Source: Nitrospirota bacterium
Lineage (GTDB): Bacteria; Nitrospirota; Nitrospiria; Nitrospirales; UBA8639
Assembly: GCA_027623995.1 (NCBI GenBank)
Contig: JAQBUF010000007.1
Location: forward strand, 1 to 64,000
DNA length: 64,000 bases
Reading direction: 5' to 3'
A program made the translations under genes and the position numbers. Below the pieces are notes generated by a model. That model saw only the letters and a list, made by a program, of their open reading frames with translations. It did not search any database and was not told where the DNA came from. Below are positions 1-64,000 of this stretch, one piece after another; positions within the stretch are counted from its first letter, which is position 1; each line of letters opens with the position of its first letter.

Positions 1-1
1 A

Positions 2-784
2 CAAATCACCACAGTCGACGTCAATGTTGGGGTTACGGATCGAGCAGCCATACAGGTGACCGTCCCCATTGTTGATCGATCGCATCTCCATGACGTGGAA
101 ATAGGAACGGCGGACGAAACGTCAAAAACCTTCAACGATACTGGATTGGGGGATATCCGCATTACCGGCAAATTTAACGCCTTGACCTCACTGAAAGATT
201 TATTGGTCTTGGGTTTTGGCATTGAGCTGCCAACTGGCAAAAGCATGTCCAATACCGATGGTTCAAACGCCACACAAGAATCTCCCCTTCAGATAGGCCG
301 AGGCAATGTCGGGCTCATTGGTTCGGTCTATCAAGCTCACCAGCTTATTCCTCAAGTCCTTAGCCAATTTGCATCAGCCTCCTATCGCCACACCTTCCGC
401 AATGATGCAGGGTACCAATTCGGAGATGAATATATCCTGAGCGCAGGGCTCAATTGGGAAACATTCACCTGGTTAGTCCTCACAGGACAATTCAATTGGC
501 GCTATCTCACCCACGATAATTTCAGCGGATCCTTGCACCAACATCCCGGTGGAATTGTGATTGATTCGGCGATCAAAAACCGGCGCGTTCCGACTACCGG
601 ATCTACCACGTTAATGTTTACCCCTGGGATCACTGTTCAAAATGTCCCCTTTGTTCCAAACACCTCGGCATTCGTGAACGTCCAAATTCCCGTCGTTCGA
701 GATTTCAATAATAACCTGGCACAGGACACCAGTTTTGTTTTTGGAATCACCCATTTCTTCAACTTATTTGGCGAAAAGGCGTAG
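2..784 (+). CDS. Outer-membrane beta-barrel protein (transporter/MetA-pathway-like), 5' end outside window
   Basis: The reading frame is open from the first bases of the window, so the N-terminus and any signal peptide lie upstream. The visible part has alternating short hydrophobic strands and Gly/Asn-rich turns, the element TGLGDIRITGKF, then a long strand ending LPTGKS, and a final strand ending in Phe-Phe near the C-terminus. This pattern fits the outer-membrane beta-barrel family often called transporter or phenol MetA-degradation-like, whose substrates are mostly unknown. An internal GTG at 56 could be read as a start, but protein-like sequence of the same kind (QITTVDVNVGVTDRAAIQ) continues upstream of it in frame. 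Function beyond outer-membrane barrel is not supported. Confidence 0.6.
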   Translation, partial: QITTVDVNVGVTDRAAIQVTVPIVDRSHLHDVEIGTADETSKTFNDTGLGDIRITGKFNALTSLKDLLVLGFGIELPTGKSMSNTDGSNATQESPLQIGRGNVGLIGSVYQAHQLIPQVLSQFASASYRHTFRNDAGYQFGDEYILSAGLNWETFTWLVLTGQFNWRYLTHDNFSGSLHQHPGGIVIDSAIKNRRVPTTGSTTLMFTPGITVQNVPFVPNTSAFVNVQIPVVRDFNNNLAQDTSFVFGITHFFNLFGEKA

Positions 785-808
785 AGGACCTGGAAGGGAG
801 GATCTTTT

Positions 809-1012
809 ATGGAAAAGCATCTCTTGCGAGTAGGAGAAGCGGCTGAAGCACTCAATGTCAGCCGATGGACGATCTACCGATGGATTGACGGGCCGACTAG
901 AAACCACAAAGATTGGCCGAGGAAGCCTTCAATATTTGACACCTTAGTCCAAACCTTGGTGGAAGATAATCGAAAAGAACCTTTGTGGTTGGTTTCCGCA
1001 GATTCGAGATAA
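809..1012 (+). pseudogene. Excisionase/MerR-type HTH protein with two compensating frameshifts
   Basis: The first 25 codons read LLRVGEAAEALNVSRWTIYRWID, a typical excisionase-family (HTH_17) DNA-binding helix-turn-helix start, with a good ribosome-binding site (GGAAGGAGG) upstream. From about 890 to 934 the expected family sequence (GRLETTKIGRGSLQ) appears only in another frame (from 894); at 935 the original frame resumes with FDTLVQTLVEDNRK. The gene therefore seems to have lost two bases near 890-893 and one near 933-934, so about 14 residues of the wing region are scrambled while the ends stay in frame. It may be a decaying DNA-binding gene or a still-translated altered protein. It lies 24 bp after the barrel gene. 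Confidence 0.6.
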
Positions 1013-1447
1013 TTTTCGATACTAAGTCTCAACGATAAAAAGGAAATTGCCGTCGGCTTAAAACGGTGTTTTTTGGACCGATCAACTGCTGGCGGCATTT
1101 CTCCAACTTTCTAGGAAAAAGATTTGAGACCACCATTGCACCTTGATACCCACTCGGGAATTCTTCTGTTTCAAGTAGGTTCACATCCCTTCACAGAAAC
1201 CTGCCTTGTTCAACATATATTTACTTGCGTGTATTCTCTTCACCTTCGCACCCTTCATACAAAAACGCCCTACTCCATGATAGAATGAGTGGAATGGCCG
1301 ATTATCAATCGAAGGTGAATGATTTCTTTTTGTAGATATCTGCCTTCTGACATTTGGATATAGCTTTCACAACCGGAACCGAGGCATAATGAGTCGCACC
1401 CAGGAAACTTATACAGGGCAAAAGTCTTTCGTCTACTTTGAAGAAAA
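1013..1447. other. Intergenic region, 435 bp
   Basis: I see no convincing coding sequence here. The stretch is AT-rich and precedes a cytochrome gene, so it probably holds that gene's promoter, but no clear sigma-70 hexamer pair stands out. No repeat or RNA gene was recognised. Confidence 0.4.
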
Positions 1448-2044
1448 ATGAAAAAGGTTCTAATCATAGGAGGCATTGCAGTAGTCGGTTTACTGATTGC
1501 TGTCATGTGGCTGTTACCGGGAGCCTTTAGCGCCAAAGGTAAGCCGCCAGAATGGGAAATCTCCATGGCGAGGTTTGCTCGACATCTCGCGACACCGAGT
1601 CAATGGCGCAATGCTAGCAATCCAGTGGAACGCTCTTCGGAAAACTTAGCAGAGGCTCTTCATCATTTTGCGGATCATTGCGCCTCCTGTCATGCCAATG
1701 ATGGCAGCGGAAAAACGGAAATGGGGCCGAACTTTTATCCACCAGTTCCCGACCTTCGCACTGAGACCATTCAATCCATGTCTGATGGAGAATTGTTTTA
1801 CGTCATACATTTTGGTGTTCGCTTCACTGGTATGCCCGCTTGGGGGCAAGGCGATCCAGAAAAAGATACTGGGAGTTGGGCATTGGTGCATTTCATTCGA
1901 CACTTACCCAAGATTACTCCTGAAGAAATTTCTCAAATGAAGAAATTAAACCCCAAGACCGCACAGGAACGTACTGAGCAGGAAGCCATGGACGCATTTT
2001 TAGCCGGCGAAGATTTTGAACCCCCGTCAGAACATCATCATTAA
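1448..2044 (+). CDS. Membrane-anchored monohaem cytochrome c
   Basis: Predicted class I c-type cytochrome of 198 residues that carries electrons on the periplasmic side. Residues 4-24 form a single hydrophobic segment (uncleaved anchor or signal peptide). One haem-binding CASCH motif lies near residue 78, followed by DGSGKTEMGPNF typical of the family, and a MPAWG element near residue 133 supplies the probable axial methionine. The C-terminus ends in three histidines. It is followed after 16 bp by a small exported DUF5666-like protein on the same strand, suggesting an operon. The redox partner is unknown. Start chosen at the first ATG before the hydrophobic segment. Confidence 0.85.
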   Translation: MKKVLIIGGIAVVGLLIAVMWLLPGAFSAKGKPPEWEISMARFARHLATPSQWRNASNPVERSSENLAEALHHFADHCASCHANDGSGKTEMGPNFYPPVPDLRTETIQSMSDGELFYVIHFGVRFTGMPAWGQGDPEKDTGSWALVHFIRHLPKITPEEISQMKKLNPKTAQERTEQEAMDAFLAGEDFEPPSEHHH

Positions 2045-2060
2045 CCAGAAGGGATTTTTC

Positions 2061-2372
2061 ATGAAACGATTGCTTGCACTCACCATTCTCATAGCCATTT
2101 TCTCCTGTCCTATTTTGGTTGAAGCCCATGGTAGCGCCTCTCACGTTCTAGGCACAGTGACAGCAACAACTCAGGACCAGATTACGATTAAAACTCCAAA
2201 AGGAGAACTGGTGACGCTGAGCATTAGCCCAGATACCATTTTTCAACACAACGGGATCACCACCCAGGAGGCACGGCCTCAAGTTGGAAATCGGTTAATT
2301 GCTGAGGCGGCCAAGATTGACAAACACTTGATGGCCATCGAAATTAAATTCTCCACACCGAAGTCCAAATAA
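2061..2372 (+). CDS. Small exported DUF5666-like protein
   Basis: A 103-residue protein with a clear signal peptide (MKRLLALTILIAIFSCP, cleavage likely after VEA) followed by HGSASHVLGTVTA and a short beta-rich domain with the repeating pattern seen in DUF5666 proteins (TVTATTQDQITIKTPKGE, later TIFQHNGI). The start at 2061 is preferred over an upstream in-frame ATG because AGAAGGGA lies at a suitable distance and the signal peptide begins there. It follows the cytochrome gene by 16 bp and is probably co-transcribed; a role in the periplasm, perhaps metal or redox related, is only inferred from that neighbour and the His-containing mature N-terminus. Confidence 0.6.
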   Translation: MKRLLALTILIAIFSCPILVEAHGSASHVLGTVTATTQDQITIKTPKGELVTLSISPDTIFQHNGITTQEARPQVGNRLIAEAAKIDKHLMAIEIKFSTPKSK

Positions 2373-2587
2373 CATACGACAGACTGAACAAATCTTGAAA
2401 TGTCTCCCTCACCCTGTGAGTGCTCTGAAGATGTACATTCTTTTTCAGTTTCAAAAAAAACTTACAGTGGTTCGTCTTCGTTTCTTCACAAAAAAATGGC
2501 CGGTTCCCTCATTACGTAAGAAAACCAGCCTCCTGATCACGCATGCATATTCTATTTCAAACATTGAAAAATATTGAGAGTCTCAAC

Positions 2588-3304
2588 CTATTTCACTTTG
2601 GCAAGCTGATCCTTATCGAGGATGATAATATGCCGATGATCTTGTATCACAAGACCTCGTTTCGAAAACTGATTCAGCATGATACTCACCGTTTCACGAG
2701 ACGTCCCAATTAAATTGGCAAGATTTTGGTGAGTGAGCCGTGCCTGCAAACGAATCCCATGCTCACGAGGCTCTCCCATCGTTTCTGAAAGATTGAGTAA
2801 TATTGTGGCCAATCGAGCTGGCGCACTTTTAAATACCAACTCTCCCACTCGAGACTCTATGGTCCGAAGACGAACCCCCATCAGTTTAATGACTCTTCCC
2901 CCCACATGAGGGTACCTGTGTAAGTACTGATCAAAATCAGCCCGCTGGATTTCACAAACCATGGCCTTTTCTAACACTTGCACAAGTGTCTCCCGGCGAT
3001 CACCGCTAAAGGCCTCTACTTCTCCGAAAATTTCCCCAGGCTCCAAGATCGTCAACAACGCCTCCCGGCCATCTTCATTCACTCTGGATATTTTCACTCT
3101 TCCTTTTTTCAGCAGATACACGGTATCACTCAGATCCCCAGGAAGATAGACCAATGCCCCTTTCTCAAAAGTTTCCATTCTCGTGATGCGTTGCAAATGA
3201 CGCATCTCTTTAAACGACAGTCCCGCAAACAGCTTAATTCTTTTCAAATACCACAGTTTTTTGCTTTCCTCTGTAGCTGATGCGACAAAAGCATCTACTG
3301 ACAT
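2588..3304 (-). CDS. Crp/Fnr-family transcriptional regulator
   Basis: A 238-residue regulator with an N-terminal cyclic-nucleotide-binding-like beta barrel (residues about 25-140, including PGDLSDTVYLLKKGRVKI and EPGEIFGEVEAF) and a C-terminal Crp-type winged helix whose recognition helix reads LIGTSRETVSIMLNQF. It has no N-terminal cysteine cluster of the Fnr kind, so an oxygen-sensing iron-sulphur cluster is unlikely; the effector is unknown. The ATG at 3304 is taken as start; an in-frame TTG four codons upstream is possible. It is transcribed towards the cytochrome/DUF5666 pair. Confidence 0.88.
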   Translation of the reverse strand: MSVDAFVASATEESKKLWYLKRIKLFAGLSFKEMRHLQRITRMETFEKGALVYLPGDLSDTVYLLKKGRVKISRVNEDGREALLTILEPGEIFGEVEAFSGDRRETLVQVLEKAMVCEIQRADFDQYLHRYPHVGGRVIKLMGVRLRTIESRVGELVFKSAPARLATILLNLSETMGEPREHGIRLQARLTHQNLANLIGTSRETVSIMLNQFSKRGLVIQDHRHIIILDKDQLAKVK

Positions 3305-3439
3305 GGGGACACTCAATCTTTAAGATGTTGAACAATCAGCAAGCCCCTTTCACAGGGACTCTCATTCAAGATTCGCCTATAATTTTCCGATTATTCTTTA
3401 CGAACAGCCTTATCATTTTGTAAGTCTTTACCCTACATT

Positions 3440-4021
3440 ATGAACATTCAGTCGCACAATACTCTCTTTGCCCTAGCAACACATTTACAATCTACTCCGT
3501 CCTTGGGAAATCAGCCAACCCCTACAGGGAAAGATCAAAAAGATTCAGGATCGACTTCAAAAACTTCTGACACTTCTAGCTCAGTTAACGATAGCCTGCA
3601 CCTCTCAGGGCATGACCCTGAACTTGCGAAGCTTCAAGCTCGAGACAGGGAGGTTCGTGCCCACGAAGCCGCTCATTCCGCCGCCGCAGGATCCTTAGCC
3701 AATGGAGGCCCTTCATATACTTTCCAAAAGGGATCGGATGGACGCCTCTATGCTGTGGGCGGCGAGGTCAATATTGATACCAGTGCAGACTCCAATGATC
3801 CTCAAGCCACTATTCAAAAAGCGCGCCAGATTCGAGCTGCAGCCAATGCTCCTGCCAACCCCTCGGCCCAAGATCGAGCGGTTGCTGCCCAAGCGACACG
3901 CATGGAGGCTCAAGCTCGTCAGGAACTACAGCAAGAACGGACGGAAGATATACAAGAAACCACTACCTCTCGTTCAACCATTCCCACACCCGCCCCACAA
4001 ATTATTGACCTCTTTGCCTAA
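3440..4021 (+). CDS. SprA-related putative metalloprotease-like protein
   Basis: A 193-residue protein. Residues about 60-125 match the SprA-related family: the block LQARDREVRAHEAAH contains an HExxH-like HEAAH motif, followed by GGPSYTFQKGSDGRLYAVGGEV and IDTS. The N-terminus is Ser/Thr-rich and disordered-looking, and the C-terminus is an Ala/Gln-rich helix (about 125-175). No signal peptide is evident. Family members are widespread and uncharacterised; catalytic activity is inferred only from the HEAAH motif. There is no obvious Shine-Dalgarno before the ATG. The flanking genes give no functional hint. Confidence 0.75.
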   Translation: MNIQSHNTLFALATHLQSTPSLGNQPTPTGKDQKDSGSTSKTSDTSSSVNDSLHLSGHDPELAKLQARDREVRAHEAAHSAAAGSLANGGPSYTFQKGSDGRLYAVGGEVNIDTSADSNDPQATIQKARQIRAAANAPANPSAQDRAVAAQATRMEAQARQELQQERTEDIQETTTSRSTIPTPAPQIIDLFA

Positions 4022-4304
4022 AGATTTCAGAATGGGTAAACCTGAGATCATCAGGTATCAAGCTGAGACCTATCTCCCGAATAATTTTCAAACGCTTTTG
4101 ACTTCCCCTAGAGAGCAGGTTTTTTGTAACATCTTTAAGACAGAAGACACTAAGAGTAAATGAATGAAGGAGAGGAACACTATTGGATCATGCAGAATTT
4201 GTGCTTCTGGCAGAATCAATATCAGCTGCCAATAATTTTGTACCTGCCTTCATAGGTGATGGCTTCTTTCCTTTTGAGGTAACCACGTTGCCAACGTCTC
4301 TTGC

Positions 4305-4392
4305 GTAGCTACAGCATCTCATTCTGTCTCCTCCGGGCGTCATGAGCCCTTGGTGTATGGGAAGAGGGCACGATAAGATCGTGCAGCTACAC
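4305..4392. repeat. REPIN-like repeat, copy 1
   Basis: The two ends form an inverted repeat of the unit that begins GTAGCTGC. The left unit (4305-4330) begins GTAGCT followed by an imperfect hairpin ACAGCAT-CTC-ATTCTGT; the right unit, read on the minus strand from 4392, begins GTAGCT followed by a perfect hairpin GCACGAT-CTT-ATCGTGC. Both units continue into a CCTCTTCC-like tail. It lies in a 617-bp gene-free stretch between the SprA-type gene and the MlaC-like gene. The same structure occurs at 29330, 62824 and 63341. Confidence 0.75.
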
Positions 4393-4600
4393 CAAGAAAG
4401 CATCCTTACAGGAAGGGAAGGCATGGACGGAAATTCCATGAATCCAAAATTGGATGGCCGGAGGGGTAGAATCATATATTGCGTATGATCCAAACCATTC
4501 GATTCCTTGACCAATTGGATACGTCCAAAAACTACCCAGTGGTCTGAAAAACTTAATAACGTTGAAAAAATTAATTATTTCAATTAATTAAGTCTAATCA

Positions 4601-4629
4601 TTATTAACTCGATTGAGTTTTGGTATAAT
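4601..4629 (+). promoter_or_regulatory. Candidate promoter of the MlaC-like gene, possibly leaderless
   Basis: A perfect TATAAT lies at 4624-4629, with a weak TTATTA 17 bp upstream (4601-4606). The ATG of the downstream gene starts at 4639, only nine bases after the -10 box, so transcription would start at or just before the start codon. No Shine-Dalgarno sequence precedes that ATG. The rest of 4022-4638 is AT-rich and non-coding apart from the repeat at 4305-4392. Confidence 0.45.
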
Positions 4630-4638
4630 TAACCCGAT

Positions 4639-5253
4639 ATGGCTCTAATCCTACGAAATCAAATAGTTGTCCTGTTCTTTTTCTGTGTGCTCTGGGTCCC
4701 CGGACAGGGGGCGTTCGCCGGAGAAGCAAGTGAAAGCATCAGTCAATTGCAGACAACCCTGATAAAAATAATGAAAGAAGGAAGCACTTTAGGGTACAAG
4801 GGACGATGGGAAACAATCACCCCTGTGATAGAACACACTCATGACCTTCCTGTCATTGCAAAAATTGCCATTGGAAGACATTGGGAAGGACTGACCAAAG
4901 AACAACAGCAAAAATTTACGAACACCTTTCAGGAACTAAGTAATTCTACCTATGCTGGAAGATTTAACAGTTATTCTGGTGAGCAATTTTCAGTCATATC
5001 CGAAAAGCCCCTCAAGAAAAACCGAGTGCTGGTCCAGACACGGTTTGTCAAAGCTGATGGAGAAGAAATCCGCTTCAACTACGTCCTTCACCAAACCAGT
5101 GACCAATGGAAGATCATTAATATTATGGTCAACGGCGTCAGTGATCTTGCCCTCAAACGAACTGAATATGGTGGCATTTTGAAAAAGGATGGGTTTCCAG
5201 CTCTCCTAGAAAAACTACGTACTCAAATCCAAGAGAATGAAGATAGACTATAA
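4639..5253 (+). CDS. MlaC/HpnM-like periplasmic phospholipid-binding protein
   Basis: A 204-residue exported protein (signal peptide MALILRNQIVVLFFFCVLWV, cleavage near GAFA-GE) matching the MlaC/Ttg2D toluene-tolerance family, also called HpnM in hopanoid gene neighbourhoods. Family features include helices with VIAKIAIGRHWEGLTKEQQQKF, a central segment with YAGRFNSYSGEQF, the strand VQTRFVKADG and the pair DQWKIINIMVNGVS. MlaC-type proteins shuttle lipids across the periplasm between an outer-membrane MlaA and an inner-membrane transporter. No MlaD/E/F genes are seen; the next gene encodes MlaA and then a convergent HpnN-type exporter, so this set likely works together on envelope lipids. 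Confidence 0.8.
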   Translation: MALILRNQIVVLFFFCVLWVPGQGAFAGEASESISQLQTTLIKIMKEGSTLGYKGRWETITPVIEHTHDLPVIAKIAIGRHWEGLTKEQQQKFTNTFQELSNSTYAGRFNSYSGEQFSVISEKPLKKNRVLVQTRFVKADGEEIRFNYVLHQTSDQWKIINIMVNGVSDLALKRTEYGGILKKDGFPALLEKLRTQIQENEDRL

Positions 5254-5326
5254 TGTCATTTGTTGATAGGATGATCATAAGATAACTAATTTCTTGCTGA
5301 CTTTTCGCTCCCAATTTTAGAGGAAT

Positions 5327-6196
5327 ATGGCAACACTACATTTCCACATTCGGTTCTTTACTTCGGTTCTTTTTCTCGTCGCTATGACGACGAGCGCTAC
5401 CAATATATCTCTAGCAGCAGCCCCATCAAATGGCGACCCTTTGGAAAAGGTGAACCGACCAATCTATCAAGCGAACGACCTACTTGACCAATTTGTAGGA
5501 GAACCGGTTTCTCGAGTCTACATTGACTTGACACCAGATCCTATCCGATCAAGCGTTTCTAACTTTTTCGATAATGTAACCTACCTGAATGTGGTATTAA
5601 ATGATTTTTTGCAGGGAAAAGGGCAGCAGGGGCTTGAGGACTCAAGCCGCTTCCTGATTAACAGTACCTTTGGCGCCTTTGGGCTCTTTGACATCGCAAC
5701 CCCACTTGGCCTTGAAAAACACACCGAAGATTTTGGGCAAACACTTGCAGTGTGGGGCGTCGGGCAAGGAACCTATTTGGTTCTTCCCTTTCTGGGCCCA
5801 AATACGGCGCGAGATGTACCAGACCTTGGGGTCAGTGCGGTCACAAACATTCTATTTTATTTTAGTAATCCTGTTGCGGTTACAGTCGCGGTATTGGGGT
5901 TTATTGACAAACGATCCCGCTTTGATCAGGCCATTCAGTTCCGAAATGAGGTAGCCGTCGAGCCCTATCTCTTTACCCGAGAGGCCTACCTTCAGCACCG
6001 GAAATTTATTATTTATGACGGAGATCCACCACTGAGCGATGATGATTTATTCCTTGATGCTCCCCTTGTGGAACTTGAAGAAGATACTCCAGTGAACATT
6101 GAAACGGAACAGGCCCCAGAAAAGATAGAAATTGATCCGCAGGTGAAGAGCCCTGACCTCGCAGAGACTTCGACTCTCACGGTCTCTATTCGCTAG
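5327..6196 (+). CDS. mlaA: MlaA/VacJ-family protein without a lipobox
   Basis: A 289-residue protein with an N-terminal signal peptide (to about residue 31) and the conserved MlaA core: DPLEKVNRPIYQANDLLDQF, then NVVLNDFLQGK, RFLINSTFGAFGLFDIA and GVGQGTYLVLPFLGP. MlaA removes or transports phospholipids in the outer membrane with MlaC as partner. Classical MlaA is a lipoprotein with a cysteine after the signal peptide; here the mature N-terminus (AAPSNGDP) has no cysteine, so it is predicted to be non-lipidated. The C-terminal 50 residues form an acidic, Pro-rich tail beyond the family core. A ribosome-binding site AGAGGA precedes the ATG; 73 bp separate it from the MlaC-like gene. Confidence 0.88.
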   Translation: MATLHFHIRFFTSVLFLVAMTTSATNISLAAAPSNGDPLEKVNRPIYQANDLLDQFVGEPVSRVYIDLTPDPIRSSVSNFFDNVTYLNVVLNDFLQGKGQQGLEDSSRFLINSTFGAFGLFDIATPLGLEKHTEDFGQTLAVWGVGQGTYLVLPFLGPNTARDVPDLGVSAVTNILFYFSNPVAVTVAVLGFIDKRSRFDQAIQFRNEVAVEPYLFTREAYLQHRKFIIYDGDPPLSDDDLFLDAPLVELEEDTPVNIETEQAPEKIEIDPQVKSPDLAETSTLTVSIR

Positions 6197-6252
6197 TCAG
6201 GGGTATCTCCCTAACTCACAAATAATTCAACCTCACCTACGATATGTCCATC

Positions 6253-8970
6253 TCAGGTCTCTTTCCACCAGCCTCTGGTCTCTAACTCTCCAATCAACGC
6301 TGGCAACACGACGAGGGCACAGAGTAACGCCAAGGTTAAAGTCAGCACCAAAAGAATTCCTAAACTCGCCATACCTTCGTGTCTAGAGAATCCCAAAGCT
6401 CCAAAAGAAGCCATGGTGGTTAAGGCACTAAAAAACACAGCTTTAGACGTACTGCTTTGCAGAACGTGAGCCATTGAAGTCCCTTCTCGTTTTCGAAGAA
6501 TCAGATAAATCCCAAAAGCAATCCCTAGGCCCAAGACTAAAGGCAACGCCACCACATTCGCGAGGTTGAGTGTCACACCAAGAACAAGAGAAGCAGCCAC
6601 GGTTAAGACCATCGTCATAAGAAGTGGAACCAGGACCAAGAGCACCTCTCCTATCCGTCGAAGCACAAGACACAGCAACACGAAGGAGGCAAGAATCGCA
6701 AACACTGTGGCCTGGATGCAGGCATCAATGATGGCCTGCCCTCCCTCGACAATTCCTACTGGTGGCCCAATGGCCCGTGGATCAATCTGCTGCACGCCTT
6801 TCGCAAATTGACGCAACTTCTCGTTGTCATTCCCGTTAAAGACGGGATACACCTCGACCCGAGCGCGACCATCCTTCGTGACATAGCGGTCCTTCAGTTG
6901 TTGTGGCAATTCTTCTAAGGTAAGAGGACTGGCGTTCATCAACATTCGTAATCGATCAAGCCAGTTGGGGAAATTTCCAATCAATCGTATTCGAAGCTCC
7001 TTCAAAGAATCAGGGGCCCCGTGGAACTTGTGTTCAAATTTATCTAACGATAACTCCAACGCTTTCATGCTGGACAGAAATACTGGGCTCCAAATCGTAT
7101 TGGTCTGATTAGACAACTTGGCTTTAAAATCTACGACAGCTTGCGCCTCTTCCCTATCGCCAGGAGGTGGGAGCGGATCAACAGGCATAAGAATCGGATC
7201 AAGCAGTAAAGCCATATCATCAATAATGCCTAATTTTTCTTCTTGATCCCCAGGTACGTACTTGGACAATGTGAGTACGCGATCAACGACATCCAATTGC
7301 TTCAACCGAGTCGCCAACTCATTAGCTTTTGTTAAATCTTGGGCCACAAGATGAATGACATACGGGGAGGTATCTGGATCTTCCAACAACTCCTGGAAGG
7401 TGGACACCCCTTCCGTAGTCGGATCTCGGAGATGAAGGGCATTGAAATCAAATCGAAGCGAAGGAAGAACAGCAACCGCACCCAAGGTGATGGGCACCAT
7501 CAAAATGAGAATCGGTCTTCGATAGCGAAGGACGAACGGAAGAGGCAGAGTCGCACCAGGTAGTGGGTACTCAACAGTCGAAGAAAGTTGAGATCTTCGA
7601 ATTGGCGAGATTGTTAAAAGCGCTGGAAACAACGTCACATTGGCGAGCAAGGCCAAGAACATTCCCCCTCCTGCGATCACACCTAGCTCTGCAAACCCTC
7701 GATAGGCCGTGGGGAAAAATGAGAAAAAACTGAGCGCGGCGGCAATAGCAGAGAGCGTCAGTGCCCCCCCTACCCCACTAGCGGCTTCCCGGAGCGCCAC
7801 ATCATGCACGCCTAACCGGTCAAAGGCTTCTCGATACCGCATGCCGAATTGAATACCAAAATCCACTCCTAAGCCAATGAACAAGACTGGAACGGTCGCG
7901 GAGATAAAATTCAACGACCCAATCGTGAATACAGCAAACGCCCCCGTCCAAATCAATCCCACAATCAAGGTCAGCAATATTGCCCCCACCAAACGAACCG
8001 AGCGAAGGCCGAAGAGCAAGATGACACAGACCAGAGAAATGGATAAGAGCCCAGCGAGACTGGCTCCCTGGGACAAGGTTTCGCGCTCCTCTGTCTCAAT
8101 GGGAATGGAGCCAGTCATTCGAACTCTGACGCCAAAATTATCTTTCAAGATCTCGCGTTGCTGTCGAATAAAACCAATCGGCCCCCCTGCCCCTTCCAAG
8201 GTCGAGTAATTCAGACGAGGTTTGGCCAAAAGAAATCGTCGTTTGGAATCGCCTTTTTTCGTGACGTCATCCAACATCGCTTCTTTCCAAGAAGAAGGAT
8301 TAGGCTTCCCAGCAACCTGCGCCTCAATCGCTTCACTCAATAAATCTAGAACTTTTGCCAACACCACTTGCTCATCAACGCTTGGAGTCTCATCTAAGGC
8401 CAGGGAGAGCATAGAAAAGAGGCCACGAAGACTAGGGTCATGCACTAAGGTACCTAAAAACGGTTCCCATTTACTCAGGCGTTCATCTAACTTCCAGAGC
8501 TCGTCAGGCGTGAGATACAGAAGACCATAGGTGTCAAAGAATTCACCGTGGGCAGGATCAAAGACGGATGAAAAAAGGTCAGGCTGCTTCTTGAGCGCAT
8601 CCGATAGTTGACGAACTGCATCTCGGGCCGCATCTGATGTCCCTTGATCAATGACGATCACAATTAAATTATCAAGTTCCGGAAACGCCGAGACAAAGTC
8701 CTGATCGAGCTGCCGAAAGGGAAGATCAGGATCCAACAAATTCATGGGATTGGTATCAAGAGTCAAATTGTTCACGGTATACACTAAAAGAAATCCCGTG
8801 ATGACCAACAAACCTATCACCACCCAAATCGCGAATCGACGACATACGTCCACAAGCTGGACCAAGGATTGTTGAAAGATCACCGCGATGTAATCGAGCA
8901 AATAAACCTTCACGACAGACTCTTTGTTCGACGTAGCATCAGTTTCAGAGGAAACGCCCTTTGACGACAA
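6253..8970 (-). CDS. hpnN: HpnN-type hopanoid-associated RND (MMPL) transporter
   Basis: A large inner-membrane protein of about 905 residues with the RND/MMPL layout: an N-terminal membrane helix, a first periplasmic domain (about 75-310), a block of membrane helices containing GLGVDFGIQFGMRYREAF, a second periplasmic domain (about 500-745) and a C-terminal helix block with GLGIAFGIYLILRKREG. The early motif TNPMNLLDPDLPFRQLD is typical of HpnN. HpnN moves hopanoids to the outer membrane. The gene converges on mlaA. The frame opens with TTG at 8970; a GTG at 8913 preceded by AAAGAG is an alternative start. It ends 57 bp from mlaA. Confidence 0.85.
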   Translation of the reverse strand: MSSKGVSSETDATSNKESVVKVYLLDYIAVIFQQSLVQLVDVCRRFAIWVVIGLLVITGFLLVYTVNNLTLDTNPMNLLDPDLPFRQLDQDFVSAFPELDNLIVIVIDQGTSDAARDAVRQLSDALKKQPDLFSSVFDPAHGEFFDTYGLLYLTPDELWKLDERLSKWEPFLGTLVHDPSLRGLFSMLSLALDETPSVDEQVVLAKVLDLLSEAIEAQVAGKPNPSSWKEAMLDDVTKKGDSKRRFLLAKPRLNYSTLEGAGGPIGFIRQQREILKDNFGVRVRMTGSIPIETEERETLSQGASLAGLLSISLVCVILLFGLRSVRLVGAILLTLIVGLIWTGAFAVFTIGSLNFISATVPVLFIGLGVDFGIQFGMRYREAFDRLGVHDVALREAASGVGGALTLSAIAAALSFFSFFPTAYRGFAELGVIAGGGMFLALLANVTLFPALLTISPIRRSQLSSTVEYPLPGATLPLPFVLRYRRPILILMVPITLGAVAVLPSLRFDFNALHLRDPTTEGVSTFQELLEDPDTSPYVIHLVAQDLTKANELATRLKQLDVVDRVLTLSKYVPGDQEEKLGIIDDMALLLDPILMPVDPLPPPGDREEAQAVVDFKAKLSNQTNTIWSPVFLSSMKALELSLDKFEHKFHGAPDSLKELRIRLIGNFPNWLDRLRMLMNASPLTLEELPQQLKDRYVTKDGRARVEVYPVFNGNDNEKLRQFAKGVQQIDPRAIGPPVGIVEGGQAIIDACIQATVFAILASFVLLCLVLRRIGEVLLVLVPLLMTMVLTVAASLVLGVTLNLANVVALPLVLGLGIAFGIYLILRKREGTSMAHVLQSSTSKAVFFSALTTMASFGALGFSRHEGMASLGILLVLTLTLALLCALVVLPALIGELETRGWWKET

Positions 8971-9379
8971 ACAGGCGTATCATTTTTTTTCACACAACCC
9001 ATTGAATCCTCACACAAACACACCTTAACTTAGGATCGTGCCATTCCATGCTCAAAAATGCCAAGCGATTGTGCATTTTTAAAGGGAAAAATTGTACGTA
9101 ATGAAAGGAGTTAACCGGTGAATAGGAAGGGCATGCGATCTCGAATTATTTCATCTATCTATGATTTTGAGACTTACCGTTTAAAAACACAGATCACCCA
9201 GAAATTTCAAATAGATCACGAGAACCTTCTTGGTCTTGAAACATGGCCTCACGAATTGTGAGGGCAGTTTACCACACAAGAAATATTTCTACATCCTTCT
9301 ACACCTAGTATATGGGGAAAGCAGAAACTGATCAGCACCCCCGGAGAGAAAAGCTCTCAAAGAACCATCGCCCAATTGC
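8971..9379. other. Intergenic region, 409 bp, with a hairpin
   Basis: An inverted repeat AAAAATGC / GCATTTTT at 9054-9080 could form a small hairpin, possibly a weak terminator. A 47-codon open frame with a good ribosome-binding site lies at 9118-9261 (listed separately). Nothing else was recognised; this stretch borders a region of decayed genes. Confidence 0.35.
9118..9261 (+). CDS. Possible small protein or remnant, 47 residues
   Basis: A GTG-started frame preceded at a suitable distance by AAAGGAG (9104-9110). The product is polar and helical-looking (SSIYDFETYRLKTQITQKF, ending GLETWPHEL) with no motif that I recognise. Because both downstream neighbours are pseudogenes, it may equally be the surviving start of a larger, now lost gene. 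Confidence 0.3.
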   Translation: MNRKGMRSRIISSIYDFETYRLKTQITQKFQIDHENLLGLETWPHEL

Positions 9380-10270
9380 CTACTGGGACTTAAAAATCAA
9401 GGTGCCCGGATGGAAGGGATACCATGCAAACCAATACGCCATAACTGAAGGAACGGGCCTATGATGGGAATCAAAAAAAGCAGCACTTTTACCCAGAGGA
9501 TCGAACTCGATGGTTATAGAGGACCCATTGACACGATCTTTAATCATCCCGACAGTTTTTCCCAATTCAACAAAGGGATAGACTTTAGCCACCCCATCCA
9601 CGACTACTCCCAAGACCCATTCTTTGGGATGATACCGAGCATTGTTGTGGTTTACAGGAAACATTAAATCGATCCGCCCCGAATACCCTAGGGATGGATC
9701 CCGTTGATAATCTCGACGATACCCCGTTTGCGTAAAAAAAAACCAGGGTATCTGGATGAGCCTTTTGCAAACCTCCCACGTGATATGCTCTAAGAAAATA
9801 TGTGACAAGCCAGTCCCGGCAACCGGACCGGCCACAGCCTCCATTCCCAATTAAGACCATAAGCTTTCAGTTTGATGGTCATACATCAACATGTCGCTTT
9901 GATACAGCAAACCCGACACTCCAACCATTGACGGTATCATTCACGACTTCATGCCAATTGTCTTGATGGGATAGGCCTTTGGCTCATCCCCTTGAATGAG
10001 TCCTAGTATACGATCCTGGGCTTAAAGAAACGTCGCTTCATGTGCTGTGACAAACTCTGGCTTAAGAGTTGCCGGAATCCCATCTTTCAGTGGCCCGCCC
10101 CTTCGAGTTTCCTCGATTGGAATGGCGAGGGTTGATAGATCAAACCCATTGATAGACGGGCTTACAACACTTAGCATGGGATACATCCAAAGAAACAACC
10201 CTGGCACCAAGAATCCAAAAAGATTTCTTGTTGCAAAACCCTCAATATTTTTCATTGAACCCTTCAACAT
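9380..10270 (-). pseudogene. DUF3179-family protein pseudogene
   Basis: Read on the minus strand, family sequence can be followed almost end to end but in broken frames. The start at 10270 (RBS AGGAG) leads to RGGPLKDGIPATLKPEFV, then TAA at 10022-10024; the frame continues with DRILGLIQGDEPKAYPI. A frameshift gives WHEVVNDTVNG from 9956, with TGA at 9941-9943 in the original frame. The Cys-containing CPLCGTG-type region expected next is deleted, and sequence resumes with VSGLLYQSDMLMYD. A third stop, TAA at 9851-9853, replaces the Gln of LWSQ. Further on, a one-base loss and a one-base gain in a T9 run swap about 16 residues. The C-terminal part (TGYRRDYQRDP ... VMAYWFAWYPFHPGT) is well preserved. 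At least six lesions make this a clear pseudogene of a putative exported or membrane-anchored protein. Confidence 0.88.
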
Positions 10271-10344
10271 CACCGCACATCTCCTGAGGGAGAGTATCAA
10301 AAATCCGAATATGAACAATCCAAATTTACGAGCATGTCATTGAC

Positions 10345-10945
10345 TATTTCAGAACCTCATTGATGCATCATGGGCAACAAAGAATCTGTACGATGCCTTA
10401 CAATTCCCCAATCAGTACTTAGAAGCCTTAGACTTTCCCTTCCTGTTAGCTACAGAATGGGGCCAGGTCTCACGACTCCTTACCCTATTAAAAGATCCTC
10501 AAACATCTCCCAATCATCAAAAAAACCCATCTCTCTTCTCGGGGAGATTCAAACTGAACTAGCTCTCCCTGAATTGCTGAATTTGCTTGAGCCTCCGACT
10601 CTTCGCGTAGATGCCGCAAAGGCATTAGGAAATTTCGGTTCCAAAGCGCAAAAGCCCTTGATTGCCATTCTGAACACCCATTCTGAAATACCCATGAAAA
10701 TTGCAGCGACGCAAAGCTTGGGCAAAATTGGTGGAACCGCCGGGGACACGAGTCTCACACCTCTATACTTGTCTCTCCTAGAAAACAATAATTTGAATGT
10801 CCAGCTAAAAACAGAAATTGTTTGGGCAATCGGCAAATCTCCAAATTTCCGAACACACTCACCCCTCGAAGCGTTGGAGCATCAAATTTGGATTCTTCGC
10901 TCTGATGACCAAAATTTACGCGAAGCCGTGGACTGGCGACTATGA
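10345..10945 (+). pseudogene. Degenerate HEAT-repeat protein, paralogue of the genes at 50.4-52.8 kb
   Basis: From 10389 one frame reads LYDALQFPNQYLEALDFPF and LLATEWGQVSRLLTLLKDPQ, closely matching the block that in the intact paralogues reads LENFDFPVMAATEWGHTARL. After about 10520 the match moves to another frame: ELALPELLNLLEPPTLRVDA and AKALGNFGS, HEAT repeats, then LKTEIVWAIGK and a C-terminal NLREAVDW that matches DLREAANW of the paralogues. The N-terminal signal peptide and Cys-containing domain are missing. It is therefore a truncated, frameshifted third copy. It lies head-to-head with the DUF3179 pseudogene. Confidence 0.8.
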
Positions 10946-11315
10946 CTAATTTCTCAATTCTCTCAATAATCGTTTCACCTTTCCGACTTCCTACAATTGG
11001 CGGTTCTATTGCACATCCCACAATGAGATTTACATAATTAACCAAAACTCATGACTTCACAATCTGAACCAAATTCCTTGCCTAAACCAAAATCTGACTA
11101 TCTTTTGGGATACAAATATGATACAAGGCAGTATCTTTTGCCGCCATGGGTCTGGCAGTCAAAGAGTCGTGATTAAGACCCGTAACCGATGTTGTTTTGC
11201 CGAGGAGTCCATTCGGAAGTCAGCCCAGAGTCGCCTCAAATTCGCGTCCTCGGACCATACCTTCCACGATCTCGATTTCCCAAGACAATGTCATGATCTT
11301 CAAAGGAGAAACCAC
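10946..11315. other. Intergenic region, 370 bp, leader of the RRM gene
   Basis: No convincing gene. The stretch 11118-11315 is open in frame with the RRM gene, but its translation has no protein-like features and the true start with a ribosome-binding site is at 11316. It may be a long 5' leader; RRM genes of this type are often cold regulated in other bacteria, but no element showing that was identified here. Confidence 0.35.
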
Positions 11316-11660
11316 ATGGGTTCAAAAGTGTATGTAGGTGGCTTGCCGTATACCGCGACGGAAGCTGAAGTCGAAGCATTATTTGCTGTGCATGGGACTG
11401 TCGAATCGGCTCGTGTCATCACTGATAAATACACCGGCCAGTCACGCGGTTTTGGTTTTGTGGAAATGGCTACACAAGAAGAAGCTCAATCGGCAATCAA
11501 TGCCCTCCATTCCAGCGATATGGGTGGAAGAACCCTCACAGTCAATGAAGCAAAACCAATGGCCCCACGTTCCGGTGGTGGTGGTGGATTTGGTGGTGGT
11601 GGCGGTGGCCGTGGAGGAGCAGGCGGAGATGGAAACCGAGGCAAACGGAGCCGGTTTTAA
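11316..11660 (+). CDS. RRM-domain RNA-binding protein with Gly-rich tail
   Basis: A 114-residue protein with one RNA recognition motif (residues 1-80) and a Gly/Arg-rich C-terminus (about 85-110). RNP2 is seen as KVYVGGLPY and RNP1 as SRGFGFVEM, both with the aromatic residues that stack on RNA bases. Such short bacterial RRM proteins bind single-stranded RNA and may act as RNA chaperones. The start at 11316 follows AAAGGAG with good spacing. A strong intrinsic terminator lies right after the gene, so it is probably a single-gene transcript. Confidence 0.9.
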   Translation: MGSKVYVGGLPYTATEAEVEALFAVHGTVESARVITDKYTGQSRGFGFVEMATQEEAQSAINALHSSDMGGRTLTVNEAKPMAPRSGGGGGFGGGGGGRGGAGGDGNRGKRSRF

Positions 11661-11682
11661 CGTCACCAAGTAGCATATACAT

Positions 11683-11726
11683 AAGCGGAGCGGTCTGCTA
11701 ATACGTAGACCACTCCGCTTTTCTTT
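11683..11726 (+). terminator. Intrinsic terminator after the RRM gene
   Basis: A stem formed by AAGCGGAG-CGGTCT and its near-perfect complement AGACCA-CTCCGCTT with a ten-base loop, followed by TTTTCTTT. Confidence 0.85.
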
Positions 11727-11740
11727 AGAGAGACGAACTC

Positions 11741-12631
11741 ATGCCCACCAACACCTTGCCGCCACTCTCAGAACGCGGTTTAGACATCGGGAAAATATTA
11801 CTTTTTAGCCTGGTTGCGACTAGCGCAGTTATAGGCGTTCCCCTCTTTGCCTATTTCTACGACTACCATATGATCGACTGGATCATGTTTGGGGTTCTTT
11901 ACGTCTTGACGGGTTTAGGCATTACCGTCGGGTATCATCGACTAATCACCCACCGCAGCTTTACCTGTCCCAATTGGGTCAAGGGTATCATCCTCATCGC
12001 CGGCGGATGGGCAGTGGAAAATTCCGCCCTTCGTTGGGGGGCCGACCACATGCGACACCATGCCCGATGCGATAAAGATACCGATCCCTACAATGCCCAA
12101 CGAGGCTTCTGGTATAGTCATTGTGGTTGGATTTTCCTGAAAGACCCCTATCGCGATACCCGGTTTACTTCCAAGTTACAACAAGATCCTGTAGTAGTTT
12201 GGCAAGATCGCTACTATCTCCCAATTGTCCTTTGCGGGATGGCCTTGCCGTTTATAGTGGGGCTTATCGCCAATGGGTGGATCGGGGGCTTAGGCTGTTT
12301 TCTTTTAGCGGGAATGGGTCGAATCTTTTTTGTACTCAATTCAACGTTCTGCATCAATTCTATTTGCCATCTTTGGGGAAGCCAGCCACATGGAGACTCA
12401 GACTCAAGTCGTGATAGCTGGTGGGTCTCCCTACTCACGTTTGGAGAGGGCTACCATAACTACCACCACATGTACCCCAGCGACTATCGAAACGGCGTCC
12501 ACTGGTACAATGTCGATCCCTCAAAATGGCTCATCTATAGTCTTTCATTGGTAGGCCTCGCCTCCTCACTTCGTCGCGCAACCGCTCGATCGACAAATGA
12601 TGATGAGACACAATCCACCCTCACAGCTTAA
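11741..12631 (+). CDS. Acyl-CoA/acyl-lipid delta-9-type fatty acid desaturase
   Basis: A 296-residue integral membrane diiron desaturase that introduces a cis double bond in fatty acyl chains. Four hydrophobic segments (about 20-40, 45-65, 155-180, 185-205) are seen, and the three histidine boxes of the family are intact: HRLITH near residue 67, HMRHHARCD near 104 and HNYHH near 240. The additional metal-ligand sequence NSICHLWGSQPH is also present. It fits the stearoyl-CoA desaturase-like group found in many bacteria. It follows the RRM terminator closely, and only a weak ribosome-binding site (AGAGA) is seen. A role in membrane fluidity would suit its position near a possible cold-related gene, but that is inference. 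Confidence 0.9.
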   Translation: MPTNTLPPLSERGLDIGKILLFSLVATSAVIGVPLFAYFYDYHMIDWIMFGVLYVLTGLGITVGYHRLITHRSFTCPNWVKGIILIAGGWAVENSALRWGADHMRHHARCDKDTDPYNAQRGFWYSHCGWIFLKDPYRDTRFTSKLQQDPVVVWQDRYYLPIVLCGMALPFIVGLIANGWIGGLGCFLLAGMGRIFFVLNSTFCINSICHLWGSQPHGDSDSSRDSWWVSLLTFGEGYHNYHHMYPSDYRNGVHWYNVDPSKWLIYSLSLVGLASSLRRATARSTNDDETQSTLTA

Positions 12632-12687
12632 ACTCTTCCTGAAATCTCAACATAGAATTCCTTTAGTTTGAAGTTGCGCCCAAAAAT

Positions 12688-13503
12688 TTAAAAAGGCGCA
12701 ACTGAATCCATAAACTCTTGGATGCCTTCCCAGTATTTCGTCCCAGCCCGCTGAATCAGGTCATTATGGCCAGCGCCAGGAATGGACTTCCAAGTTTTAG
12801 GAGACCGGCATTGCTCGAACAATTTTCGCCCTAAATCAATTGGCACGATGTCATCTTGGTCCCCATGAAGAAACAATACCGGAGCCGTCACACGAGAAAT
12901 TTTCTCAATTGAATTAAACGGCTCACCCATTACCCACGCGATCCAAAAAAGTCCCTGCGCCCTGGCAAAATCACGTCCAGAAGAAAACGGCGACACTAAC
13001 ACCAGGCCAGCAACAGAGAGGCCTTGTGCAATCTCAATCGCCACCGCCGAACCAATTGATCGACCAAAAATCACCGTCCGGTCTACCGTAAATCCCAATT
13101 CAGATTGTATAAAGGTTAAGGCTGATCGGCCATCAGTATAGACTCCCTGTTCGCTTGGCGACCCCTCACTCTTTCCATACCCACGATAGCTCAAGAGAAA
13201 CACATTCGTGCCAAGAGAGGCGAGGTGTACAGCATCCTCAAGACGATGTGAGGCATTCCCCGCATTGCCATGGAGAAAAAGTACCACTCGATCCGAGTCT
13301 GGCCGTGGAACAAAAAAGGCTTGAAGCGTGACACCATCAGCAGCATTAAAAAAAACTTCTTGAATCGTAGGATCTACAAGGTGCGGAACCACTTGATTGC
13401 CGGGGTGAGGATGAAACGCAAAAAAGTTAACCAGCCACGTAAAGATGCCAATTGATGAGAGAGAAATCATAGAAGGAGAAAATAAAGACTCGACGCCAAA
13501 CAT
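12688..13503 (-). CDS. Membrane-anchored alpha/beta hydrolase
   Basis: A 271-residue serine hydrolase of the BEM46/YfhR type. An N-terminal hydrophobic segment (about 10-30) probably anchors it. The oxyanion-region motif LFLHGNAGN, the nucleophile elbow FGRSIGSAVA (Ser near 150), an Asp in FLHGDQDDIVP and a His in GAGHND form the expected catalytic triad. Its substrate is unknown. It converges on the desaturase gene; an inverted repeat AGTTGCGCC / GGCGCAACT straddles its stop codon. Confidence 0.85.
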   Translation of the reverse strand: MFGVESLFSPSMISLSSIGIFTWLVNFFAFHPHPGNQVVPHLVDPTIQEVFFNAADGVTLQAFFVPRPDSDRVVLFLHGNAGNASHRLEDAVHLASLGTNVFLLSYRGYGKSEGSPSEQGVYTDGRSALTFIQSELGFTVDRTVIFGRSIGSAVAIEIAQGLSVAGLVLVSPFSSGRDFARAQGLFWIAWVMGEPFNSIEKISRVTAPVLFLHGDQDDIVPIDLGRKLFEQCRSPKTWKSIPGAGHNDLIQRAGTKYWEGIQEFMDSVAPF

Positions 13504-13593
13504 TCATCCTCATCCGAGTTTTTGAAAGATCGGCAAACATGATCCAGAGGGTTGAATAGCATCAGCCCCAGACTAATCCCACACGGTCCAACA

Positions 13594-14034
13594 TTACTTT
13601 GTTCGGAAATGAATCCTGACCGTCAGTTCACCATCCACAGGAACATCCCCATTCATTTGTGGATCGAAGGTCCATTGCTTAAGAGCATGAAGGCCGGCGA
13701 GATTAAGTTGCCGATGTTGGGCAGGTTGCAACACGACGACAGTCGTTGTGGCTGCTTTACTGACCAGAACACGGATTTTCATCCAGTCATCGATTTCCTT
13801 ACCCTCTACGGAAGGCGGCATTTTGGGCCAGGGTGTGTGTTTGGGAACTGGTCCGTGCTGTTGATCCTTATTTAACTTAAGTCCATGAACATGAACCATT
13901 TCGAGGGTCGCAACCTCTTCATCCTCAAAATGATCGGATTCATGAGTCGATCGATCGGATTGGGCCAGGACACCGGAGAGAGAACTCAACACAAACAGGA
14001 AGGCCACCAAAATTGTTCTCACTGCTCTCTTCAT
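13594..14034 (-). CDS. Exported TonB C-terminal-domain-like protein
   Basis: A 146-residue protein with a signal peptide (MKRAVRTILVAFLFVLSSLSG, cleavage near LAQ) and a C-terminal domain (about 80-146) resembling the TonB C-terminal fold: IRVLVSKAATTTVVVLQPA, LHALKQWTFDPQMNG and the last strand LTVRIHF. Unlike classical TonB there is no long Pro-rich spacer and the N-terminal segment looks cleavable, so it could not span the periplasm as TonB does. It starts 12 bp after the stop of the TonB-dependent receptor gene and is surely co-transcribed with it. It may help energise or modulate that receptor. Confidence 0.65.
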   Translation of the reverse strand: MKRAVRTILVAFLFVLSSLSGVLAQSDRSTHESDHFEDEEVATLEMVHVHGLKLNKDQQHGPVPKHTPWPKMPPSVEGKEIDDWMKIRVLVSKAATTTVVVLQPAQHRQLNLAGLHALKQWTFDPQMNGDVPVDGELTVRIHFRTK

Positions 14035-14046
14035 AAAAACTTTCCC

Positions 14047-16473
14047 TTAGGAGTCAAAAAACCATTGTGTACGAAAGAAGAACGAGCGCGGCATATTGGC
14101 ATGTGAGACCCCAAGACCAATGCTCTGCTCTCCAATATTCAAGAACTCCTGCTGATCAAACACATTAATCATATCAAACCCGAACAATAATTTCTGGTTA
14201 TTGGAAAAGGGAAGAACATGGGTTACGGACAAATTATACGTCGTTACCGAATCCGCATGCCCGGAATTTGTCTTCTCCCCCATCGGCGTTGTACGAAGAC
14301 CAGAACCAAATAACATTTGTCCAGACACCGTCGTATGTTCAAGAACTCGGTATGTCAGCATCACCGAACTGGTAACCTCTTGCATATGATCACAAAAGAC
14401 GCCCCCACTCGTTTCTATATCATTAATTTCACTTTGTTCTAGCAGGAAATGACCTGACTGCAGTCCCTGGCCTTTGCATTGCCCCCATGCCACATTGCCT
14501 CGCGCAGATATTTTGTCGGAGATTTTCACTTTGATACTCCCCTCGATACCACGCTGCCAACCATTTTTAAAAGCAAAAAAGTTCAGCAATGGCGTTGTGC
14601 CAAATTGCCCAGCATCAGAAAGATTCTTGCTCAGTTTGTAATAACCAGTCAGTTGCACAACAGCAATCTGTCCAATCGCATGGGTTGATCCCACTTCAAA
14701 GTAATGCGATCGCTCAGGCTTCACCGTATTATTGGTCAAATTCTCAGGCTCCGCCGTCGTCCCAACGGTATTGAGTTGCGCAAACTGAATGGCCTCAAGA
14801 TTGGGAGGAGTAAACAATCGTCCATAGAACGCATGAAAGGCATGGTTGTTATTGGCCTTGAATGTCGCGCCAACTCGAGGACTAATTTGGGTCGCTTCAA
14901 TAAAACCATGAATATTGTCCACGCGCACGCCCAGGTTGAACGTCCATTGATCATTGGGAGTAAATTGATCTTGCACCCAAAACTCTTCACGATATCCAAT
15001 GATCCGATTATCCGCATTGCGAGGTAACACTGGTCCAATCGGCGTTCCCATAGCATTACGGTCAAACACAGATAACCGGGTTTTATTGATCGATTGAGTC
15101 CGATCAAATTGGAACCCAGCTTTAACCAAGTGTTGACTGTTTATCACTTGGGTATAATCCAGGCGCATCCCACCAGAATATGCGAAACGATCTTGGTTCC
15201 CTGCAGAAAATGGCTCAGAAGGGTCACTCGTATAAGCCAGTACATTCAAAGGATCCGTCATAAAGGTCGCACGAGTGTGCCGAAAATATCCAGCCGCGCT
15301 AAAGAACTGATTGGCATTCACATCATGACGCCACACCAAATGCGCATACTGATTCGTTTCTTTCTGCGTTTCATCAACATCTTGGGAAGCCACAGGAGAA
15401 AAGCTAGGGATTAACCCAACGATGGTAGAATTGGCTGTTTGATTGGGCATCGTAGGAATTTGAAATTTGGCAATCGAATTCAAAAATAACAGGGTGAAGT
15501 TATTACGGTTATTCAGTTGATAATCTCCACGCAAGAATGTTTGGTTTCGATTACTCTGATCGTGAAAAATGGATTTCCCTAACGTCGGCGGATCGATGCC
15601 ACGATTCGTGGTGGTAAAACTATTTTGCCCATAAAATCGAAACCGATCACCGACCGTTCCTCCATATTCAAAAGAAGGGTTCACCGTCTCATTCGATCCA
15701 CCAAATAATTGCACGGAACCAGAGCCTGGCTTCGTTCCACTCTTACTCGTGATATCAATCACTGCCGCTGTCCGATTTCCAAATTGTGCTTCCATGCCAC
15801 CCAAGATGATATCCGCGCGCTCCCAAGAACGAGGAGAAATCACATCGGTAAAAGTCGATGAAACAGTATCAGGAATGGGCACGCCATCAATCCGCACCTG
15901 AAGATTGGCATGGTCCTGCCGAATATGAATTTGGTTCAGGCTCCCATTGACCGCACCAGGGATGGTAAACAGCACATCACTCAATTCCGCATTACTTCCT
16001 AACGGGAGGGCTTCGATTTCCTTTCTGCTGAGCGAGTAGGTTTCACTCGACGATTTTGATTGTATGGGAAGTAACGGTGCCACCACTTCTAACGCAATTT
16101 CTTGGGTCACGGACATCGTCAACACCACCGAATTCACAGGCTCCGCACCTACTTCTACAATCACATATTCACTGCGATACGTTTCTTGAATAGCACGGAT
16201 CGAAAATACTCCCGTTTCTAGAGCGACGAACACGAACTCGCCCGCATCATCGGTTGACTCAGAAGTCACTAACGCGCCATCCTGATCACGCAATTCCACA
16301 GTGGCTTGGGTCACGCGTCGCAAATCGATGTTCTGCACATGTCCAGCAATTTCATGGGATCCCAACACCGCATGAGCATCATCGAGAAACCCACAGGTAA
16401 AGGTAAAAGCCAACAAAAAAACCATCCATTTCTGATGGTTACGATTCCGCAAAATTTCATGAAGATATAACAT
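14047..16473 (-). CDS. TonB-dependent outer-membrane receptor with N-terminal carboxypeptidase-regulatory-like domain
   Basis: An outer-membrane receptor of about 808 residues. A signal peptide (ending near DDAHA) is followed by a carboxypeptidase-regulatory-like beta-sandwich (about 35-115), a TonB plug (about 140-270, with NAELSDVLFTIPGAV and VRIDGVPIPDT) and a 22-strand barrel ending in Phe (RTQWFFDS). The start at 16473 is chosen because AGAGGGA lies just upstream and the signal peptide begins there, although the frame is open further. It imports an unknown ligand. The downstream gene encodes a TonB C-terminal-like protein and the upstream one a His-rich small protein, which hints at metal uptake. 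Confidence 0.88.
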   Translation of the reverse strand: MLYLHEILRNRNHQKWMVFLLAFTFTCGFLDDAHAVLGSHEIAGHVQNIDLRRVTQATVELRDQDGALVTSESTDDAGEFVFVALETGVFSIRAIQETYRSEYVIVEVGAEPVNSVVLTMSVTQEIALEVVAPLLPIQSKSSSETYSLSRKEIEALPLGSNAELSDVLFTIPGAVNGSLNQIHIRQDHANLQVRIDGVPIPDTVSSTFTDVISPRSWERADIILGGMEAQFGNRTAAVIDITSKSGTKPGSGSVQLFGGSNETVNPSFEYGGTVGDRFRFYGQNSFTTTNRGIDPPTLGKSIFHDQSNRNQTFLRGDYQLNNRNNFTLLFLNSIAKFQIPTMPNQTANSTIVGLIPSFSPVASQDVDETQKETNQYAHLVWRHDVNANQFFSAAGYFRHTRATFMTDPLNVLAYTSDPSEPFSAGNQDRFAYSGGMRLDYTQVINSQHLVKAGFQFDRTQSINKTRLSVFDRNAMGTPIGPVLPRNADNRIIGYREEFWVQDQFTPNDQWTFNLGVRVDNIHGFIEATQISPRVGATFKANNNHAFHAFYGRLFTPPNLEAIQFAQLNTVGTTAEPENLTNNTVKPERSHYFEVGSTHAIGQIAVVQLTGYYKLSKNLSDAGQFGTTPLLNFFAFKNGWQRGIEGSIKVKISDKISARGNVAWGQCKGQGLQSGHFLLEQSEINDIETSGGVFCDHMQEVTSSVMLTYRVLEHTTVSGQMLFGSGLRTTPMGEKTNSGHADSVTTYNLSVTHVLPFSNNQKLLFGFDMINVFDQQEFLNIGEQSIGLGVSHANMPRSFFFRTQWFFDS

Positions 16474-16597
16474 AATCCCTCTTTTCCAAAGGCAGTGAGA
16501 ATTCAAAAGCTTTTCAGTCAATACACAGCCGAGAATCTGGTCCAGACAAAAAATAACAGAACTCCCAAATGAAAATCTGAAAAAGCCAACTACTGGA

Positions 16598-16930
16598 TTA
16601 AAGGAAAAGGGGAGGGCCGCGGGATCCTTGAGAGGTGAGCGTAATCGAGGAAAAAAAGACTTTTGCGGAGAACCATTGTTCCTGATCAACCGGGAGCGGA
16701 ATTTCTATGCCAGCATGATCAAGATCAACAGACCCACTGCCATGCGCCTGCACCCATTGACAAAGGTCAAAATCTGAATGCTCATGCCCGTCATGATCCG
16801 CTTCGGCAAAAATGTGGTGGACTTCTAAAGCACCCGCAAAGGGAAGAAGGCCCAGAAAGAAAAAAACGACCGTAGCCGCAATAATCACTTGAACGCGAGT
16901 GGGAAATATTACTGACCGGAGACTTTTCAT
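16598..16930 (-). CDS. Small His-rich exported/membrane protein
   Basis: A 110-residue protein with one N-terminal hydrophobic segment (about 15-35) and a His/Asp-rich stretch (VHHIFAEADHDGHEHSDFDL) followed by CQWVQAHGSGSVDLD. Such small His-rich proteins (DUF2946-like in layout) are often found next to metal-linked TonB receptors; I infer metal binding from the spaced His and Cys residues. It is the first gene of a three-gene minus-strand set with the TonB receptor (125 bp downstream) and the TonB-like protein. Confidence 0.55.
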   Translation of the reverse strand: MKSLRSVIFPTRVQVIIAATVVFFFLGLLPFAGALEVHHIFAEADHDGHEHSDFDLCQWVQAHGSGSVDLDHAGIEIPLPVDQEQWFSAKVFFSSITLTSQGSRGPPLFL

Positions 16931-16974
16931 AGTAATACTCGAACCCTACCAGCCCAATCGCCACGAGTCAATAG

Positions 16975-16991
16975 TTGCAATGTACTTGCAA
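16975..16991. promoter_or_regulatory. Candidate operator upstream of the TonB-receptor operon
   Basis: Two copies of the self-complementary hexamer TTGCAA separated by five bases (TTGCAA-TGTAC-TTGCAA), 45 bp upstream of the His-rich gene start. The symmetry and position fit a dimeric repressor site, perhaps for a metal-responsive regulator. No matching consensus is known to me. Confidence 0.35.
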
Positions 16992-17037
16992 TAAGAAAGT
17001 AGAGATCCAAAATTATTTTTTGGCAAGGAAGGTGGGA

Positions 17038-17451
17038 TTAATTTCCCAAGCAGGTAGAAATTGAACGAGCGAGGTCTGCACCAGAGCTCAAGTCAGAGGG
17101 TTTCCACCCAATGCCAAGCCCCGCCCCGCTCTCTTCTTTGGGAATGATATGAAAATGGACATGAAACACAGCTTGGTGAGCTGGTGCTCCATTATTTTGA
17201 AGGATATTAAAGTGCTGAGCTCCAGTCGCCTTGAGGACCGCCCGACACAAACGCGGGAGCACTCGCCCAATCGCTGCTGATGATTCATCAGACAATTGAT
17301 CCAAGGTTTCCGCGGGCTCTTTGGGAATCACCAAGGTATGCCCTTGGGAGACAGGGTTAATATCCAAAAACGCGAGCACGTGGTCATCCTCATACACCTT
17401 GTGACAAGGAATTTCGCCATTAAGAATTTTTTGGAAAATCGTGTCCGCCAT
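17038..17451 (-). CDS. HIT-family nucleotide hydrolase (HinT-like)
   Basis: A 137-residue member of the histidine-triad family. The catalytic triad motif HVHFHIIP is near residue 98, preceded by NNGAPAHQAVFH; the N-terminal block IFQKILNGEIPCHKVYEDD and FLDINPVSQGHTLVIPK are family signatures. HinT-type enzymes hydrolyse adenosine phosphoramidates. Length and residues are normal. Neighbours give no further hint. Confidence 0.92.
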   Translation of the reverse strand: MADTIFQKILNGEIPCHKVYEDDHVLAFLDINPVSQGHTLVIPKEPAETLDQLSDESSAAIGRVLPRLCRAVLKATGAQHFNILQNNGAPAHQAVFHVHFHIIPKEESGAGLGIGWKPSDLSSGADLARSISTCLGN

Positions 17452-17668
17452 GAATGGAAGAATAAGCCAAAATATTGAACAATGACAAGTGGGAAGTATT
17501 GTTGTTTCCTGGTGTGAAGCCTTAGACCATTGCCACTCATTTCTTCGCTTTATCCTCGTTCTTTTTAAATCTCTGCCCCATTATTAACCCCACCAAGCTA
17601 TTAGACCGATACATAGAAGTTAAAGATATTGAGTTTTCCTCTTTTGTCGTTTATTCATTTAGAATCCT

Positions 17669-18286
17669 ATGCGAATATCATCGTTTAGTGTAATTGTCAT
17701 CGGTATCGCCATCGGAATTTCTGGCATTACGGCCATTTTTGGTTTTGGCCTCTTTTCTATTGGGAAGCAAATCGAAAATCCCCAAACGGCAGAAATTGTT
17801 CGTGAAGTTATCCATGATGAACTTGATCGTACTAGTCTTTTAGACATAATCCTTGGCAACAACACTTCTCAAAAACCTTCTGAGCCATTTTTCGATAATG
17901 AAATAGTTATTCCGGCGATCCGATCAGGCAACCACCTTTTTGTGGAAGTAGAAATAAACGACGACCAAACTGTGACACTACTCGTGGATACCGGAGCAAC
18001 TGACGTGATGTTAAAAGCTGCCGCAGCTTATGAACTAGGCCTCACAGAGTCAGACGCAATTGAAGCCACCTACAATACAGCCAATGGTCCTACTCAACAA
18101 TTCATGACCATACTGGAGTCAGTTCGAATTGGGGAAGCCGAACAGAGTAAAGTACGAGCTTCTTTTGGTAGGGGAATGACAGAGGGATTCGAAGATGGAC
18201 TTTTAGGAATGAGTTTCTTAAAACACTATCATGTCGACATTGATTTAAGACGCGAAGAACTCCACCTTCGTCCCCGCGAAAAGTAA
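17669..18286 (+). CDS. Membrane-anchored retropepsin-like aspartic protease
   Basis: A 205-residue protein with one N-terminal transmembrane segment (about 5-28) and a C-terminal clan AA aspartic protease domain. The catalytic motif LLVDTGATDVML is near residue 106, and the family's closing segment reads DGLLGMSFLKHYHVDID. Single-domain retropepsins of this type are thought to act as homodimers in the periplasm. The first ATG is used; no clear ribosome-binding site precedes it. Confidence 0.85.
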   Translation: MRISSFSVIVIGIAIGISGITAIFGFGLFSIGKQIENPQTAEIVREVIHDELDRTSLLDIILGNNTSQKPSEPFFDNEIVIPAIRSGNHLFVEVEINDDQTVTLLVDTGATDVMLKAAAAYELGLTESDAIEATYNTANGPTQQFMTILESVRIGEAEQSKVRASFGRGMTEGFEDGLLGMSFLKHYHVDIDLRREELHLRPREK

Positions 18287-18493
18287 TCGCTTAAATACCT
18301 TTCCTTAAAACCTTCTCACCCAAACACACTTGTGCCATGTCTCGAGATTTGAAGTTTGTTTTGTCTCACGCCCCCTCAAAATGAATACAAAGGGTCCATG
18401 CCCAACTCGGCCCCTGCTTAGACAGAAACTTTTTCATTGGGGTGCCTTCATAATTTCAGAAATTTTTCTGGTTCACCCCACAGGATCACCACC

Positions 18494-18845
18494 CATGAGT
18501 TCGACTGAAACCCAAGAAACCTTTCGTCTTTCACCTCAGCCCTCTGCCGACAAACTCCAGGCGGAAATTTCTGTACCGACAAGTTTCATTCCCGTGTCGG
18601 ATATCGTTCCCCTCATATGTTCCCTGAGCGAACAAGCCCTCACTTGTTGAAGAAGAAGAAAAGAATCGATTGGCCGGGGCTCCGATTTCCTGTCAAGAAG
18701 GATGTGGCGCCTGCTCCCGACTCCTTGTACCCGTGTCACCACCCGAGGCTTTTGTGCTTAAAAAAATGGTCGCCCAACTTCCAAAGCCTCGACAAGAACA
18801 GATTTCCATTAGTGAGATTAAACCTAAGGCTCGTTTCTTAAAATA
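18494..18845 (+). pseudogene. YkgJ-type cysteine-cluster protein remnant
   Basis: The ATG at 18494 opens a frame (MSSTETQETFRLSPQPSADK) that ends at TGA in the Leu-Val-Glu-Glu region near 18648, but the following sequence in the next frame reads LVEEEEKNRLAGAPISCQEG, CGACSRLLVPVSPPEAFVLK and KMVAQLPKPRQEQIS, ending at TAA (18843-18845). This matches the start of YkgJ-family proteins, whose CxxGCGACC cluster binds zinc or iron. A one-base shift splits the gene, one cysteine of the CC pair is replaced by Ser, and the C-terminal half with the remaining cysteines is missing. I regard it as a pseudogene. Confidence 0.75.
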
Positions 18846-18851
18846 AACTAA

Positions 18852-19099
18852 AAAGATTTCCAGATCTCAGACGTTTCTTCTGACAAACATCAGCTCCACG
18901 TTTGGCATGAGTTTCTGTGGGATCTCACCCTGCCGACTGCTCACTTCCCCTTATGGGGAAGTGAGCAATCAACGTTGCTTCCCAACCTACAAACCCTCGC
19001 CATTCGCGACCTTTCCACGCTCCTTGACAAGCTGACGAGCCATTGTGATAGAAATGAGAGTTTGTTAATGGTCCTTACTGAAAACGAGGCTGACTGCAC
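18852..19099 (+). other. Coding-like remnant without a start codon
   Basis: Between the YkgJ remnant and the next gene, one plus-strand frame stays open and gives protein-like sequence (HEFLWDLTLPTAHFPLWGSE, then LLPNLQTLAIRDLSTLLDKL) but has no usable start until near its end and then runs into the next gene. I do not recognise the family. It is probably the 3' part of a deleted gene. Confidence 0.4.
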
Positions 19100-19543
19100 A
19101 TGCGATTTTTCATTTATGCTGATAATCTCAATCCCACCCAATTAAAAAAGCGCGCCCCAGAGCACAAATTTTTGTTTAACGCCTACCTTCCTGATCACAC
19201 CATTGGGTTCCCTCGTTTTTCCTCTCAATGGCGATGTGGGTTGGCGAGCGCTCTACCTTCCCCTGGAGAACGCGTCTGGGGAGTGGTATTTGAGCTCACC
19301 GACGAAGATGTGAAAATCATGGATCAATTTGACGGAGAAGTTCCCCCAGAGGCCTACCGGCACTTAGAAGCCAATGTCTTCACAGAGGAAGACAAACAGG
19401 AATTAGTCACCATGCATGTGGCTCATACCATTGGGAAATTCAAAGCCAAAGACCATTATTTGGATTTCGTCGCCAAAGGGGTCGCCCATTGGAAATTGCC
19501 AGAAGAGTGTAAAGAGATGTGGGACCTTTTCCGCCCTCGCTAA
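19100..19543 (+). CDS. Gamma-glutamylcyclotransferase-like protein
   Basis: A 147-residue protein of the AIG2/GGCT-like fold. It begins with the typical strand (MRFFIYADNLNPTQLKKRAP, normally YGSNLN), continues with WGVVFELTDEDVKIMDQFDG and a conserved YRHLEANVF strand. GGCT enzymes release 5-oxoproline from gamma-glutamyl compounds using a glutamate; the candidate here is in DGEVPPEAYRH. The glycine/serine part of the YGSNL substrate loop is altered to YADNL, so activity is uncertain. A weak GAGG precedes the ATG. Confidence 0.7.
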   Translation: MRFFIYADNLNPTQLKKRAPEHKFLFNAYLPDHTIGFPRFSSQWRCGLASALPSPGERVWGVVFELTDEDVKIMDQFDGEVPPEAYRHLEANVFTEEDKQELVTMHVAHTIGKFKAKDHYLDFVAKGVAHWKLPEECKEMWDLFRPR

Positions 19544-19666
19544 ATCATACATCTTGCTTAATCGTATTGAACACATCCTTCTGGCATTACGACGCCAGCC
19601 TCATCATTACTCGAGCCACCGCGTCACACAACAACAACCATTCAATCACCCTCGAAAGGAGTGATG

Positions 19667-19993
19667 ATGCCAAAACCCAAGTATCATATTCTGGTATGCA
19701 CAAATACACGCCCGCCTGGACATCCTAAGCCTTCTTGTGGATCAGCAGGATCTCAAAACCTTTTAATGGCCCTGAACATGGGACTCATGGAACGTGGCTT
19801 TCAACCTGGTGAAGTCATTGTCTCAGGAACCTCTTGCTTAGGTCCCTGTGAACAAGGGCCAACGGTTATCGTATATCCAGATGGCACGTGGTACTCACAA
19901 GTCAAAGATGAACATGTGGCATTGATTCTCGACGAACACATCAAAAAGGGAACGCCTGTGACTCAATTAAACCCTGATACGGTATGGGGCTAA
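19667..19993 (+). CDS. Thioredoxin-like [2Fe-2S] ferredoxin
   Basis: A 108-residue protein of the thioredoxin-fold 2Fe-2S ferredoxin family (as in NuoE and Aquifex ferredoxin). Four cysteines follow the family layout: HILVCTNTRPPGHPKPSCG, then GTSCLGPCEQGPTVIVYPDG. The ATG at 19667 is five bases after AAAGGAG and is preferred over GTG 19661 and ATG 19664. It likely carries electrons in the cytoplasm; the partner is not evident. MoaB is encoded 29 bp downstream on the same strand, so the two may be co-transcribed. Confidence 0.88.
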   Translation: MPKPKYHILVCTNTRPPGHPKPSCGSAGSQNLLMALNMGLMERGFQPGEVIVSGTSCLGPCEQGPTVIVYPDGTWYSQVKDEHVALILDEHIKKGTPVTQLNPDTVWG

Positions 19994-20022
19994 CATTCCA
20001 AATCTGATCGTCACACCTCATC

Positions 20023-20580
20023 ATGGCTAGTCAACACGACTCCCAATCGCACATGCCTGAACATCGACATGGGTCCACGGCTCCCTCAGAGCACAGAGCC
20101 CGTGGGCCTTTGTCCATAGGCTGTGGAATCATTACCTGTAGCGATACCAGAACTCCAGAAACAGACAAGAGCGGACAACTCATACGAGAGTTCCTGACAA
20201 AGGAGGGGCATCGTATTGAGGCCTACCACGTCGTCAAGGATGAACCTCTGGACGTGCAAAAACTGGTTCAGGAACTCGGAAGGAACGAGGCACTTGGAGC
20301 CATCATTATCAATGGTGGAACGGGTATTTCCCAACGCGACTCAACCTTTGAAGCTGTTGACGGGTTATTGGAAAAACGGCTGGTAGGATTTGGGGAGATT
20401 TTCAGGTATCTCTCGTACAAGGATATTGGATCACCCGCGATGCTGAGTCGCGCCACCGCTGGGCTTTATCAAGGAAAAGTGATTTTTTCAATTCCCGGAT
20501 CTAGCGGAGCTGTTCGATTAGCCATGGAAGCCTTAATCATTCCAGAACTACCCCACATTGTTGGGGAAATGCAGAAATAA
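20023..20580 (+). CDS. moaB: MoaB/MogA-type molybdopterin adenylyltransferase
   Basis: A 185-residue molybdenum cofactor biosynthesis protein that adenylylates molybdopterin. Motifs present are GIITCSDTRTPETDKSG (near 37), IIINGGTGISQRD (near 96) with the family's substrate-binding loop, FGEIFRYLSYKDIGSPAMLS and SRATAGLYQGKVIFSIPGS. An N-terminal extension of about 28 residues rich in His, Ser and Gln is unusual. Molybdenum cofactor would serve molybdoenzymes encoded elsewhere, such as nitrite oxidoreductase if this is a nitrite oxidiser. Confidence 0.9.
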   Translation: MASQHDSQSHMPEHRHGSTAPSEHRARGPLSIGCGIITCSDTRTPETDKSGQLIREFLTKEGHRIEAYHVVKDEPLDVQKLVQELGRNEALGAIIINGGTGISQRDSTFEAVDGLLEKRLVGFGEIFRYLSYKDIGSPAMLSRATAGLYQGKVIFSIPGSSGAVRLAMEALIIPELPHIVGEMQK

Positions 20581-20670
20581 CTCGCCTTCCACTCACGCTG
20601 GCTTCTACCAATAAAGATCCCTGCCGCAGAGTGCCGGGGAATAACGAGATTCAAAAATCATATCGTTGAG

Positions 20671-21726
20671 TTAGGCAGTTTGATTCATTTTCAATACAAT
20701 CTTTCCAAAAAAATTCCTAGCCAACATCAGTTCCTGCGCTGCCCGTGCCTCCTTTAGAGGGAATATTGAATCAACAATAGGCCGAAGCTTATCGGTCTCA
20801 ATGAGTCGAGTCGTTTCCAATAACTCATCACGAGTTCCCATGTACGACCCCATGATCGTCAGCTGCCGCGAATACAGATAGCGCGCATCAAATTGGCTGG
20901 CTCCACCAGTAGTCGCACCACAGGTCACCAGACGCCCACCACGCGAAAGTGATTTAAGACATTGGCCCCAGACTTCTTGACCAATATGTTCAATCACCAC
21001 ATCCACTCCCCGACCATGCGTAAAAGAAGCGACCCGGTCAGAAATGTCTTCGACCGAATGAATGATCACTTCATCGGCGCCTAGCAATTTGGCCTTTTCC
21101 ATCTTGCTACTATCCCCCACCGTACTGAACACTTGGGCGCCCAACAAATTGGCCATTTGAATCGCCATGCCTCCGACGCCGCTTCCGGCTCCCAACACTA
21201 ACACCGTTTCGCCTGGTTGAACATTCGCTAAGGTTTTCACCATATGCCAGGCCGTCACCGAAACCAAGGGAAAGGCTGCAGCCTGTTCAAAGGACAAGGT
21301 TTCTGGCAGCGGGAGAACATTGACCGCCGGCACATTCACAAATTCAGCATACCCTCCACTTCGTTGGGCACCAAGAATTTGATAATGCGCACAACGATTT
21401 TCCCTGCCGATAATACAATCATCACAATTCCCACAACTGATGCCTGGCATCACAAACACGGACTGGCCTAGACTCAGGTGCCCTGAATACCCGCTGCCAA
21501 AGGAAGCAATCACACCACTAATATCGCTGCCAGAAATATGTGGGAGCGAAATCGTGTAGTTGGGAATTCCCTGTCGAATCCAAATGTCGAGGTGGTTGAG
21601 CGCACAGGCTTTTACCCGAACAAGAATCTCGTCAGGGCCAACTTGAGGCAGGGGCACATCTTCGTATGTGAGTTTTTCCGGACCGCCATGCTCATAAAAA
21701 GTCACGGCCTTCATGGTCGAACCCAT
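20671..21726 (-). CDS. Zinc-binding MDR-family alcohol dehydrogenase/quinone oxidoreductase
   Basis: A 351-residue medium-chain dehydrogenase. The N-terminal domain begins MKAVTFYEHGGPEKLTYEDV and contains the structural-zinc loop CGNCDDCIIGRENRC (about 97-111); the nucleotide-binding Rossmann motif is VLGAGSGVGGMAIQMA (near 172). At the catalytic zinc position the family Cys is replaced by Asn (CALNHLDIW), as in quinone oxidoreductase-like members. Substrate unknown. It starts 12 bp after the stop of the PhzF-like gene and has AGGAGGA before the ATG, so the two form an operon. Confidence 0.85.
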   Translation of the reverse strand: MGSTMKAVTFYEHGGPEKLTYEDVPLPQVGPDEILVRVKACALNHLDIWIRQGIPNYTISLPHISGSDISGVIASFGSGYSGHLSLGQSVFVMPGISCGNCDDCIIGRENRCAHYQILGAQRSGGYAEFVNVPAVNVLPLPETLSFEQAAAFPLVSVTAWHMVKTLANVQPGETVLVLGAGSGVGGMAIQMANLLGAQVFSTVGDSSKMEKAKLLGADEVIIHSVEDISDRVASFTHGRGVDVVIEHIGQEVWGQCLKSLSRGGRLVTCGATTGGASQFDARYLYSRQLTIMGSYMGTRDELLETTRLIETDKLRPIVDSIFPLKEARAAQELMLARNFFGKIVLKMNQTA

Positions 21727-21738
21727 AATCTCCTCCTA

Positions 21739-22671
21739 TTAAAAGAGAAGTTTTCCTTCAGCCACCAACACGGACTGGCCACCGACTTTAATTTTTTGAA
21801 TCATGTCATCGTCCGAGAAGACTTGGATAAGAATCTTGGAAGGTCGATCGATTTCATATCCTTGTTCAGCGTAGATTTCGGTCGTCGGTCCGACATCAAC
21901 CAGACCATTCTGAACTAAGTATGCTCCAAGAGCCCCACTCGCACTTCCAGTGGCAGGGTCTTCAATAATACCAATGGGCGCGGCAAACATCCGAGTATGG
22001 ACGTTGGCCCAATCTTCCACCGTCATTTGGGTGAATACCATGATGCCGCTCACTCCAAGACGGTCACAGACGGTCTTAGTTCCCGTGAGATCCACTTGAA
22101 TCGACTTCACAGCGGTCAGCGTCCGAACAGGCACTATCGCCACTGGTAATCCAGTGGAGATGAGTTCAATAGGGAGTCGCGTATCGGTAATATTGGTTTT
22201 ATTCAACCCCAGCGCTTGACTAACTTCATACAAATCTTGAATGCCATCTACCGTTCCTAAAAATTGTGGCGCAGGTTGAGACATGATCACCTGCTCGACT
22301 CTGCCTTTGCTCACCATTAATTCCACAGGGAACAACCCAATGTTGCATTCAAACAAAAAGCGGGTCACTGGTTCCTGCAAGGGAAATTTTTCCAATAAAC
22401 TTAGCACATAAAATGTCCCAATGACCGGATGCCCGGCAAAGGGAATTTCTTGGGTCGGTGTAAAAATACGAAGTTTCGCAACAGCAGCAGGATCTGTTGG
22501 GGGAACGACAAAGACGGTTTCCGAAAGATTCATCTCCCGGGCAATTTGCTGAAATTCCCGATCCGTTAAATCTTCGGCGTCAGGGATAACGGCGACAGGA
22601 TTTCCGCCAAAGGGATGATCCGCAAACACGTCCGCCTTATAAAATTGCAAGCGTCTGGTTGGAGTCGTCAT
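21739..22671 (-). CDS. PhzF-family isomerase
   Basis: A 310-residue member of the PhzF (diaminopimelate epimerase-like) fold. Family landmarks are [20 protein letters not shown] at the N-terminus, [11 protein letters not shown] with the catalytic Glu near residue 48, and [15 protein letters not shown]; the second half has [16 protein letters not shown]. PhzF enzymes catalyse isomerisations by Glu-mediated proton transfer; most members outside phenazine clusters have unknown substrates, and no phenazine genes are seen here. It is co-transcribed with the downstream dehydrogenase. Confidence 0.88.
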
Positions 22672-22780
22672 TGATTTTGCAAGTGAAATGAATTCAGAGA
22701 TTGGAAATTTCAGCCCAAGAAGGGCCCTTATCCATAGACATCTTTAATTCACTGCGAAAACAGGCGGGTAGTAAAACACG

Positions 22781-24019
22781 TTATGCCGTTAAAGGCAAGG
22801 CTTCATAACTAGAGGCTTGTGGATTCCGCACGTAATCTTCCACGAAGTTTTGTAGGGATCCGTTTCGGTAGAGTCGGGTGTTGGCAAATTTGGTATCGAT
22901 TTTGTGAAGCACCTTCACCTTGACTCCGGTTTTTTGGGTAAACTCATCCAAGGTCACGCCCATAATATCCATAAACGATCCACGCCCAGACTCCATCACG
23001 CTTTTGGGAATGTGAATGCGTTTTTCGTCGGTCAAACATTGTCGGATATCATCGAAAGTGAGAAGGACTGTACAGTCAGAATCTCCACCAAGCATGGTAT
23101 TGGGAACGTGGAGATATCGCGCTCGCTTCTTTCGATACATGTTCAAAATTTTATACACACTTCCCGCCATGACGACCGTATCTTTTTTCTCTAACTCCAA
23201 CGCATCAAACGCACTGACGATTCGTTTGCGATTGAGAAAGGCCGTCACATAGGCTTCGGTATGAATGGTCGTCAAATTGGGAAGCCCCGCATCAAAAATC
23301 CGTTCAGCCTCAACAGGAAGATATTTTCTCCCTTGTCGCATGAGATCGGCCGTGTCCTCTTTTAATCCACGGACAGGGGTCAGGCATCCCATCCATAACA
23401 CACATTCCTGATTGATCTTCGAAATCGTCTCCGCATCCTTCGACATGGTATCTTGATCGAACGCATAAAAATTAGCCGAGGATACCGCTGGGCCATCTAA
23501 CACTTTCATGAGATGCCGGACCGAAGGCGCATGTGGCATCAATTTCTCTCGGTACTGACTCAGGGTAATGACGGACAATTCAAAGTTAATCCGACCTGGG
23601 TATTGCGCCACAAGTTGATGGATTTTTGGAACATGGACAAAACCAACGGTAAAAAATTGAATGCTTTTATCGGTGTATTTCAAAAAATCCTCAACCCACT
23701 CCATACCCTTGGGATGCAGAAATAAATCCGTCCATTCCATATATTCATTGCCACCCAAACACCAAAACTGCATGGGCTTGGTTGGTTTGGCATTGATGTA
23801 ATTGAGGATAAACTCCCAATCATCTTGCGTAGTTTTTGGGGGATCTTGAGTCTCCCGGTAGGAATGGTCCAACTCATAACAGAAATCGCATTCGACCGGA
23901 CATTTCTTCCCTAGGCTTAGCGGAATTTTTCCCGCGTCCATCTCACGCTTCAGGACTTCTCGATACCCTTTGCCCTGAAGCACAAGAGTTGGTTCTAGAA
24001 CTGGAAGTTCGCGTCCCAT
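22781..24019 (-). CDS. Radical SAM protein with DUF512-like C-terminal domain
   Basis: A 412-residue radical S-adenosylmethionine protein. The cluster-binding motif is KKCPVECDFCYE near residue 40 (CxxxCxxC). The middle part is a plausible partial TIM barrel. The C-terminal third (KDTVVMAGSVYKILNMY, HVPNTMLGGDSDCTVLLTFD, ESGRGSFMDIMGVTLDEF) resembles the DUF512 domain found after a radical SAM domain in NifB/MoaA-related oxidoreductases. The substrate is unknown. Two B12-binding radical SAM genes lie 0.5 kb upstream on the same strand, separated by a small divergent gene. Confidence 0.75.
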   Translation of the reverse strand: MGRELPVLEPTLVLQGKGYREVLKREMDAGKIPLSLGKKCPVECDFCYELDHSYRETQDPPKTTQDDWEFILNYINAKPTKPMQFWCLGGNEYMEWTDLFLHPKGMEWVEDFLKYTDKSIQFFTVGFVHVPKIHQLVAQYPGRINFELSVITLSQYREKLMPHAPSVRHLMKVLDGPAVSSANFYAFDQDTMSKDAETISKINQECVLWMGCLTPVRGLKEDTADLMRQGRKYLPVEAERIFDAGLPNLTTIHTEAYVTAFLNRKRIVSAFDALELEKKDTVVMAGSVYKILNMYRKKRARYLHVPNTMLGGDSDCTVLLTFDDIRQCLTDEKRIHIPKSVMESGRGSFMDIMGVTLDEFTQKTGVKVKVLHKIDTKFANTRLYRNGSLQNFVEDYVRNPQASSYEALPLTA

Positions 24020-24140
24020 ATCACGGTATTCCTATCTATGATAAAAAAACTAATTTACTCTCAATTACAAAACCGACTCGTTGACACTCCCAAGAACGGT
24101 TTGCCAGACTGGGAAACATTACCCACAAAGGCCGACTTCG

Positions 24141-24440
24141 ATGAATTCAACACCAACATCTCCTGAAAGCGAAAATACTGAAGGTCCGACTCAGGAACCC
24201 ATCGCACAAGCATTGACGTTATTTGACCTCACGCCACCCTTCTCTTCTACAACTCTCTATCAGCGCTATCAAGACATGCTCTTAACCTGGCATCCTCATC
24301 GATATGCCAACATGACCAATAACCCATCCAAGTATATGAAAATGTACAAAAAAGGGGAGGCCATGACGAAGGAAGTCCGGGCTGCGTATCAAGTATTGAA
24401 AGAATGGTCAGAGAATAGTATTCCTCATCCCACAGACTGA
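24141..24440 (+). CDS. J-domain-like protein lacking HPD
   Basis: A 99-residue protein. After a Ser/Pro-rich N-terminus, residues about 25-90 resemble a DnaJ J domain: LTLFDLTPPFSSTTLYQRYQ, DMLLTWHPHRYANM and VRAAYQVLKEW. The HPD signature needed to stimulate DnaK ATPase is HPH here, so it may be a degenerate J domain used only for binding. Start at the ATG 24141; the ribosome-binding site is weak. It is transcribed divergently from the 22.8-kb radical SAM gene and converges on the B12 radical SAM gene, inside a radical-SAM neighbourhood. Confidence 0.6.
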   Translation: MNSTPTSPESENTEGPTQEPIAQALTLFDLTPPFSSTTLYQRYQDMLLTWHPHRYANMTNNPSKYMKMYKKGEAMTKEVRAAYQVLKEWSENSIPHPTD

Positions 24441-24527
24441 TGTAGTATTACTCAGATCCCTGGACACCACCCCATTCAAATCATCCAACAGCCGATATAC
24501 TTGAGAGGAAATCTGTAGCCAGTCCCG

Positions 24528-26495
24528 CTATCGGGCTGAGTGACTCACCACCCTGGACATCCCTGGTTCCCCATCTTTTCCACCTTCAGGATCCGCTTTG
24601 GCCACAGGCCAAGTAATCAAACCAGCGACCGTATCTGACTTGGCTTGGGAAGGGCTATGCTGAGTGGCATAAATCTGAGGAAGTTTACTCGTGCCAAATT
24701 TTGAGATGTAGAGAAAGATTTGCTCTCGGGCATTTATACGCACCGCCCAAGGTTCAAAGTCATTCTGATAAAAATCTTCGCACATCTGCATGGCATCCAA
24801 ACAGCTCACCCCACCTGGCTCATTGAGCGTGTAATAATAATCAAGCGGCATATCGTATTCATCTTGCTTATGGATCGTAATGCCAAACTTATCCGGATTT
24901 CTGACCATGGGGGTATGCCGATAGGCCACAAAGTAAAACAGCTCCACGGAATGAATACTCGACTTATTCTTGAGCAAGAACTGCCGAGTATCTTCAGCTT
25001 CTTCTTTGGTTTCACCAGGGAATCCGTAAAATGCCATGACATGATTCCAGATGCCGACATTAGCAGCTTCTCTCAAATTATTCTCAATAACACTTTTTTT
25101 GGCATGTTTATCCATGAGTTCGAGTACACGCTCATTTGCGGACTCCATGCCATAATAAAGAGTCTTGCACCCAGACTTCGCTGCCAATTTCCAGATTTCA
25201 GGATCTTGGAGGGTTTCCTCAAAACGAATCAACGTCGTCCACTTAATATCGACTTTTTCGTCAATCAGTAATTGCGAAACCTTTTTAAAGAGGGCTGGCG
25301 GATAGGATTCATCGGCAAAGAGGAAATGGTCAGCATGATATTTTTTCTGTAACGCAGCGACCTCGCGTACGACATCGCTGGCGGGCTTCCCACGGTATTG
25401 ATCAAAGTACCCTTGGCCATGGTCACAAAACGTACATTTTCCCCAGTAGCATCCCCGAGTCGCGAGGTAGGGCAAAATTCGCGTGGGCACAAAATAGGAA
25501 TCGAGCGGAAACCCTTCAAAGTCAGGCAAAGGAAGACTGGTGGTTTTTTCGGTATAAATTTCAGGATTGATCCTGACATGCCCCTGCTCTCTATACATAA
25601 GGTTCGGAACGGCAGGCCACTCACGATCACCGACTAAGGCTTCCAGAAGCCACAGGAGTGCATGCTCACCTTCATACATGATCGCCGTATCAAACACCTT
25701 CGTGAAAAAAGGTTCCTGCTTGGCCAGGTCTTCTTGTAGCCGGGTAATGACATTTCCGCCTACCGTCACATGAATATCGGGGTAAGCCTCCTTGATCATT
25801 TTTCCAAAGGTCAGCCCCGCGATGAGCTGCATTTGTGTGCCAATCGAAATACCTACGACCTCTGGGCGTTCTTTGGCAATTGATGGCAGCACTAACTGCT
25901 GACACACATCCCGATAGACATTGACCTGAGGATCGTCTAAGCACTCTAACACTTCACTGGAGACACCAGGACGATAGCCTAAATTACTTTCCATGGGATA
26001 GTAGACAAGCGACGCGGGATAATACGCCGCCGAGATATATCGCATGACATCACGAAACACGTTCAATGCCCATTCGAGTTTATTCGCATTATAAAAATCT
26101 TCACTTCGATTGATGCGCTTGGCTTCCTCGGCATTCGTCGCTAAATCCATCACATCAAACGACAAAGCTTCTTCTAGGCAGGACTTTTGGCTCACTTCCT
26201 TTTCTGACAATCCTCCTTGAGCCTCTTTCGCCTTGAGGCCTCGGAGTTGCTGCGCCATGCGAGCATTCACCCAGATCAAAAACAGGTCACTAAAGAACAG
26301 CTCATACATTTCGATATTGATGTCTCGCTGAATCACCTCATGGCCATTTTCACGAAGCACCGCCGTCAGACTGGGCAACGCAAGATAAGGCGCCGTCGGC
26401 ACCCATTCCGGAGGGAAGAGCAGCATGGTCTTTAATTTCCGACCACTCTTTGGCTTCTCGCCTTTGGTATCAATTTGTATGATGGAAGAGGACAT
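24528..26495 (-). CDS. B12-binding-domain radical SAM protein, paralogue 1
   Basis: A 655-residue class B-type radical SAM protein. The N-terminal third (to about 300) has a cobalamin-binding Rossmann-like layout (LLFPPEWVPTAPYLALPSL near 28, ERPEVVGISIGTQMQL near 210, HVTVGGNVITRL near 240). The radical SAM domain carries RGCYWGKCTFCDHG near residue 350 and SGCKTLYYGMESANERVLEL further on. Family members perform difficult methylations or ring contractions, including lipid methylation; no substrate can be assigned. It starts 5 bp after the stop of a close paralogue, so the two are co-transcribed and probably arose by tandem duplication. Confidence 0.85.
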   Translation of the reverse strand: MSSSIIQIDTKGEKPKSGRKLKTMLLFPPEWVPTAPYLALPSLTAVLRENGHEVIQRDINIEMYELFFSDLFLIWVNARMAQQLRGLKAKEAQGGLSEKEVSQKSCLEEALSFDVMDLATNAEEAKRINRSEDFYNANKLEWALNVFRDVMRYISAAYYPASLVYYPMESNLGYRPGVSSEVLECLDDPQVNVYRDVCQQLVLPSIAKERPEVVGISIGTQMQLIAGLTFGKMIKEAYPDIHVTVGGNVITRLQEDLAKQEPFFTKVFDTAIMYEGEHALLWLLEALVGDREWPAVPNLMYREQGHVRINPEIYTEKTTSLPLPDFEGFPLDSYFVPTRILPYLATRGCYWGKCTFCDHGQGYFDQYRGKPASDVVREVAALQKKYHADHFLFADESYPPALFKKVSQLLIDEKVDIKWTTLIRFEETLQDPEIWKLAAKSGCKTLYYGMESANERVLELMDKHAKKSVIENNLREAANVGIWNHVMAFYGFPGETKEEAEDTRQFLLKNKSSIHSVELFYFVAYRHTPMVRNPDKFGITIHKQDEYDMPLDYYYTLNEPGGVSCLDAMQMCEDFYQNDFEPWAVRINAREQIFLYISKFGTSKLPQIYATQHSPSQAKSDTVAGLITWPVAKADPEGGKDGEPGMSRVVSHSAR

Positions 26496-26500
26496 GATGT

Positions 26501-28396
26501 TTAGACCTTTGCCAATTCGTGGCCCTTTTCATCTGGAGTAATTCGAAATTGAAGGGCAGGAAGTTTATTCGTACCAAAATGGGCGACATAGAGGAACACA
26601 TACTCACGGATGAAGATTTTCAAATCCCACCCGGCATAGTGATTCTGCTCAAACTCTTCAAACACGCGCTCGGCATCTTCAATGCCTAACCCATCTTTCA
26701 CAGTAAAATAATAATCCAGCGCCAAGTCCCATTCAGGATTGTCATAATAGGTCACGCCCCATTTCTCTGCATTTTGAGCCACAGGGGTGTGCTTACTCAA
26801 ATCAAACGTGCCAAACCCAATGGAATGAACGTGGTCTTTATTGTCTTCCAAAAATTGCATGGAAAACTTCGCATCTTCGTACCGTTCCCCTGGAAATCCG
26901 AAGAAACCCATGACGTGGTTCCAAACTCCATGCTTGGAGGACAATTCCATACTGCGTTGAATCACATCCGTGGTCGTGGCCTTGTCCATGAGTTTCAGCA
27001 CTCGTTCACTGCCAGACTCATATCCAAAATGAAGATATTTACAGCCGGAATCTTCAGCATCCTGCCAGACTTCATCATCTAGCAAACTTTTCTCGAAGCG
27101 AATATGCGTGGTCCAAGCAATGCCCATTTGTTCTTCTTTTAACGCACGCGTGAGCTTACGAAACAAGGCTGGAGGATACGACTCATCAGTAAAGTGAAAC
27201 ATGTAGGCCTGATGTTTGTCGCGCAGGAATTTCACTTCTTCAATCACTTCTTGAATTTTCTTGGTCCGATATCCAGCTGTGTACCCTTCTCCATGGTCAC
27301 AAAACTCGCACCGTCCCCAATAGCAACCCCGTGTGGCCAGATAGGGGAGAATCGGTTCTGGTACAAAATATTTTTCAAGAGGGAGTCCGTCAAAATCCGG
27401 AGGCGGTAAATCCGACATACTCTCGGATGAGGTGACGGGAGACGTATGAATTCCCGATTCGTCCTTCCAAAGAAGATTTGGGATTTCATTAAAATCACGA
27501 TCTGTTCCAACAGCCTCAATCAACTGCAGAAATGCGGTTTCACCTTCATAAACAATCGCGGTATCAAAGAGCTCAAATAACTTGGGAGTATTAGGCAACA
27601 CATCCCGTAGCCGGGTGACCGTGTTTCCACCAATCGTGATATGAATGTTGGGAAAGGCCTCTTTGATCATGGCACAGAAGGTCATGGTCGAAAACAACTG
27701 TTGGCGAAGAACAATAGAGATCCCGATGATATCAGGATTTTCTTCAATGATGGCCGGTTTCAGAATATGCTCGAAGACATCCCGGTACACATTCACTTGA
27801 GTGTCATCAACAGCCGCGAGCACTTCCGAAGACATGAAAATTTTATACGAAAGATCGGTTTCCATGGGAGGCATGCAAATGCGGGCTGGTGCGTAGACGA
27901 GGGAGATCGTCGTCGTCACTTCCCTGAATATATTGATGGCCCATTCAAGCTTTTCAGCCTCATAAAACTCTGGGGATCGAACGATCGCCTTAGCTTTCTC
28001 CGCTTGGTCGCTCAGATCAGCAATGCGTGATCTCGTACATTCACACAACGCCAGTTGCTGCTCGGTTTCGACATCAGTCAAGCCACGGTCCCGACTAATT
28101 CGCTTAAGGCGCTCCAATTGTTGAGGAACACGTTTGAGCACGCGCTTGAGAAAATCAGCACTAAAATACCAATCATACATTTCCAAATTGACGTCTTTTT
28201 GTACCACATCGTGGCCTGCTCGCCGCAGAAAAGCCGTTAATGTGGGAAGACTGAGGTAGGGTTCAGAGGGGTACCAATCAGGGGGAAATACCAGCATGAC
28301 CTTTTTTTTGGGGCCAGCACCGGCATTCGATTCTTTTCGACGGAGCTGAATCAGTTCCGAACTCAGTAAACCACCTTTATTATAATCAATCCTCAT
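26501..28396 (-). CDS. B12-binding-domain radical SAM protein, paralogue 2
   Basis: A 631-residue protein with the same architecture as the downstream gene: MLVFPPDWYPSEPYLSLPTL, a cobalamin-domain segment NIHITIGGNTVTRL near 250, and RGCYWGRCEFCDHGEGY near residue 357, then SGCKYLHFGYESGSERVLKL and a C-terminal region of about 150 residues conserved with its neighbour (DLALDYYFTVKDG versus MPLDYYYTLNEPG). It is the first gene of the pair; 326 bp of non-coding DNA separate it from a divergent hypothetical gene. The two likely act on related substrates or at successive steps. Confidence 0.85.
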   Translation of the reverse strand: MRIDYNKGGLLSSELIQLRRKESNAGAGPKKKVMLVFPPDWYPSEPYLSLPTLTAFLRRAGHDVVQKDVNLEMYDWYFSADFLKRVLKRVPQQLERLKRISRDRGLTDVETEQQLALCECTRSRIADLSDQAEKAKAIVRSPEFYEAEKLEWAINIFREVTTTISLVYAPARICMPPMETDLSYKIFMSSEVLAAVDDTQVNVYRDVFEHILKPAIIEENPDIIGISIVLRQQLFSTMTFCAMIKEAFPNIHITIGGNTVTRLRDVLPNTPKLFELFDTAIVYEGETAFLQLIEAVGTDRDFNEIPNLLWKDESGIHTSPVTSSESMSDLPPPDFDGLPLEKYFVPEPILPYLATRGCYWGRCEFCDHGEGYTAGYRTKKIQEVIEEVKFLRDKHQAYMFHFTDESYPPALFRKLTRALKEEQMGIAWTTHIRFEKSLLDDEVWQDAEDSGCKYLHFGYESGSERVLKLMDKATTTDVIQRSMELSSKHGVWNHVMGFFGFPGERYEDAKFSMQFLEDNKDHVHSIGFGTFDLSKHTPVAQNAEKWGVTYYDNPEWDLALDYYFTVKDGLGIEDAERVFEEFEQNHYAGWDLKIFIREYVFLYVAHFGTNKLPALQFRITPDEKGHELAKV

Positions 28397-28722
28397 GATA
28401 ATCCTTTATCAAGACAGCTCTATAGGAAAGAAATTCAAGATTCCCTCTAGTGAGGCTGTACAAGCCCTTGAAATCTCAAATGGTTAATTAATCCGTGTGC
28501 CATTCTATGCCTCAGGAAAAAGGTTGGTCAAGGTTGCTAAGCCTGTGAAAAATAAGGAATAACGCCATTGACAGGTGCAAAAGGGTGAGTTAGGGTGAAG
28601 TTTCGTATTTGAAAACGAGTTCTCAGGATAAACCCCGCCTGAATTTAACAAGACACCACCAAAATTAAAGAAACTCAAGTCAACAAGGTATTGACCCGAA
28701 ACATGTGCCTAAGGAGCGAAGG
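28397..28722. other. Intergenic region, 326 bp, between divergent genes
   Basis: Holds the divergent promoters of the B12 radical SAM pair and the hypothetical gene at 28723. No cobalamin-riboswitch core, hairpin or coding frame was recognised. Confidence 0.4.
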
Positions 28723-29229
28723 ATGACGAAATCTGCGGATACCCCTGAACGAAATTGGCTAGCCTATCTCATGGATTCACTGGTGCATTCTGGTACTATG
28801 CCAAGCTGGGAAGCCACGGAGTACCTCACTTCAAACCTTATTGGGGAAGCTCCAAATACTCAGCTTCATGAATCCAAATCACCTTACGAGGCCATTCAAC
28901 AATTTCTTCACCGTGTGTATGGACCCATCGTCGAAGCTGCTTCTCGCTCGGTCTACCTCCCCAAAGAATCCATGATTCACATGTTTACGGATATCAGCGT
29001 CATGGGAAACTCCACGGTCCTGATCGTCTACTTTCCTGGGGAGAATAAACCTCACCAACTTCTGCTCCTTGATGGCGTCAAAGCTTGGGACTTGATGTTC
29101 CAAGATACCCAAGCCTTTAATGCTTGGGCCCAAGAACGACATATCTGGATCACTGACGCCCTCAAAGCCGTTAGCATCGACACGATGTTTCAGGAACCCG
29201 CTCAAGAAGCCATGGTCCTAAGCTCCTAA
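28723..29229 (+). CDS. Hypothetical protein, 168 residues
   Basis: An unrecognised soluble protein. Start at 28723, seven bases after AAGGAG. It begins MTKSADTPERNWLAYLMDSL and has a mixed alpha/beta look, with a beta segment STVLIVYFPGENKPHQLLLL near residue 100. No signal peptide, membrane segment or cysteine pair is seen. It is divergent from the B12 radical SAM genes and has no close same-strand neighbour. Normal codon use and a good ribosome-binding site support it as real. Confidence 0.6.
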   Translation: MTKSADTPERNWLAYLMDSLVHSGTMPSWEATEYLTSNLIGEAPNTQLHESKSPYEAIQQFLHRVYGPIVEAASRSVYLPKESMIHMFTDISVMGNSTVLIVYFPGENKPHQLLLLDGVKAWDLMFQDTQAFNAWAQERHIWITDALKAVSIDTMFQEPAQEAMVLSS

Positions 29230-29329
29230 TTAATTGGCGCTTCCGGGTTTTGTGTGGGTAAGATGCCGGACCACTGATCGTTTGCGAGAAGTCCTCCGGG
29301 TGATGGTCCCCACGCCTGCCATCACGCGC

Positions 29330-29400
29330 TTGTAGCTGCGCCATCTTATGGCGCCTCTGCCACGTGGGGGAGGGCAGCATGAGATGCTGCAGCTACACAA
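29330..29400. repeat. REPIN-like repeat, copy 2
   Basis: The shortest and cleanest copy. Outer arms TTGTAGCTGC and its complement GCAGCTACA face each other; inside are two perfect hairpins, GCGCCAT-CTT-ATGGCGC (left) and GCAGCAT-GAG-ATGCTGC (right). The two stems differ in sequence yet both pair perfectly, showing compensatory change. It lies downstream of the hypothetical gene at 28723, in a 450-bp gene-free stretch. Confidence 0.8.
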
Positions 29401-29615
29401 GCGACCGCTTTAGGCTAAATACGGGGCCATGCGATTCGTCCGCTTCGGAAGGGGCGCATGTCTGAACAGGTGATACGGGCGGGGTGCGGATTTGAATGAG
29501 CGGGGGATGGTTGCCGTTGTCAGCCACCCCACCGTCCCTCAGAGGCGACATCCCCTTGCCCATGACCAGGGATTAAAACATGTTCGCGCCTCATGAACCC
29601 ACACCATTTCCGGAT

Positions 29616-29633
29616 GAGCCAATTAATTGGCTC
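29616..29633. repeat. Perfect 18-bp palindrome
   Basis: GAGCCAATTAATTGGCTC reads the same on both strands with no loop. It lies 44 bp past the 3' end of the methyltransferase pseudogene. It could be a dimeric protein-binding site. The remainder of 29401-29677 is GC-richer than its neighbour and shows no gene. Confidence 0.5.
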
Positions 29634-29677
29634 TGAAAATGTGTTCTGTTTTGAAGTACTAAGGATTAGCCAGGTTT

Positions 29678-30463
29678 TCACCACACCACTATTCTCTTCC
29701 AAACCCATAAATCTTCAAGGGATTCGGCTTTAGCTTTAAAATCCATAAAGTCTTTGTCTATAGCGTTTTTATGAATTAAGACCTTTTCCTTACATTCGAA
29801 TGATCCCGACCAATACATTCCAATTGACACATACTTTGGATTTACCTTTCGAAACCATCTATTAAAAAGCACAAGTACTCCACAAATAGGATCTAAAGCT
29901 TCTATCCATGTATGGGAGAGAGAGTTATTCCCGAAACTGAGTACTGGAGAAATTCGAAGCTTACTATAGGAATGAAGTGGGGCATGTTTAAACATAAACT
30001 CAATACCTCCATCAGTTAATTCACATAACCAATGATGATGAGAATATCCACAATACCGAAGCCTCTCAACGCCTAACATGCTTTCAATTATCCTACTTGG
30101 TGTTTCAATGTACCCGGCTTTTCCTACCCTCATTAATTCCTGACAGACCCAAATTGGGTCTCGGACATCTTCCAAAGTGTGCGAACAAAAGACAAAATCA
30201 AATTTTTTGTCTTCAAATGGCCATTTATCTCTTGCGCAGATATCTTGTTTGATCCAAGTTTCCTCAGAATAATAAGGTGTTGGCTAAATATTATTTAGCA
30301 TTTGGGGCCTTTTTTGCCCGAAATCCCAGGGCATAAAATCTAAAACAAAATTGGCCCGACTTAAAGGCTGATCTCCTCCTCCAACATCTAACACTAAATC
30401 ATTAGGTTTTATATATTCTGATAGCTCTGATTTAGTCCCTGGCCGAACAAATTCCTGACTCAT
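29678..30463 (-). pseudogene. SAM-dependent methyltransferase (type 11) split by an in-frame amber codon
   Basis: The ATG at 30463 (RBS GGAGGG) starts MSQEFVRPGTKSELSEYI and reaches the SAM-binding motif I NDLVLDVGGGDQPLSRANFV. A TAG at 30284-30286 interrupts the same frame, after which sequence continues without any shift: PTPYYSEETWIKQDICARDK, FDFVFCSHTLEDVRDPIWV (motif post-II) and the rest of a typical class I methyltransferase to 29678. A single nonsense mutation thus separates the SAM-binding part from the catalytic part. The gene is much more AT-rich than flanking genes, a sign of transfer; such methyltransferases are common in surface-polysaccharide clusters. Not clearly expressed as one protein unless the amber codon is read through. 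Confidence 0.8.
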
Positions 30464-30655
30464 AATTCCCTCCATATTCAGAAAAACCCCTCTGCTCATC
30501 ACTAAACTTGGATTTTGGCTCCTGCCTTAGCATCACTTCCTGGTCATCCAACAAGGGAAAATCGTCACGGATGATGCCCCCTAAATCCTTGCCTTTTAAT
30601 GAAATTTTTCCACCTCCGGTACCCATTGACCTGATGCAAACCAACTGAAAGACAA

Positions 30656-33600
30656 CTAGTGTAAATTCGGTGATAGCCACCGTTCGACTGTCGCAAGATC
30701 CATCTGCTTTCGAGCGGCGTAGTCCTTCACTTGATCATGATCAATTTTCCCCACACCAAAATATTTGGCTTGAGGGTGGGCAAAATAGAGCCCACTTACC
30801 GAGGCCGCCGGAAACATGGCGAACGATTCGGTGAGTTGAATGCCTGTTGATTGTTCAGCATTGAGCAGCGTAAACAAGAGGCCTTTTTCGGTATGATCCG
30901 GGCATGCAGGATAGCCTGGGGCTGGACGGATTCCCCGGTAGCGTTCACGAATTAACTCTTCATTTGAAAAGTCTTCTTTGTGACCATAGCCCCATTCATT
31001 TCGCGCTTCGCGATGGAGCCATTCGGCAAAGGCCTCGGCTAAACGGTCGGCCAGCGCTTTCGCCATGATCGAATTATAATCATCATGGTCTTTTTCGAAT
31101 CGCTCACAGATCGCTTCGATACCTATCCCTGCCGTCACCGCAAACCCACCGATATAATCGGCGACCCCCGTTGATTTGGGCGCGACGAAATCTGCGAGGG
31201 CAAAATTCGCATCGCCTTTGGGTTTTTCCAACTGCTGGCGAAGCGTATGAAAGGTCGTGACCACTGATGATCGGGACTCATCTTGATAGACTTCAATATC
31301 ATCTTCCACGCTATTGGCTGGGAAAAATCCATACACGGCTCTAGCTGTGAGTAATTTCTTCTCGATAATTTCTTTGAGTAACCCCTGAGCATCGTCAAAG
31401 AGTTCTTGGGCCTTACTCCCAACTGTTGGATCGTCAAAAATCTTGGGGTATCGACCTTTCAGTTCCCATGTATGGAAAAATGGTGTCCAATCGATCAGCG
31501 GCACCAAATCTTCTAACGGCTGCTTTTCAATCACTCGCGTTCCAACAAAATTCGGTTTGGCAATATCCGAGGCTTGCCAATCAATGGCCATTCTCCGCTT
31601 TCGGGATTCCTTAAGCGGCAATAACTTCTTCGTCGTTTTCTTGGTCTCGTAGGCCTCACGAGCTGACGCTTGTTGCTGCCGAACCTTTTCGACAAACCCG
31701 GGCTTTTCTTCTTCGCTTAACAATTGTCGTACGACATTCACGGCTAACGAGGCATCCAACACATGCACGACTGGCTCATTGTAGCCAGGCGCAATTTTGA
31801 CTGCAGTATGTGCTTTGCTCGTTGTCGCCCCTCCGATGAGCAACGGAATATTAAACCCCTCCCGAGCCATTTCCTTAGCGTTGTGCACCATTTCATCCAA
31901 AGAAGGAGTAATGAGCCCACTCAGCCCGATCATATCGACATTTTTTTCTTTGGCGATTTTCAAAATCTTATCACAGGGCACCATGACCCCCAGGTCAATA
32001 ATTTCATAATTGTTGCAACCCAGCACGACACCGACGATGTTCTTCCCAATATCATGAACATCGCCCTTGACCGTGGCCATCAGCACCCTCCCTTGGGCAC
32101 CTCTTCCCGAAGATTCTTTTTCTTTATCCATAAATGGCAACAAAAATGCGACGGCTTTTTTCATCACTCGCGCACTCTTGACCACTTGAGGCAAAAACAT
32201 TTTCCCCGCGCCGAATAATTCGCCGACGATATTCATACCGTCCATGAGCGGGCCTTCAATCACTTTAATGGGTTTGTCAAATTTCTGCCGTGCTTCTTCC
32301 GTATCTTCGTCGATATATTCCACAATGCCTTTGACCAACGCATGAGAAAGGCGTTCTTCCACCGACCCTTTTCTCCAAGCATCGTCCTTGACCACCACTT
32401 TGCCTTGCTGCTTGACGGTTTCAGCAAACGTGACAAGCCGTTCGGTCGCATCAGGCCTTCGGTTCAACAACACATCTTCAACAAGCTCAAGGAGATCTTT
32501 GGGAATTTCTTCGTACACGCCCAACTGGCCTGCATTGACGATAGCCATATCCAGACCGGCCTTGATGGCATGAAACAAAAAGGCCGTATGCATGGCCTCA
32601 CGTACCCCATTGTTCCCACGAAACGAAAAGGAAATATTGCTCAAGCCACCGCTCACTTTACAATGCGGCAACGTCGCTTTGATTTGCCGGGTCGCCTCCA
32701 AAAAGTTCATGGCATAATTGTTGTGCTCGTCAATCCCAGTGGCTACGGTCAAAATATTTGGATCAAAGATAATATCCTGCGGAGGAAAGCCTACCTCCTT
32801 GGTTAAGATGTTGTAGGCTCTTGTACAAATCCCGACCTTACGTTCGGTTGTATCTGCCTGACCTTCTTCATCGAAGGCCATGACCACAACTGCAGCGCCA
32901 TAGCGTTTAATAATGTGCGCTTGTTCTTTAAACTTCTCCTCGCCCTCTTTGAGACTAATGGAATTCACCACACCTTTACCTTGAACACATTGCAGTCCCG
33001 CCTCAATGACCGACCACTTCGAACTATCGATCATAATGGGAACTCGGCAGATATCAGGCTCGGAAGCAATCAGGTGGAGAAAGTTCACCATCGCCTTCTC
33101 AGAATCCAGCATGCCTTCGTCCATATTGACGTCAATGATTTGTGCGCCCCCGTCTACTTGTTGCCGAGCAACCGACAGGGCTTCTTCGAATTGACCATTG
33201 AGAATCAACTTGGCGAATTTTGGTGAGCCGGTCACATTGGTTCGCTCCCCGATGTTGAGAAAATTCAACTCTGGTCGAATCACCAATGGTTCCAGGCCAC
33301 TCAGCCTGGTGAGATGATCGGTCGGAATCACCCTATGTGGTTTTATGTCACTCACGGCCTTTGCAATAGCATGAATATGTTCCGGGGTACTTCCGCAACA
33401 TCCACCCACAATATTTACCCACCCATTGCTGGCAAAATCGCGCAAATCTTCGCCCATTCGATCTGGGGTTTCATCAAACCCCCCAAAGGCGTTCGGCAAT
33501 CCCGCGTTGGGGTAACAACTAATATAGGTCGGCGCGAGCTTTGAGAGTTCCTGAATATAGGGCCGCATTTGTTTCGCACCCAAAGCACAATTAATGCCGA

Positions 33601-34348
33601 CGCTAAATGGATGAGCATCGGCAATGGAATTCCAAAAGGCTTCGATCGTTTGCCCTGACAGGGTTCGCCCGCTTTGATCGGTAATCGTGACGGAAGCCAT
33701 GACGAGGATCTCCACACCATGCTCTTGACGATATTGGTCAATCGCAAAAAAGGCAGCCTTGGAATTCAGCGTATCGAAGATCGTTTCAACCAGCAGGAGG
33801 TCAACCCCACCATCGATGAGACCACGGACTTGCTCATAATAGGCTTCACGCAACTGTTCAAATGTGACGGCACGGAATGCGGGATCATTCACATCTGGCG
33901 ACATGCAGGCCGTGCGATTGGTCGGCCCGAGGGCACCAGCCACAAATTTGGGGCGAGAGGGATCTTGAGCCATCACAGCCTCGACGGCTTTTCTTGCGGC
34001 CGTCGCTCCGGCGACATTGAGTTCATAGGCCAGGGATTCCATCTTATAGTCAGCCATGGAAATGGAATTGGAATTGAACGTATTCGTTTCAATGATGTCC
34101 GCCCCGGCCTCCAAATATTCTTGATGAATCGAGGCAATCAAGTCGGGTTGGGTGAGCGCCAACAAATCATTATTCCCTTTGACGTCACAGGGATGATTGG
34201 CGAACCGGGTTCCTCGAAAATCGGCTTCTTCTAATTTATGCCGCTGGATCATCGTGCCCATGGCACCATCCAATATTACAATTCGTTGTTGAATCAGTTC
34301 TTGAAGCCGATCAGTTGAATCTTTCACGCAATCCTCTTTCGCTAACAT
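30656..34348 (-). CDS. metH: Cobalamin-dependent methionine synthase
   Basis: A full-length MetH (about 1230 residues) that transfers the methyl group of methyltetrahydrofolate to homocysteine via methylcobalamin. Domains in order: homocysteine-binding barrel with its zinc cysteines (GINCALGA and [11 protein letters not shown], to about 330), pterin-binding domain (about 355-640, [15 protein letters not shown]), cap and B12-binding domain with the lower-ligand motif [19 protein letters not shown] (near 760), and the reactivation domain (about 920-1215, with [12 protein letters not shown]). The open frame begins with ATG 34348, but a GTG at 34327 preceded by AGAGGA is an attractive alternative. 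No cobalamin or SAM riboswitch was recognised upstream. Confidence 0.96.
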
Positions 34349-34586
34349 TGGACTTTTTTACACATCGACTTTTCCACGAGGCCTACAGTGGCCATATCCT
34401 TAAACTTGGTCTCGATTCATGGTGACCGCAGAGGTTGATTAATGAACGATATGCCAACAAGGACTATACTGGGCAGTAAAGCTAGGGTCAAAAACAAAAC
34501 TAGACAACACTATAATGATTAGCAGAAAAGTCTCTTATTGCGATGGCAACTTGCTTGACGCCCTTTTGGTGTAGGGGATAGGATAA

Positions 34587-35399
34587 ATGAGTTCTAAAAT
34601 TTCTCCCTGGCCTATGAACATGAAACTTTCTAAATTCACATACTTCTGTTTCATGATCTTTGCTGGGTACTTCTTCCTCGCCCCCGCACTGCCCATCCAT
34701 GCAAAATCGTATTTCGAAGATGGCTATCTAGGGCTCACAAAGACCGAATTACATGAAAAACTTGGCATTCCACATGCTATCCGCTCTCGAAAGGCGGCCC
34801 TCCGTATCTTCAGTTATTATTCCCCAAAAGATTGGGATAAATACTTCAGCAAACTCGTCTCACCAGAAAATGGTGAAGATGTGTACACGTACACACGCGA
34901 TAACATTCAAGTACGGTATTCATTTGTCTACACACCTGATCTCCATCAAAAGAAGGACTTCCCAACATTATATGTGAAACGCGTCGAGGTTGAGTTCACG
35001 CCTCCCGTTCAAATTCAGGCCATCCCCAATTTAGTCAAAGAGTTTACTCCGTCAACCCTTTCGAGTGCCCCTGTGTTTCGGTCAAATCTTTGGGTGCTAA
35101 TTTTCAAAGGTCCTCCCTCGAAAGAAGCCACCATTTTGGTTAAGGAACATAATAAGGAAAACTGGGAATGGTCCCTCGCCTATCAACTCTTTTCATTGAA
35201 TGGCATCCCAGACTATATCACCAGCCAATCATTAATCGATCGATTGGAATTCACCGTGCAAAGCCTCCCATTTACCCAAGCAACCCGGCGTCACACTCAC
35301 GAAGCCCAATTAAATCCGTATTCCCCAGAATTTTCCCAACGCCCACCTGAAGCTCAAAAGAAAATCAAATCCATTCCGGTCCCGGTCTATGCGGACTAA
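34587..35399 (+). CDS. Exported protein of unknown function
   Basis: About 270 residues. The ATG at 34587 follows AGGGGATAGG; ATGs at 34614 and 34620 would give a more typical signal peptide (MKLSKFTYFCFMIFAGYFFL, cleavage near IHA). The mature part starts KSYFEDGYLGLTKTELHEKL, a short segment like the SmpA/BamE-type recognition module (GLTKTELHEKLGIP), followed by a beta-rich region and a Pro/Gln-rich tail. It likely sits in the periplasm. It is divergent from metH and has no close partner. Confidence 0.6.
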   Translation: MSSKISPWPMNMKLSKFTYFCFMIFAGYFFLAPALPIHAKSYFEDGYLGLTKTELHEKLGIPHAIRSRKAALRIFSYYSPKDWDKYFSKLVSPENGEDVYTYTRDNIQVRYSFVYTPDLHQKKDFPTLYVKRVEVEFTPPVQIQAIPNLVKEFTPSTLSSAPVFRSNLWVLIFKGPPSKEATILVKEHNKENWEWSLAYQLFSLNGIPDYITSQSLIDRLEFTVQSLPFTQATRRHTHEAQLNPYSPEFSQRPPEAQKKIKSIPVPVYAD

Positions 35400-35485
35400 A
35401 AATAACGTCGTTCGTATTTCGTGAAGCGTATTTCGGACATTAAGAAAAAAGATTATTTTCTGGGGTTGTGGAAAACTTGGCTCAA

Positions 35486-35842
35486 TTACTCTGCAAACCT
35501 GAGATCACTCAGGTCTGATAACAGCAGGTGAGACTCACCCCACTGACTGGAACTTTGCACTGACCAGGCTTCTTCTACGCTAACCGGCTTTATTCGAATC
35601 CCGCAGACACCTCCAAATACGAGGTATGCGAACCCTGCCCCAGAATCTTCCACAGGCTGTGCGAACGCTGGACATTGGGGGTCAGCTTCGTTATCCGTCC
35701 ACCCAATCACATCACACCACTCTCCCCGATCCGATCGCTCATACAATTTCACCTGTAACAGCGGCTTCGCTGGCTCAATCTCTTTAAATCGTAGAAACAA
35801 GGAACCTTCAAAATTTTGGCTACTTTCAACTTCCAAAAACAT
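35486..35842 (-). CDS. Hypothetical protein, 118 residues
   Basis: Starts at the ATG 35842 with GGAG five bases upstream. The protein begins MFLEVESSQNFEGSLFLRFK, is beta-rich and acidic, and contains four cysteines (EWCDVIGW, PQCPAF, GGVCGI). No family is recognised and no signal peptide is seen. It is convergent with the exported protein gene and divergent from the next gene. Confidence 0.5.
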   Translation of the reverse strand: MFLEVESSQNFEGSLFLRFKEIEPAKPLLQVKLYERSDRGEWCDVIGWTDNEADPQCPAFAQPVEDSGAGFAYLVFGGVCGIRIKPVSVEEAWSVQSSSQWGESHLLLSDLSDLRFAE

Positions 35843-35898
35843 GGCCACTCCATATTGACGCCCTGAATTACACACTGCTAGAGTGAGAAATTATCTAC

Positions 35899-36327
35899 AT
35901 GGCACCAAATAACGCTCTCTCAAAAACAACAATGTCAGACCCTACACCAATCTCGCTATCAGAGCCAAAACTGGACTCGCTGATACCACAAAAACCCTCA
36001 TTTATCTGTAGAAAACCCGTTCGCATTACCCTATATTCCCTTTTGGGCGCCTTTGTCATTTTTATGGTTGGGTGGGGATTTTTGCCTTCTTTCTTAGACC
36101 CAACCTTTGAAAAACATATTCAGGACAAAGAAGTAGTGGCCGGCATGACTCGCGACCAAGCTATTGCCGCTTGGGGATCACCCTATCAAATGAATGTCAC
36201 CTATACTGACCGTGGGCTTAGGCGAGAAGAGTGGGTTTACGAGGATTGGATTGACGCTGGCTCAGTACAACACCGATACCTTTATTTCGAGGAAGGCATC
36301 CTCGTTGGTGGATGGTTTTACAAGTAA
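35899..36327 (+). CDS. Single-pass membrane protein with SmpA/BamE-like domain
   Basis: A 142-residue protein: cytoplasmic N-terminus, one transmembrane helix (about 45-67, ITLYSLLGAFVIFMVGWGFL), then a periplasmic domain whose GMTRDQAIAAWGSPYQMN is the typical opening of the SmpA/OmlA (BamE-like) fold, followed by strands EEWVYEDW and HRYLYFEEGILVGGWF. BamE-like domains are found in envelope proteins that assist assembly, but here the anchor is a helix rather than a lipid. The partner is unknown. Confidence 0.6.
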   Translation: MAPNNALSKTTMSDPTPISLSEPKLDSLIPQKPSFICRKPVRITLYSLLGAFVIFMVGWGFLPSFLDPTFEKHIQDKEVVAGMTRDQAIAAWGSPYQMNVTYTDRGLRREEWVYEDWIDAGSVQHRYLYFEEGILVGGWFYK

Positions 36328-36471
36328 CGACTTCTGCACCTCAAATCAGCCCTCCAAGATCACCAGACTTAATAAAACCGCTTCAGAGGAAACTTTCTAG
36401 ATAGTTAAAGCCCTACAACAGGGTAAAAATACCCCCACCTCATTGTCTCAACCAGACAAATAACTCTCCAA

Positions 36472-36762
36472 CTAAGGGGTTTCCGTTATCTGCGCTCGAC
36501 GACCTCTCACGCTTCCACCACTGATAATGAGCACACGTTTCCATTCCCGAATTTGGTACACCGCCCATGCATTGGGCTCCCCTTTAAAATACGCATCTGG
36601 ATCTTCGCCTTTGGCATTTAAATATGTGGGCTCCGTAAAGCCTTCGTCCAAAACATAGTCTAATAAATTATCCGCCGTAAGTCCCTCACCTTGCAGGGAG
36701 ATATCCGCTAAAAACGTTAAAATTTCGTCTGGATCTCCGAGATTGATTGGGTCCATTGCCAT
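36472..36762 (-). CDS. Hypothetical acidic protein, 96 residues
   Basis: Starts MAMDPINLGDPDEILTFLAD. It is acidic, with repeated LDYVLDEGF / PDAYFKGEPNAW features, and has no membrane segment or recognised motif. It has a plausible ribosome-binding site (GAGGGAA upstream on its strand). It is divergent from the diiron protein gene. Confidence 0.5.
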   Translation of the reverse strand: MAMDPINLGDPDEILTFLADISLQGEGLTADNLLDYVLDEGFTEPTYLNAKGEDPDAYFKGEPNAWAVYQIREWKRVLIISGGSVRGRRAQITETP

Positions 36763-36929
36763 ATTGATTTTCCCTCAGGTATGCTATGATTAATTCCAAC
36801 ATTGTAGTTTTGAGATTTAGCAAAATGCAAATTTTGCCTAATTAAGCCAAAGTAACTTAATTCCGATAAAGACGTACTCTTCCTCACCGTGCATTACCAA
36901 AAACGATTTATCAAGAGTGACGGACATTT

Positions 36930-37679
36930 ATGATTTGGAAGCTCTCCGCTGACCAGTTTCGTGAACGCTTATTTGACGTGATCAGTCGCAAACAGCATTG
37001 GTCAACTCCGTACTTTAACGGTAGCACTGCCACCAAAGCGCAACTGAACATCCATTTCCGTCAAGAATATGCCGTTTACATCCGTGACTTTTCCGTCCTG
37101 CTCGGACGCCTCCTTGGGAAAAACCCTCCGTGGCAAATGCGTCGCCAACTCGCCACGACTATTTATGAAGAAGAAACAGGCGGACTCTCTCTCGGCAAAC
37201 CCCACCAAGAACTGTTTTTACAAATGATGTTAGGTCTCGGCTATCCCCGCGCAGAATTTCGCGATGTGGAATTACTCTCACGGAGTTTTGCCTTTCGCGA
37301 ATGGCTCGATGCCATCTGTCTCAATGAAGAATGGATCGTGGGGACCGCGATTTTAACTCTCTTGGTTGAAGGATCAGCCAATGATCGCGAAGAAGTCTTC
37401 AATCAACATCAAAAAAAATCAAAGTCAGAAATCGAAGACATTGTCACGAAGCATCCACTCGTTGTCTATCATGGCCTCGACCCGGAACACATGAACCTCG
37501 TGCGTGCACGAGAAATGATTGAACCGTCCAATCGACGGTTCGTGTACGATTTAATCGTGAAAGAAGCCATCGCGAGCAAACAACATGCCCTTGTTCTGGA
37601 TCACCTAGAAGAAGGCTTGCAACTGTGGCTACAATATCGCGACGGCATTGCCCGTTCCTGTGGACTCCGACAAGTCTAG
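36930..37679 (+). CDS. PqqC/TenA-fold diiron protein (CADD-like, iron-containing redox enzyme family)
   Basis: A 249-residue all-helical protein of the haem-oxygenase-like fold. A complete set of candidate diiron ligands is visible: Glu in IYEEETGG (80-82), His92 (KPHQELF), Glu147 (LLVEGSAND), and the triad His181, Asp184, His187 (VVYHGLDPEHMN). This ligand pattern is that of the iron-containing redox enzyme family, which includes CADD of Chlamydia and relatives in nitrifiers that make p-aminobenzoate by sacrificing their own tyrosine. Tyr28 is a candidate for such a role, but the position before Glu147 is Val rather than Tyr, so a different reaction is possible. No folate or PQQ gene is adjacent. 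Confidence 0.7.
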   Translation: MIWKLSADQFRERLFDVISRKQHWSTPYFNGSTATKAQLNIHFRQEYAVYIRDFSVLLGRLLGKNPPWQMRRQLATTIYEEETGGLSLGKPHQELFLQMMLGLGYPRAEFRDVELLSRSFAFREWLDAICLNEEWIVGTAILTLLVEGSANDREEVFNQHQKKSKSEIEDIVTKHPLVVYHGLDPEHMNLVRAREMIEPSNRRFVYDLIVKEAIASKQHALVLDHLEEGLQLWLQYRDGIARSCGLRQV

Positions 37680-37890
37680 GCTTTTTCCGCACTCCCCACA
37701 CTTTGCACACTTTTCCACAACAAATCTATCGTGCTCTAAATAAGAATTAACCCGGCTATTAAATGCTGATAAGCCTTATCGAAGAACATTCCTGGCAGCC
37801 CTCGATCATTCAAGAATAGTCATCAGAACAAAAGGCATTTCCCCAACCCAATTATTTTGCTAGGCTAGGCCCATCGACGACAAAGGATCT

Positions 37891-38793
37891 ATGCTATCAC
37901 TTCGACAGACCTATCGACTCTTGGGCATATACAGCCTCATCACGGTAATCAGTGGATGCTCCTGGACACCTCAGGTGGAAACGTCCATTTATGACGGTCC
38001 ACAAGTATCGGTTTCACTCCTCACCATATCCGAAGAATCTTTTGAAGCCGATCATCCCGTCACATTGCAAACCGACACAATCGCCCACGTCCTGAACGGC
38101 CTTCACCTTCGTCAAAATAAACGATTACTTCAAAAATTATTTTCTAATGACAATGCGTCCCTACCAGTATTCACCAAAGAGCAAGCAAAAATTTTGGCAC
38201 CTCAACTACAAAAAGCCTTTTCTCAAGTGACTCCCGAAGAACATCTGGCCTTTCAAACACAAGGGAACCAGACACTTAATGTGCGGGCAATCCATGGGAC
38301 CATGTACGTGAAAAGTGGGGATCTCTATGTTTCCCTCACATTCACAGCCCCAGGAGCTCATGCTGCCACGAAAACCGCAGGTAGAAGCGTCCGGCCAGAT
38401 CAAGAAGGGAATGGAAAACCTGTAGTGGGGTTCACGCCTAAGGAAGCCCTCCGAGGAGAGAAGAAGCCCCATTGGCTATTTGGTGGTGAAGAGAACAATC
38501 ATGTAGTCATTAATGTTTCCCAGCTTGCATCACTTCACCGACAACTCTCGGCACCAGCACTTCAGGACGAACAGGAACCGGCAGTAATTCCTCCGGTATC
38601 AGCTCCGAAGACTGAAGAGAGACAAACTCCCAGAGCAACCAACACCCTACCCGCCAATTTAACACCCCAAACTCCAACACCCAGGCAGGCTCCAACGAAC
38701 TCCGAGACGCAGATGTTGCTTGAAGAAATTAGGTCACTTCGGAAGGAACTTGCTGATCAAAAAAAATCCATCGAGCTATTAAAGCAGGAATAA
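37891..38793 (+). CDS. Lipoprotein with C-terminal coiled coil, unknown function
   Basis: A 300-residue predicted lipoprotein: signal peptide with lipobox ISGC (Cys23), then a mixed domain to about residue 205 (with VTPEEHLAFQTQGNQTLNV and HGTMYVKSGDLYVSLTF), a Pro/Thr-rich linker (about 215-265) and a short C-terminal coiled coil (LLEEIRSLRKELADQKKSIE). It is probably anchored in the outer membrane facing the periplasm. No family is recognised. Confidence 0.65.
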   Translation: MLSLRQTYRLLGIYSLITVISGCSWTPQVETSIYDGPQVSVSLLTISEESFEADHPVTLQTDTIAHVLNGLHLRQNKRLLQKLFSNDNASLPVFTKEQAKILAPQLQKAFSQVTPEEHLAFQTQGNQTLNVRAIHGTMYVKSGDLYVSLTFTAPGAHAATKTAGRSVRPDQEGNGKPVVGFTPKEALRGEKKPHWLFGGEENNHVVINVSQLASLHRQLSAPALQDEQEPAVIPPVSAPKTEERQTPRATNTLPANLTPQTPTPRQAPTNSETQMLLEEIRSLRKELADQKKSIELLKQE

Positions 38794-38893
38794 GCGGACC
38801 TGGCTAAGATGCATCAATCAACTTTTGATAAACGGCAAATCAACTCCTCAACCATTGTGCGTGATACATTTAGCTTTTTCACAATATTTCGGA

Positions 38894-39301
38894 TTAGGAT
38901 AACTCGCCACGTTCTCGAAGTTTAGCCACCACAGGTTCATCGGCAGGCGGAAAAGAATACTCGTCAAATTCCGAAAGACTTATCCATCGGAAATCCGCAC
39001 AGCCAAGGGGTTGAATCTCTCCCTGAAACAATGCGCACAGAAAAAAATGCAGCTCCACGGCTTTATCAGGATATTCGTGTTGAATGACCACGAAGGGTGT
39101 TGGCGACGTGATCTCAATCCCCAATTCCTCACGCAACTCTCGGCTCAAGCATGCTTCTAAACTCTCGCCAGGTTCCCGTTTTCCTCCGGGGAACTCCCAA
39201 TAGCCCGCTAAATGCGTATGTGGTCCTCGTTGCGTGATGAGATACCGACCATCACGTTCAAGCACCGCAGCCGCAACCTGGATATATTTTTCGGTAGGCA
39301 T
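38894..39301 (-). CDS. NUDIX hydrolase (MutT-like)
   Basis: About 135 residues with a complete Nudix box [25 protein letters not shown] near residue 40. The N-terminal [19 protein letters not shown] and GYWEFPG match the (deoxy)nucleoside triphosphate pyrophosphohydrolase/MutT group, which removes 8-oxo-dGTP. ATG 39301 is chosen; a GTG two codons upstream is possible. It begins 12 bp after the stop of the MutY-like gene, so both guard against oxidised guanine in one operon. Confidence 0.9.
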
Positions 39302-39313
39302 GAGCACAGACGA

Positions 39314-40027
39314 CTACTTGGTCTCGGCGGGATACGCCTGACAAAAATCTCGCATGGGGCAATACAGGCAATAGGGCTTACGAGCGGTACACACGACGGC
39401 ACCAAAGTCCATCAACGCTTGGTTAAAATCATATCCCTTCCCTTTAGGGATCAACTCTTCCGACATGACCCATAAACGAGGTAATTTCTTCTTTGGATCA
39501 CCATTCCCAAGAAACACCCGATGTAACACGCGCATAACATTGGTATCAAGAATAGGCGCATCCTCATTAAACGCAAAAGACCGCACAGCCCCGGCAGTAT
39601 AGCGACCAATACCCTTCATAGACTGAAGCTGAACGGGGTCCCGAGGAATCGTGCTCCCGTACTTCTCCACAGCCTCACATGCAATGCTATGTAATCGGTA
39701 AGGGCGAACATTATATCCAAGCGGGTACCATGTCTTGCGTACGTCATCAGGCTCTGCTGCAGCAAGATCTTTCAAGGTGGGATATTTGCCTAAAAATTCA
39801 TGATACTTGGGGACCACACGATCAACCTGTGTCTGTTGGAGCATCACTTCGGAGACTAAAATTTTGTAGGGATCAGACGTACGACGCCAAGGAAGATCTC
39901 GCCCAAACTCTCCGTACCATTTCAAAAGACGAATCTGGAAACGGCGCTTAGGGCCTCGATCGATGGTCGGCACCGACTTCGTAGTTTTCGCTGTGGATTT
40001 CTTTGAGGATTTTTTCGTTGGTGCCAT
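39314..40027 (-). CDS. mutY: A/G-specific adenine glycosylase, catalytic domain only
   Basis: A 237-residue base-excision glycosylase that removes adenine opposite 8-oxoguanine. The helix-hairpin-helix region (MKGIGRYTAGAVRSFAF), catalytic Glu in LVSEVMLQQTQV, catalytic Asp in PILDTNVMRVLHR, and the [4Fe-4S] motif with four Cys (CTARKPYCLYCPMRDFC) are all intact. Standard MutY carries a C-terminal NUDIX-like domain that reads 8-oxoG; it is absent here, while a stand-alone NUDIX gene follows 12 bp downstream. The N-terminal 25 residues are Lys/Thr-rich. Confidence 0.88.
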   Translation of the reverse strand: MAPTKKSSKKSTAKTTKSVPTIDRGPKRRFQIRLLKWYGEFGRDLPWRRTSDPYKILVSEVMLQQTQVDRVVPKYHEFLGKYPTLKDLAAAEPDDVRKTWYPLGYNVRPYRLHSIACEAVEKYGSTIPRDPVQLQSMKGIGRYTAGAVRSFAFNEDAPILDTNVMRVLHRVFLGNGDPKKKLPRLWVMSEELIPKGKGYDFNQALMDFGAVVCTARKPYCLYCPMRDFCQAYPAETK

Positions 40028-40104
40028 ACGTGGCAGGATTCTAGGGATGAGGTCAGGCTAATGCAACACAAGCAAAAATCCTTCAATTACTTCTTGCGAG
40101 CTGA

Positions 40105-41034
40105 TTAAGATGTAGGGAGAAAAGATCGTTTGACCGTCAACCCAGTTTCTCCAACCTTTTCAGTCATTCCTATCGCCACTTCGGTTCCAGGAATGCCTTC
40201 AGATTGAAAAGTTGGAGGAGCAAGATTCAGGTGGGTAAATTGACTAAGCTGCGCATTCACAAGAATATCCAACACCGAGAGAAGCTGACGGGTCTTGGCT
40301 TGCGCTGAACCCATCACTGGGCGACCTTGGATTTTGGTTGGATGCATGTGGTTCGTCACCCCATACTTATTGGTTGCGAGAGGAACAGAGGTTCCAGGAA
40401 AGGGAAGAGGCATCGTGATCTCGATATGACCATCCTGAGCAATGGGTTTCCAATTTTTGTTTCGCAAACTTTTGCCCAACGCATGACCAATCTCATGAAG
40501 CGCGACAGAAAACAAATCGATATATGAGCCATGCGCGAACTCGCCTTCCGGCTGAGAATAGACTCGACTCACCACGATCTTACCGCCGCCTAAATCTTGC
40601 GTGACCTCATTGTACGATCTAAATTCTTCGTGTTGATGAGGCGTGGGGTCCAGCCACCATTGGAAATTACCGGAATTCGTATTGTTGTTGAATTGAATGG
40701 TACCTTCGGTTTCTCGATTGGGCGAACCTCCTTGCCGATTCAACGTATGCAACCCACCACCAACAGGCGCCCATCCGAATTTCAGAACTAACGTGTGATC
40801 ATCTTGAATCGCATGTTCCCAATAATCCGCCGCCGCATTAAAAATGGCTTCTAAGTTTCCCCTCCCAATCGCCGTCGGCTGAGGGGCCCCACCCTGGTAC
40901 ACGCGAATAATATCTAGAGCACTGGCCTCCTTGACGGCTATTGAACAAGCCATGACGACCATGATTAGTCCAAAAAATACTGCTCTCGTCCATCGTCCGG
41001 AGGCTTGCTTGTGAAGCTGAGTGCTCAGAATCAT
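40105..41034 (-). CDS. Exported matrixin-like metallopeptidase
   Basis: A 309-residue secreted protein (signal peptide ending near EASA-LD). The central LFSVALHEIGHALGKSL contains the HExxHxxG zinc motif near residue 173 of a metzincin-like protease. The canonical third ligand three residues after the Gly is Leu rather than His or Asp, so zinc coordination or activity may be altered. A segment RQLLSVLDILVNAQ follows. CTGGAGG precedes the ATG. It has no evident partner; proteolysis of surface or extracellular polymers is a guess. Confidence 0.65.
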   Translation of the reverse strand: MILSTQLHKQASGRWTRAVFFGLIMVVMACSIAVKEASALDIIRVYQGGAPQPTAIGRGNLEAIFNAAADYWEHAIQDDHTLVLKFGWAPVGGGLHTLNRQGGSPNRETEGTIQFNNNTNSGNFQWWLDPTPHQHEEFRSYNEVTQDLGGGKIVVSRVYSQPEGEFAHGSYIDLFSVALHEIGHALGKSLRNKNWKPIAQDGHIEITMPLPFPGTSVPLATNKYGVTNHMHPTKIQGRPVMGSAQAKTRQLLSVLDILVNAQLSQFTHLNLAPPTFQSEGIPGTEVAIGMTEKVGETGLTVKRSFLPTS

Positions 41035-41417
41035 CGTTGACCTCCAGAGTGTAGGATGTGAGTTCGTAATCGTTACGCCATTTTTTTACCGCGATGCGCT
41101 TATGGCCAGCTCTACTCCTGAAGATATCGCAAGCCTCATGCCAAGCCAGCCTCATCACAAAGTTTCTTATGTAGGATTTTCATAACTGATTGAATAGAAA
41201 GATGATATCCAAGCTCATGAATGAAAACGGAGCTCCCCTTCATGACTAAGAATAGGTCACGGTACGGGGTGGATCGTTAAAAAAGCTGACAACAAAAAGC
41301 GTGGTTTAGGCGGGACAAAAACAAATCCATGCAAATTCAATAGGTTGAGATGGATACGGTAGGTGGAAAATTTTCTGACATAAATCTGGGAAAAAGGGGG
41401 GGGAATTACTCAATTCA
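41035..41417. other. Intergenic region, 383 bp
   Basis: I see nothing beyond the likely promoter of the metallopeptidase gene (minus strand). No hairpin followed by a T-run, repeat or convincing frame was recognised. Confidence 0.4.
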
Positions 41418-42161
41418 TCAGGTAAAGATTTTGTCTTTTTTCCAAAGGCTTATAATCGGTGGGCCGTTCCATTCTGTAAGCGGGTCAGAGCAGGTCCATT
41501 GTCCCACTAACCTAAGATTCGTGTTGGCCATTAAATCCTTGGCGATGGCTCCCTCGGCTTCCCCTCGATTAACCATGAAGACAAACCCCTTAGGCCGTAA
41601 GACACGTGCCATGGTGTATGCCATTAATTCTGGCCGAAACACTTTCAATGGCAATCGCCATCGCACCAACGCCTTAGGTTCCAAAAATGGATAAAAGCAC
41701 GTGATGCCATCAACCGGCTCATCAAATTCGCAAAAGTCCATGACCCGATACTGAGTATTCGACAGGCCACGAATATACGCCGTGGCATAGTCAAATCGAC
41801 TGTACCCATCCTGGTAAATCCTATAGCCCTCCACTTCAATGCCGGTCAATGATTGAGGCTGGAAAAATGCGTGCAAGACCGGAGCATAATAAAAATTCTG
41901 CGATCCCACATCAACAAGATGGCCTCCTGGATCAGGCTGCCAGAGAAATTGTTGACGCGCTCGATCTAACAAATCTAAATACTGATAATTTGTAAGAGCT
42001 AACGTGTGCCGCAAGCGATCTTCAAATGCGACGGCATCGGCCGATTTGAGCTGCTGTATTCTTTGGGTTTGATGGGTATTGAGATCCTGAAGAATGCCTG
42101 CCGCAGGTTCTTCGAAATGAGGCTTGGACCATTTCATAGTCCGTTGGATTTCGAACCACAT
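41418..42161 (-). CDS. SAM-dependent methyltransferase-like protein
   Basis: A 247-residue class I methyltransferase-like protein. Motif I is HLVDVGSQNFYYAPVLHAFF near residue 81, followed by an acidic end of strand 2 (LTGIEVEGYRIY) and a later ARVLRPKGFVFMVNRGEA. The glycine-rich loop is divergent (DVGSQN), so SAM binding is likely but not certain. ATG 42137 is an alternative start. Substrate unknown. It lies just downstream of the COG2509-type flavoprotein gene on the same strand. Confidence 0.65.
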   Translation of the reverse strand: MWFEIQRTMKWSKPHFEEPAAGILQDLNTHQTQRIQQLKSADAVAFEDRLRHTLALTNYQYLDLLDRARQQFLWQPDPGGHLVDVGSQNFYYAPVLHAFFQPQSLTGIEVEGYRIYQDGYSRFDYATAYIRGLSNTQYRVMDFCEFDEPVDGITCFYPFLEPKALVRWRLPLKVFRPELMAYTMARVLRPKGFVFMVNRGEAEGAIAKDLMANTNLRLVGQWTCSDPLTEWNGPPIISLWKKDKIFT

Positions 42162-42245
42162 TCGATTGTAGGCAGAAAAGAGTCGTAGAAAGGGAGAAAT
42201 GCCTCTCTGGGGATACAGTTAGGGTTTAGGAACTGGGATCCTTCA

Positions 42246-43820
42246 TCAATATTTCAAACTATTGGCGCAGCGCTCCCCATCCATGGCCGCACTCATGATG
42301 CCACCGGCGTAACCAGCACCCTCTCCGCACGGAAATAAATTCAAGACCTGCGGATGATGCAAATGATCTTTGTCGCGCGGAATACGCACCGGCGTGGAAG
42401 TGCGCGATTCTACGCCAACAAGGACCGCCTCCTCGCTCAGATAGCCACGCATTTTACTACCAAAGGCTTGAAACCCTGCATGTAAGGCCTCACTGATCAT
42501 AGAACCAAGAACCTCGCGCATCTCCACCGATCGGATGCCCGGTTGGTAACTACAAACGGGAAGCGACGAGCTGAGTGTGCCCGCCATAAAATCAGTAAGC
42601 CGTTGGGCCGGAGCGGCTTGAGTCTGACCACCAAGAACCCAGGCTTTTTTTTCGAAGGTTTTTTGTAGCTCCAGTCCCGCCAAAGGGCCATGTTCTTTGT
42701 AGGGTTCAAAGTCCTTGAGTTCAAGTCCTACCACGATCCCACTGTTGGCAAACGGGTTATTCCGTTTACTGGGACTCCAGCCATTCATGACCACCTCCTG
42801 CTGTGCCGTCGCGCAGGGAGCGATGATGCCACCAGGACACATACAAAATGAATAGACGCCTCTGCCATCTATCTGTTGAACCAGGCTGTAACTGGCCGCA
42901 GGGAGGCACTCGCGTGTACGACGCACTTCTTCCGAAGTGCGGCAATGGTATTGAATATGGTCGATAAGTTCCTGAGGATGTTCAACCCTGACGCCAAGCG
43001 CAAACGGCTTCGCTTCTAACAGAATGTGTTTAGAGTGCAGCAATTCATACATATCCCTAGCTGAATGCCCCGTGGCAAGAATGAGATGGGTGACCGGCAT
43101 TTCTTGGGCACCTGTCTCCTGTTCAACCACAATAGAAACGATCAAATGATCGCGTATTTCAATATCGATCAATTTGGTGTTGAAAAAAAATTCCCCTCCA
43201 TGCGTCAGAATGGTTTCCCTGATACGTTGAATCAGTTGGGGTAATTTGTTGGTGCCAATATGCGGATGCGCATCGACCATGATCTCTGCACTGGCGCCAT
43301 GAGCAACCAGGGTTTTTAATATCTTTTCGACATCCCCGCGTTTATTGGATCGTGTGTACAGTTTGCCATCGCTGTAGGTGCCCGCGCCACCTTCACCAAA
43401 ACAATAGTTGCTTTCGGGATTGACGCGTTGTTCCTTATGAATAGCCGCGAGATCACGACGACGTGCTCTCACATCTTTCCCCCGTTCGATCACAATGGGT
43501 TTGATGCCTAATTCCAAACAACGCAGTGCGGCAAATAAACCACCAGGTCCAGCGCCAATGATGTGACAGGTTCGTTGTGAAGAAGACACGTCCCTGTAAT
43601 CAAAGACATATTCTTCACAAGGAAGTTCTTCCTCTACGGCGACAAGAACGCTAAGATTGATCCGTATCGTTCTGCTTCTGGCGTCGATACTGCGTTTGAG
43701 GATTTTGTGCTGAAACGGGGATTCTTTTTCAAGAGAAAGGTGCGCTCTGATTTTTTCAGCCAGTAATGGCGCACTAGAAGCCGTACGTGGGGACACCTGA
43801 AGTTGTAATGTTCGTTGCAT
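42246..43820 (-). CDS. FAD-dependent dehydrogenase (COG2509-type)
   Basis: About 524 residues. The FAD-binding dinucleotide motif is IIGAGPGGLFAALRCLELG near residue 92, followed by IERGKDVRARRRDL, the family hallmark NYCFGEGGAGTYSDGKLYTR and VDAHPHIGTNKLPQLIQRIR; a second nucleotide-fold part ends with LFPCGEGAGYAGGIMSAAMDG. The family is widespread and uncharacterised; an oxidoreductase role is inferred. ATG 43820 is preferred over the upstream TTG 43868. Methyltransferase-like gene follows on the same strand. Confidence 0.85.
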   Translation of the reverse strand: MQRTLQLQVSPRTASSAPLLAEKIRAHLSLEKESPFQHKILKRSIDARSRTIRINLSVLVAVEEELPCEEYVFDYRDVSSSQRTCHIIGAGPGGLFAALRCLELGIKPIVIERGKDVRARRRDLAAIHKEQRVNPESNYCFGEGGAGTYSDGKLYTRSNKRGDVEKILKTLVAHGASAEIMVDAHPHIGTNKLPQLIQRIRETILTHGGEFFFNTKLIDIEIRDHLIVSIVVEQETGAQEMPVTHLILATGHSARDMYELLHSKHILLEAKPFALGVRVEHPQELIDHIQYHCRTSEEVRRTRECLPAASYSLVQQIDGRGVYSFCMCPGGIIAPCATAQQEVVMNGWSPSKRNNPFANSGIVVGLELKDFEPYKEHGPLAGLELQKTFEKKAWVLGGQTQAAPAQRLTDFMAGTLSSSLPVCSYQPGIRSVEMREVLGSMISEALHAGFQAFGSKMRGYLSEEAVLVGVESRTSTPVRIPRDKDHLHHPQVLNLFPCGEGAGYAGGIMSAAMDGERCANSLKY

Positions 43821-43991
43821 GTGTTGGCCCAGGGGTCTTCTTCGGGAAAGAGGGGATAAAGAGGTCAATCAAATTTTCTAATATATAAATCGGTCAGCAC
43901 CTTATCAAACACAGCTTGGTTGGAGGCAAGACATCCCTCTTTTTAAATGTGAGATACTCTTCTTTTAGGCCAGTTTCTTATCCATTTACTT

Positions 43992-44654
43992 CTACCATTC
44001 GATTTCTTCTTCTTTTTCTTTTTGTCGTATTTTCTTGATCTCATCATCGAACCCCCAATAACTTAACAGTTCGATTGGTCGATATTCCTTGTTAGTGTCA
44101 TAGCGTTTTTTTGCTGAAGAATGTACGGATTCATCAGGACTGAATTGGCAAATCTTTCGAGGTTTCGAGGTATAGATCGTGTTCCATGAATCATGCAGCG
44201 TGGAATCCGTAGCTTTGATTGCCTCAAGATAGGTGGGATCTAGACTCAAACTGCACTCTGTAGCTTTTTGGGATATCCACTCCAAGGCAACAAAGGAAAA
44301 TCCGGCCTTGGCATACCCACCCCCAACATCCGAGTGGACACCAGGAAACCACACCTGTGCAGTATTTTTCCGACCCTCTTCCGTTTTCCAAAGCGTTGGT
44401 GAAAACGCTCCTCGCCGTTCATCAATGGCAAGCGCATGATAGGCGTTCCTGATGATGGAGCTGATCACCTGATCATGAAACGCGTACTTTTTATTATTAA
44501 ACTTTTTGAGGATCGAGAAGGGTACGCCGAGGGCACCCACGGTATCCCAAACCCCTAAAAATTTTACCATCACTTTTCTAGAGTATTTCTCTCGGAAGGT
44601 ACGAGCCCGTTGAACGTCGGGACCATTCCGTAAGAAATACAGACAATTTTTCTA
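43992..44654 (-). pseudogene. DUF2235 (Tle1-like) gene truncated at its 5' end
   Basis: The sequence KVMVKFLGVWDTVGALGVPF, AYHALAIDERRGAFSPTLW and VWFPGVHSDVGGGYA is the C-terminal half of the DUF2235 alpha/beta-hydrolase family, which includes type VI secretion lipase effectors. In frame, family-like sequence starts upstream of the first ATG (FLRNGPDVQRARTFREKYSR) and then hits TAG near 44655. The N-terminal part with the GxSRG catalytic serine is missing. It is therefore a remnant of a transferred effector-like gene. It lies downstream of the 3' end of tRNA-Leu, a common insertion site. Confidence 0.75.
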
Positions 44655-44728
44655 CACCTTCCCTTCATTAGAAGGGTTACTTTTGAGAGGACTACCTGGG
44701 TGTTTGAGTAATATATTATTGACATTAC

Positions 44729-44764
44729 TCTCTGATTGGCTACAAGGCTGTATTCAATCAGAGA
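44729..44764. repeat. 10-bp inverted repeat between the DUF2235 remnant and tRNA-Leu
   Basis: TCTCTGATTG and CAATCAGAGA face each other over a 16-base gap. No T-run follows on either strand, so it is not an obvious terminator. The remainder of 44655-44935 has no gene. Confidence 0.4.
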
Positions 44765-44935
44765 CCAACCTAAATTTTGACTCGGTGTCTTGGGAGAACA
44801 AAACTCCTGGAGAAATACCCACTTGAATAGGAATGATGACAGACTACGGCATACATAAGGGGGCCAATTTACCCTCTGCCCTCATTACACAGCCAGTCAG
44901 GGGATAAGGAGATTGCACAGTATGAAGCTCGTTTG

Positions 44936-45022
44936 TGGTGCGGGAGACGGGAATTGAACCCGTATGCCCTCGCGGGCGCAGGATTTTAAGTCCTGTGCGT
45001 CTGCCGATTCCGCCACTCCCGC
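44936..45022 (-). tRNA. tRNA-Leu (UAA)
   Basis: An 87-nt tRNA with encoded CCA. The acceptor stem GCGGGAG pairs with CTCCCGC; the anticodon stem-loop GGA-CTTAAAA-TCC places UAA as anticodon; the long variable arm typical of leucine tRNAs and a TTCAATTC T-loop are present. It reads UUA/UUG codons. It stands alone, with a strong minus-strand terminator between it and the upstream pal-like gene. Confidence 0.95.
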
Positions 45023-45118
45023 ATAGCGGGCGTCACTGTACCATCGCGGTCACCGACAGGCAAGAATGGGGAAATCAACATGATCCAATCAACCGATTTC
45101 ACCTATCTGGCCGAGACC

Positions 45119-45155
45119 AAAAAAGAAGGGGCAGGGTGTTTCCACCCTGCCCCTT
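45119..45155 (-). terminator. Intrinsic terminator of the Pal-like gene
   Basis: A perfect 13-bp stem (AAGGGGCAGGGTG / CACCCTGCCCCTT) with a four-base loop. On the minus strand it is followed by CTTTTTT, so it terminates the OmpA/Pal-like transcript ending at 45185. Confidence 0.9.
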
Positions 45156-45184
45156 CCATAAGAAATTAGGACCTAGACCATGAA

Positions 45185-45937
45185 TCAATGATGAAGCTGC
45201 AAATGGCCTCGACGATTCAACTGATAGCATTGGTCATCATTCCCAAAACAAAATGGGCGTTCTTTGCCATAGGAAATCACTTGTACCTTGTGAGATTGCA
45301 CACCTAAGTCGACAAGATAGGCTTGTACTGCTTGCGCGCGCTTCTTCCCAAGGACGAGATTATAATCACGGGTTCCTCGTTGGTCGCAATGCCCTTCGAC
45401 CGTTAAACTTCGAGCGTGGTTTTGGTCCAACCATTCGGCATCTTGAGCCAACGCTTGGCGTCCACCCGATGAAATTCTCCAGCTATTAAATTCAAAAAAG
45501 ACATCTTGTAATTCTACCTGCGTTCCCTGGCTAAAAGCACCGTCCCCATATCGACCTTCTTGGGCAAAATCCGATGGGGAAAGTGGTTGGGCCTCGGCAA
45601 TGCTGTCATAATCTTCTTGGATAAATTCATTGGCTAAGGCGCCACCTTGCCCTTGATTCCACGAGCCGCCATATTCCTGAAGACCGGCAAGGGGACCGGC
45701 ATTGGCTCCGTTTTGATTGGTGCCATAGTTTTGAGACCCATATTGTTGACCATTTTCTCCGCCAACATTGTCCTGTCCCTGAGACCAACCTTGTTGATTT
45801 TCTGCATATTGAGCACCTTGTTCAAATGTCTCTGAATCGGCTGTCACGTTTACCGACTTTTGACTACATCCTTGCCCAATGAGCAATGCCAGCCCCGCAA
45901 GACCAACAATTTTCATAATTTCTCGACTGGTTGCCAT
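45185..45937 (-). CDS. OmpA-family peptidoglycan-associated lipoprotein (Pal-like)
   Basis: About 250 residues. Signal peptide with lipobox LIGQGC (Cys near 21), then a Gln/Gly/Asn-rich low-complexity linker (about 35-105), and a C-terminal OmpA domain (about 140-250) with VFFEFNSWRI, LTVEGHCDQRGTRDYNLVLG, KRAQAVQAYLVDLG and ISYGKERP. These are the peptidoglycan-binding residues of Pal. Start 45937 follows AAGGAGG. Canonical tol genes are not adjacent. It tethers the outer membrane to peptidoglycan. Confidence 0.88.
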   Translation of the reverse strand: MATSREIMKIVGLAGLALLIGQGCSQKSVNVTADSETFEQGAQYAENQQGWSQGQDNVGGENGQQYGSQNYGTNQNGANAGPLAGLQEYGGSWNQGQGGALANEFIQEDYDSIAEAQPLSPSDFAQEGRYGDGAFSQGTQVELQDVFFEFNSWRISSGGRQALAQDAEWLDQNHARSLTVEGHCDQRGTRDYNLVLGKKRAQAVQAYLVDLGVQSHKVQVISYGKERPFCFGNDDQCYQLNRRGHLQLHH

Positions 45938-46414
45938 AACGCTGCCTCCTTGTTCAATTCGCGAGCCCATCCCCTGGGTCGCCCTTATAGTATGTAAATG
46001 CCTTCTTTCATCGACGAACTTTTTACCATGAAAAAACCTAGGGTTTTATTCGTATACCTCTACTTCCAAAATTATTGTATTTCTGACTGACCAATTGTGA
46101 GCTGTATCGGTGAAGATTAAAAAAAACTTGAGTTTAAATAAGGGTTTACGAAGTATAGTAAAGGGTAGGTAAATATTGCAGTAAGTAGAAAAGTTTAGCG
46201 AAATATGACAACAAACAATAACCATACACGGACCATGGTAACCCCAATCACTCTTCCAAAACTTCTTAATTTTATTGACCAGTTTTTCTCGGAATTGTAT
46301 TTTTTAGGAAGGACTCAGCTTTGGGACACGGGATTTCCCAAGGTTTCATTCAAGAAACCTTGGAAAACAGACAAATTGATGGGCGATTGAACCTAAGAGT
46401 AGAACTGCGAGGAT
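45938..46414. other. Intergenic region, 477 bp, with a perfect hairpin
   Basis: A perfect 10-bp inverted repeat CCAAGGTTTC / GAAACCTTGG with a six-base loop lies at 46338-46363, about 50 bp past the 3' end of the epimerase gene (minus strand). No T-run follows on the minus strand, so it may stabilise the 3' end rather than terminate. A 61-codon frame overlapping it is not convincing. The rest is AT-rich with no gene. Confidence 0.5.
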
Positions 46415-47425
46415 TTATGATTGAGACAGGATGGCCTGTTTATACCAATTCCAGAATTGGCTGACCCCTTCGTCAACAGACAATTTTGGGGCATAGCCGA
46501 TTAACTCTTTTGCTTTCGTGATATCTGCATAGGTGTAGGCCATATCCGCTTCAAGCATAGGCGTAGGGACAAGATTCGCCTGTTTTCCTGCTAATTGTTC
46601 GATAATTTTGACAAATTCTGCTAAAAGCACCGGCTCTCCGCGCCCAAGATTGATAATCTCATACCCCAAGGGCCGGTCCACGGCTCCGACAATCCCTTGA
46701 ACAATATCCGTGACAAACGTCCAGTCGCGATGCATTTGCCCGGAGTTATACAGGGGCACTTCTCGTCCGGTAAAAATATTATCGAGCACCTTGTAGGCCA
46801 TCATATCTGGGCGGCCACGGGGACCATACACCGTAAAAAATCGGAGCGCTGTAAAGGGGAGCCCATAGAGATAATGATAGGAATAGCCCAGAAGTTCCGC
46901 ACCTCGCTTACTGGCGGCATAAGGGGCCAAAGGACGATCAGAGGCATCCTGTTCCACAAAAGGAATCTGCTTCGTATTGCCATACGCCGAGGATGTTGAG
47001 GCAAACACAAAGGTGGGCAAAGGGTCAGGCTTTCCTTTTACGCTCGTCCTTCCTACCGCTGCCTCTAAAAGATTTAACGTTCCCGTCACGTTGACATCAT
47101 AATACAGATGGGGCTGATCAATAGAGACCCGGACTCCAGCCATCGCGGCAAGGTGGACAATGGCATCAAATGTATGGGAGGCAAATAATTCATCGACCAA
47201 TTTCTGATCACGAATATCCCCTTCCACGAATGAAAACTGTTCGAGTTGACCGGACGGTGTGAGGGCTTGCCGCACCTCATCTAAATTGGCACGTTTTCTT
47301 GCTGGATCGTAATAATCGTTCAAATTATCCAGACCAATAACTCGATCGCCCCTCAAGGCCAGTATCTGTGCGGCATTGCTGCCAATGAATCCTGCTGCGC
47401 CTGTCACCAAAATAGTCTTACTCAA
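46415..47425 (-). CDS. NAD-dependent sugar-nucleotide epimerase (UDP-glucuronate 4-epimerase-like)
   Basis: A 336-residue extended short-chain dehydrogenase. The NAD motif TGAAGFIGSNAAQIL is near residue 8, the catalytic Ser and Tyr-Lys are in ASTSSAYGN and APYAASKRGAE, and the substrate region contains LRFFTVYGPRGRPDMM. It most resembles UDP-glucuronate 4-epimerases that supply galacturonate for surface polysaccharides. The start codon appears to be TTG at 47425 with GGGAGG upstream; an ATG four codons earlier is out of frame and stops at once. No other polysaccharide genes are adjacent. Confidence 0.85.
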   Translation of the reverse strand: MSKTILVTGAAGFIGSNAAQILALRGDRVIGLDNLNDYYDPARKRANLDEVRQALTPSGQLEQFSFVEGDIRDQKLVDELFASHTFDAIVHLAAMAGVRVSIDQPHLYYDVNVTGTLNLLEAAVGRTSVKGKPDPLPTFVFASTSSAYGNTKQIPFVEQDASDRPLAPYAASKRGAELLGYSYHYLYGLPFTALRFFTVYGPRGRPDMMAYKVLDNIFTGREVPLYNSGQMHRDWTFVTDIVQGIVGAVDRPLGYEIINLGRGEPVLLAEFVKIIEQLAGKQANLVPTPMLEADMAYTYADITKAKELIGYAPKLSVDEGVSQFWNWYKQAILSQS

Positions 47426-47625
47426 GAGCTCATCCTCCCTTTACTCAGCTTCCTAAACATTGGCTCGCACTCGCTACGTGGCCAATGACCTATCACTGGG
47501 ATCTTCAATCCATTTCCATCGGTTCCAAAAAGAAAAGGCTTAAGGCATCCCTCAAAGTCTTTTTGATAATGATATTGAGGCATCTCTCAACCATTGGTAG
47601 AATGCGAATTGTCCGTCACCACATT

Positions 47626-47922
47626 ATGGCAATATTCCCAACCATAGAAGTTCAAGAAATCACTGAAAAAGACACTGACCTCGGAACAGGTACGGACTTT
47701 GAAGCCGAAGTCATTGTGCATAACTGCGACTGCCACACCTACCAACAAGTCGTCGATCTCTTCTGCCGGTTCATTCCAGACATGACTTCCACTAGAGCGT
47801 TTGAGTTAGCTTGGCAAATTGACCATCAAGGCAGTGCCCAAGTGTACCAAGGCTCAAAAAAAATGGCCGACAACATTGCCGCAAAATTGGCAAGCGGTGG
47901 CTTAAGAGTAGAAGTTCGCTAA
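47626..47922 (+). CDS. ClpS-like adaptor with altered substrate motif
   Basis: A 98-residue ClpS-core protein: EVIVHNCDCHTYQQVVDLFC, TRAFELAWQIDHQGSAQVYQ, MADNIAAKLASGGLRVEV. ClpS hands N-degron substrates to ClpA/ClpC. The conserved NDD that binds the N-terminal residue reads NCD here, while the His in IDHQG is kept, so substrate choice may differ. The start at 47626 gives a normal length; upstream in-frame codons do not look like protein. No clpA gene is adjacent. Confidence 0.78.
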   Translation: MAIFPTIEVQEITEKDTDLGTGTDFEAEVIVHNCDCHTYQQVVDLFCRFIPDMTSTRAFELAWQIDHQGSAQVYQGSKKMADNIAAKLASGGLRVEVR

Positions 47923-48021
47923 ATCCCCCCGTTCATTGGGTCGCCTCTTCCACGAATTCAAGTCTTTTTCCTATAGGCCAATCACATGAACTCCGGCCAA
48001 AAGGAGAAATACCAAATTGCC

Positions 48022-48720
48022 CTAACGACGTTTCGCCTTCACTGTAGATTTTGGCTTAGATTTGATCTTAGATTTAGCCTGGACTTTTGGCTTGGACTTT
48101 GGTTGGGCCTTCGACTTGGCTTTGATAGTTGAGCCAACCTTGGTTCGAACCTTGGATTGGCCTTTAGCTGGGGGTTTTGTTTGGCTTTTTGCTTTTACCT
48201 TACTTTTGGCTTTAACCTTTGGTTTAATTGCGGCTTTGACCTTTGGTTTAATTGTGGCTTTGGCCTTCACTGCTAATTTTGGTTTGATTTCGGCCTGAGT
48301 TTTGGCCTTGGGTTCAACTTTTGGCTTGGATTGAGGTTTCGCCTTTGTCTTTACCACCACTTTTTCCACAGATTGAGACGTTTCCTGATTAGCTTTTTGA
48401 GACTTACTATTTCTGATGACGCCAGATTTCTGATTTTTTTTAGCCTTTAGCTGGATAGCTTCAAGAGTCTGGGGAATGGGAGGTAGTGGCCTTGGGGCAG
48501 GCTTTTTCGCTGTAGGAAGCATCTCTTTAGACTTTGGAGGCGGTGCCGGCAATTTATACACTTTAATGGATTTCAGGCTATTTCCACTATAGACCTTCAC
48601 CTGGTACAGCTCCATGAGTTTGCTCACAGCTTTTTGGTCACCCTCACGGGCTTGCGCGAGCAACTCCCGCCGCTGATTCATTTCTTCTTCTTCTGTATGT
48701 GAAGTAACTCGCCTCTCCAT
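48022..48720 (-). CDS. Lys/Pro/Ala-rich protein with histone H1-like tail
   Basis: A 232-residue very basic protein. The N-terminal 60 residues (RRELLAQAREGDQKAVSKLM, ELYQVKVYSGNSLKSIKVYK) look folded and helical. A Pro-rich stretch (about 60-85) leads to a tail (about 110-232) of Lys-Ala-Lys-Pro-type repeats such as KPKVKAKAT and KPKVKAAIK. Such tails occur in bacterial H1-like nucleoid proteins, so DNA or RNA binding is likely. AGGAGACG precedes the ATG. The repeats are visible at the DNA level as TTTGGCTT/TTTGGTTTAA runs. Confidence 0.65.
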   Translation of the reverse strand: MERRVTSHTEEEEMNQRRELLAQAREGDQKAVSKLMELYQVKVYSGNSLKSIKVYKLPAPPPKSKEMLPTAKKPAPRPLPPIPQTLEAIQLKAKKNQKSGVIRNSKSQKANQETSQSVEKVVVKTKAKPQSKPKVEPKAKTQAEIKPKLAVKAKATIKPKVKAAIKPKVKAKSKVKAKSQTKPPAKGQSKVRTKVGSTIKAKSKAQPKSKPKVQAKSKIKSKPKSTVKAKRR

Positions 48721-48820
48721 ATGAGACGTCTCCTACTCTGGTCAAAGTTGGCCGAAATCTTCCCGGTATGAGAGGGAGCCTAGCGTAAAGTACACTTTTA
48801 AGAAAATATTTTCCAGCGAC

Positions 48821-49006
48821 TTATTTTTTGGCAAATACCGAAGCGTCACAAGTAAAATATTTGAGCTGCTTTATAGGGATAATCATCACCTCTTGCGGGG
48901 TATCGATTTCCAATATTTCCATGTCATCACTGATGGTATGACGAACCGCATTATTCACCATCACCTCTTGATTATCTGTAAACACGACCTTCACCCAATA
49001 CTGCAC
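48821..49006 (-). CDS. Small conserved-looking protein, 61 residues
   Basis: Starts at GTG 49006, eight bases after AAAGGAG. Sequence MQYWVKVVFTDNQEVMVNNA and EILEIDTPQEVMIIPIKQLK is beta-rich with no motif that I recognise. The ribosome-binding site is strong. It is separated from proC by a palindromic repeat element. Confidence 0.55.
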   Translation of the reverse strand: MQYWVKVVFTDNQEVMVNNAVRHTISDDMEILEIDTPQEVMIIPIKQLKYFTCDASVFAKK

Positions 49007-49057
49007 ATCTGACTCCTTTCATCTACACTGCTGAGGAAACCGGTTATTTTTCATACT

Positions 49058-49212
49058 GGGAATGTTGAAAAAATCCGCCAGCGGCGTTCCCTGGATTTGC
49101 CGAAGCGGCTCGCCCAGGCATAGTCGCCCTTTTACCGCGCTCACGTACGAGAGTACGCTCCGCGCGTCAAAAGGGCTGCGGCCTTGCTGGACGAACTTTT
49201 TTGAACATTCCC
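49058..49212. mobile_element. Palindromic MITE-like element, 155 bp
   Basis: The ends are inverted repeats: GGGAATGTTGAAAAAA (49058-49073) and TTTTTTGAACATTCCC (49197-49212), extending into CCGCCAGC / GCTGGACG. The centre holds a long near-perfect hairpin (GCCCTTTT-ACCGCGC ... GCGCGTC-AAAAGGGC) topped by CGTAC-GAGA-GTACG. There is no transposase inside. I recall similar GTTGAAAAAGTCCGCCAGC-type repeats in Nitrospira genomes, but have not checked. An 87-codon frame across it is not credible as a gene. Confidence 0.7.
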
Positions 49213-49292
49213 TCGCACTGATGCTGATTGTCTTATCTGAAGCATCTATAGGGCCCGGATATGAAATATTCAACAGGTACATACTCCAGGCG

Positions 49293-50168
49293 CTAGGCTA
49301 GTTTAGCGCGACCCGTCGCTCGTTTCCGAGACTTAACCGATTTTGGTGGAGTTCCAAGTTGACCCAATTCCCGAGAACGCAAGGTGGCACTTTGAACCGC
49401 ATTCATCACGGTGCCACGGAGTTTCCCCTCTTCCAAGCTATGTAAACCCGCAATCGTCGTTCCCCCTGGCGAAGCCACCCGATCTTTGAGCACTCCAGGA
49501 TGCTCACCACTTTCGAGGACCATTTTCGCGGTCCCCATGACTGTCTGAGCAGCCAGCAGCATGGCCACAGACCGAGGCAGGCCCATTTTTACGCCTCCAT
49601 CAGCCAAGGCTTCAATAAACACACACACATAGGCTGGCCCACCGCCACTCAAGCCAGTGATCGTATCGATATGAGATTCCTCTACCACCACCACCTTCCC
49701 CACGGCCTCAAAAATGGCTTGACCAATTTCTAACTGCTGAGGAGTCACTCCAGGACCACCGGCGATAGCCGTCGCCCCAGCTAACACGATACTCGGGGTA
49801 TTGGGCATCACTCGGATAATCCGTGTATTGGCACGAAGATTGGCTTGTAAGCGGGAAATTGGGACACCAGCAGCCACAGAGAGTACCAGAGGATCGGACT
49901 TTACCGGCAACTTTAATTCAGCCACCACCTGATCAATCACCTGAGGTTTCACGGCTAAGATAATGACATGTGCCCCCTTAACAGCTTCGACATTATTAGA
50001 GCCAACACGAACCCCGTACCGAGTTTTGAACAATTTCCGACGCTGCTCAGAAACATCCGTGGCAAAGATGTTCGATGGCAACACCACTCGGCCTTTCAGT
50101 AATCCAGACACTAAAGCCTCAGCAATATTCCCCGCCCCGATAATGGCAATTTTTTTATTTTTGAGCAT
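49293..50168 (-). CDS. proC: Pyrroline-5-carboxylate reductase
   Basis: About 291 residues. Catalyses the last step of proline synthesis, NAD(P)H reduction of pyrroline-5-carboxylate. The Rossmann motif KIAIIGAGNIAEALVSGLL starts near residue 5, with LAVKPQVIDQVVAEL, RVMPNTPSIVLAGATAI and the C-terminal signature LKDRVASPGGTTIAGLHSLE (Ser/Pro/Gly for substrate binding). A basic tail (KSRKRATGRAKLA) is added. Start 50168 is preferred over an upstream in-frame codon. Confidence 0.95.
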   Translation of the reverse strand: MLKNKKIAIIGAGNIAEALVSGLLKGRVVLPSNIFATDVSEQRRKLFKTRYGVRVGSNNVEAVKGAHVIILAVKPQVIDQVVAELKLPVKSDPLVLSVAAGVPISRLQANLRANTRIIRVMPNTPSIVLAGATAIAGGPGVTPQQLEIGQAIFEAVGKVVVVEESHIDTITGLSGGGPAYVCVFIEALADGGVKMGLPRSVAMLLAAQTVMGTAKMVLESGEHPGVLKDRVASPGGTTIAGLHSLEEGKLRGTVMNAVQSATLRSRELGQLGTPPKSVKSRKRATGRAKLA

Positions 50169-50451
50169 AACCGCGCGAGTATATCCTGTGCTAGCCACCC
50201 ATTCAACTCAATTGAGGATTCCAGAGAGATATATCTTCCATGAGCCAAGAAACGAAGGGCGTCCGCCAGAAGTTGCTGTCATTTTCCACCAAGGAGTATA
50301 GTGAAATATGCTACGGCAGGCTGAAAAATTGGAGTAATTTTTAAATTTCTTCGCTGCCCTCTGAGCGTTTCACAATTTTCTTGGTCATCACTGCCAACCC
50401 AAGTCGCCACCCATGAAGTCATGGTGTTACCATGCCCAAAGGAGGCTCCTT

Positions 50452-51552
50452 ATGAAAAAATCATCAATCTTCATCAGTCTTCTCTTAACTCTTTTTGTTC
50501 TTCATAGCTCTGACAGTCTCGCCCGGCGAACCCATCTGACTTCCGAACAAAAGAGTCAACTCGAAAAAGTACAAACTGTGCTCGTCACTGTCTTGACATT
50601 GACTGAAAAAGGGGCCTCCGATAGCGCACGCCTGCAAGAAATCGTGAATCAAAGTCTTGTGAATGTTGGGTACAGTGTGGTGGCTGATCGAACGCAACCT
50701 CACGATGTGGAATTTAAAGTCAAATGTGAAGAACGGAAGACCTGGGCGGGAACAACCTCGGAGGGAGGGGACGCGGAACTCACTGATGCTCCGTCCAGAC
50801 TCTGGCAAGGGCCGGCCTGTTTATTCACATACCTCCTTGGTGGAAAGAACCTGGGATGGTACAAAGAAATTCGAACCTCGTTTGAAGATCCCCTCGCGAA
50901 GGCCAAAGCGGCTGGGGCCAAAGATTCTGGCACCTTTGCCTTGGAACAATTAACCACACAAGTATTCAACTATGATTTCCCTGTGTTGATCACTGCGGAA
51001 TGGGGCCAACCCCAACGACTCCTCAAACTCTTAGATGCCCCCACTACATCCAATCTTCGGAAACTTAAGATTCTTTCCTCGTTGAGTCATTTGGGAGCCA
51101 CTGAGGCCCTTCCACAATTGACAGAGATCATGAAGCAAAAAGATTTGGCTCAAGAAGCCATTGTGGCCCTCAAAGGCGTTGGTGAGGACTCCATACCCAT
51201 GCTCATTGATTTATTTCAGAACTCTCCACAGCCAGAAATTCAAGCGGCCGCCGCCCAAGCTCTAGGAGATGTTGCAGGATCGAGTGGAAACCCATCGACC
51301 ATTCCTCCACTGCTGGCGTACCTAAAGACCGCCTTAAAAACCATGAAAACCTCAGCGGACATTAATTTCCCAGTCTTAACTGAGGTCGTCTGGTCCCTTG
51401 GTAAGTTGCGTGATGAGAACTCGCTTGAACCGATGGCAGAGTTAAATAGCAAAGTATGGCTCATTTATGACAAATCACAAGCCATGGCTGATCTTCGCGA
51501 AGCTGCAAATTGGACATATAAGCAATTGGATCTTGATGGTCATGTCAGCTAA
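50452..51552 (+). CDS. Exported HEAT-repeat protein, copy A
   Basis: A 366-residue protein with a signal peptide (MKKSSIFISLLLTLFVLHSS, cleavage near SLA), an N-terminal domain (about 30-190) with two cysteines (KCEERKTWAGTTSEGGDAEL and GPACLFTYLLGG), and HEAT-like repeats (about 185-320; IVALKGVGEDSIPMLIDLF, AAAQALGDVAG). GGAGG precedes the ATG 50452. A paralogue follows 146 bp downstream, and a decayed third copy lies at 10.3-10.9 kb. HEAT repeats usually bind proteins, so it may be a periplasmic scaffold. It lies upstream of the LPP20/LpoB-type lipoprotein genes. Confidence 0.75.
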   Translation: MKKSSIFISLLLTLFVLHSSDSLARRTHLTSEQKSQLEKVQTVLVTVLTLTEKGASDSARLQEIVNQSLVNVGYSVVADRTQPHDVEFKVKCEERKTWAGTTSEGGDAELTDAPSRLWQGPACLFTYLLGGKNLGWYKEIRTSFEDPLAKAKAAGAKDSGTFALEQLTTQVFNYDFPVLITAEWGQPQRLLKLLDAPTTSNLRKLKILSSLSHLGATEALPQLTEIMKQKDLAQEAIVALKGVGEDSIPMLIDLFQNSPQPEIQAAAAQALGDVAGSSGNPSTIPPLLAYLKTALKTMKTSADINFPVLTEVVWSLGKLRDENSLEPMAELNSKVWLIYDKSQAMADLREAANWTYKQLDLDGHVS

Positions 51553-51698
51553 TATTCAAACCTGTGCGCACAGAGTAAACGCTGATGACACATTTGGTTA
51601 TTGGCCGCCCATGATCGCGACCAATGGCTAAGGCCACAGGCCTTTTCATTTATTAATCGCCATCCTCGTAATTGACCCAAGCCCGCTTAGGAGGCCTC

Positions 51699-52811
51699 AT
51701 GATGACGAAGAATACAGCAGGAATGTTGGGGTGCATCTGTCTAGTCCTATTCGGACTGGCCACAGACAGTTCGGCTCGACGATCCCACATCAACCCAGAG
51801 CAACGAACCAAACTTGAAAAAATTCAAACGGTGTATCTGAATGTATTGGCACTCACGGAAGACGGGAAAATTCCCTCTGATGACTTTGTCACGCTCATTC
51901 AATCAAGAATGGAAGAACTCGGCTACACGGTCGTAACAGACCGGAAGGCTGCCCACGATGTGCAATTTCTGGTTAAATGCGAAGAACAGAAACGCTGGAA
52001 AGGGACAACCCGTTCAGGAGGCGATGCCGAACTCGCTGATTCCCCCTCACGCCTCTGGAGGGGGCCCGCCTGTTTATTTAATTATCGAGTCGAGGGAGAA
52101 GACTTAGGGTGGTATAAAGAAACCCGTACGGATTTTGAGGATGCGTATGCGGCTGCCCAAACGGCCAAGGCAAAAAAATCTGGAAAATATGCCATGAGCC
52201 AACTCAAACTCAAACTGGAAAATTTTGACTTTCCCGTCATGGCCGCCACGGAATGGGGACACACTGCTCGGCTCGCCAGGTTACTAGAAAATCCAAAAAC
52301 GTCGAAGGTCAGAAAGCTTCGAATTCTTTCCACCCTGTCAAAAGTTCAATCCAAAGAAGCCATTCCTCATCTCATTACATTGGCTCAGGATGAAAATGCC
52401 GAATACGCCGAAGCCGCCATCATCGCCCTTGCCGGAACAGGCAGTTCGGCCACTCCGATTTTAACCGACATCTTCGTCACTTCAAAAATATCTCGCATTC
52501 AGGCCGCCGCAGCCAAAGGGCTTGGACTCATTGGGGCGCATAGCGGGGATCCAGCCATTACTCCACCTCTTCTCGATTACTTAAATCGCAACCTCGAGAA
52601 CATGGATGAATCCTCAGACATCGATTTCCCCGTTCTCACCGAAGTCGTCTGGTCCATTAGCAAACTGCGTAACGATAAATCTGTAGTGCCGATTGAACAG
52701 CTCAACATCAAAATATGGTTAATTCGAGACAACTCGAAAGAAATGAAAGAACTCAGAGACGCCGCTAATGTTGCCACAAAAATGATCGACCTGGATTACC
52801 AAATTATGTGA
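51699..52811 (+). CDS. Exported HEAT-repeat protein, copy B
   Basis: A 370-residue paralogue of the preceding gene with the same layout: signal peptide, Cys-containing domain (FLVKCEEQKRWKGTTRSGGD, GPACLFNYRVEGEDLG), the block NFDFPVMAATEWGHTARLAR and HEAT repeats (IIALAGTGSSATPILTDIF, AAAKGLGLIG) ending FPVLTEVVWSISKLRND. AGGAGG precedes tandem ATGs at 51699/51702. An intrinsic terminator follows at 52836. The two copies clearly arose by duplication and have diverged substantially. Confidence 0.75.
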   Translation: MMTKNTAGMLGCICLVLFGLATDSSARRSHINPEQRTKLEKIQTVYLNVLALTEDGKIPSDDFVTLIQSRMEELGYTVVTDRKAAHDVQFLVKCEEQKRWKGTTRSGGDAELADSPSRLWRGPACLFNYRVEGEDLGWYKETRTDFEDAYAAAQTAKAKKSGKYAMSQLKLKLENFDFPVMAATEWGHTARLARLLENPKTSKVRKLRILSTLSKVQSKEAIPHLITLAQDENAEYAEAAIIALAGTGSSATPILTDIFVTSKISRIQAAAAKGLGLIGAHSGDPAITPPLLDYLNRNLENMDESSDIDFPVLTEVVWSISKLRNDKSVVPIEQLNIKIWLIRDNSKEMKELRDAANVATKMIDLDYQIM

Positions 52812-52835
52812 GCCAGGACAGATACCTTTCTCAGT

Positions 52836-52876
52836 AAAGAACCCTCTTTTTAGACGATAAGAGGAGGGTTCTTTTT
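52836..52876 (+). terminator. Intrinsic terminator after the HEAT-repeat pair
   Basis: A perfect 11-bp stem AAAGAACCCTC / GAGGGTTCTTT with a 17-base loop followed by TTTTT. Confidence 0.9.
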
Positions 52877-52897
52877 GGAAACATCTCGAACGCTCCC

Positions 52898-53452
52898 ATG
52901 CACATGTTCAAGACGACAGCATCAATCAAGACTGCGTATCGCTCTATCTCCAAGATGCTGTTTTTCCTGGCACTAATGTTTTCGACTCTCGGCGTTTCCC
53001 CACCATCCTACGCGCAGGAAACGGGAGACCATGCGGAGTTAATGCGCCTGCGTGATACCGCGGCAGAAGCCATGTCTCTTGGTGACCCTCATGGAGCAGC
53101 AACCAACACGGGAAAAGCTGCACTGATGGCCGCACTGCTGGCAACACAGGAAACGCAACCTGAGTCTCAAGCAAATTTCAAAAGCCTTGAAGCATTTCTT
53201 CGCGCACAAGAAAATATCTATCGAGCCATCGCTTTATTTCAACAAAGTGGAGAACACCTCCCCGCTTCTGACGGAGTGTGTCAGACCATATCTCTGGCTT
53301 CCACTCACGGGGAAAGGGCGGAGAGACTGTTACCTCATCCCCCATCAGAACATCTTCTATTTCAGAATCTGTCTCTCGAAATGCAGGAGTGGAAAGAGAT
53401 GATTGAAGAGTTATACACGGAATTCTGGTGTAGCCCTATTCGAAAAAACTAA
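52898..53452 (+). CDS. Exported helical protein of unknown function
   Basis: A 184-residue protein with a signal peptide (to about residue 40, cleavage near SYAQ) and an all-helical mature region (AELMRLRDTAAEAMSLGD, NTGKAALMAALLATQETQ, LSLEMQEWKEMIEELYTEFW). No family is recognised. It begins just after the terminator of the HEAT pair and converges on the lipoprotein operon; the facing stop codons are about 14 bp apart. Confidence 0.6.
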   Translation: MHMFKTTASIKTAYRSISKMLFFLALMFSTLGVSPPSYAQETGDHAELMRLRDTAAEAMSLGDPHGAATNTGKAALMAALLATQETQPESQANFKSLEAFLRAQENIYRAIALFQQSGEHLPASDGVCQTISLASTHGERAERLLPHPPSEHLLFQNLSLEMQEWKEMIEELYTEFWCSPIRKN

Positions 53453-53465
53453 CCCAAGATTACGG

Positions 53466-54596
53466 TCAATTGTGCAAGCAAGGGCTAGAAGGAATGGGAG
53501 AATTTTCTTGGGAATTCCTATTCAGAGAACTCGTGATCGTGGTCACGACGTCCTGAGCCAACGTGGATTGCATCATCGCCGATGCACGCGATCGAGCCTC
53601 TGGAGATGTCACATGCCCTTCTCGGCCCGATTGACTGACTACCCCCACCACCCGATTTTGCTCTGGGTCGAGAATTCGAATGTCACCACACCAACGAGCA
53701 TACAGAAACAAGGGATCACGCGATTCAATATCCCACACATGCACGAACCCGTTAATCAGTAAATCCGGCAACTGAGCCTTCAAAACTTTGTGCCCCTCTG
53801 AATCCACTGCGAATGAAGTCCCATTGGTCAAGACCGGGAAGCCTTCTTGTCTCAGCTTTTGCACAATCGCCGACTGCACATCAGAAGCCTGCTCCCCGTC
53901 AATTCGAACCTCAACCAAAAAATGTTCTGCGACAAACGCCTCAAGCTCCTGCGTCAACTCGCCCAATCGATACCCCGCTACAATGCCATGGCCATTTTCT
54001 CGAATCACACGAAGATCCGCATTCACAATTTCTCGTTCATGCCACACCTGAATGGCATGCTTTAGTTTCCCAATGCGAATGAGTTTATCCGAGGTAGCCC
54101 GAGCCACCTGAAGATCATCCTCGATGGTGTGATCAAAGGCTTGGATGGTTTCAACCAACCCTTGCTCCACCTGCTGCCGATCGAGTCCGGCCAACACAAA
54201 ATGTTCCTGAGTTTCGGGATGCACCCATCGATCCAAGACCTGAACATTGTTCAACACTTTTTTGGTCGTCACCCTGGTGGTCCGTTCCAATGCCAGATCT
54301 CGCTGTGTTTGTGTTGACCCATCTTTTTCCAGCAAACGAAACGCCTCGGTATCTTGCACGCGAGATTGCACATGCGCGGAAAATATTTTCGCCACCGACG
54401 CATAGGCCCGTTCTTCAGCAACTGAGCGAGACGCCGCCTGCCCGACTCCGACTAAATAGCGATGAGATGGATACTGCTCGCTTGCCCCCATGAGCCAAGG
54501 CGGCCGATCCACGGAAGAAAACATGGCACACCCGCTCAGTAGGAGACATGCGACGAGCACCGCCAGAACATTTTGATTAGTGCACAGAAATTTCAT
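53466..54596 (-). CDS. LPP20-family lipoprotein, long form
   Basis: About 376 residues. Signal peptide with lipobox LLLSGC (Cys near 23). An LPP20 domain spans about 30-160 (PSHRYLVGVGQAASRSVAEE, RAYASVAKIFSAHVQSRVQD, HFVLAGLDRQQVEQGLVETI); the rest is a mixed region of unknown fold (DLLINGFVHVWDIESRDPLF). ATG 54596 is taken as start. The upstream gene ends at 54601, four bases before, so it is the last gene of a four-gene lipoprotein operon. Confidence 0.75.
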   Translation of the reverse strand: MKFLCTNQNVLAVLVACLLLSGCAMFSSVDRPPWLMGASEQYPSHRYLVGVGQAASRSVAEERAYASVAKIFSAHVQSRVQDTEAFRLLEKDGSTQTQRDLALERTTRVTTKKVLNNVQVLDRWVHPETQEHFVLAGLDRQQVEQGLVETIQAFDHTIEDDLQVARATSDKLIRIGKLKHAIQVWHEREIVNADLRVIRENGHGIVAGYRLGELTQELEAFVAEHFLVEVRIDGEQASDVQSAIVQKLRQEGFPVLTNGTSFAVDSEGHKVLKAQLPDLLINGFVHVWDIESRDPLFLYARWCGDIRILDPEQNRVVGVVSQSGREGHVTSPEARSRASAMMQSTLAQDVVTTITSSLNRNSQENSPIPSSPCLHN

Positions 54597-54600
54597 GGGT

Positions 54601-56127
54601 TTAGTCTGCCGCATAGGTCGTAAGAAATCGAGTTTCGCCCGGTTGCAACGTCATGGGGTATTCCACAAGTGCGCCAAAGGATTGTCCATGACGACCAAAG
54701 GCTTGATACGTCACGGTCATCGATCCTGGAGTCACAGAAAATCGAGACACATGGATTTCGTCTGGAAGTGTACGCCAACTGCGCTTATCTGCCTCTTCGG
54801 TGGTAATGAATAAGACCTTCAATAACGTCGACACGATGACCTGGATGGCAAGTCGTGTCTCATCGTCTTTGCCCACAGCACCTGCTCCATACCCAAGACC
54901 TTCTGCCGTTGATATCTTCAGCGCTGCCCGTGCAACCGCACGCACGGTCACGCTTGCCAACCGATCGGATAGATTCTTCTTCGCTGCTGCCGTCACACTA
55001 TTCATCAGCTCCGTTTGATAGGTGTGACGCCCCCCTTCTTGGACCACGGTAATTCGCCCATATCCCACCTGCGATTTTTGAGCCACCACACGGGGAAGAG
55101 AGATTCGCACGATTTCCCCTTGGAGTCCATAGAGAACCGCATCGACACCACCCGCACGTTGGGGCTGATGTCGGCCCAGTTGCTTGGTGTGTAACAACAC
55201 AGCCAAGGCATCCAAGCTCACGGGCACATCAATAAACTGATCTTCAAGACGAGGGGACCGGCCGTGATAGCTGATCACAATGACCTCTGCTTGACCATTC
55301 CTTGGACGGGGTTGCCATGGAACGTCAGGGAACGCTTGTCGATATTCCGCATGCTCATTCACCAAGTTCAAGCGCTCCGTGATCCGCAATAAATCTTGTT
55401 TCACGATGTGAGGGACAGGCACTTCCGACCATGCTTGGGCGCGCTGATACGCTTCAAATGCTTTTCGATAGCCCACAAACGCATTGCTCAAGTCCCCATT
55501 CACTTCATACAACACCCCGGTTAAATATCGCGCGAACGGATCTTCCTGGTAATCTTCTCCATCAACCGTATCGGCCAAGACATTTAGTCGATGATCAATC
55601 CGCCGTGCCTCAACGAGGGCTTCTTCTAGATTTCCGAGCCGTGCATAGTTCAAGGCATTAATCACATTAATCAACACCTGTTCATAGGGATCACCACTAA
55701 AGGGCCGCTTGGTATCGTTTACCAGAAAGGACAGCGCCTCATCCCGAAGGCGACGCGTATACAAATCTTCCACCATCTCATTGGCTTGTTCTAAAAACTT
55801 CGTGCTCTCCTTGTAGCGCCCCGCCAAATGAAGAGTCATTCCTCGATCCATCAGATACAGCAGTTTGCTTTTGGAACCATAGCGTGGTTCAGCAGCAGCA
55901 ATGATCTGATCGGCTTTGGCAGAATCACCCTGATGGAGACTCGTATAGAGTTGATCATAATGGGAAAGTTGACTCGCGCACCCCTCCATCGTGAGGAGAG
56001 AAAAAATAAGGAGGAGAACTCGAGGAGTACAAGGAGAAGAAACAACGAGAAAACGAGACGAGAAAGAATAGGAGAGATAGCCCGCAATAGAACTAAGAGT
56101 CCGCTCGACGTGGTGCAAAGAATTCAC
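54601..56127 (-). CDS. TPR-containing lipoprotein, COG3014-like
   Basis: A 508-residue protein with an N-terminal signal/anchor region and lipobox-like MEGC (Cys near 49). Helical TPR-like repeats (about 55-260; RGMTLHLAGRYKESTKFLEQ, YARLGNLEEALVEARRIDHR, FARYLTGVLYEVNGDLSNAF) are followed by a beta-rich C-terminal part (AEVIVISYHGRSPRLEDQFI, MTVTYQAFGRHGQSFGALVE). The organisation matches COG3014-type lipoproteins found beside LpoB and LPP20 genes in other Gram-negatives. GTG 56127 is the start. It follows the LpoB-like gene by 14 bp. Confidence 0.7.
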   Translation of the reverse strand: MNSLHHVERTLSSIAGYLSYSFSSRFLVVSSPCTPRVLLLIFSLLTMEGCASQLSHYDQLYTSLHQGDSAKADQIIAAAEPRYGSKSKLLYLMDRGMTLHLAGRYKESTKFLEQANEMVEDLYTRRLRDEALSFLVNDTKRPFSGDPYEQVLINVINALNYARLGNLEEALVEARRIDHRLNVLADTVDGEDYQEDPFARYLTGVLYEVNGDLSNAFVGYRKAFEAYQRAQAWSEVPVPHIVKQDLLRITERLNLVNEHAEYRQAFPDVPWQPRPRNGQAEVIVISYHGRSPRLEDQFIDVPVSLDALAVLLHTKQLGRHQPQRAGGVDAVLYGLQGEIVRISLPRVVAQKSQVGYGRITVVQEGGRHTYQTELMNSVTAAAKKNLSDRLASVTVRAVARAALKISTAEGLGYGAGAVGKDDETRLAIQVIVSTLLKVLFITTEEADKRSWRTLPDEIHVSRFSVTPGSMTVTYQAFGRHGQSFGALVEYPMTLQPGETRFLTTYAAD

Positions 56128-56141
56128 TAGACATCAGTCAG

Positions 56142-56756
56142 CTAAAACAAAGTCCGCTTCCGTTCAACGACCTTTTTGATTTTATGCTGGCCATACCAAG
56201 ACTTCGTGTTATCGACAAGACTCACTAACTCCAAATCGACTTGGTAAAAAATGGCTTTCGTCCCATCGGCTTCATCTTGGATGGTGGCAATCCGGCCTTT
56301 CATCATATAATCGGCCCCAATTTCACGACCGGGGGCCTTTTGCGTATTTTCGCGTGAATGGACAGCCTGGTCCGCACGTTCTTCTCGCACTTCTTGGCGT
56401 TCGGACTTATCAGCCACAAACGTCACTTTTTGGCTGTTCGTCATTTCCCGTTCTAAATCGGTGATGAAGGTTTGGGTATTGATATGTTCGTGGCTGAGGT
56501 TTTCCACGGTGCCAATAATGACCACCGGCTGTCGGCTTTGCTGAGTGGTGAAATTTCCCAACCACGGGCGCGACACCATTTCGGTGATCATTTTTTCCGC
56601 CACTTGCTTGGAATCAGTATCATTCCACCGACCGCTCAAATCGGTCGTCACTCCGGTATCCACCCGTGTCACACGTTTTTCTGTAGCACAACCCGTAAGG
56701 AAGACCACCAAACACAGGACGGCCCCAAACCAAGAGACTAGTCGAACCCTATTCAT
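56142..56756 (-). CDS. LpoB-like penicillin-binding-protein activator lipoprotein
   Basis: About 204 residues. Lipobox FLTGC (Cys near 22), then DTGVTTDLSGRWNDTDSKQV, VIIGTVENLSHEHINTQTFI and a C-terminal FYQVDLELVSLVDNTKSWYG, all as in the LpoB/COG3417 family. LpoB reaches from the outer membrane to activate PBP1B during peptidoglycan synthesis. ATG 56756 precedes a clean signal peptide. It is the second gene of the lipoprotein operon, between LPP20 (short) and the TPR lipoprotein. Confidence 0.78.
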   Translation of the reverse strand: MNRVRLVSWFGAVLCLVVFLTGCATEKRVTRVDTGVTTDLSGRWNDTDSKQVAEKMITEMVSRPWLGNFTTQQSRQPVVIIGTVENLSHEHINTQTFITDLEREMTNSQKVTFVADKSERQEVREERADQAVHSRENTQKAPGREIGADYMMKGRIATIQDEADGTKAIFYQVDLELVSLVDNTKSWYGQHKIKKVVERKRTLF

Positions 56757-56798
56757 ATCGTCACCCGTTCCTATCATCATTGTCAGACTTCCAAGTCG

Positions 56799-57377
56799 TT
56801 ATGGCGAAGGCACACTCACCTGACGTTTGGCTTCTTCTTGTTCCAATCGATCAAAAATACGCTCGCCATTTTTCTTCACAAAATTTTTGACTTCTTTATC
56901 AAGTTCCTTGGCCTGATTCAGGGCTTCCTGCATATCTTTGAACGACAGCTTGGCCAGGACGTAATACATATCCTTCTCTTCATCTTTATACCGTTCAATT
57001 TGTCGTACACCGTTTAAGGTGACCGCGGTAAACGTTTTGACCGCTCGTTGGACATCTTGTTCTGCAGAGACCCCAGAAGATTCCGTCGCGGCAGTCGTGG
57101 CCACATAGTCCCGCATCAAATACGCTGTATAGGTTTCAAAACTTTTCGCGACTTCCGCCCGAGCACGATTTTCGGCGATTTCCCAAGCAATAGATTCCAT
57201 GGGAACTTTTTCAACCGTCCCAACGCCGTAAATGGACTTACTGTCATCCTGATTCATCACGCCGGAACCTTCTTTGACCCAATCCGGTGCCCCGCCACAT
57301 CCACTCAGTAACAACACCAATACGAGACAGCCGGTACTCACGACACAGCCCCTCAGCGTTAAATTCCGGATGTTCAT
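56799..57377 (-). CDS. LPP20-family lipoprotein, short form
   Basis: A 192-residue lipoprotein (lipobox LLLSGC, Cys near 27). The LPP20 domain is seen in APDWVKEGSGVMNQDDSKSI, YGVGTVEKVPMESIAWEIAE, RARAEVAKSFETYTAYLM and YYVLAKLSFKDMQEALNQAK. The N-terminal signal peptide is typical. It is the first gene of the operon, 43 bp before the LpoB-like gene start. LPP20 proteins sit in the outer membrane, and their role is unclear; the neighbours point to peptidoglycan or envelope upkeep. Confidence 0.82.
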   Translation of the reverse strand: MNIRNLTLRGCVVSTGCLVLVLLLSGCGGAPDWVKEGSGVMNQDDSKSIYGVGTVEKVPMESIAWEIAENRARAEVAKSFETYTAYLMRDYVATTAATESSGVSAEQDVQRAVKTFTAVTLNGVRQIERYKDEEKDMYYVLAKLSFKDMQEALNQAKELDKEVKNFVKKNGERIFDRLEQEEAKRQVSVPSP

Positions 57378-57589
57378 GGATGCCTCCCCAGATTGGTGAA
57401 AGTCGGTAAAGCAAAGAGGTTATTCATTTGTCCACAGACGAATGTTAGAGAAAACCCTGAAAAAATGCTAACATGGCCCCCCTACCCTGTCAAGAAAACC
57501 AGAAGGAAAAAGCCTCGTCATTACAGGGGATTACGAGGAGACCACCAAGATATACAAAGATCTTCAATACCAATAATGGAGGACAAATC

Positions 57590-57760
57590 GTGGCTGAAGT
57601 AAAAATTGATGATGGAATTATTAAGATTATCGGATTAGATGTCCAAGATCCCAAGGTCGCTAAAATATTAGAAGAATACCCAGAAGCCCGATGGTGCGAA
57701 ATTACCCGACGGGCAATAAAAATTGGACTCGGCTATTTAAAAGGTGGGGCGGACGCATAG
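57590..57760 (+). CDS. Small protein, 56 residues
   Basis: GTG start at 57590 with GGAGG nine bases upstream. Sequence AEVKIDDGIIKIIGLDVQDP, then VAKILEEYPEARWCEITRRA, ending GLGYLKGGADA; compact and probably folded, with one Cys. No family is recognised. It is divergent from the lipoprotein operon. Confidence 0.55.
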   Translation: MAEVKIDDGIIKIIGLDVQDPKVAKILEEYPEARWCEITRRAIKIGLGYLKGGADA

Positions 57761-57976
57761 GGCTTTTTGTTTCCATATCCCGCTTCTGACGTCTGAGGGT
57801 CAGGTGACTGAGATCAAACGGGAATCCGCTCTGTAATGATGAGGAGTAGAGCATCTTCGGTTGGACGTTCTAATCCTATCAACCACCTTCATGGGACTCC
57901 TGACATTAAAGCCTGCCATGAAAAGTGACGACATGACTGAAGAAGTGGCTCTAACCTATTGAATAACCAGAAGGTT

Positions 57977-59563
57977 ATGAGAACACGTCAAACAATGAAT
58001 TCCACGTGCGAAACTCATTCCATGCTGACTCAACGAGACAGAGATTGCATAACCGCTAGAGGAACTTCTGTCGAAACCATTGAGCAACAACTGGCCATTT
58101 TCCAGCGTGGCATTCCCTTCACGACCCTTGCTAAACCTTGCACAATTGATGACGGAATTGAACAAATTGCGGTCTCTGAACTTTCTCACTTCGAAGAAAC
58201 CTTCAAGGAAACCATGGGCGCAGGACGAATCACAAAATTTGTTCCAGCCTCAGGCGCAGCCTCACGCATGTTCAAAACCCTGCTGGCGTGCAGTGACAAT
58301 GCCTCAAACCCGGCAACACCGTCATTGACATCATCAGAAAATGCCAATTTAAAAACTTTTTTAGCTAGACTCTCAGAATTCGCCTTCTATGATGACTTAG
58401 TAAAAGTCCTCGCCAAGCAGGGCCATCGACGACAAGACCTTCACGCCCAAGCCCAATATCAGCCAATCTTGGAAGCGCTTCTCCACCCAGCCGGCCTCAA
58501 TTACGCCAAACGACCCAAAGGACTCTTGGCATTTCATCGATACTCGGATCACATCCGAACCCCGATTGAAGAACATTTGATTGAAGCGTCGGTCTACGCC
58601 AAAGATGGTAACAATCAAGCCCATCTGCACCTCACTATTTCGCCAGAACATCAAGATGCGGTCCAAGAACATATCGAAGCTGCTCGCCAGCGTTTCAAGC
58701 AAGAAGGCATTCATTGGGTGGTCACCTGTTCACTCCAAACCATCTCCAGCGATACCATTGCCGTGGACTTGGAGAACCGCCCCTTTCGCGACAGTGGAGG
58801 AAATCTTCTGTTCCGCCCAGGTGGCCATGGCGCACTCCTTTCGAACGTCAATGAACTGCAAGGCGATATTGTGTTCATTAAAAATATCGATAACGTGGTC
58901 CCGGATCATCTCAAGCCAGAAACCTATGTCTACAAACGCGCATTAGGTGGCTATCTCATTCATGTGCAGAACAGAGTTTTTGGATACCTCAGGCAGCTTG
59001 AATCGGAAACGGCCACAGCTCATCAACTGGATGACATCGTCCAATGGGCGCAATCGACATTGCATTTCCCCACTCCTCCGCAATGGAAAAGTTGGAGCCT
59101 TGCACAGCGCGCAGAAAATCTCCGTCATTTTTTACATCGTCCCATTCGCGTGTGCGGTATGGTCAAAAATACCGGCGACCCTGGTGGGGGACCGTTCTGG
59201 GTCAAACAGGAAGACGGCACCACCTCTCTTCAAATCGTGGAGTCTTCTCAAGTAAACCTGCAATCCCCTGAACAACAACACATTTTTGCCGCCTCCACAC
59301 ACTTTAATCCCGTCGACATGGTATGCGGAGTGCGGGACTATCAAGGAAATCCTTTTGACCTCAAGCAATACGTTGACCCCAATGCCGGGTTTATCTCGCA
59401 GAAGTCCTATGAAGGACGTGAGTTAAAAGCGCTAGAACTCCCCGGGCTGTGGAACGGGGCCATGGCCAAGTGGCACACAATTTTTGTGGAAGTGCCACGG
59501 CCCACATTCAACCCCGTCAAAACCGTCTTCGATTTGCTCGAACCATCACACCAACCGCAATGA
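57977..59563 (+). CDS. DUF4301 family protein
   Basis: About 528 residues. Matches DUF4301: FVPASGAASRMFKTLLA near residue 85, PKGLLAFHRYSDHIRTPIEE, the block NLLFRPGGHGALLSNVNELQ and DIVFIKNIDNVVPDHLK, then CGMVKNTGDPGGGPFWV and QYVDPNAGFISQKSYEGREL. The GSG-containing loop followed by FRPGGHGAL and IKNIDN resembles sugar-nucleotide pyrophosphorylases, so a nucleotidyltransferase fold is likely. The start among several ATG/TTG codons (57959-58022) is uncertain. Acetyl-CoA synthetase lies 130 bp downstream on the same strand. Confidence 0.8.
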   Translation: MRTRQTMNSTCETHSMLTQRDRDCITARGTSVETIEQQLAIFQRGIPFTTLAKPCTIDDGIEQIAVSELSHFEETFKETMGAGRITKFVPASGAASRMFKTLLACSDNASNPATPSLTSSENANLKTFLARLSEFAFYDDLVKVLAKQGHRRQDLHAQAQYQPILEALLHPAGLNYAKRPKGLLAFHRYSDHIRTPIEEHLIEASVYAKDGNNQAHLHLTISPEHQDAVQEHIEAARQRFKQEGIHWVVTCSLQTISSDTIAVDLENRPFRDSGGNLLFRPGGHGALLSNVNELQGDIVFIKNIDNVVPDHLKPETYVYKRALGGYLIHVQNRVFGYLRQLESETATAHQLDDIVQWAQSTLHFPTPPQWKSWSLAQRAENLRHFLHRPIRVCGMVKNTGDPGGGPFWVKQEDGTTSLQIVESSQVNLQSPEQQHIFAASTHFNPVDMVCGVRDYQGNPFDLKQYVDPNAGFISQKSYEGRELKALELPGLWNGAMAKWHTIFVEVPRPTFNPVKTVFDLLEPSHQPQ

Positions 59564-59693
59564 GTCGGCCAATATTTTTTCTTGCAGCAAGATGAGATCC
59601 GTCCCATAATAAAATCAACGCCACTTGAACACCCTGGCTCGGCATTTCTAAATTTTTCAAGACCCTTGTTTTCACATTCAAGAGGATGCACCC

Positions 59694-61577
59694 ATGGCAG
59701 AACAAATTGAAACGCTATTAAAAACCACCACCGTCTACCAGCCCACCGCCAAAACACTTGAGGAAGCCTACATCAAAGATTATGACGTGGCGTATAAAGA
59801 ATCAATTGCCGATCCTGAAAAGTTTTGGGAAGGCGTCGCAAAAGAATTGCACTGGTTCTCTCCCTGGACAAAAGTGTTGGAATGGAAATATCCCTGGGCC
59901 AAGTGGTTTCTGGATGCCAAGTGTAACATCTCGTACAACTGCCTAGATCGACACGTCAACAGTTGGCGAAAAAACAAAGTTGCCGTGATCTGGGTTGGAG
60001 AAAAAGGCGAAGAGCGCATCTTCACCTACGCCGAACTGTATCGGCAGGTGAATAAATGCGCGAACGCTTTAAAGTCACTCGGACTCAAGAAGGGCGATGT
60101 CGTCACAATTTATCTGCCCAAGATTCCTGAGCAAATCGTCGCCATGCTGGCTTGCGCGCGCATAGGCGTGATTCACTCCGTCATCTATTCAGGATTTAGT
60201 GCGCCAGCCCTCGAATCCCGCATCAAAGACGCCGATGCAAAAGTGATCATCACAGCCGACTTTGGATACGATCGAGGCAAAAGTATCGACCTTAAAAAAG
60301 TCGTAGACGAAGCCGTGTCGAAAAGTCCGAGCATTGAAAAGACTATCGTTGTGCGTCGAGAAAAGCCAGGCATCACCCTGAAGGACAATGAAATCGATTG
60401 GGAAGAATTGCTGGACGGACAATCCACCAAGTGTGAAGCCGAACAACTCGATGCCGAAACGCCACTGTACTTCCTGTACACCTCAGGGACAACCGGCAAA
60501 CCAAAAGGTGTTGTGCATGTGCACGGCGGCTACATGGTCGGCACGTACATCACTGCGAAATATGTTTTCGATCTTAAAGATGAAGACGTGTACTTTTGCG
60601 TGGCCGACCCAGGCTGGGTCACCGGGCATAGCTACATCGTCTATGGTCCGCTCCTCAATGGCGCGACTATTCTGACCGCTGAAGGTAAACCGGACTACCC
60701 TAATCCAGGCCGCTGGTGGGATCTCATCTCAAAATATGGCGTGTCGATTTTCTATACCACGCCAACAGCCATTCGATTGCTCATGAAATACGGCGAAGAT
60801 TGGCCTGGGAAATACGACCTCTCATCCTTGCGAATTCTTGGCTCAGTGGGCGAACCCATTAACCCCGAAGCATGGGAGTGGTTCCATAAAGTGACGGGCG
60901 GCGACAAACCGATCATGGACACCTGGTGGCAAACCGAAACTGGATCGATTATGGTAACCCCGCTCCCCTGCGTACCGCTGAAACCCGGATCGGCCACCCG
61001 GCCCTTCCTCGGCATTGAAGCCGACGTCGTGGACAAAGAAGGCAACAGCATCGGCACCGGCGGGGGTTTCGCCGTCATCAAAAAACCGTGGCCATCGATG
61101 ATGCGAACCATTCATAAAGACCCTGATCGTTACCTCAGCTACTGGAATAATATCCCCGGCTGTTACACCGCAGGCGACGTCTGCCACAAAGATGAAGATG
61201 GCTATTTCTGGTTCATGGGCCGCGCAGACGATGTGGTGAAAGTCGCAGGCAATCGAATCGGCACCGCTGAAGTAGAAAGCGCGTTAGTCAGCCACGAGGC
61301 TGTAGTCGAAGCCGCCGTCATCGGCAAACCCCACAAAACGGCAGGAGAAATGATCAAAGCCTTCGTGATTTTGAAACAAGGACATGAAGAAAGTTCCGAC
61401 CTCACCAAAAGCCTTAAAGCACATGTCCAAGCCGAACTCGGAAAAATCGCCGTCCCACGCGAAATCGAAGTCGTCACCTCACTCCCCAAAACCCGATCAG
61501 GCAAAATCATGCGCCGCGTCCTCAAAGCCAAAGAACTCGGCCAAGACCCCGGCGACATTTCCACGCTGGATGAATAG
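59694..61577 (+). CDS. acs: Acetyl-CoA synthetase (AMP-forming)
   Basis: A 627-residue AMP-forming synthetase that activates acetate via acetyl-adenylate. Family motifs: LYFLYTSGTTGKPKGVVHVH near residue 262, GWVTGHSYIVYGPLLNGAT, DTWWQTETGSIMVTP and GRADDVVKVAGNRIGTAEVE; the catalytic, acetylation-regulated Lys is in KTRSGKIMRRVLKAKE near 605. Full length with AGAGGA before the ATG. A strong terminator follows. Confidence 0.96.
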   Translation: MAEQIETLLKTTTVYQPTAKTLEEAYIKDYDVAYKESIADPEKFWEGVAKELHWFSPWTKVLEWKYPWAKWFLDAKCNISYNCLDRHVNSWRKNKVAVIWVGEKGEERIFTYAELYRQVNKCANALKSLGLKKGDVVTIYLPKIPEQIVAMLACARIGVIHSVIYSGFSAPALESRIKDADAKVIITADFGYDRGKSIDLKKVVDEAVSKSPSIEKTIVVRREKPGITLKDNEIDWEELLDGQSTKCEAEQLDAETPLYFLYTSGTTGKPKGVVHVHGGYMVGTYITAKYVFDLKDEDVYFCVADPGWVTGHSYIVYGPLLNGATILTAEGKPDYPNPGRWWDLISKYGVSIFYTTPTAIRLLMKYGEDWPGKYDLSSLRILGSVGEPINPEAWEWFHKVTGGDKPIMDTWWQTETGSIMVTPLPCVPLKPGSATRPFLGIEADVVDKEGNSIGTGGGFAVIKKPWPSMMRTIHKDPDRYLSYWNNIPGCYTAGDVCHKDEDGYFWFMGRADDVVKVAGNRIGTAEVESALVSHEAVVEAAVIGKPHKTAGEMIKAFVILKQGHEESSDLTKSLKAHVQAELGKIAVPREIEVVTSLPKTRSGKIMRRVLKAKELGQDPGDISTLDE

Positions 61578-61597
61578 CCTGTTCTGAAATTTAAAGA

Positions 61598-61636
61598 GCG
61601 AGTGGCACCCCGATATGCCACTCGCCATTTTTTTTA
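61598..61636 (+). terminator. Intrinsic terminator after acs
   Basis: A perfect 10-bp stem GCGAGTGGCA / TGCCACTCGC with an eight-base loop followed by CATTTTTTTT. Confidence 0.9.
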
Positions 61637-61686
61637 ACCTCACCAAAGCGTAGTCCTTGCGAGCCCCCACTCACCGTCTACTCAGC

Positions 61687-62121
61687 TTACCCATCATTCC
61701 TCGGCGCGCGAAAGACCTTTTTCTTTTTTTCTGGACTAGCAGCGGGCTTTCCAAACCGTCGTAAAGCTTTGTAATACATTGATGCTCTCAAATTGGATAC
61801 GCCATCGGCCTTACAAATCTCCTGAAACTCCCGGTCAGCCGCTTCTCGATACGTTTGAGAACTAAGTTCCCCATTTCTCATGAGCTGATAGAGCGCATCG
61901 TGAACTAATGAGGCACGCATGTTTTCCAATGTATCCTTCACGGGCCCAGAAGGGCCATCCCACGAATACCCATTTTTCACCGTTAAATTTCCGTCAGTAT
62001 CTAATTCGATAAACTCTGTCTTGATCGAAGTTTTTGGCTTTATGGAAATACTCACCTTATAGCTCTCAGCCAACTGATACTTATAGTCGCTTCGGTATTT
62101 AATAAAACCTTGGGTCGCCAT
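61687..62121 (-). CDS. DUF1353-family protein
   Basis: A 144-residue protein matching DUF1353, a small family common in phages: TDGNLTVKNGYSWDGPSGPV near 45, MRASLVHDALYQLMRNG, and YREAADREFQEICKADGVSN. AGGAGG precedes the ATG. The C-terminal tail is Lys-rich. The role is unknown; its presence next to SpoIIAA-like, toxin-antitoxin remnants and hsdR suggests an accessory region. Confidence 0.78.
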   Translation of the reverse strand: MATQGFIKYRSDYKYQLAESYKVSISIKPKTSIKTEFIELDTDGNLTVKNGYSWDGPSGPVKDTLENMRASLVHDALYQLMRNGELSSQTYREAADREFQEICKADGVSNLRASMYYKALRRFGKPAASPEKKKKVFRAPRNDG

Positions 62122-62184
62122 AAAAACCTCCTATTCGATATGTGGTTAAGACCAACAATTCTTAACAGATGGCCACTTTAAAAC

Positions 62185-62562
62185 TCATCGGCTAACGCTA
62201 GCACCAACAGCCCAAGTCTTGGCTGCCTCAAAATCCTGATAAGAAAATAATTTTATCTCCGCATTCACAAAATGACTGGCCACGACTTCAGCAAAATGGC
62301 CAACCACCGAATCTGTTGAAAAGGCCACACGAGATATCTTCTGATGATGGTTCTTCACAAATCGAAGATGTGAAGATAACGCAGCAAATGAATCCCACCC
62401 CGGAAAGGACTTAGTATGAATAATCAGGCCATGCAACTGCCCAGTCTTTTCAATGTAAGGATCAATGCTCTTTGCCGCCGACTCAAAGTCTGCCTGCGAT
62501 AATGCCCCATCGGGCTCCAGTATCGCGATGCCATTGTCTTCATCAATTTTTACCGTAAGCAT
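62185..62562 (-). CDS. SpoIIAA-like (STAS/SEC14-type) protein
   Basis: A 125-residue protein with the SpoIIAA-like fold: MLTVKIDEDNGIAILEPDGA, LHGLIIHTKSFPGWDSFAAL, HHQKISRVAFSTDSVVGHFA. Such stand-alone proteins bind small hydrophobic ligands or act as regulators; the function here is unknown. It is on the same strand as the DUF1353 gene, 63 bp upstream of it. Confidence 0.75.
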   Translation of the reverse strand: MLTVKIDEDNGIAILEPDGALSQADFESAAKSIDPYIEKTGQLHGLIIHTKSFPGWDSFAALSSHLRFVKNHHQKISRVAFSTDSVVGHFAEVVASHFVNAEIKLFSYQDFEAAKTWAVGASVSR

Positions 62563-62745
62563 AGGTTCTGAATCCTTTAATGTCTTTGATTAACAGCCTG
62601 CAAATCTGCTGCGGGCGACCCACCGGTCCGGCGGACTGGAAGTGAAGAAACGAAGAACCCGCAAGTGAGCTTCCTGAATAACGATCATCGCCTCATCAAC
62701 GGCGTCGAAGAACTGCTGGGCAGCAGTCGGGGATCGACGGAGATA

Positions 62746-63026
62746 GAGTATTTTAACTTTCAAATAAGACACTTTACATGTTGCCATTTTATCAGAAGGT
62801 AGAATTCCTCAGTTGCATTTCTATTGTAGCTGCACGACTCACCTGCCTTCGCCGTAGCGGCTTCGCGCAGGCAGGTCGTGCCCTCTTCGGACATTGTCAT
62901 GGGTCGGGAAAGCGAAAGAAGAGGCGGCATGAGATGCCGCAGCTACAAATTTCTTGTCTCGTCCAACGCCCAGGGCTCGTGCGCGTATAAAAATGGAGTG
63001 TATGAACGACAAGTTAAATGACGAGA
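62746..63026. mobile_element. Insertion of about 281 bp in the toxin gene, carrying REPIN copy 3
   Basis: Defined by the two separated halves of the toxin gene. GACGGAGA at the left junction (62736-62743) and GACGAGA at the right (63020-63026) could be a worn target duplication. It contains no transposase; only the REPIN-like repeat at 62824-62948 is recognised. Confidence 0.55.
62824..62948. repeat. REPIN-like repeat, copy 3 (expanded left hairpin)
   Basis: Outer arms TTGTAGCTGC and GCAGCTACAA. The left hairpin is enlarged: GCACGAC ... GTCGTGC encloses CACCTGCC / GGCAGG and a small GCCGTAGCGGC hairpin. The right hairpin is perfect: GCGGCAT-GAG-ATGCCGC. Both units have the CCTCTTC tail. Confidence 0.78.
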
Positions 63027-63242
63027 CCATTCAAAGGCAGCAACGATTTCGGCGCTCGCGATCTTGCGAACGCGGAGCCGACTCACCTACTTGAGCTTCT
63101 TCCTGAGGTCCTCCCTAATGTCTGACCAGGCATCACCCGCCTCGGGTGTCGCATCTGCCTCTGCCTCGCGGCGACCCAGCTCGGCGGCTAGATCAGGCGT
63201 CATCGGGGCACCAAGAGCGGGATCAAGGCTATCCTAGAATCT

Positions 63243-63581
63243 GGATCATAACAAAAACATGGGTCTACCCCTTCCGACATCTATTCTGGATACAGGAAAT
63301 TTCTTGCCCTGCCATCTCCTTCCCGTGAGGTTTCTTTCTGGTGTAGCTGCACGATCTTACCTGTCCTGAGTCCTACCGAAGGGTCGTGCCTCTTCCCACG
63401 CATCATGGGCCACTGACGTCTGGAAGAGGCAGCATAAGATGCTGGCAGCTACACAAATGACTTGACGACCAGCGTCGTGGGAAAGGAGAGGAAAAATAAC
63501 CCACGAGGACGGCCATTCAATGATATGCACCTGATCGTATTGTGCTGCCAGAACCATAAATTCCGTATGCTCCCAGAATCT
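63243..63581. mobile_element. Insertion of 339 bp in the antitoxin gene, carrying REPIN copy 4
   Basis: The DNA between the antitoxin halves is flanked by TCCTAGAATCT (63232-63242) and TCCCAGAATCT (63571-63581), a direct repeat with one mismatch that is present once in the reconstructed gene. This is the expected footprint of a transposition-type insertion. It carries the REPIN-like repeat 63341-63454, no transposase, and no clear terminal inverted repeats. Confidence 0.7.
63341..63454. repeat. REPIN-like repeat, copy 4
   Basis: Outer arms GTGTAGCTGC and GCAGCTACAC. The left hairpin is expanded (GCACGA ... TCGTGC with ACCTGTCCTGAGTCCTACCG inside); the right hairpin GCAGCAT-AAG-ATGCTG-GC has a one-base insertion. 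Both have the CCTCTTCC tail. Confidence 0.75.
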
Positions 63582-63664
63582 CCCCATAAGCTCGATACGC
63601 TCTTCAGCCGTCAGGTCATCTAGTGGGATCGTACGTGCCATAGAATTTGAAGAGTATATCGTTC

Positions 63665-64000
63665 TCATGCCACAGCCTGTGGCTGGTAGAGGTACTTCTG
63701 AAAACCGGTAAAGACCTGGCCGATATCCTCGGGTTTCCCAAGGTCCTTCACAGCATCAGCAATCGAATCGTGATACTTCAGGCGCAGCAGCGGCGTCAGC
63801 TTAGCCTGGTCGAGTTCTTCCACGCCGACGTTCACGTATTGCGACAACACGAAATCAAGAAAGACCTGCTGCTTGGTATTGAAGTGAGTGCTGATTTCCA
63901 CTTTGGCCTTATCGGCTCGTTCTTGCCGCGTCAGTGGTGGCAACGCGTAGGCCACATGAGCGAGCACATCGAAGAGATCGCTACGCTCGGCATCAATTAT
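63665..64000 (-). CDS. hsdR: Type I restriction endonuclease R subunit, C-terminal end only
   Basis: The frame runs in from the window edge (IIDAERSDLFDVLAHVAYAL), so the 5' part lies beyond 64000. The visible 111 codons match the end of the HsdR C-terminal domain: THFNTKQQVFLDFVLSQYVN, VGVEELDQAKLTPLLRLKYH, IADAVKDLGKPEDIGQVFTG and FQKYLYQ. HsdR is the ATP-dependent translocase and nuclease of type I restriction-modification systems. The helicase and nuclease motifs are outside the window. The decayed antitoxin gene starts 24 bp after its stop. Confidence 0.88.
   Translation of the reverse strand: MIDAERSDLFDVLAHVAYALPPLTRQERADKAKVEISTHFNTKQQVFLDFVLSQYVNVGVEELDQAKLTPLLRLKYHDSIADAVKDLGKPEDIGQVFTGFQKYLYQPQAVA

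Follow-up and report, generated by a model that had tools for sequence, protein, structure and literature searches.

Cobalamin-dependent radical SAM enzymes occur in two structural classes. In class-1, the B12-binding domain is located N-terminal to the radical SAM domain, as in OxsB, the PhpK family (TIGR04479) and the C-methyltransferases of RiPP biosynthesis (TIGR03975). HpnR, HpnJ and BchE likewise have a B12-binding radical SAM architecture. OxsB is not a methylase. Class-2 comprises Mmp10, the arginine C-methyltransferase of methyl-coenzyme M reductase (MCR), in which the cobalamin domain is C-terminal to the radical SAM domain, and the DUF512 proteins. The latter bind cobalamin, and four of them form methylcobalamin from SAM (PMC11659888). 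A 2025 review treats them as the second class and names their reactions as an open question (PMC13331322).

The locus discussed here lies in a stretch of 64,000 nucleotides from a bacterium of the Nitrospirota, referred to as the window (contig JAQBUF010000007.1, positions 1 to 64,000). Three of its products are likely cobalamin enzymes, and both structural classes are represented among them; no paper describing such a block, or linking Nitrospira to these enzymes, was found. The genes are listed in Table 1. A preliminary description of the window had reported tandem B12-binding radical SAM paralogues of 655 and 631 residues, another radical SAM protein, DUF512-like at its C-terminus, about 0.5 kb downstream, and a small J-like protein with HPH in place of HPD, adding that no described system of this composition was known. 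All of these statements hold. The reading favoured for the block, with a probability of roughly 0.45, is that the five genes A, B, J, C and PhzF work together as a unit peculiar to the Nitrospirales, modifying a single, non-essential metabolite.

Table 1. Genes of the block and its neighbours in the window.
Gene	Product	Position	Strand	Remarks
A	B12-binding radical SAM protein, 631 aa	26501-28396	-	First of the tandem; Pfam B12-binding and Radical_SAM
B	B12-binding radical SAM protein, 655 aa	24528-26495	-	Paralogue of A; Pfam
C	Radical SAM protein, 412 aa; its DUF512-like domain at the C-terminus is predicted to bind cobalamin	22781-24019	-	
J	HPD-less J-fold protein, ~99 aa	24141-24440	+	Antiparallel, between B and C
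PhzF	PhzF-family isomerase, 310 aa	21739-22671	-	PF02567, 231 bits; TIGR00654, 258 bits
Divergent gene	168 aa	28723-29229	+	Not conserved; no convincing family match
ADH	Zinc-type alcohol dehydrogenase	20671-21726	-	Pfam and synteny; loose neighbour

A and B are separated by 5 bp (26496-26500) and are 48% identical over 609 aa (E 3e-196). In both, a Pfam B12-binding domain precedes the Radical_SAM domain, the two domains score above cut-off, and the cluster cysteines of the CX4CX2C motif are invariant in the family alignments. Among solved proteins, OxsB is the closest to A (E 1.6e-11) and shares this cysteine spacing. The earlier suggestion that A and B be examined for membership in a family of known function led to no such family: many curated NCBIfam models of cobalamin radical SAM enzymes were matched, none of them above cut-off. 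The best scores were obtained with PhpK (126-144 bits) and TIGR03975 (117-121 bits), far below the cut-offs of 600 and 282, and neither precursor peptide nor phosphinate genes were recognised at the locus. The HpnR, HpnJ and BchE models together gave 45-75 bits against cut-offs of 481-650 (HpnR 45-54 against 650, HpnJ 65-73 against 578), and the block contains no hopanoid or chlorophyll genes. HpnP, the hopanoid C-2 methylase, was not among the models matched. A and B are thus predicted to be class-1 cobalamin-dependent radical SAM enzymes outside the curated families. A third B12 radical SAM paralogue, D, is about 35% identical and lies outside the window (L105 748-2532; genome G000, contig C100). 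Almost all sampled genomes of the Nitrospirales have D, even those that lack A and B. D is followed by genes resembling those for a membrane protein, a TPR protein, an NHL-repeat protein, a multihaem cytochrome and a globin, so that a link of this neighbourhood to electron transport is possible.

C begins 508 bp beyond B. Its cluster motif is CX3CX2C (C40-C44-C47), found N-terminal to the DUF512 domain in 78 of 78 C relatives among the best 80 of 142 matches. The DUF512 match itself covers residues 288-371 and, with 23.1 bits (E 5e-5), falls slightly short of the Pfam cut-off of 25; 14 of 34 relatives match DUF512 at E<=0.01. A sequence search of the PDB with C returned nothing, even with a 34-sequence input. 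The AlphaFold2 model built from the 34 relatives is of moderate confidence (pLDDT 69). Among PDB entries it matched 9CG2 best (E 2.3e-7, TM 0.34-0.39), a DUF512 protein from Pyrococcus furiosus, with the RiPP maturase SkfB ranking behind it. Like csDUF512 (9CG1) and pfDUF512 (9CG2), C combines an N-terminal CX3CX2C radical SAM domain with a DUF512-like C-terminal domain. Cys39, Cys43 and Cys46 of pfDUF512 correspond to C40, C44 and C47 of C, and a PDZ domain is absent from both. C differs from the solved proteins in its sub-threshold Pfam score, in having no detectable sequence match to them, and in sharing a conserved block with enzymes of class-1. As in Mmp10, the presumed cobalamin domain of C follows the radical SAM domain; no NCBIfam methanogenesis-marker model was reported for C, and MCR does not occur in these bacteria. 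Because DUF512 proteins bind cobalamin and the modelled fold of C best matches a solved member, C is the third likely cobalamin enzyme of the block, tentatively placed in the Mmp10/DUF512 class.

The open reading frame of J was called at 24081-24440 (+), opening at TTG 24081, and its relatives point to ATG 24141 as the likely start, giving 99 aa. The Pfam DnaJ match is sub-threshold (18.3 bits), and a Foldseek search with the AlphaFold2 model returned mainly J domains as top matches, none at E<=0.001. The predicted helical J fold is shared with the co-chaperones DnaJ and HscB. In contrast to these, HPD occurs in none of 70 J relatives (the window protein has HPH), and the family has conserved motifs of its own, W-x-P-x-R and TNNP-x-KYM. 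Thus, J represents a distinct family and is probably not an Hsp70 activator. The last gene of the block passes the TIGR00654 cut-off of 76 bits and, judged by sequence, belongs to the PhzF family of small-molecule isomerases.

Elsewhere in the window, an apparently broken SAM-dependent methyltransferase gene was noticed by eye at 29678-30460, as short minus-strand frames. The neighbouring genes at 50413-51552 and 51672-52811 each encode a 379-aa protein with HEAT repeats and are probable tandem duplicates, and a DUF4301 protein at 57959-59563 gave a near full-length match (694 bits). A scan for promoters and terminators gave no more signal than shuffled sequences.

Gene order was compared at C loci from a scan of one genome per species, using the best 80 of 142 matches. 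Among these, 56 loci were testable, having at least 4.6 kb upstream of C, and 50 of the 56 show the order A-B-J(reversed)-C. Five of the six exceptions carry the most divergent C (60-65% identical) and come from the soil group f2 and one groundwater relative; in the sixth (L191), B is truncated and A was not detected. Whether the genes stay together in relatives had been posed as a test in the preliminary description, and in most relatives they do, namely in these 50 loci; in one divergent family they are scattered yet kept. Nitrospira moscoviensis (NZ_CP011801, L160) has the full block, and Candidatus Nitrospira defluvii (FP929003, L189) is among the C loci listed. The divergent gene upstream of A, once thought to complete the block, was found in only nine of the 56 testable loci among the best 80 of 142 matches and had no convincing Pfam or NCBIfam match; it was ruled out as the fifth member. 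This place is taken by PhzF, beyond the coordinates originally given for the block, which directly follows C at 64 of 72 loci among the best 80 of 142 matches. Downstream of PhzF, ADH follows often, not always. Genes for MoaB, a 2Fe-2S ferredoxin and a 147-aa protein (p147), lying beyond PhzF and ADH in the opposite orientation, are syntenic as well. They are probably unrelated to the block, and they are left out of it as they remain intact in a genome in which the block has been lost (G041). A 420-aa protein (c16) adjoining A in f2 and some members of family f3 was also rejected as a partner, because almost all f1 genomes carry it away from the block and most f3 genomes lack it.

Almost all nitrifiers of the Nitrospira type keep the block. 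Among 296 genomes sampled from the phylum, C was confined to the order Nitrospirales (58 genomes), as were A and B, save for a weaker match (E 9e-82) in a genome of another class (G150). The best 80 of 142 C matches all lie in records titled Nitrospira, Nitrospirales, Nitrospirae or close to these, except for two titled Nitrospinota. The latter (L121 and L134, with C 92% and 82% identical to that of the window and the full block in L134) look like mislabelled Nitrospirales genomes.

Losses of the block concern its members jointly. A and B are absent from five Nitrospirales genomes (G041, G253, G293, G309 and G314), and these also lack C and an orthologous J, having at most ordinary J-domain matches. 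PhzF is absent from four of them. In the fifth, G041, it is a frameshifted relic (L236 8844-9646) in two frames with about 40 residues gone, beside which ADH, MoaB, ferredoxin and p147 are intact; the contig ends about 270 bp beyond PhzF. G151 and G154 have A and lack J. A Fisher test of J against A/B over 98 genomes gave P = 3e-7, uncorrected for relatedness, and the independent losses of the block may number only about three. Many genomes are fragmented, so that single absences may be assembly gaps; G299, whose contig breaks off just past J, was accordingly rejected as a loss. In several f2 genomes, A/B, C and PhzF are scattered yet kept, and in one of them (G037) they and J are all retained on four different contigs. 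Joint loss in five genomes, together with retention despite scattering in f2, makes the linkage look functional, beyond preserved position.

C has also been lost by itself. It is absent from all 24 AmoA-positive (comammox) genomes tested, which belong to genus g12. In the comammox-type regions examined, the gap is flanked by intact A, B, PhzF and other neighbours, and J too is intact except in G151. The loci with a block that is complete apart from C are L213-L226, L085, L086, L089 and L090. In a tree of A and B, the C-less, AmoA-negative g12 genomes examined sit among AmoA-positive ones and are therefore probably comammox genomes with incomplete assemblies; the AmoA-positive G209 branches apart. 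C is also missing from G016, G019 and G022, which lack AmoA, so its loss is not established as exclusive to comammox, and from G154, G178 and G235, which were outside the AmoA test. Its loss alone in several lineages indicates that C is dispensable for A, B, J and PhzF.

As the genes of the block are retained or lost together, they probably make or alter a single molecule, and the disappearance of the PhzF-family isomerase along with the others favours a small-molecule pathway. In the proposed mechanism, SAM would methylate bound cob(I)alamin, and a second SAM would yield a 5'-deoxyadenosyl radical that abstracts hydrogen from the substrate; methylcobalamin would then pass its methyl group to the resulting substrate radical. 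A and B may act successively on the substrate, with PhzF contributing an isomerisation or epimerisation and C an optional step lost by comammox lineages. The HPD-less J could serve as a protein adaptor and not as a normal Hsp70 co-chaperone. Use of cobalamin by the organism is plausible, as a gene named MetH from its sequence is present in the window (30656-34348) and MetH is a cobalamin enzyme. Several observations weigh against this proposal: OxsB, the closest solved relative of A, is a non-methylase, and the fold of J would suit a protein client more than a metabolite. The separate losses of C, the moderate confidence of its model and the small number of independent block losses are further points against it. 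As a tentative extension, the pathway may be unique to nitrite-oxidising Nitrospirales, with class-1 and class-2 enzymes leading to a methylated product. The class-2 step would have been lost in comammox lineages, whose end product would differ.

An alternative that is considered unlikely, though the fold of J suits it, is that A, B and C C-methylate residues of an energy-metabolism protein, such as nitrite oxidoreductase (NXR) or a cytochrome, while J binds the client. Two cobalamin radical SAM enzymes acting on one protein have a precedent in Mmp10 and MgmA, which both modify MCR (PMC11659888, PMC11796369). Confinement of the block to a nitrite-oxidising order is in line with this, as is family f4 of that order, which lacks A, B and C as well as NxrA. 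However, G253 and G314, at least two of the five genomes without the block, keep NxrA. The block is therefore not needed for NXR, which argues against an essential part in nitrite oxidation and rules out NXR maturation as an obligate role. The loss of PhzF along with the block also speaks against a protein substrate. A/B was met near an NxrA-like gene only once, at a distance of about 4 kb in an f2 genome (L084). In that locus (L084 1-1155 and 3729-9437), genes for an MBL-fold protein and a 618-aa protein are found between A/B and the NxrA-like gene.

It is rather improbable that the genes are neighbours without a shared function, their order being old synteny in a slowly rearranging region. 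In favour of this reading, the probably unrelated MoaB, ferredoxin and p147 genes are syntenic too, C can be lost while the rest stays intact, and J runs antiparallel to the other members. It is countered by the five genomes that lost the block jointly, in one of which (G041, the one region read) the remaining syntenic genes are intact, and by the co-retention after dispersal in f2.

Tailoring of a lipid by methylation of a fatty acid or hopanoid is slightly less probable still: 11-methyl-hexadecanoic acid, a conceivable product, is reported from N. moscoviensis, which has the full block, and from other Nitrospira (PMC5516240), and the TIGR04072 lipid model matches A/B partially, but its 61-67 bits are far under the cut-off of 360, the HpnR and HpnJ scores lead to rejection of hopanoid methylation, the block holds no acyl-chain genes, and no lipid precedent was met for C or PhzF. 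An MlaA lipoprotein gene (5327-6196) and, next to it on the other strand, an MMPL transporter gene (6253-8970) lie about 13-23 kb away; they are likely the source, and the sole ground, of the hopanoid link drawn in the preliminary description, which is not supported.

A near-universal set of predicted B12-dependent enzymes bears on the cobalamin demand of Nitrospira. These bacteria are widespread nitrite oxidisers and hard to study genetically. Since comammox genomes lack C, comparing them with the others is a natural route to the product of C. Furthermore, the fixation of a DUF512-type enzyme in a five-gene block gives the question of the DUF512 reaction (PMC13331322) a genetic context and candidate partners.
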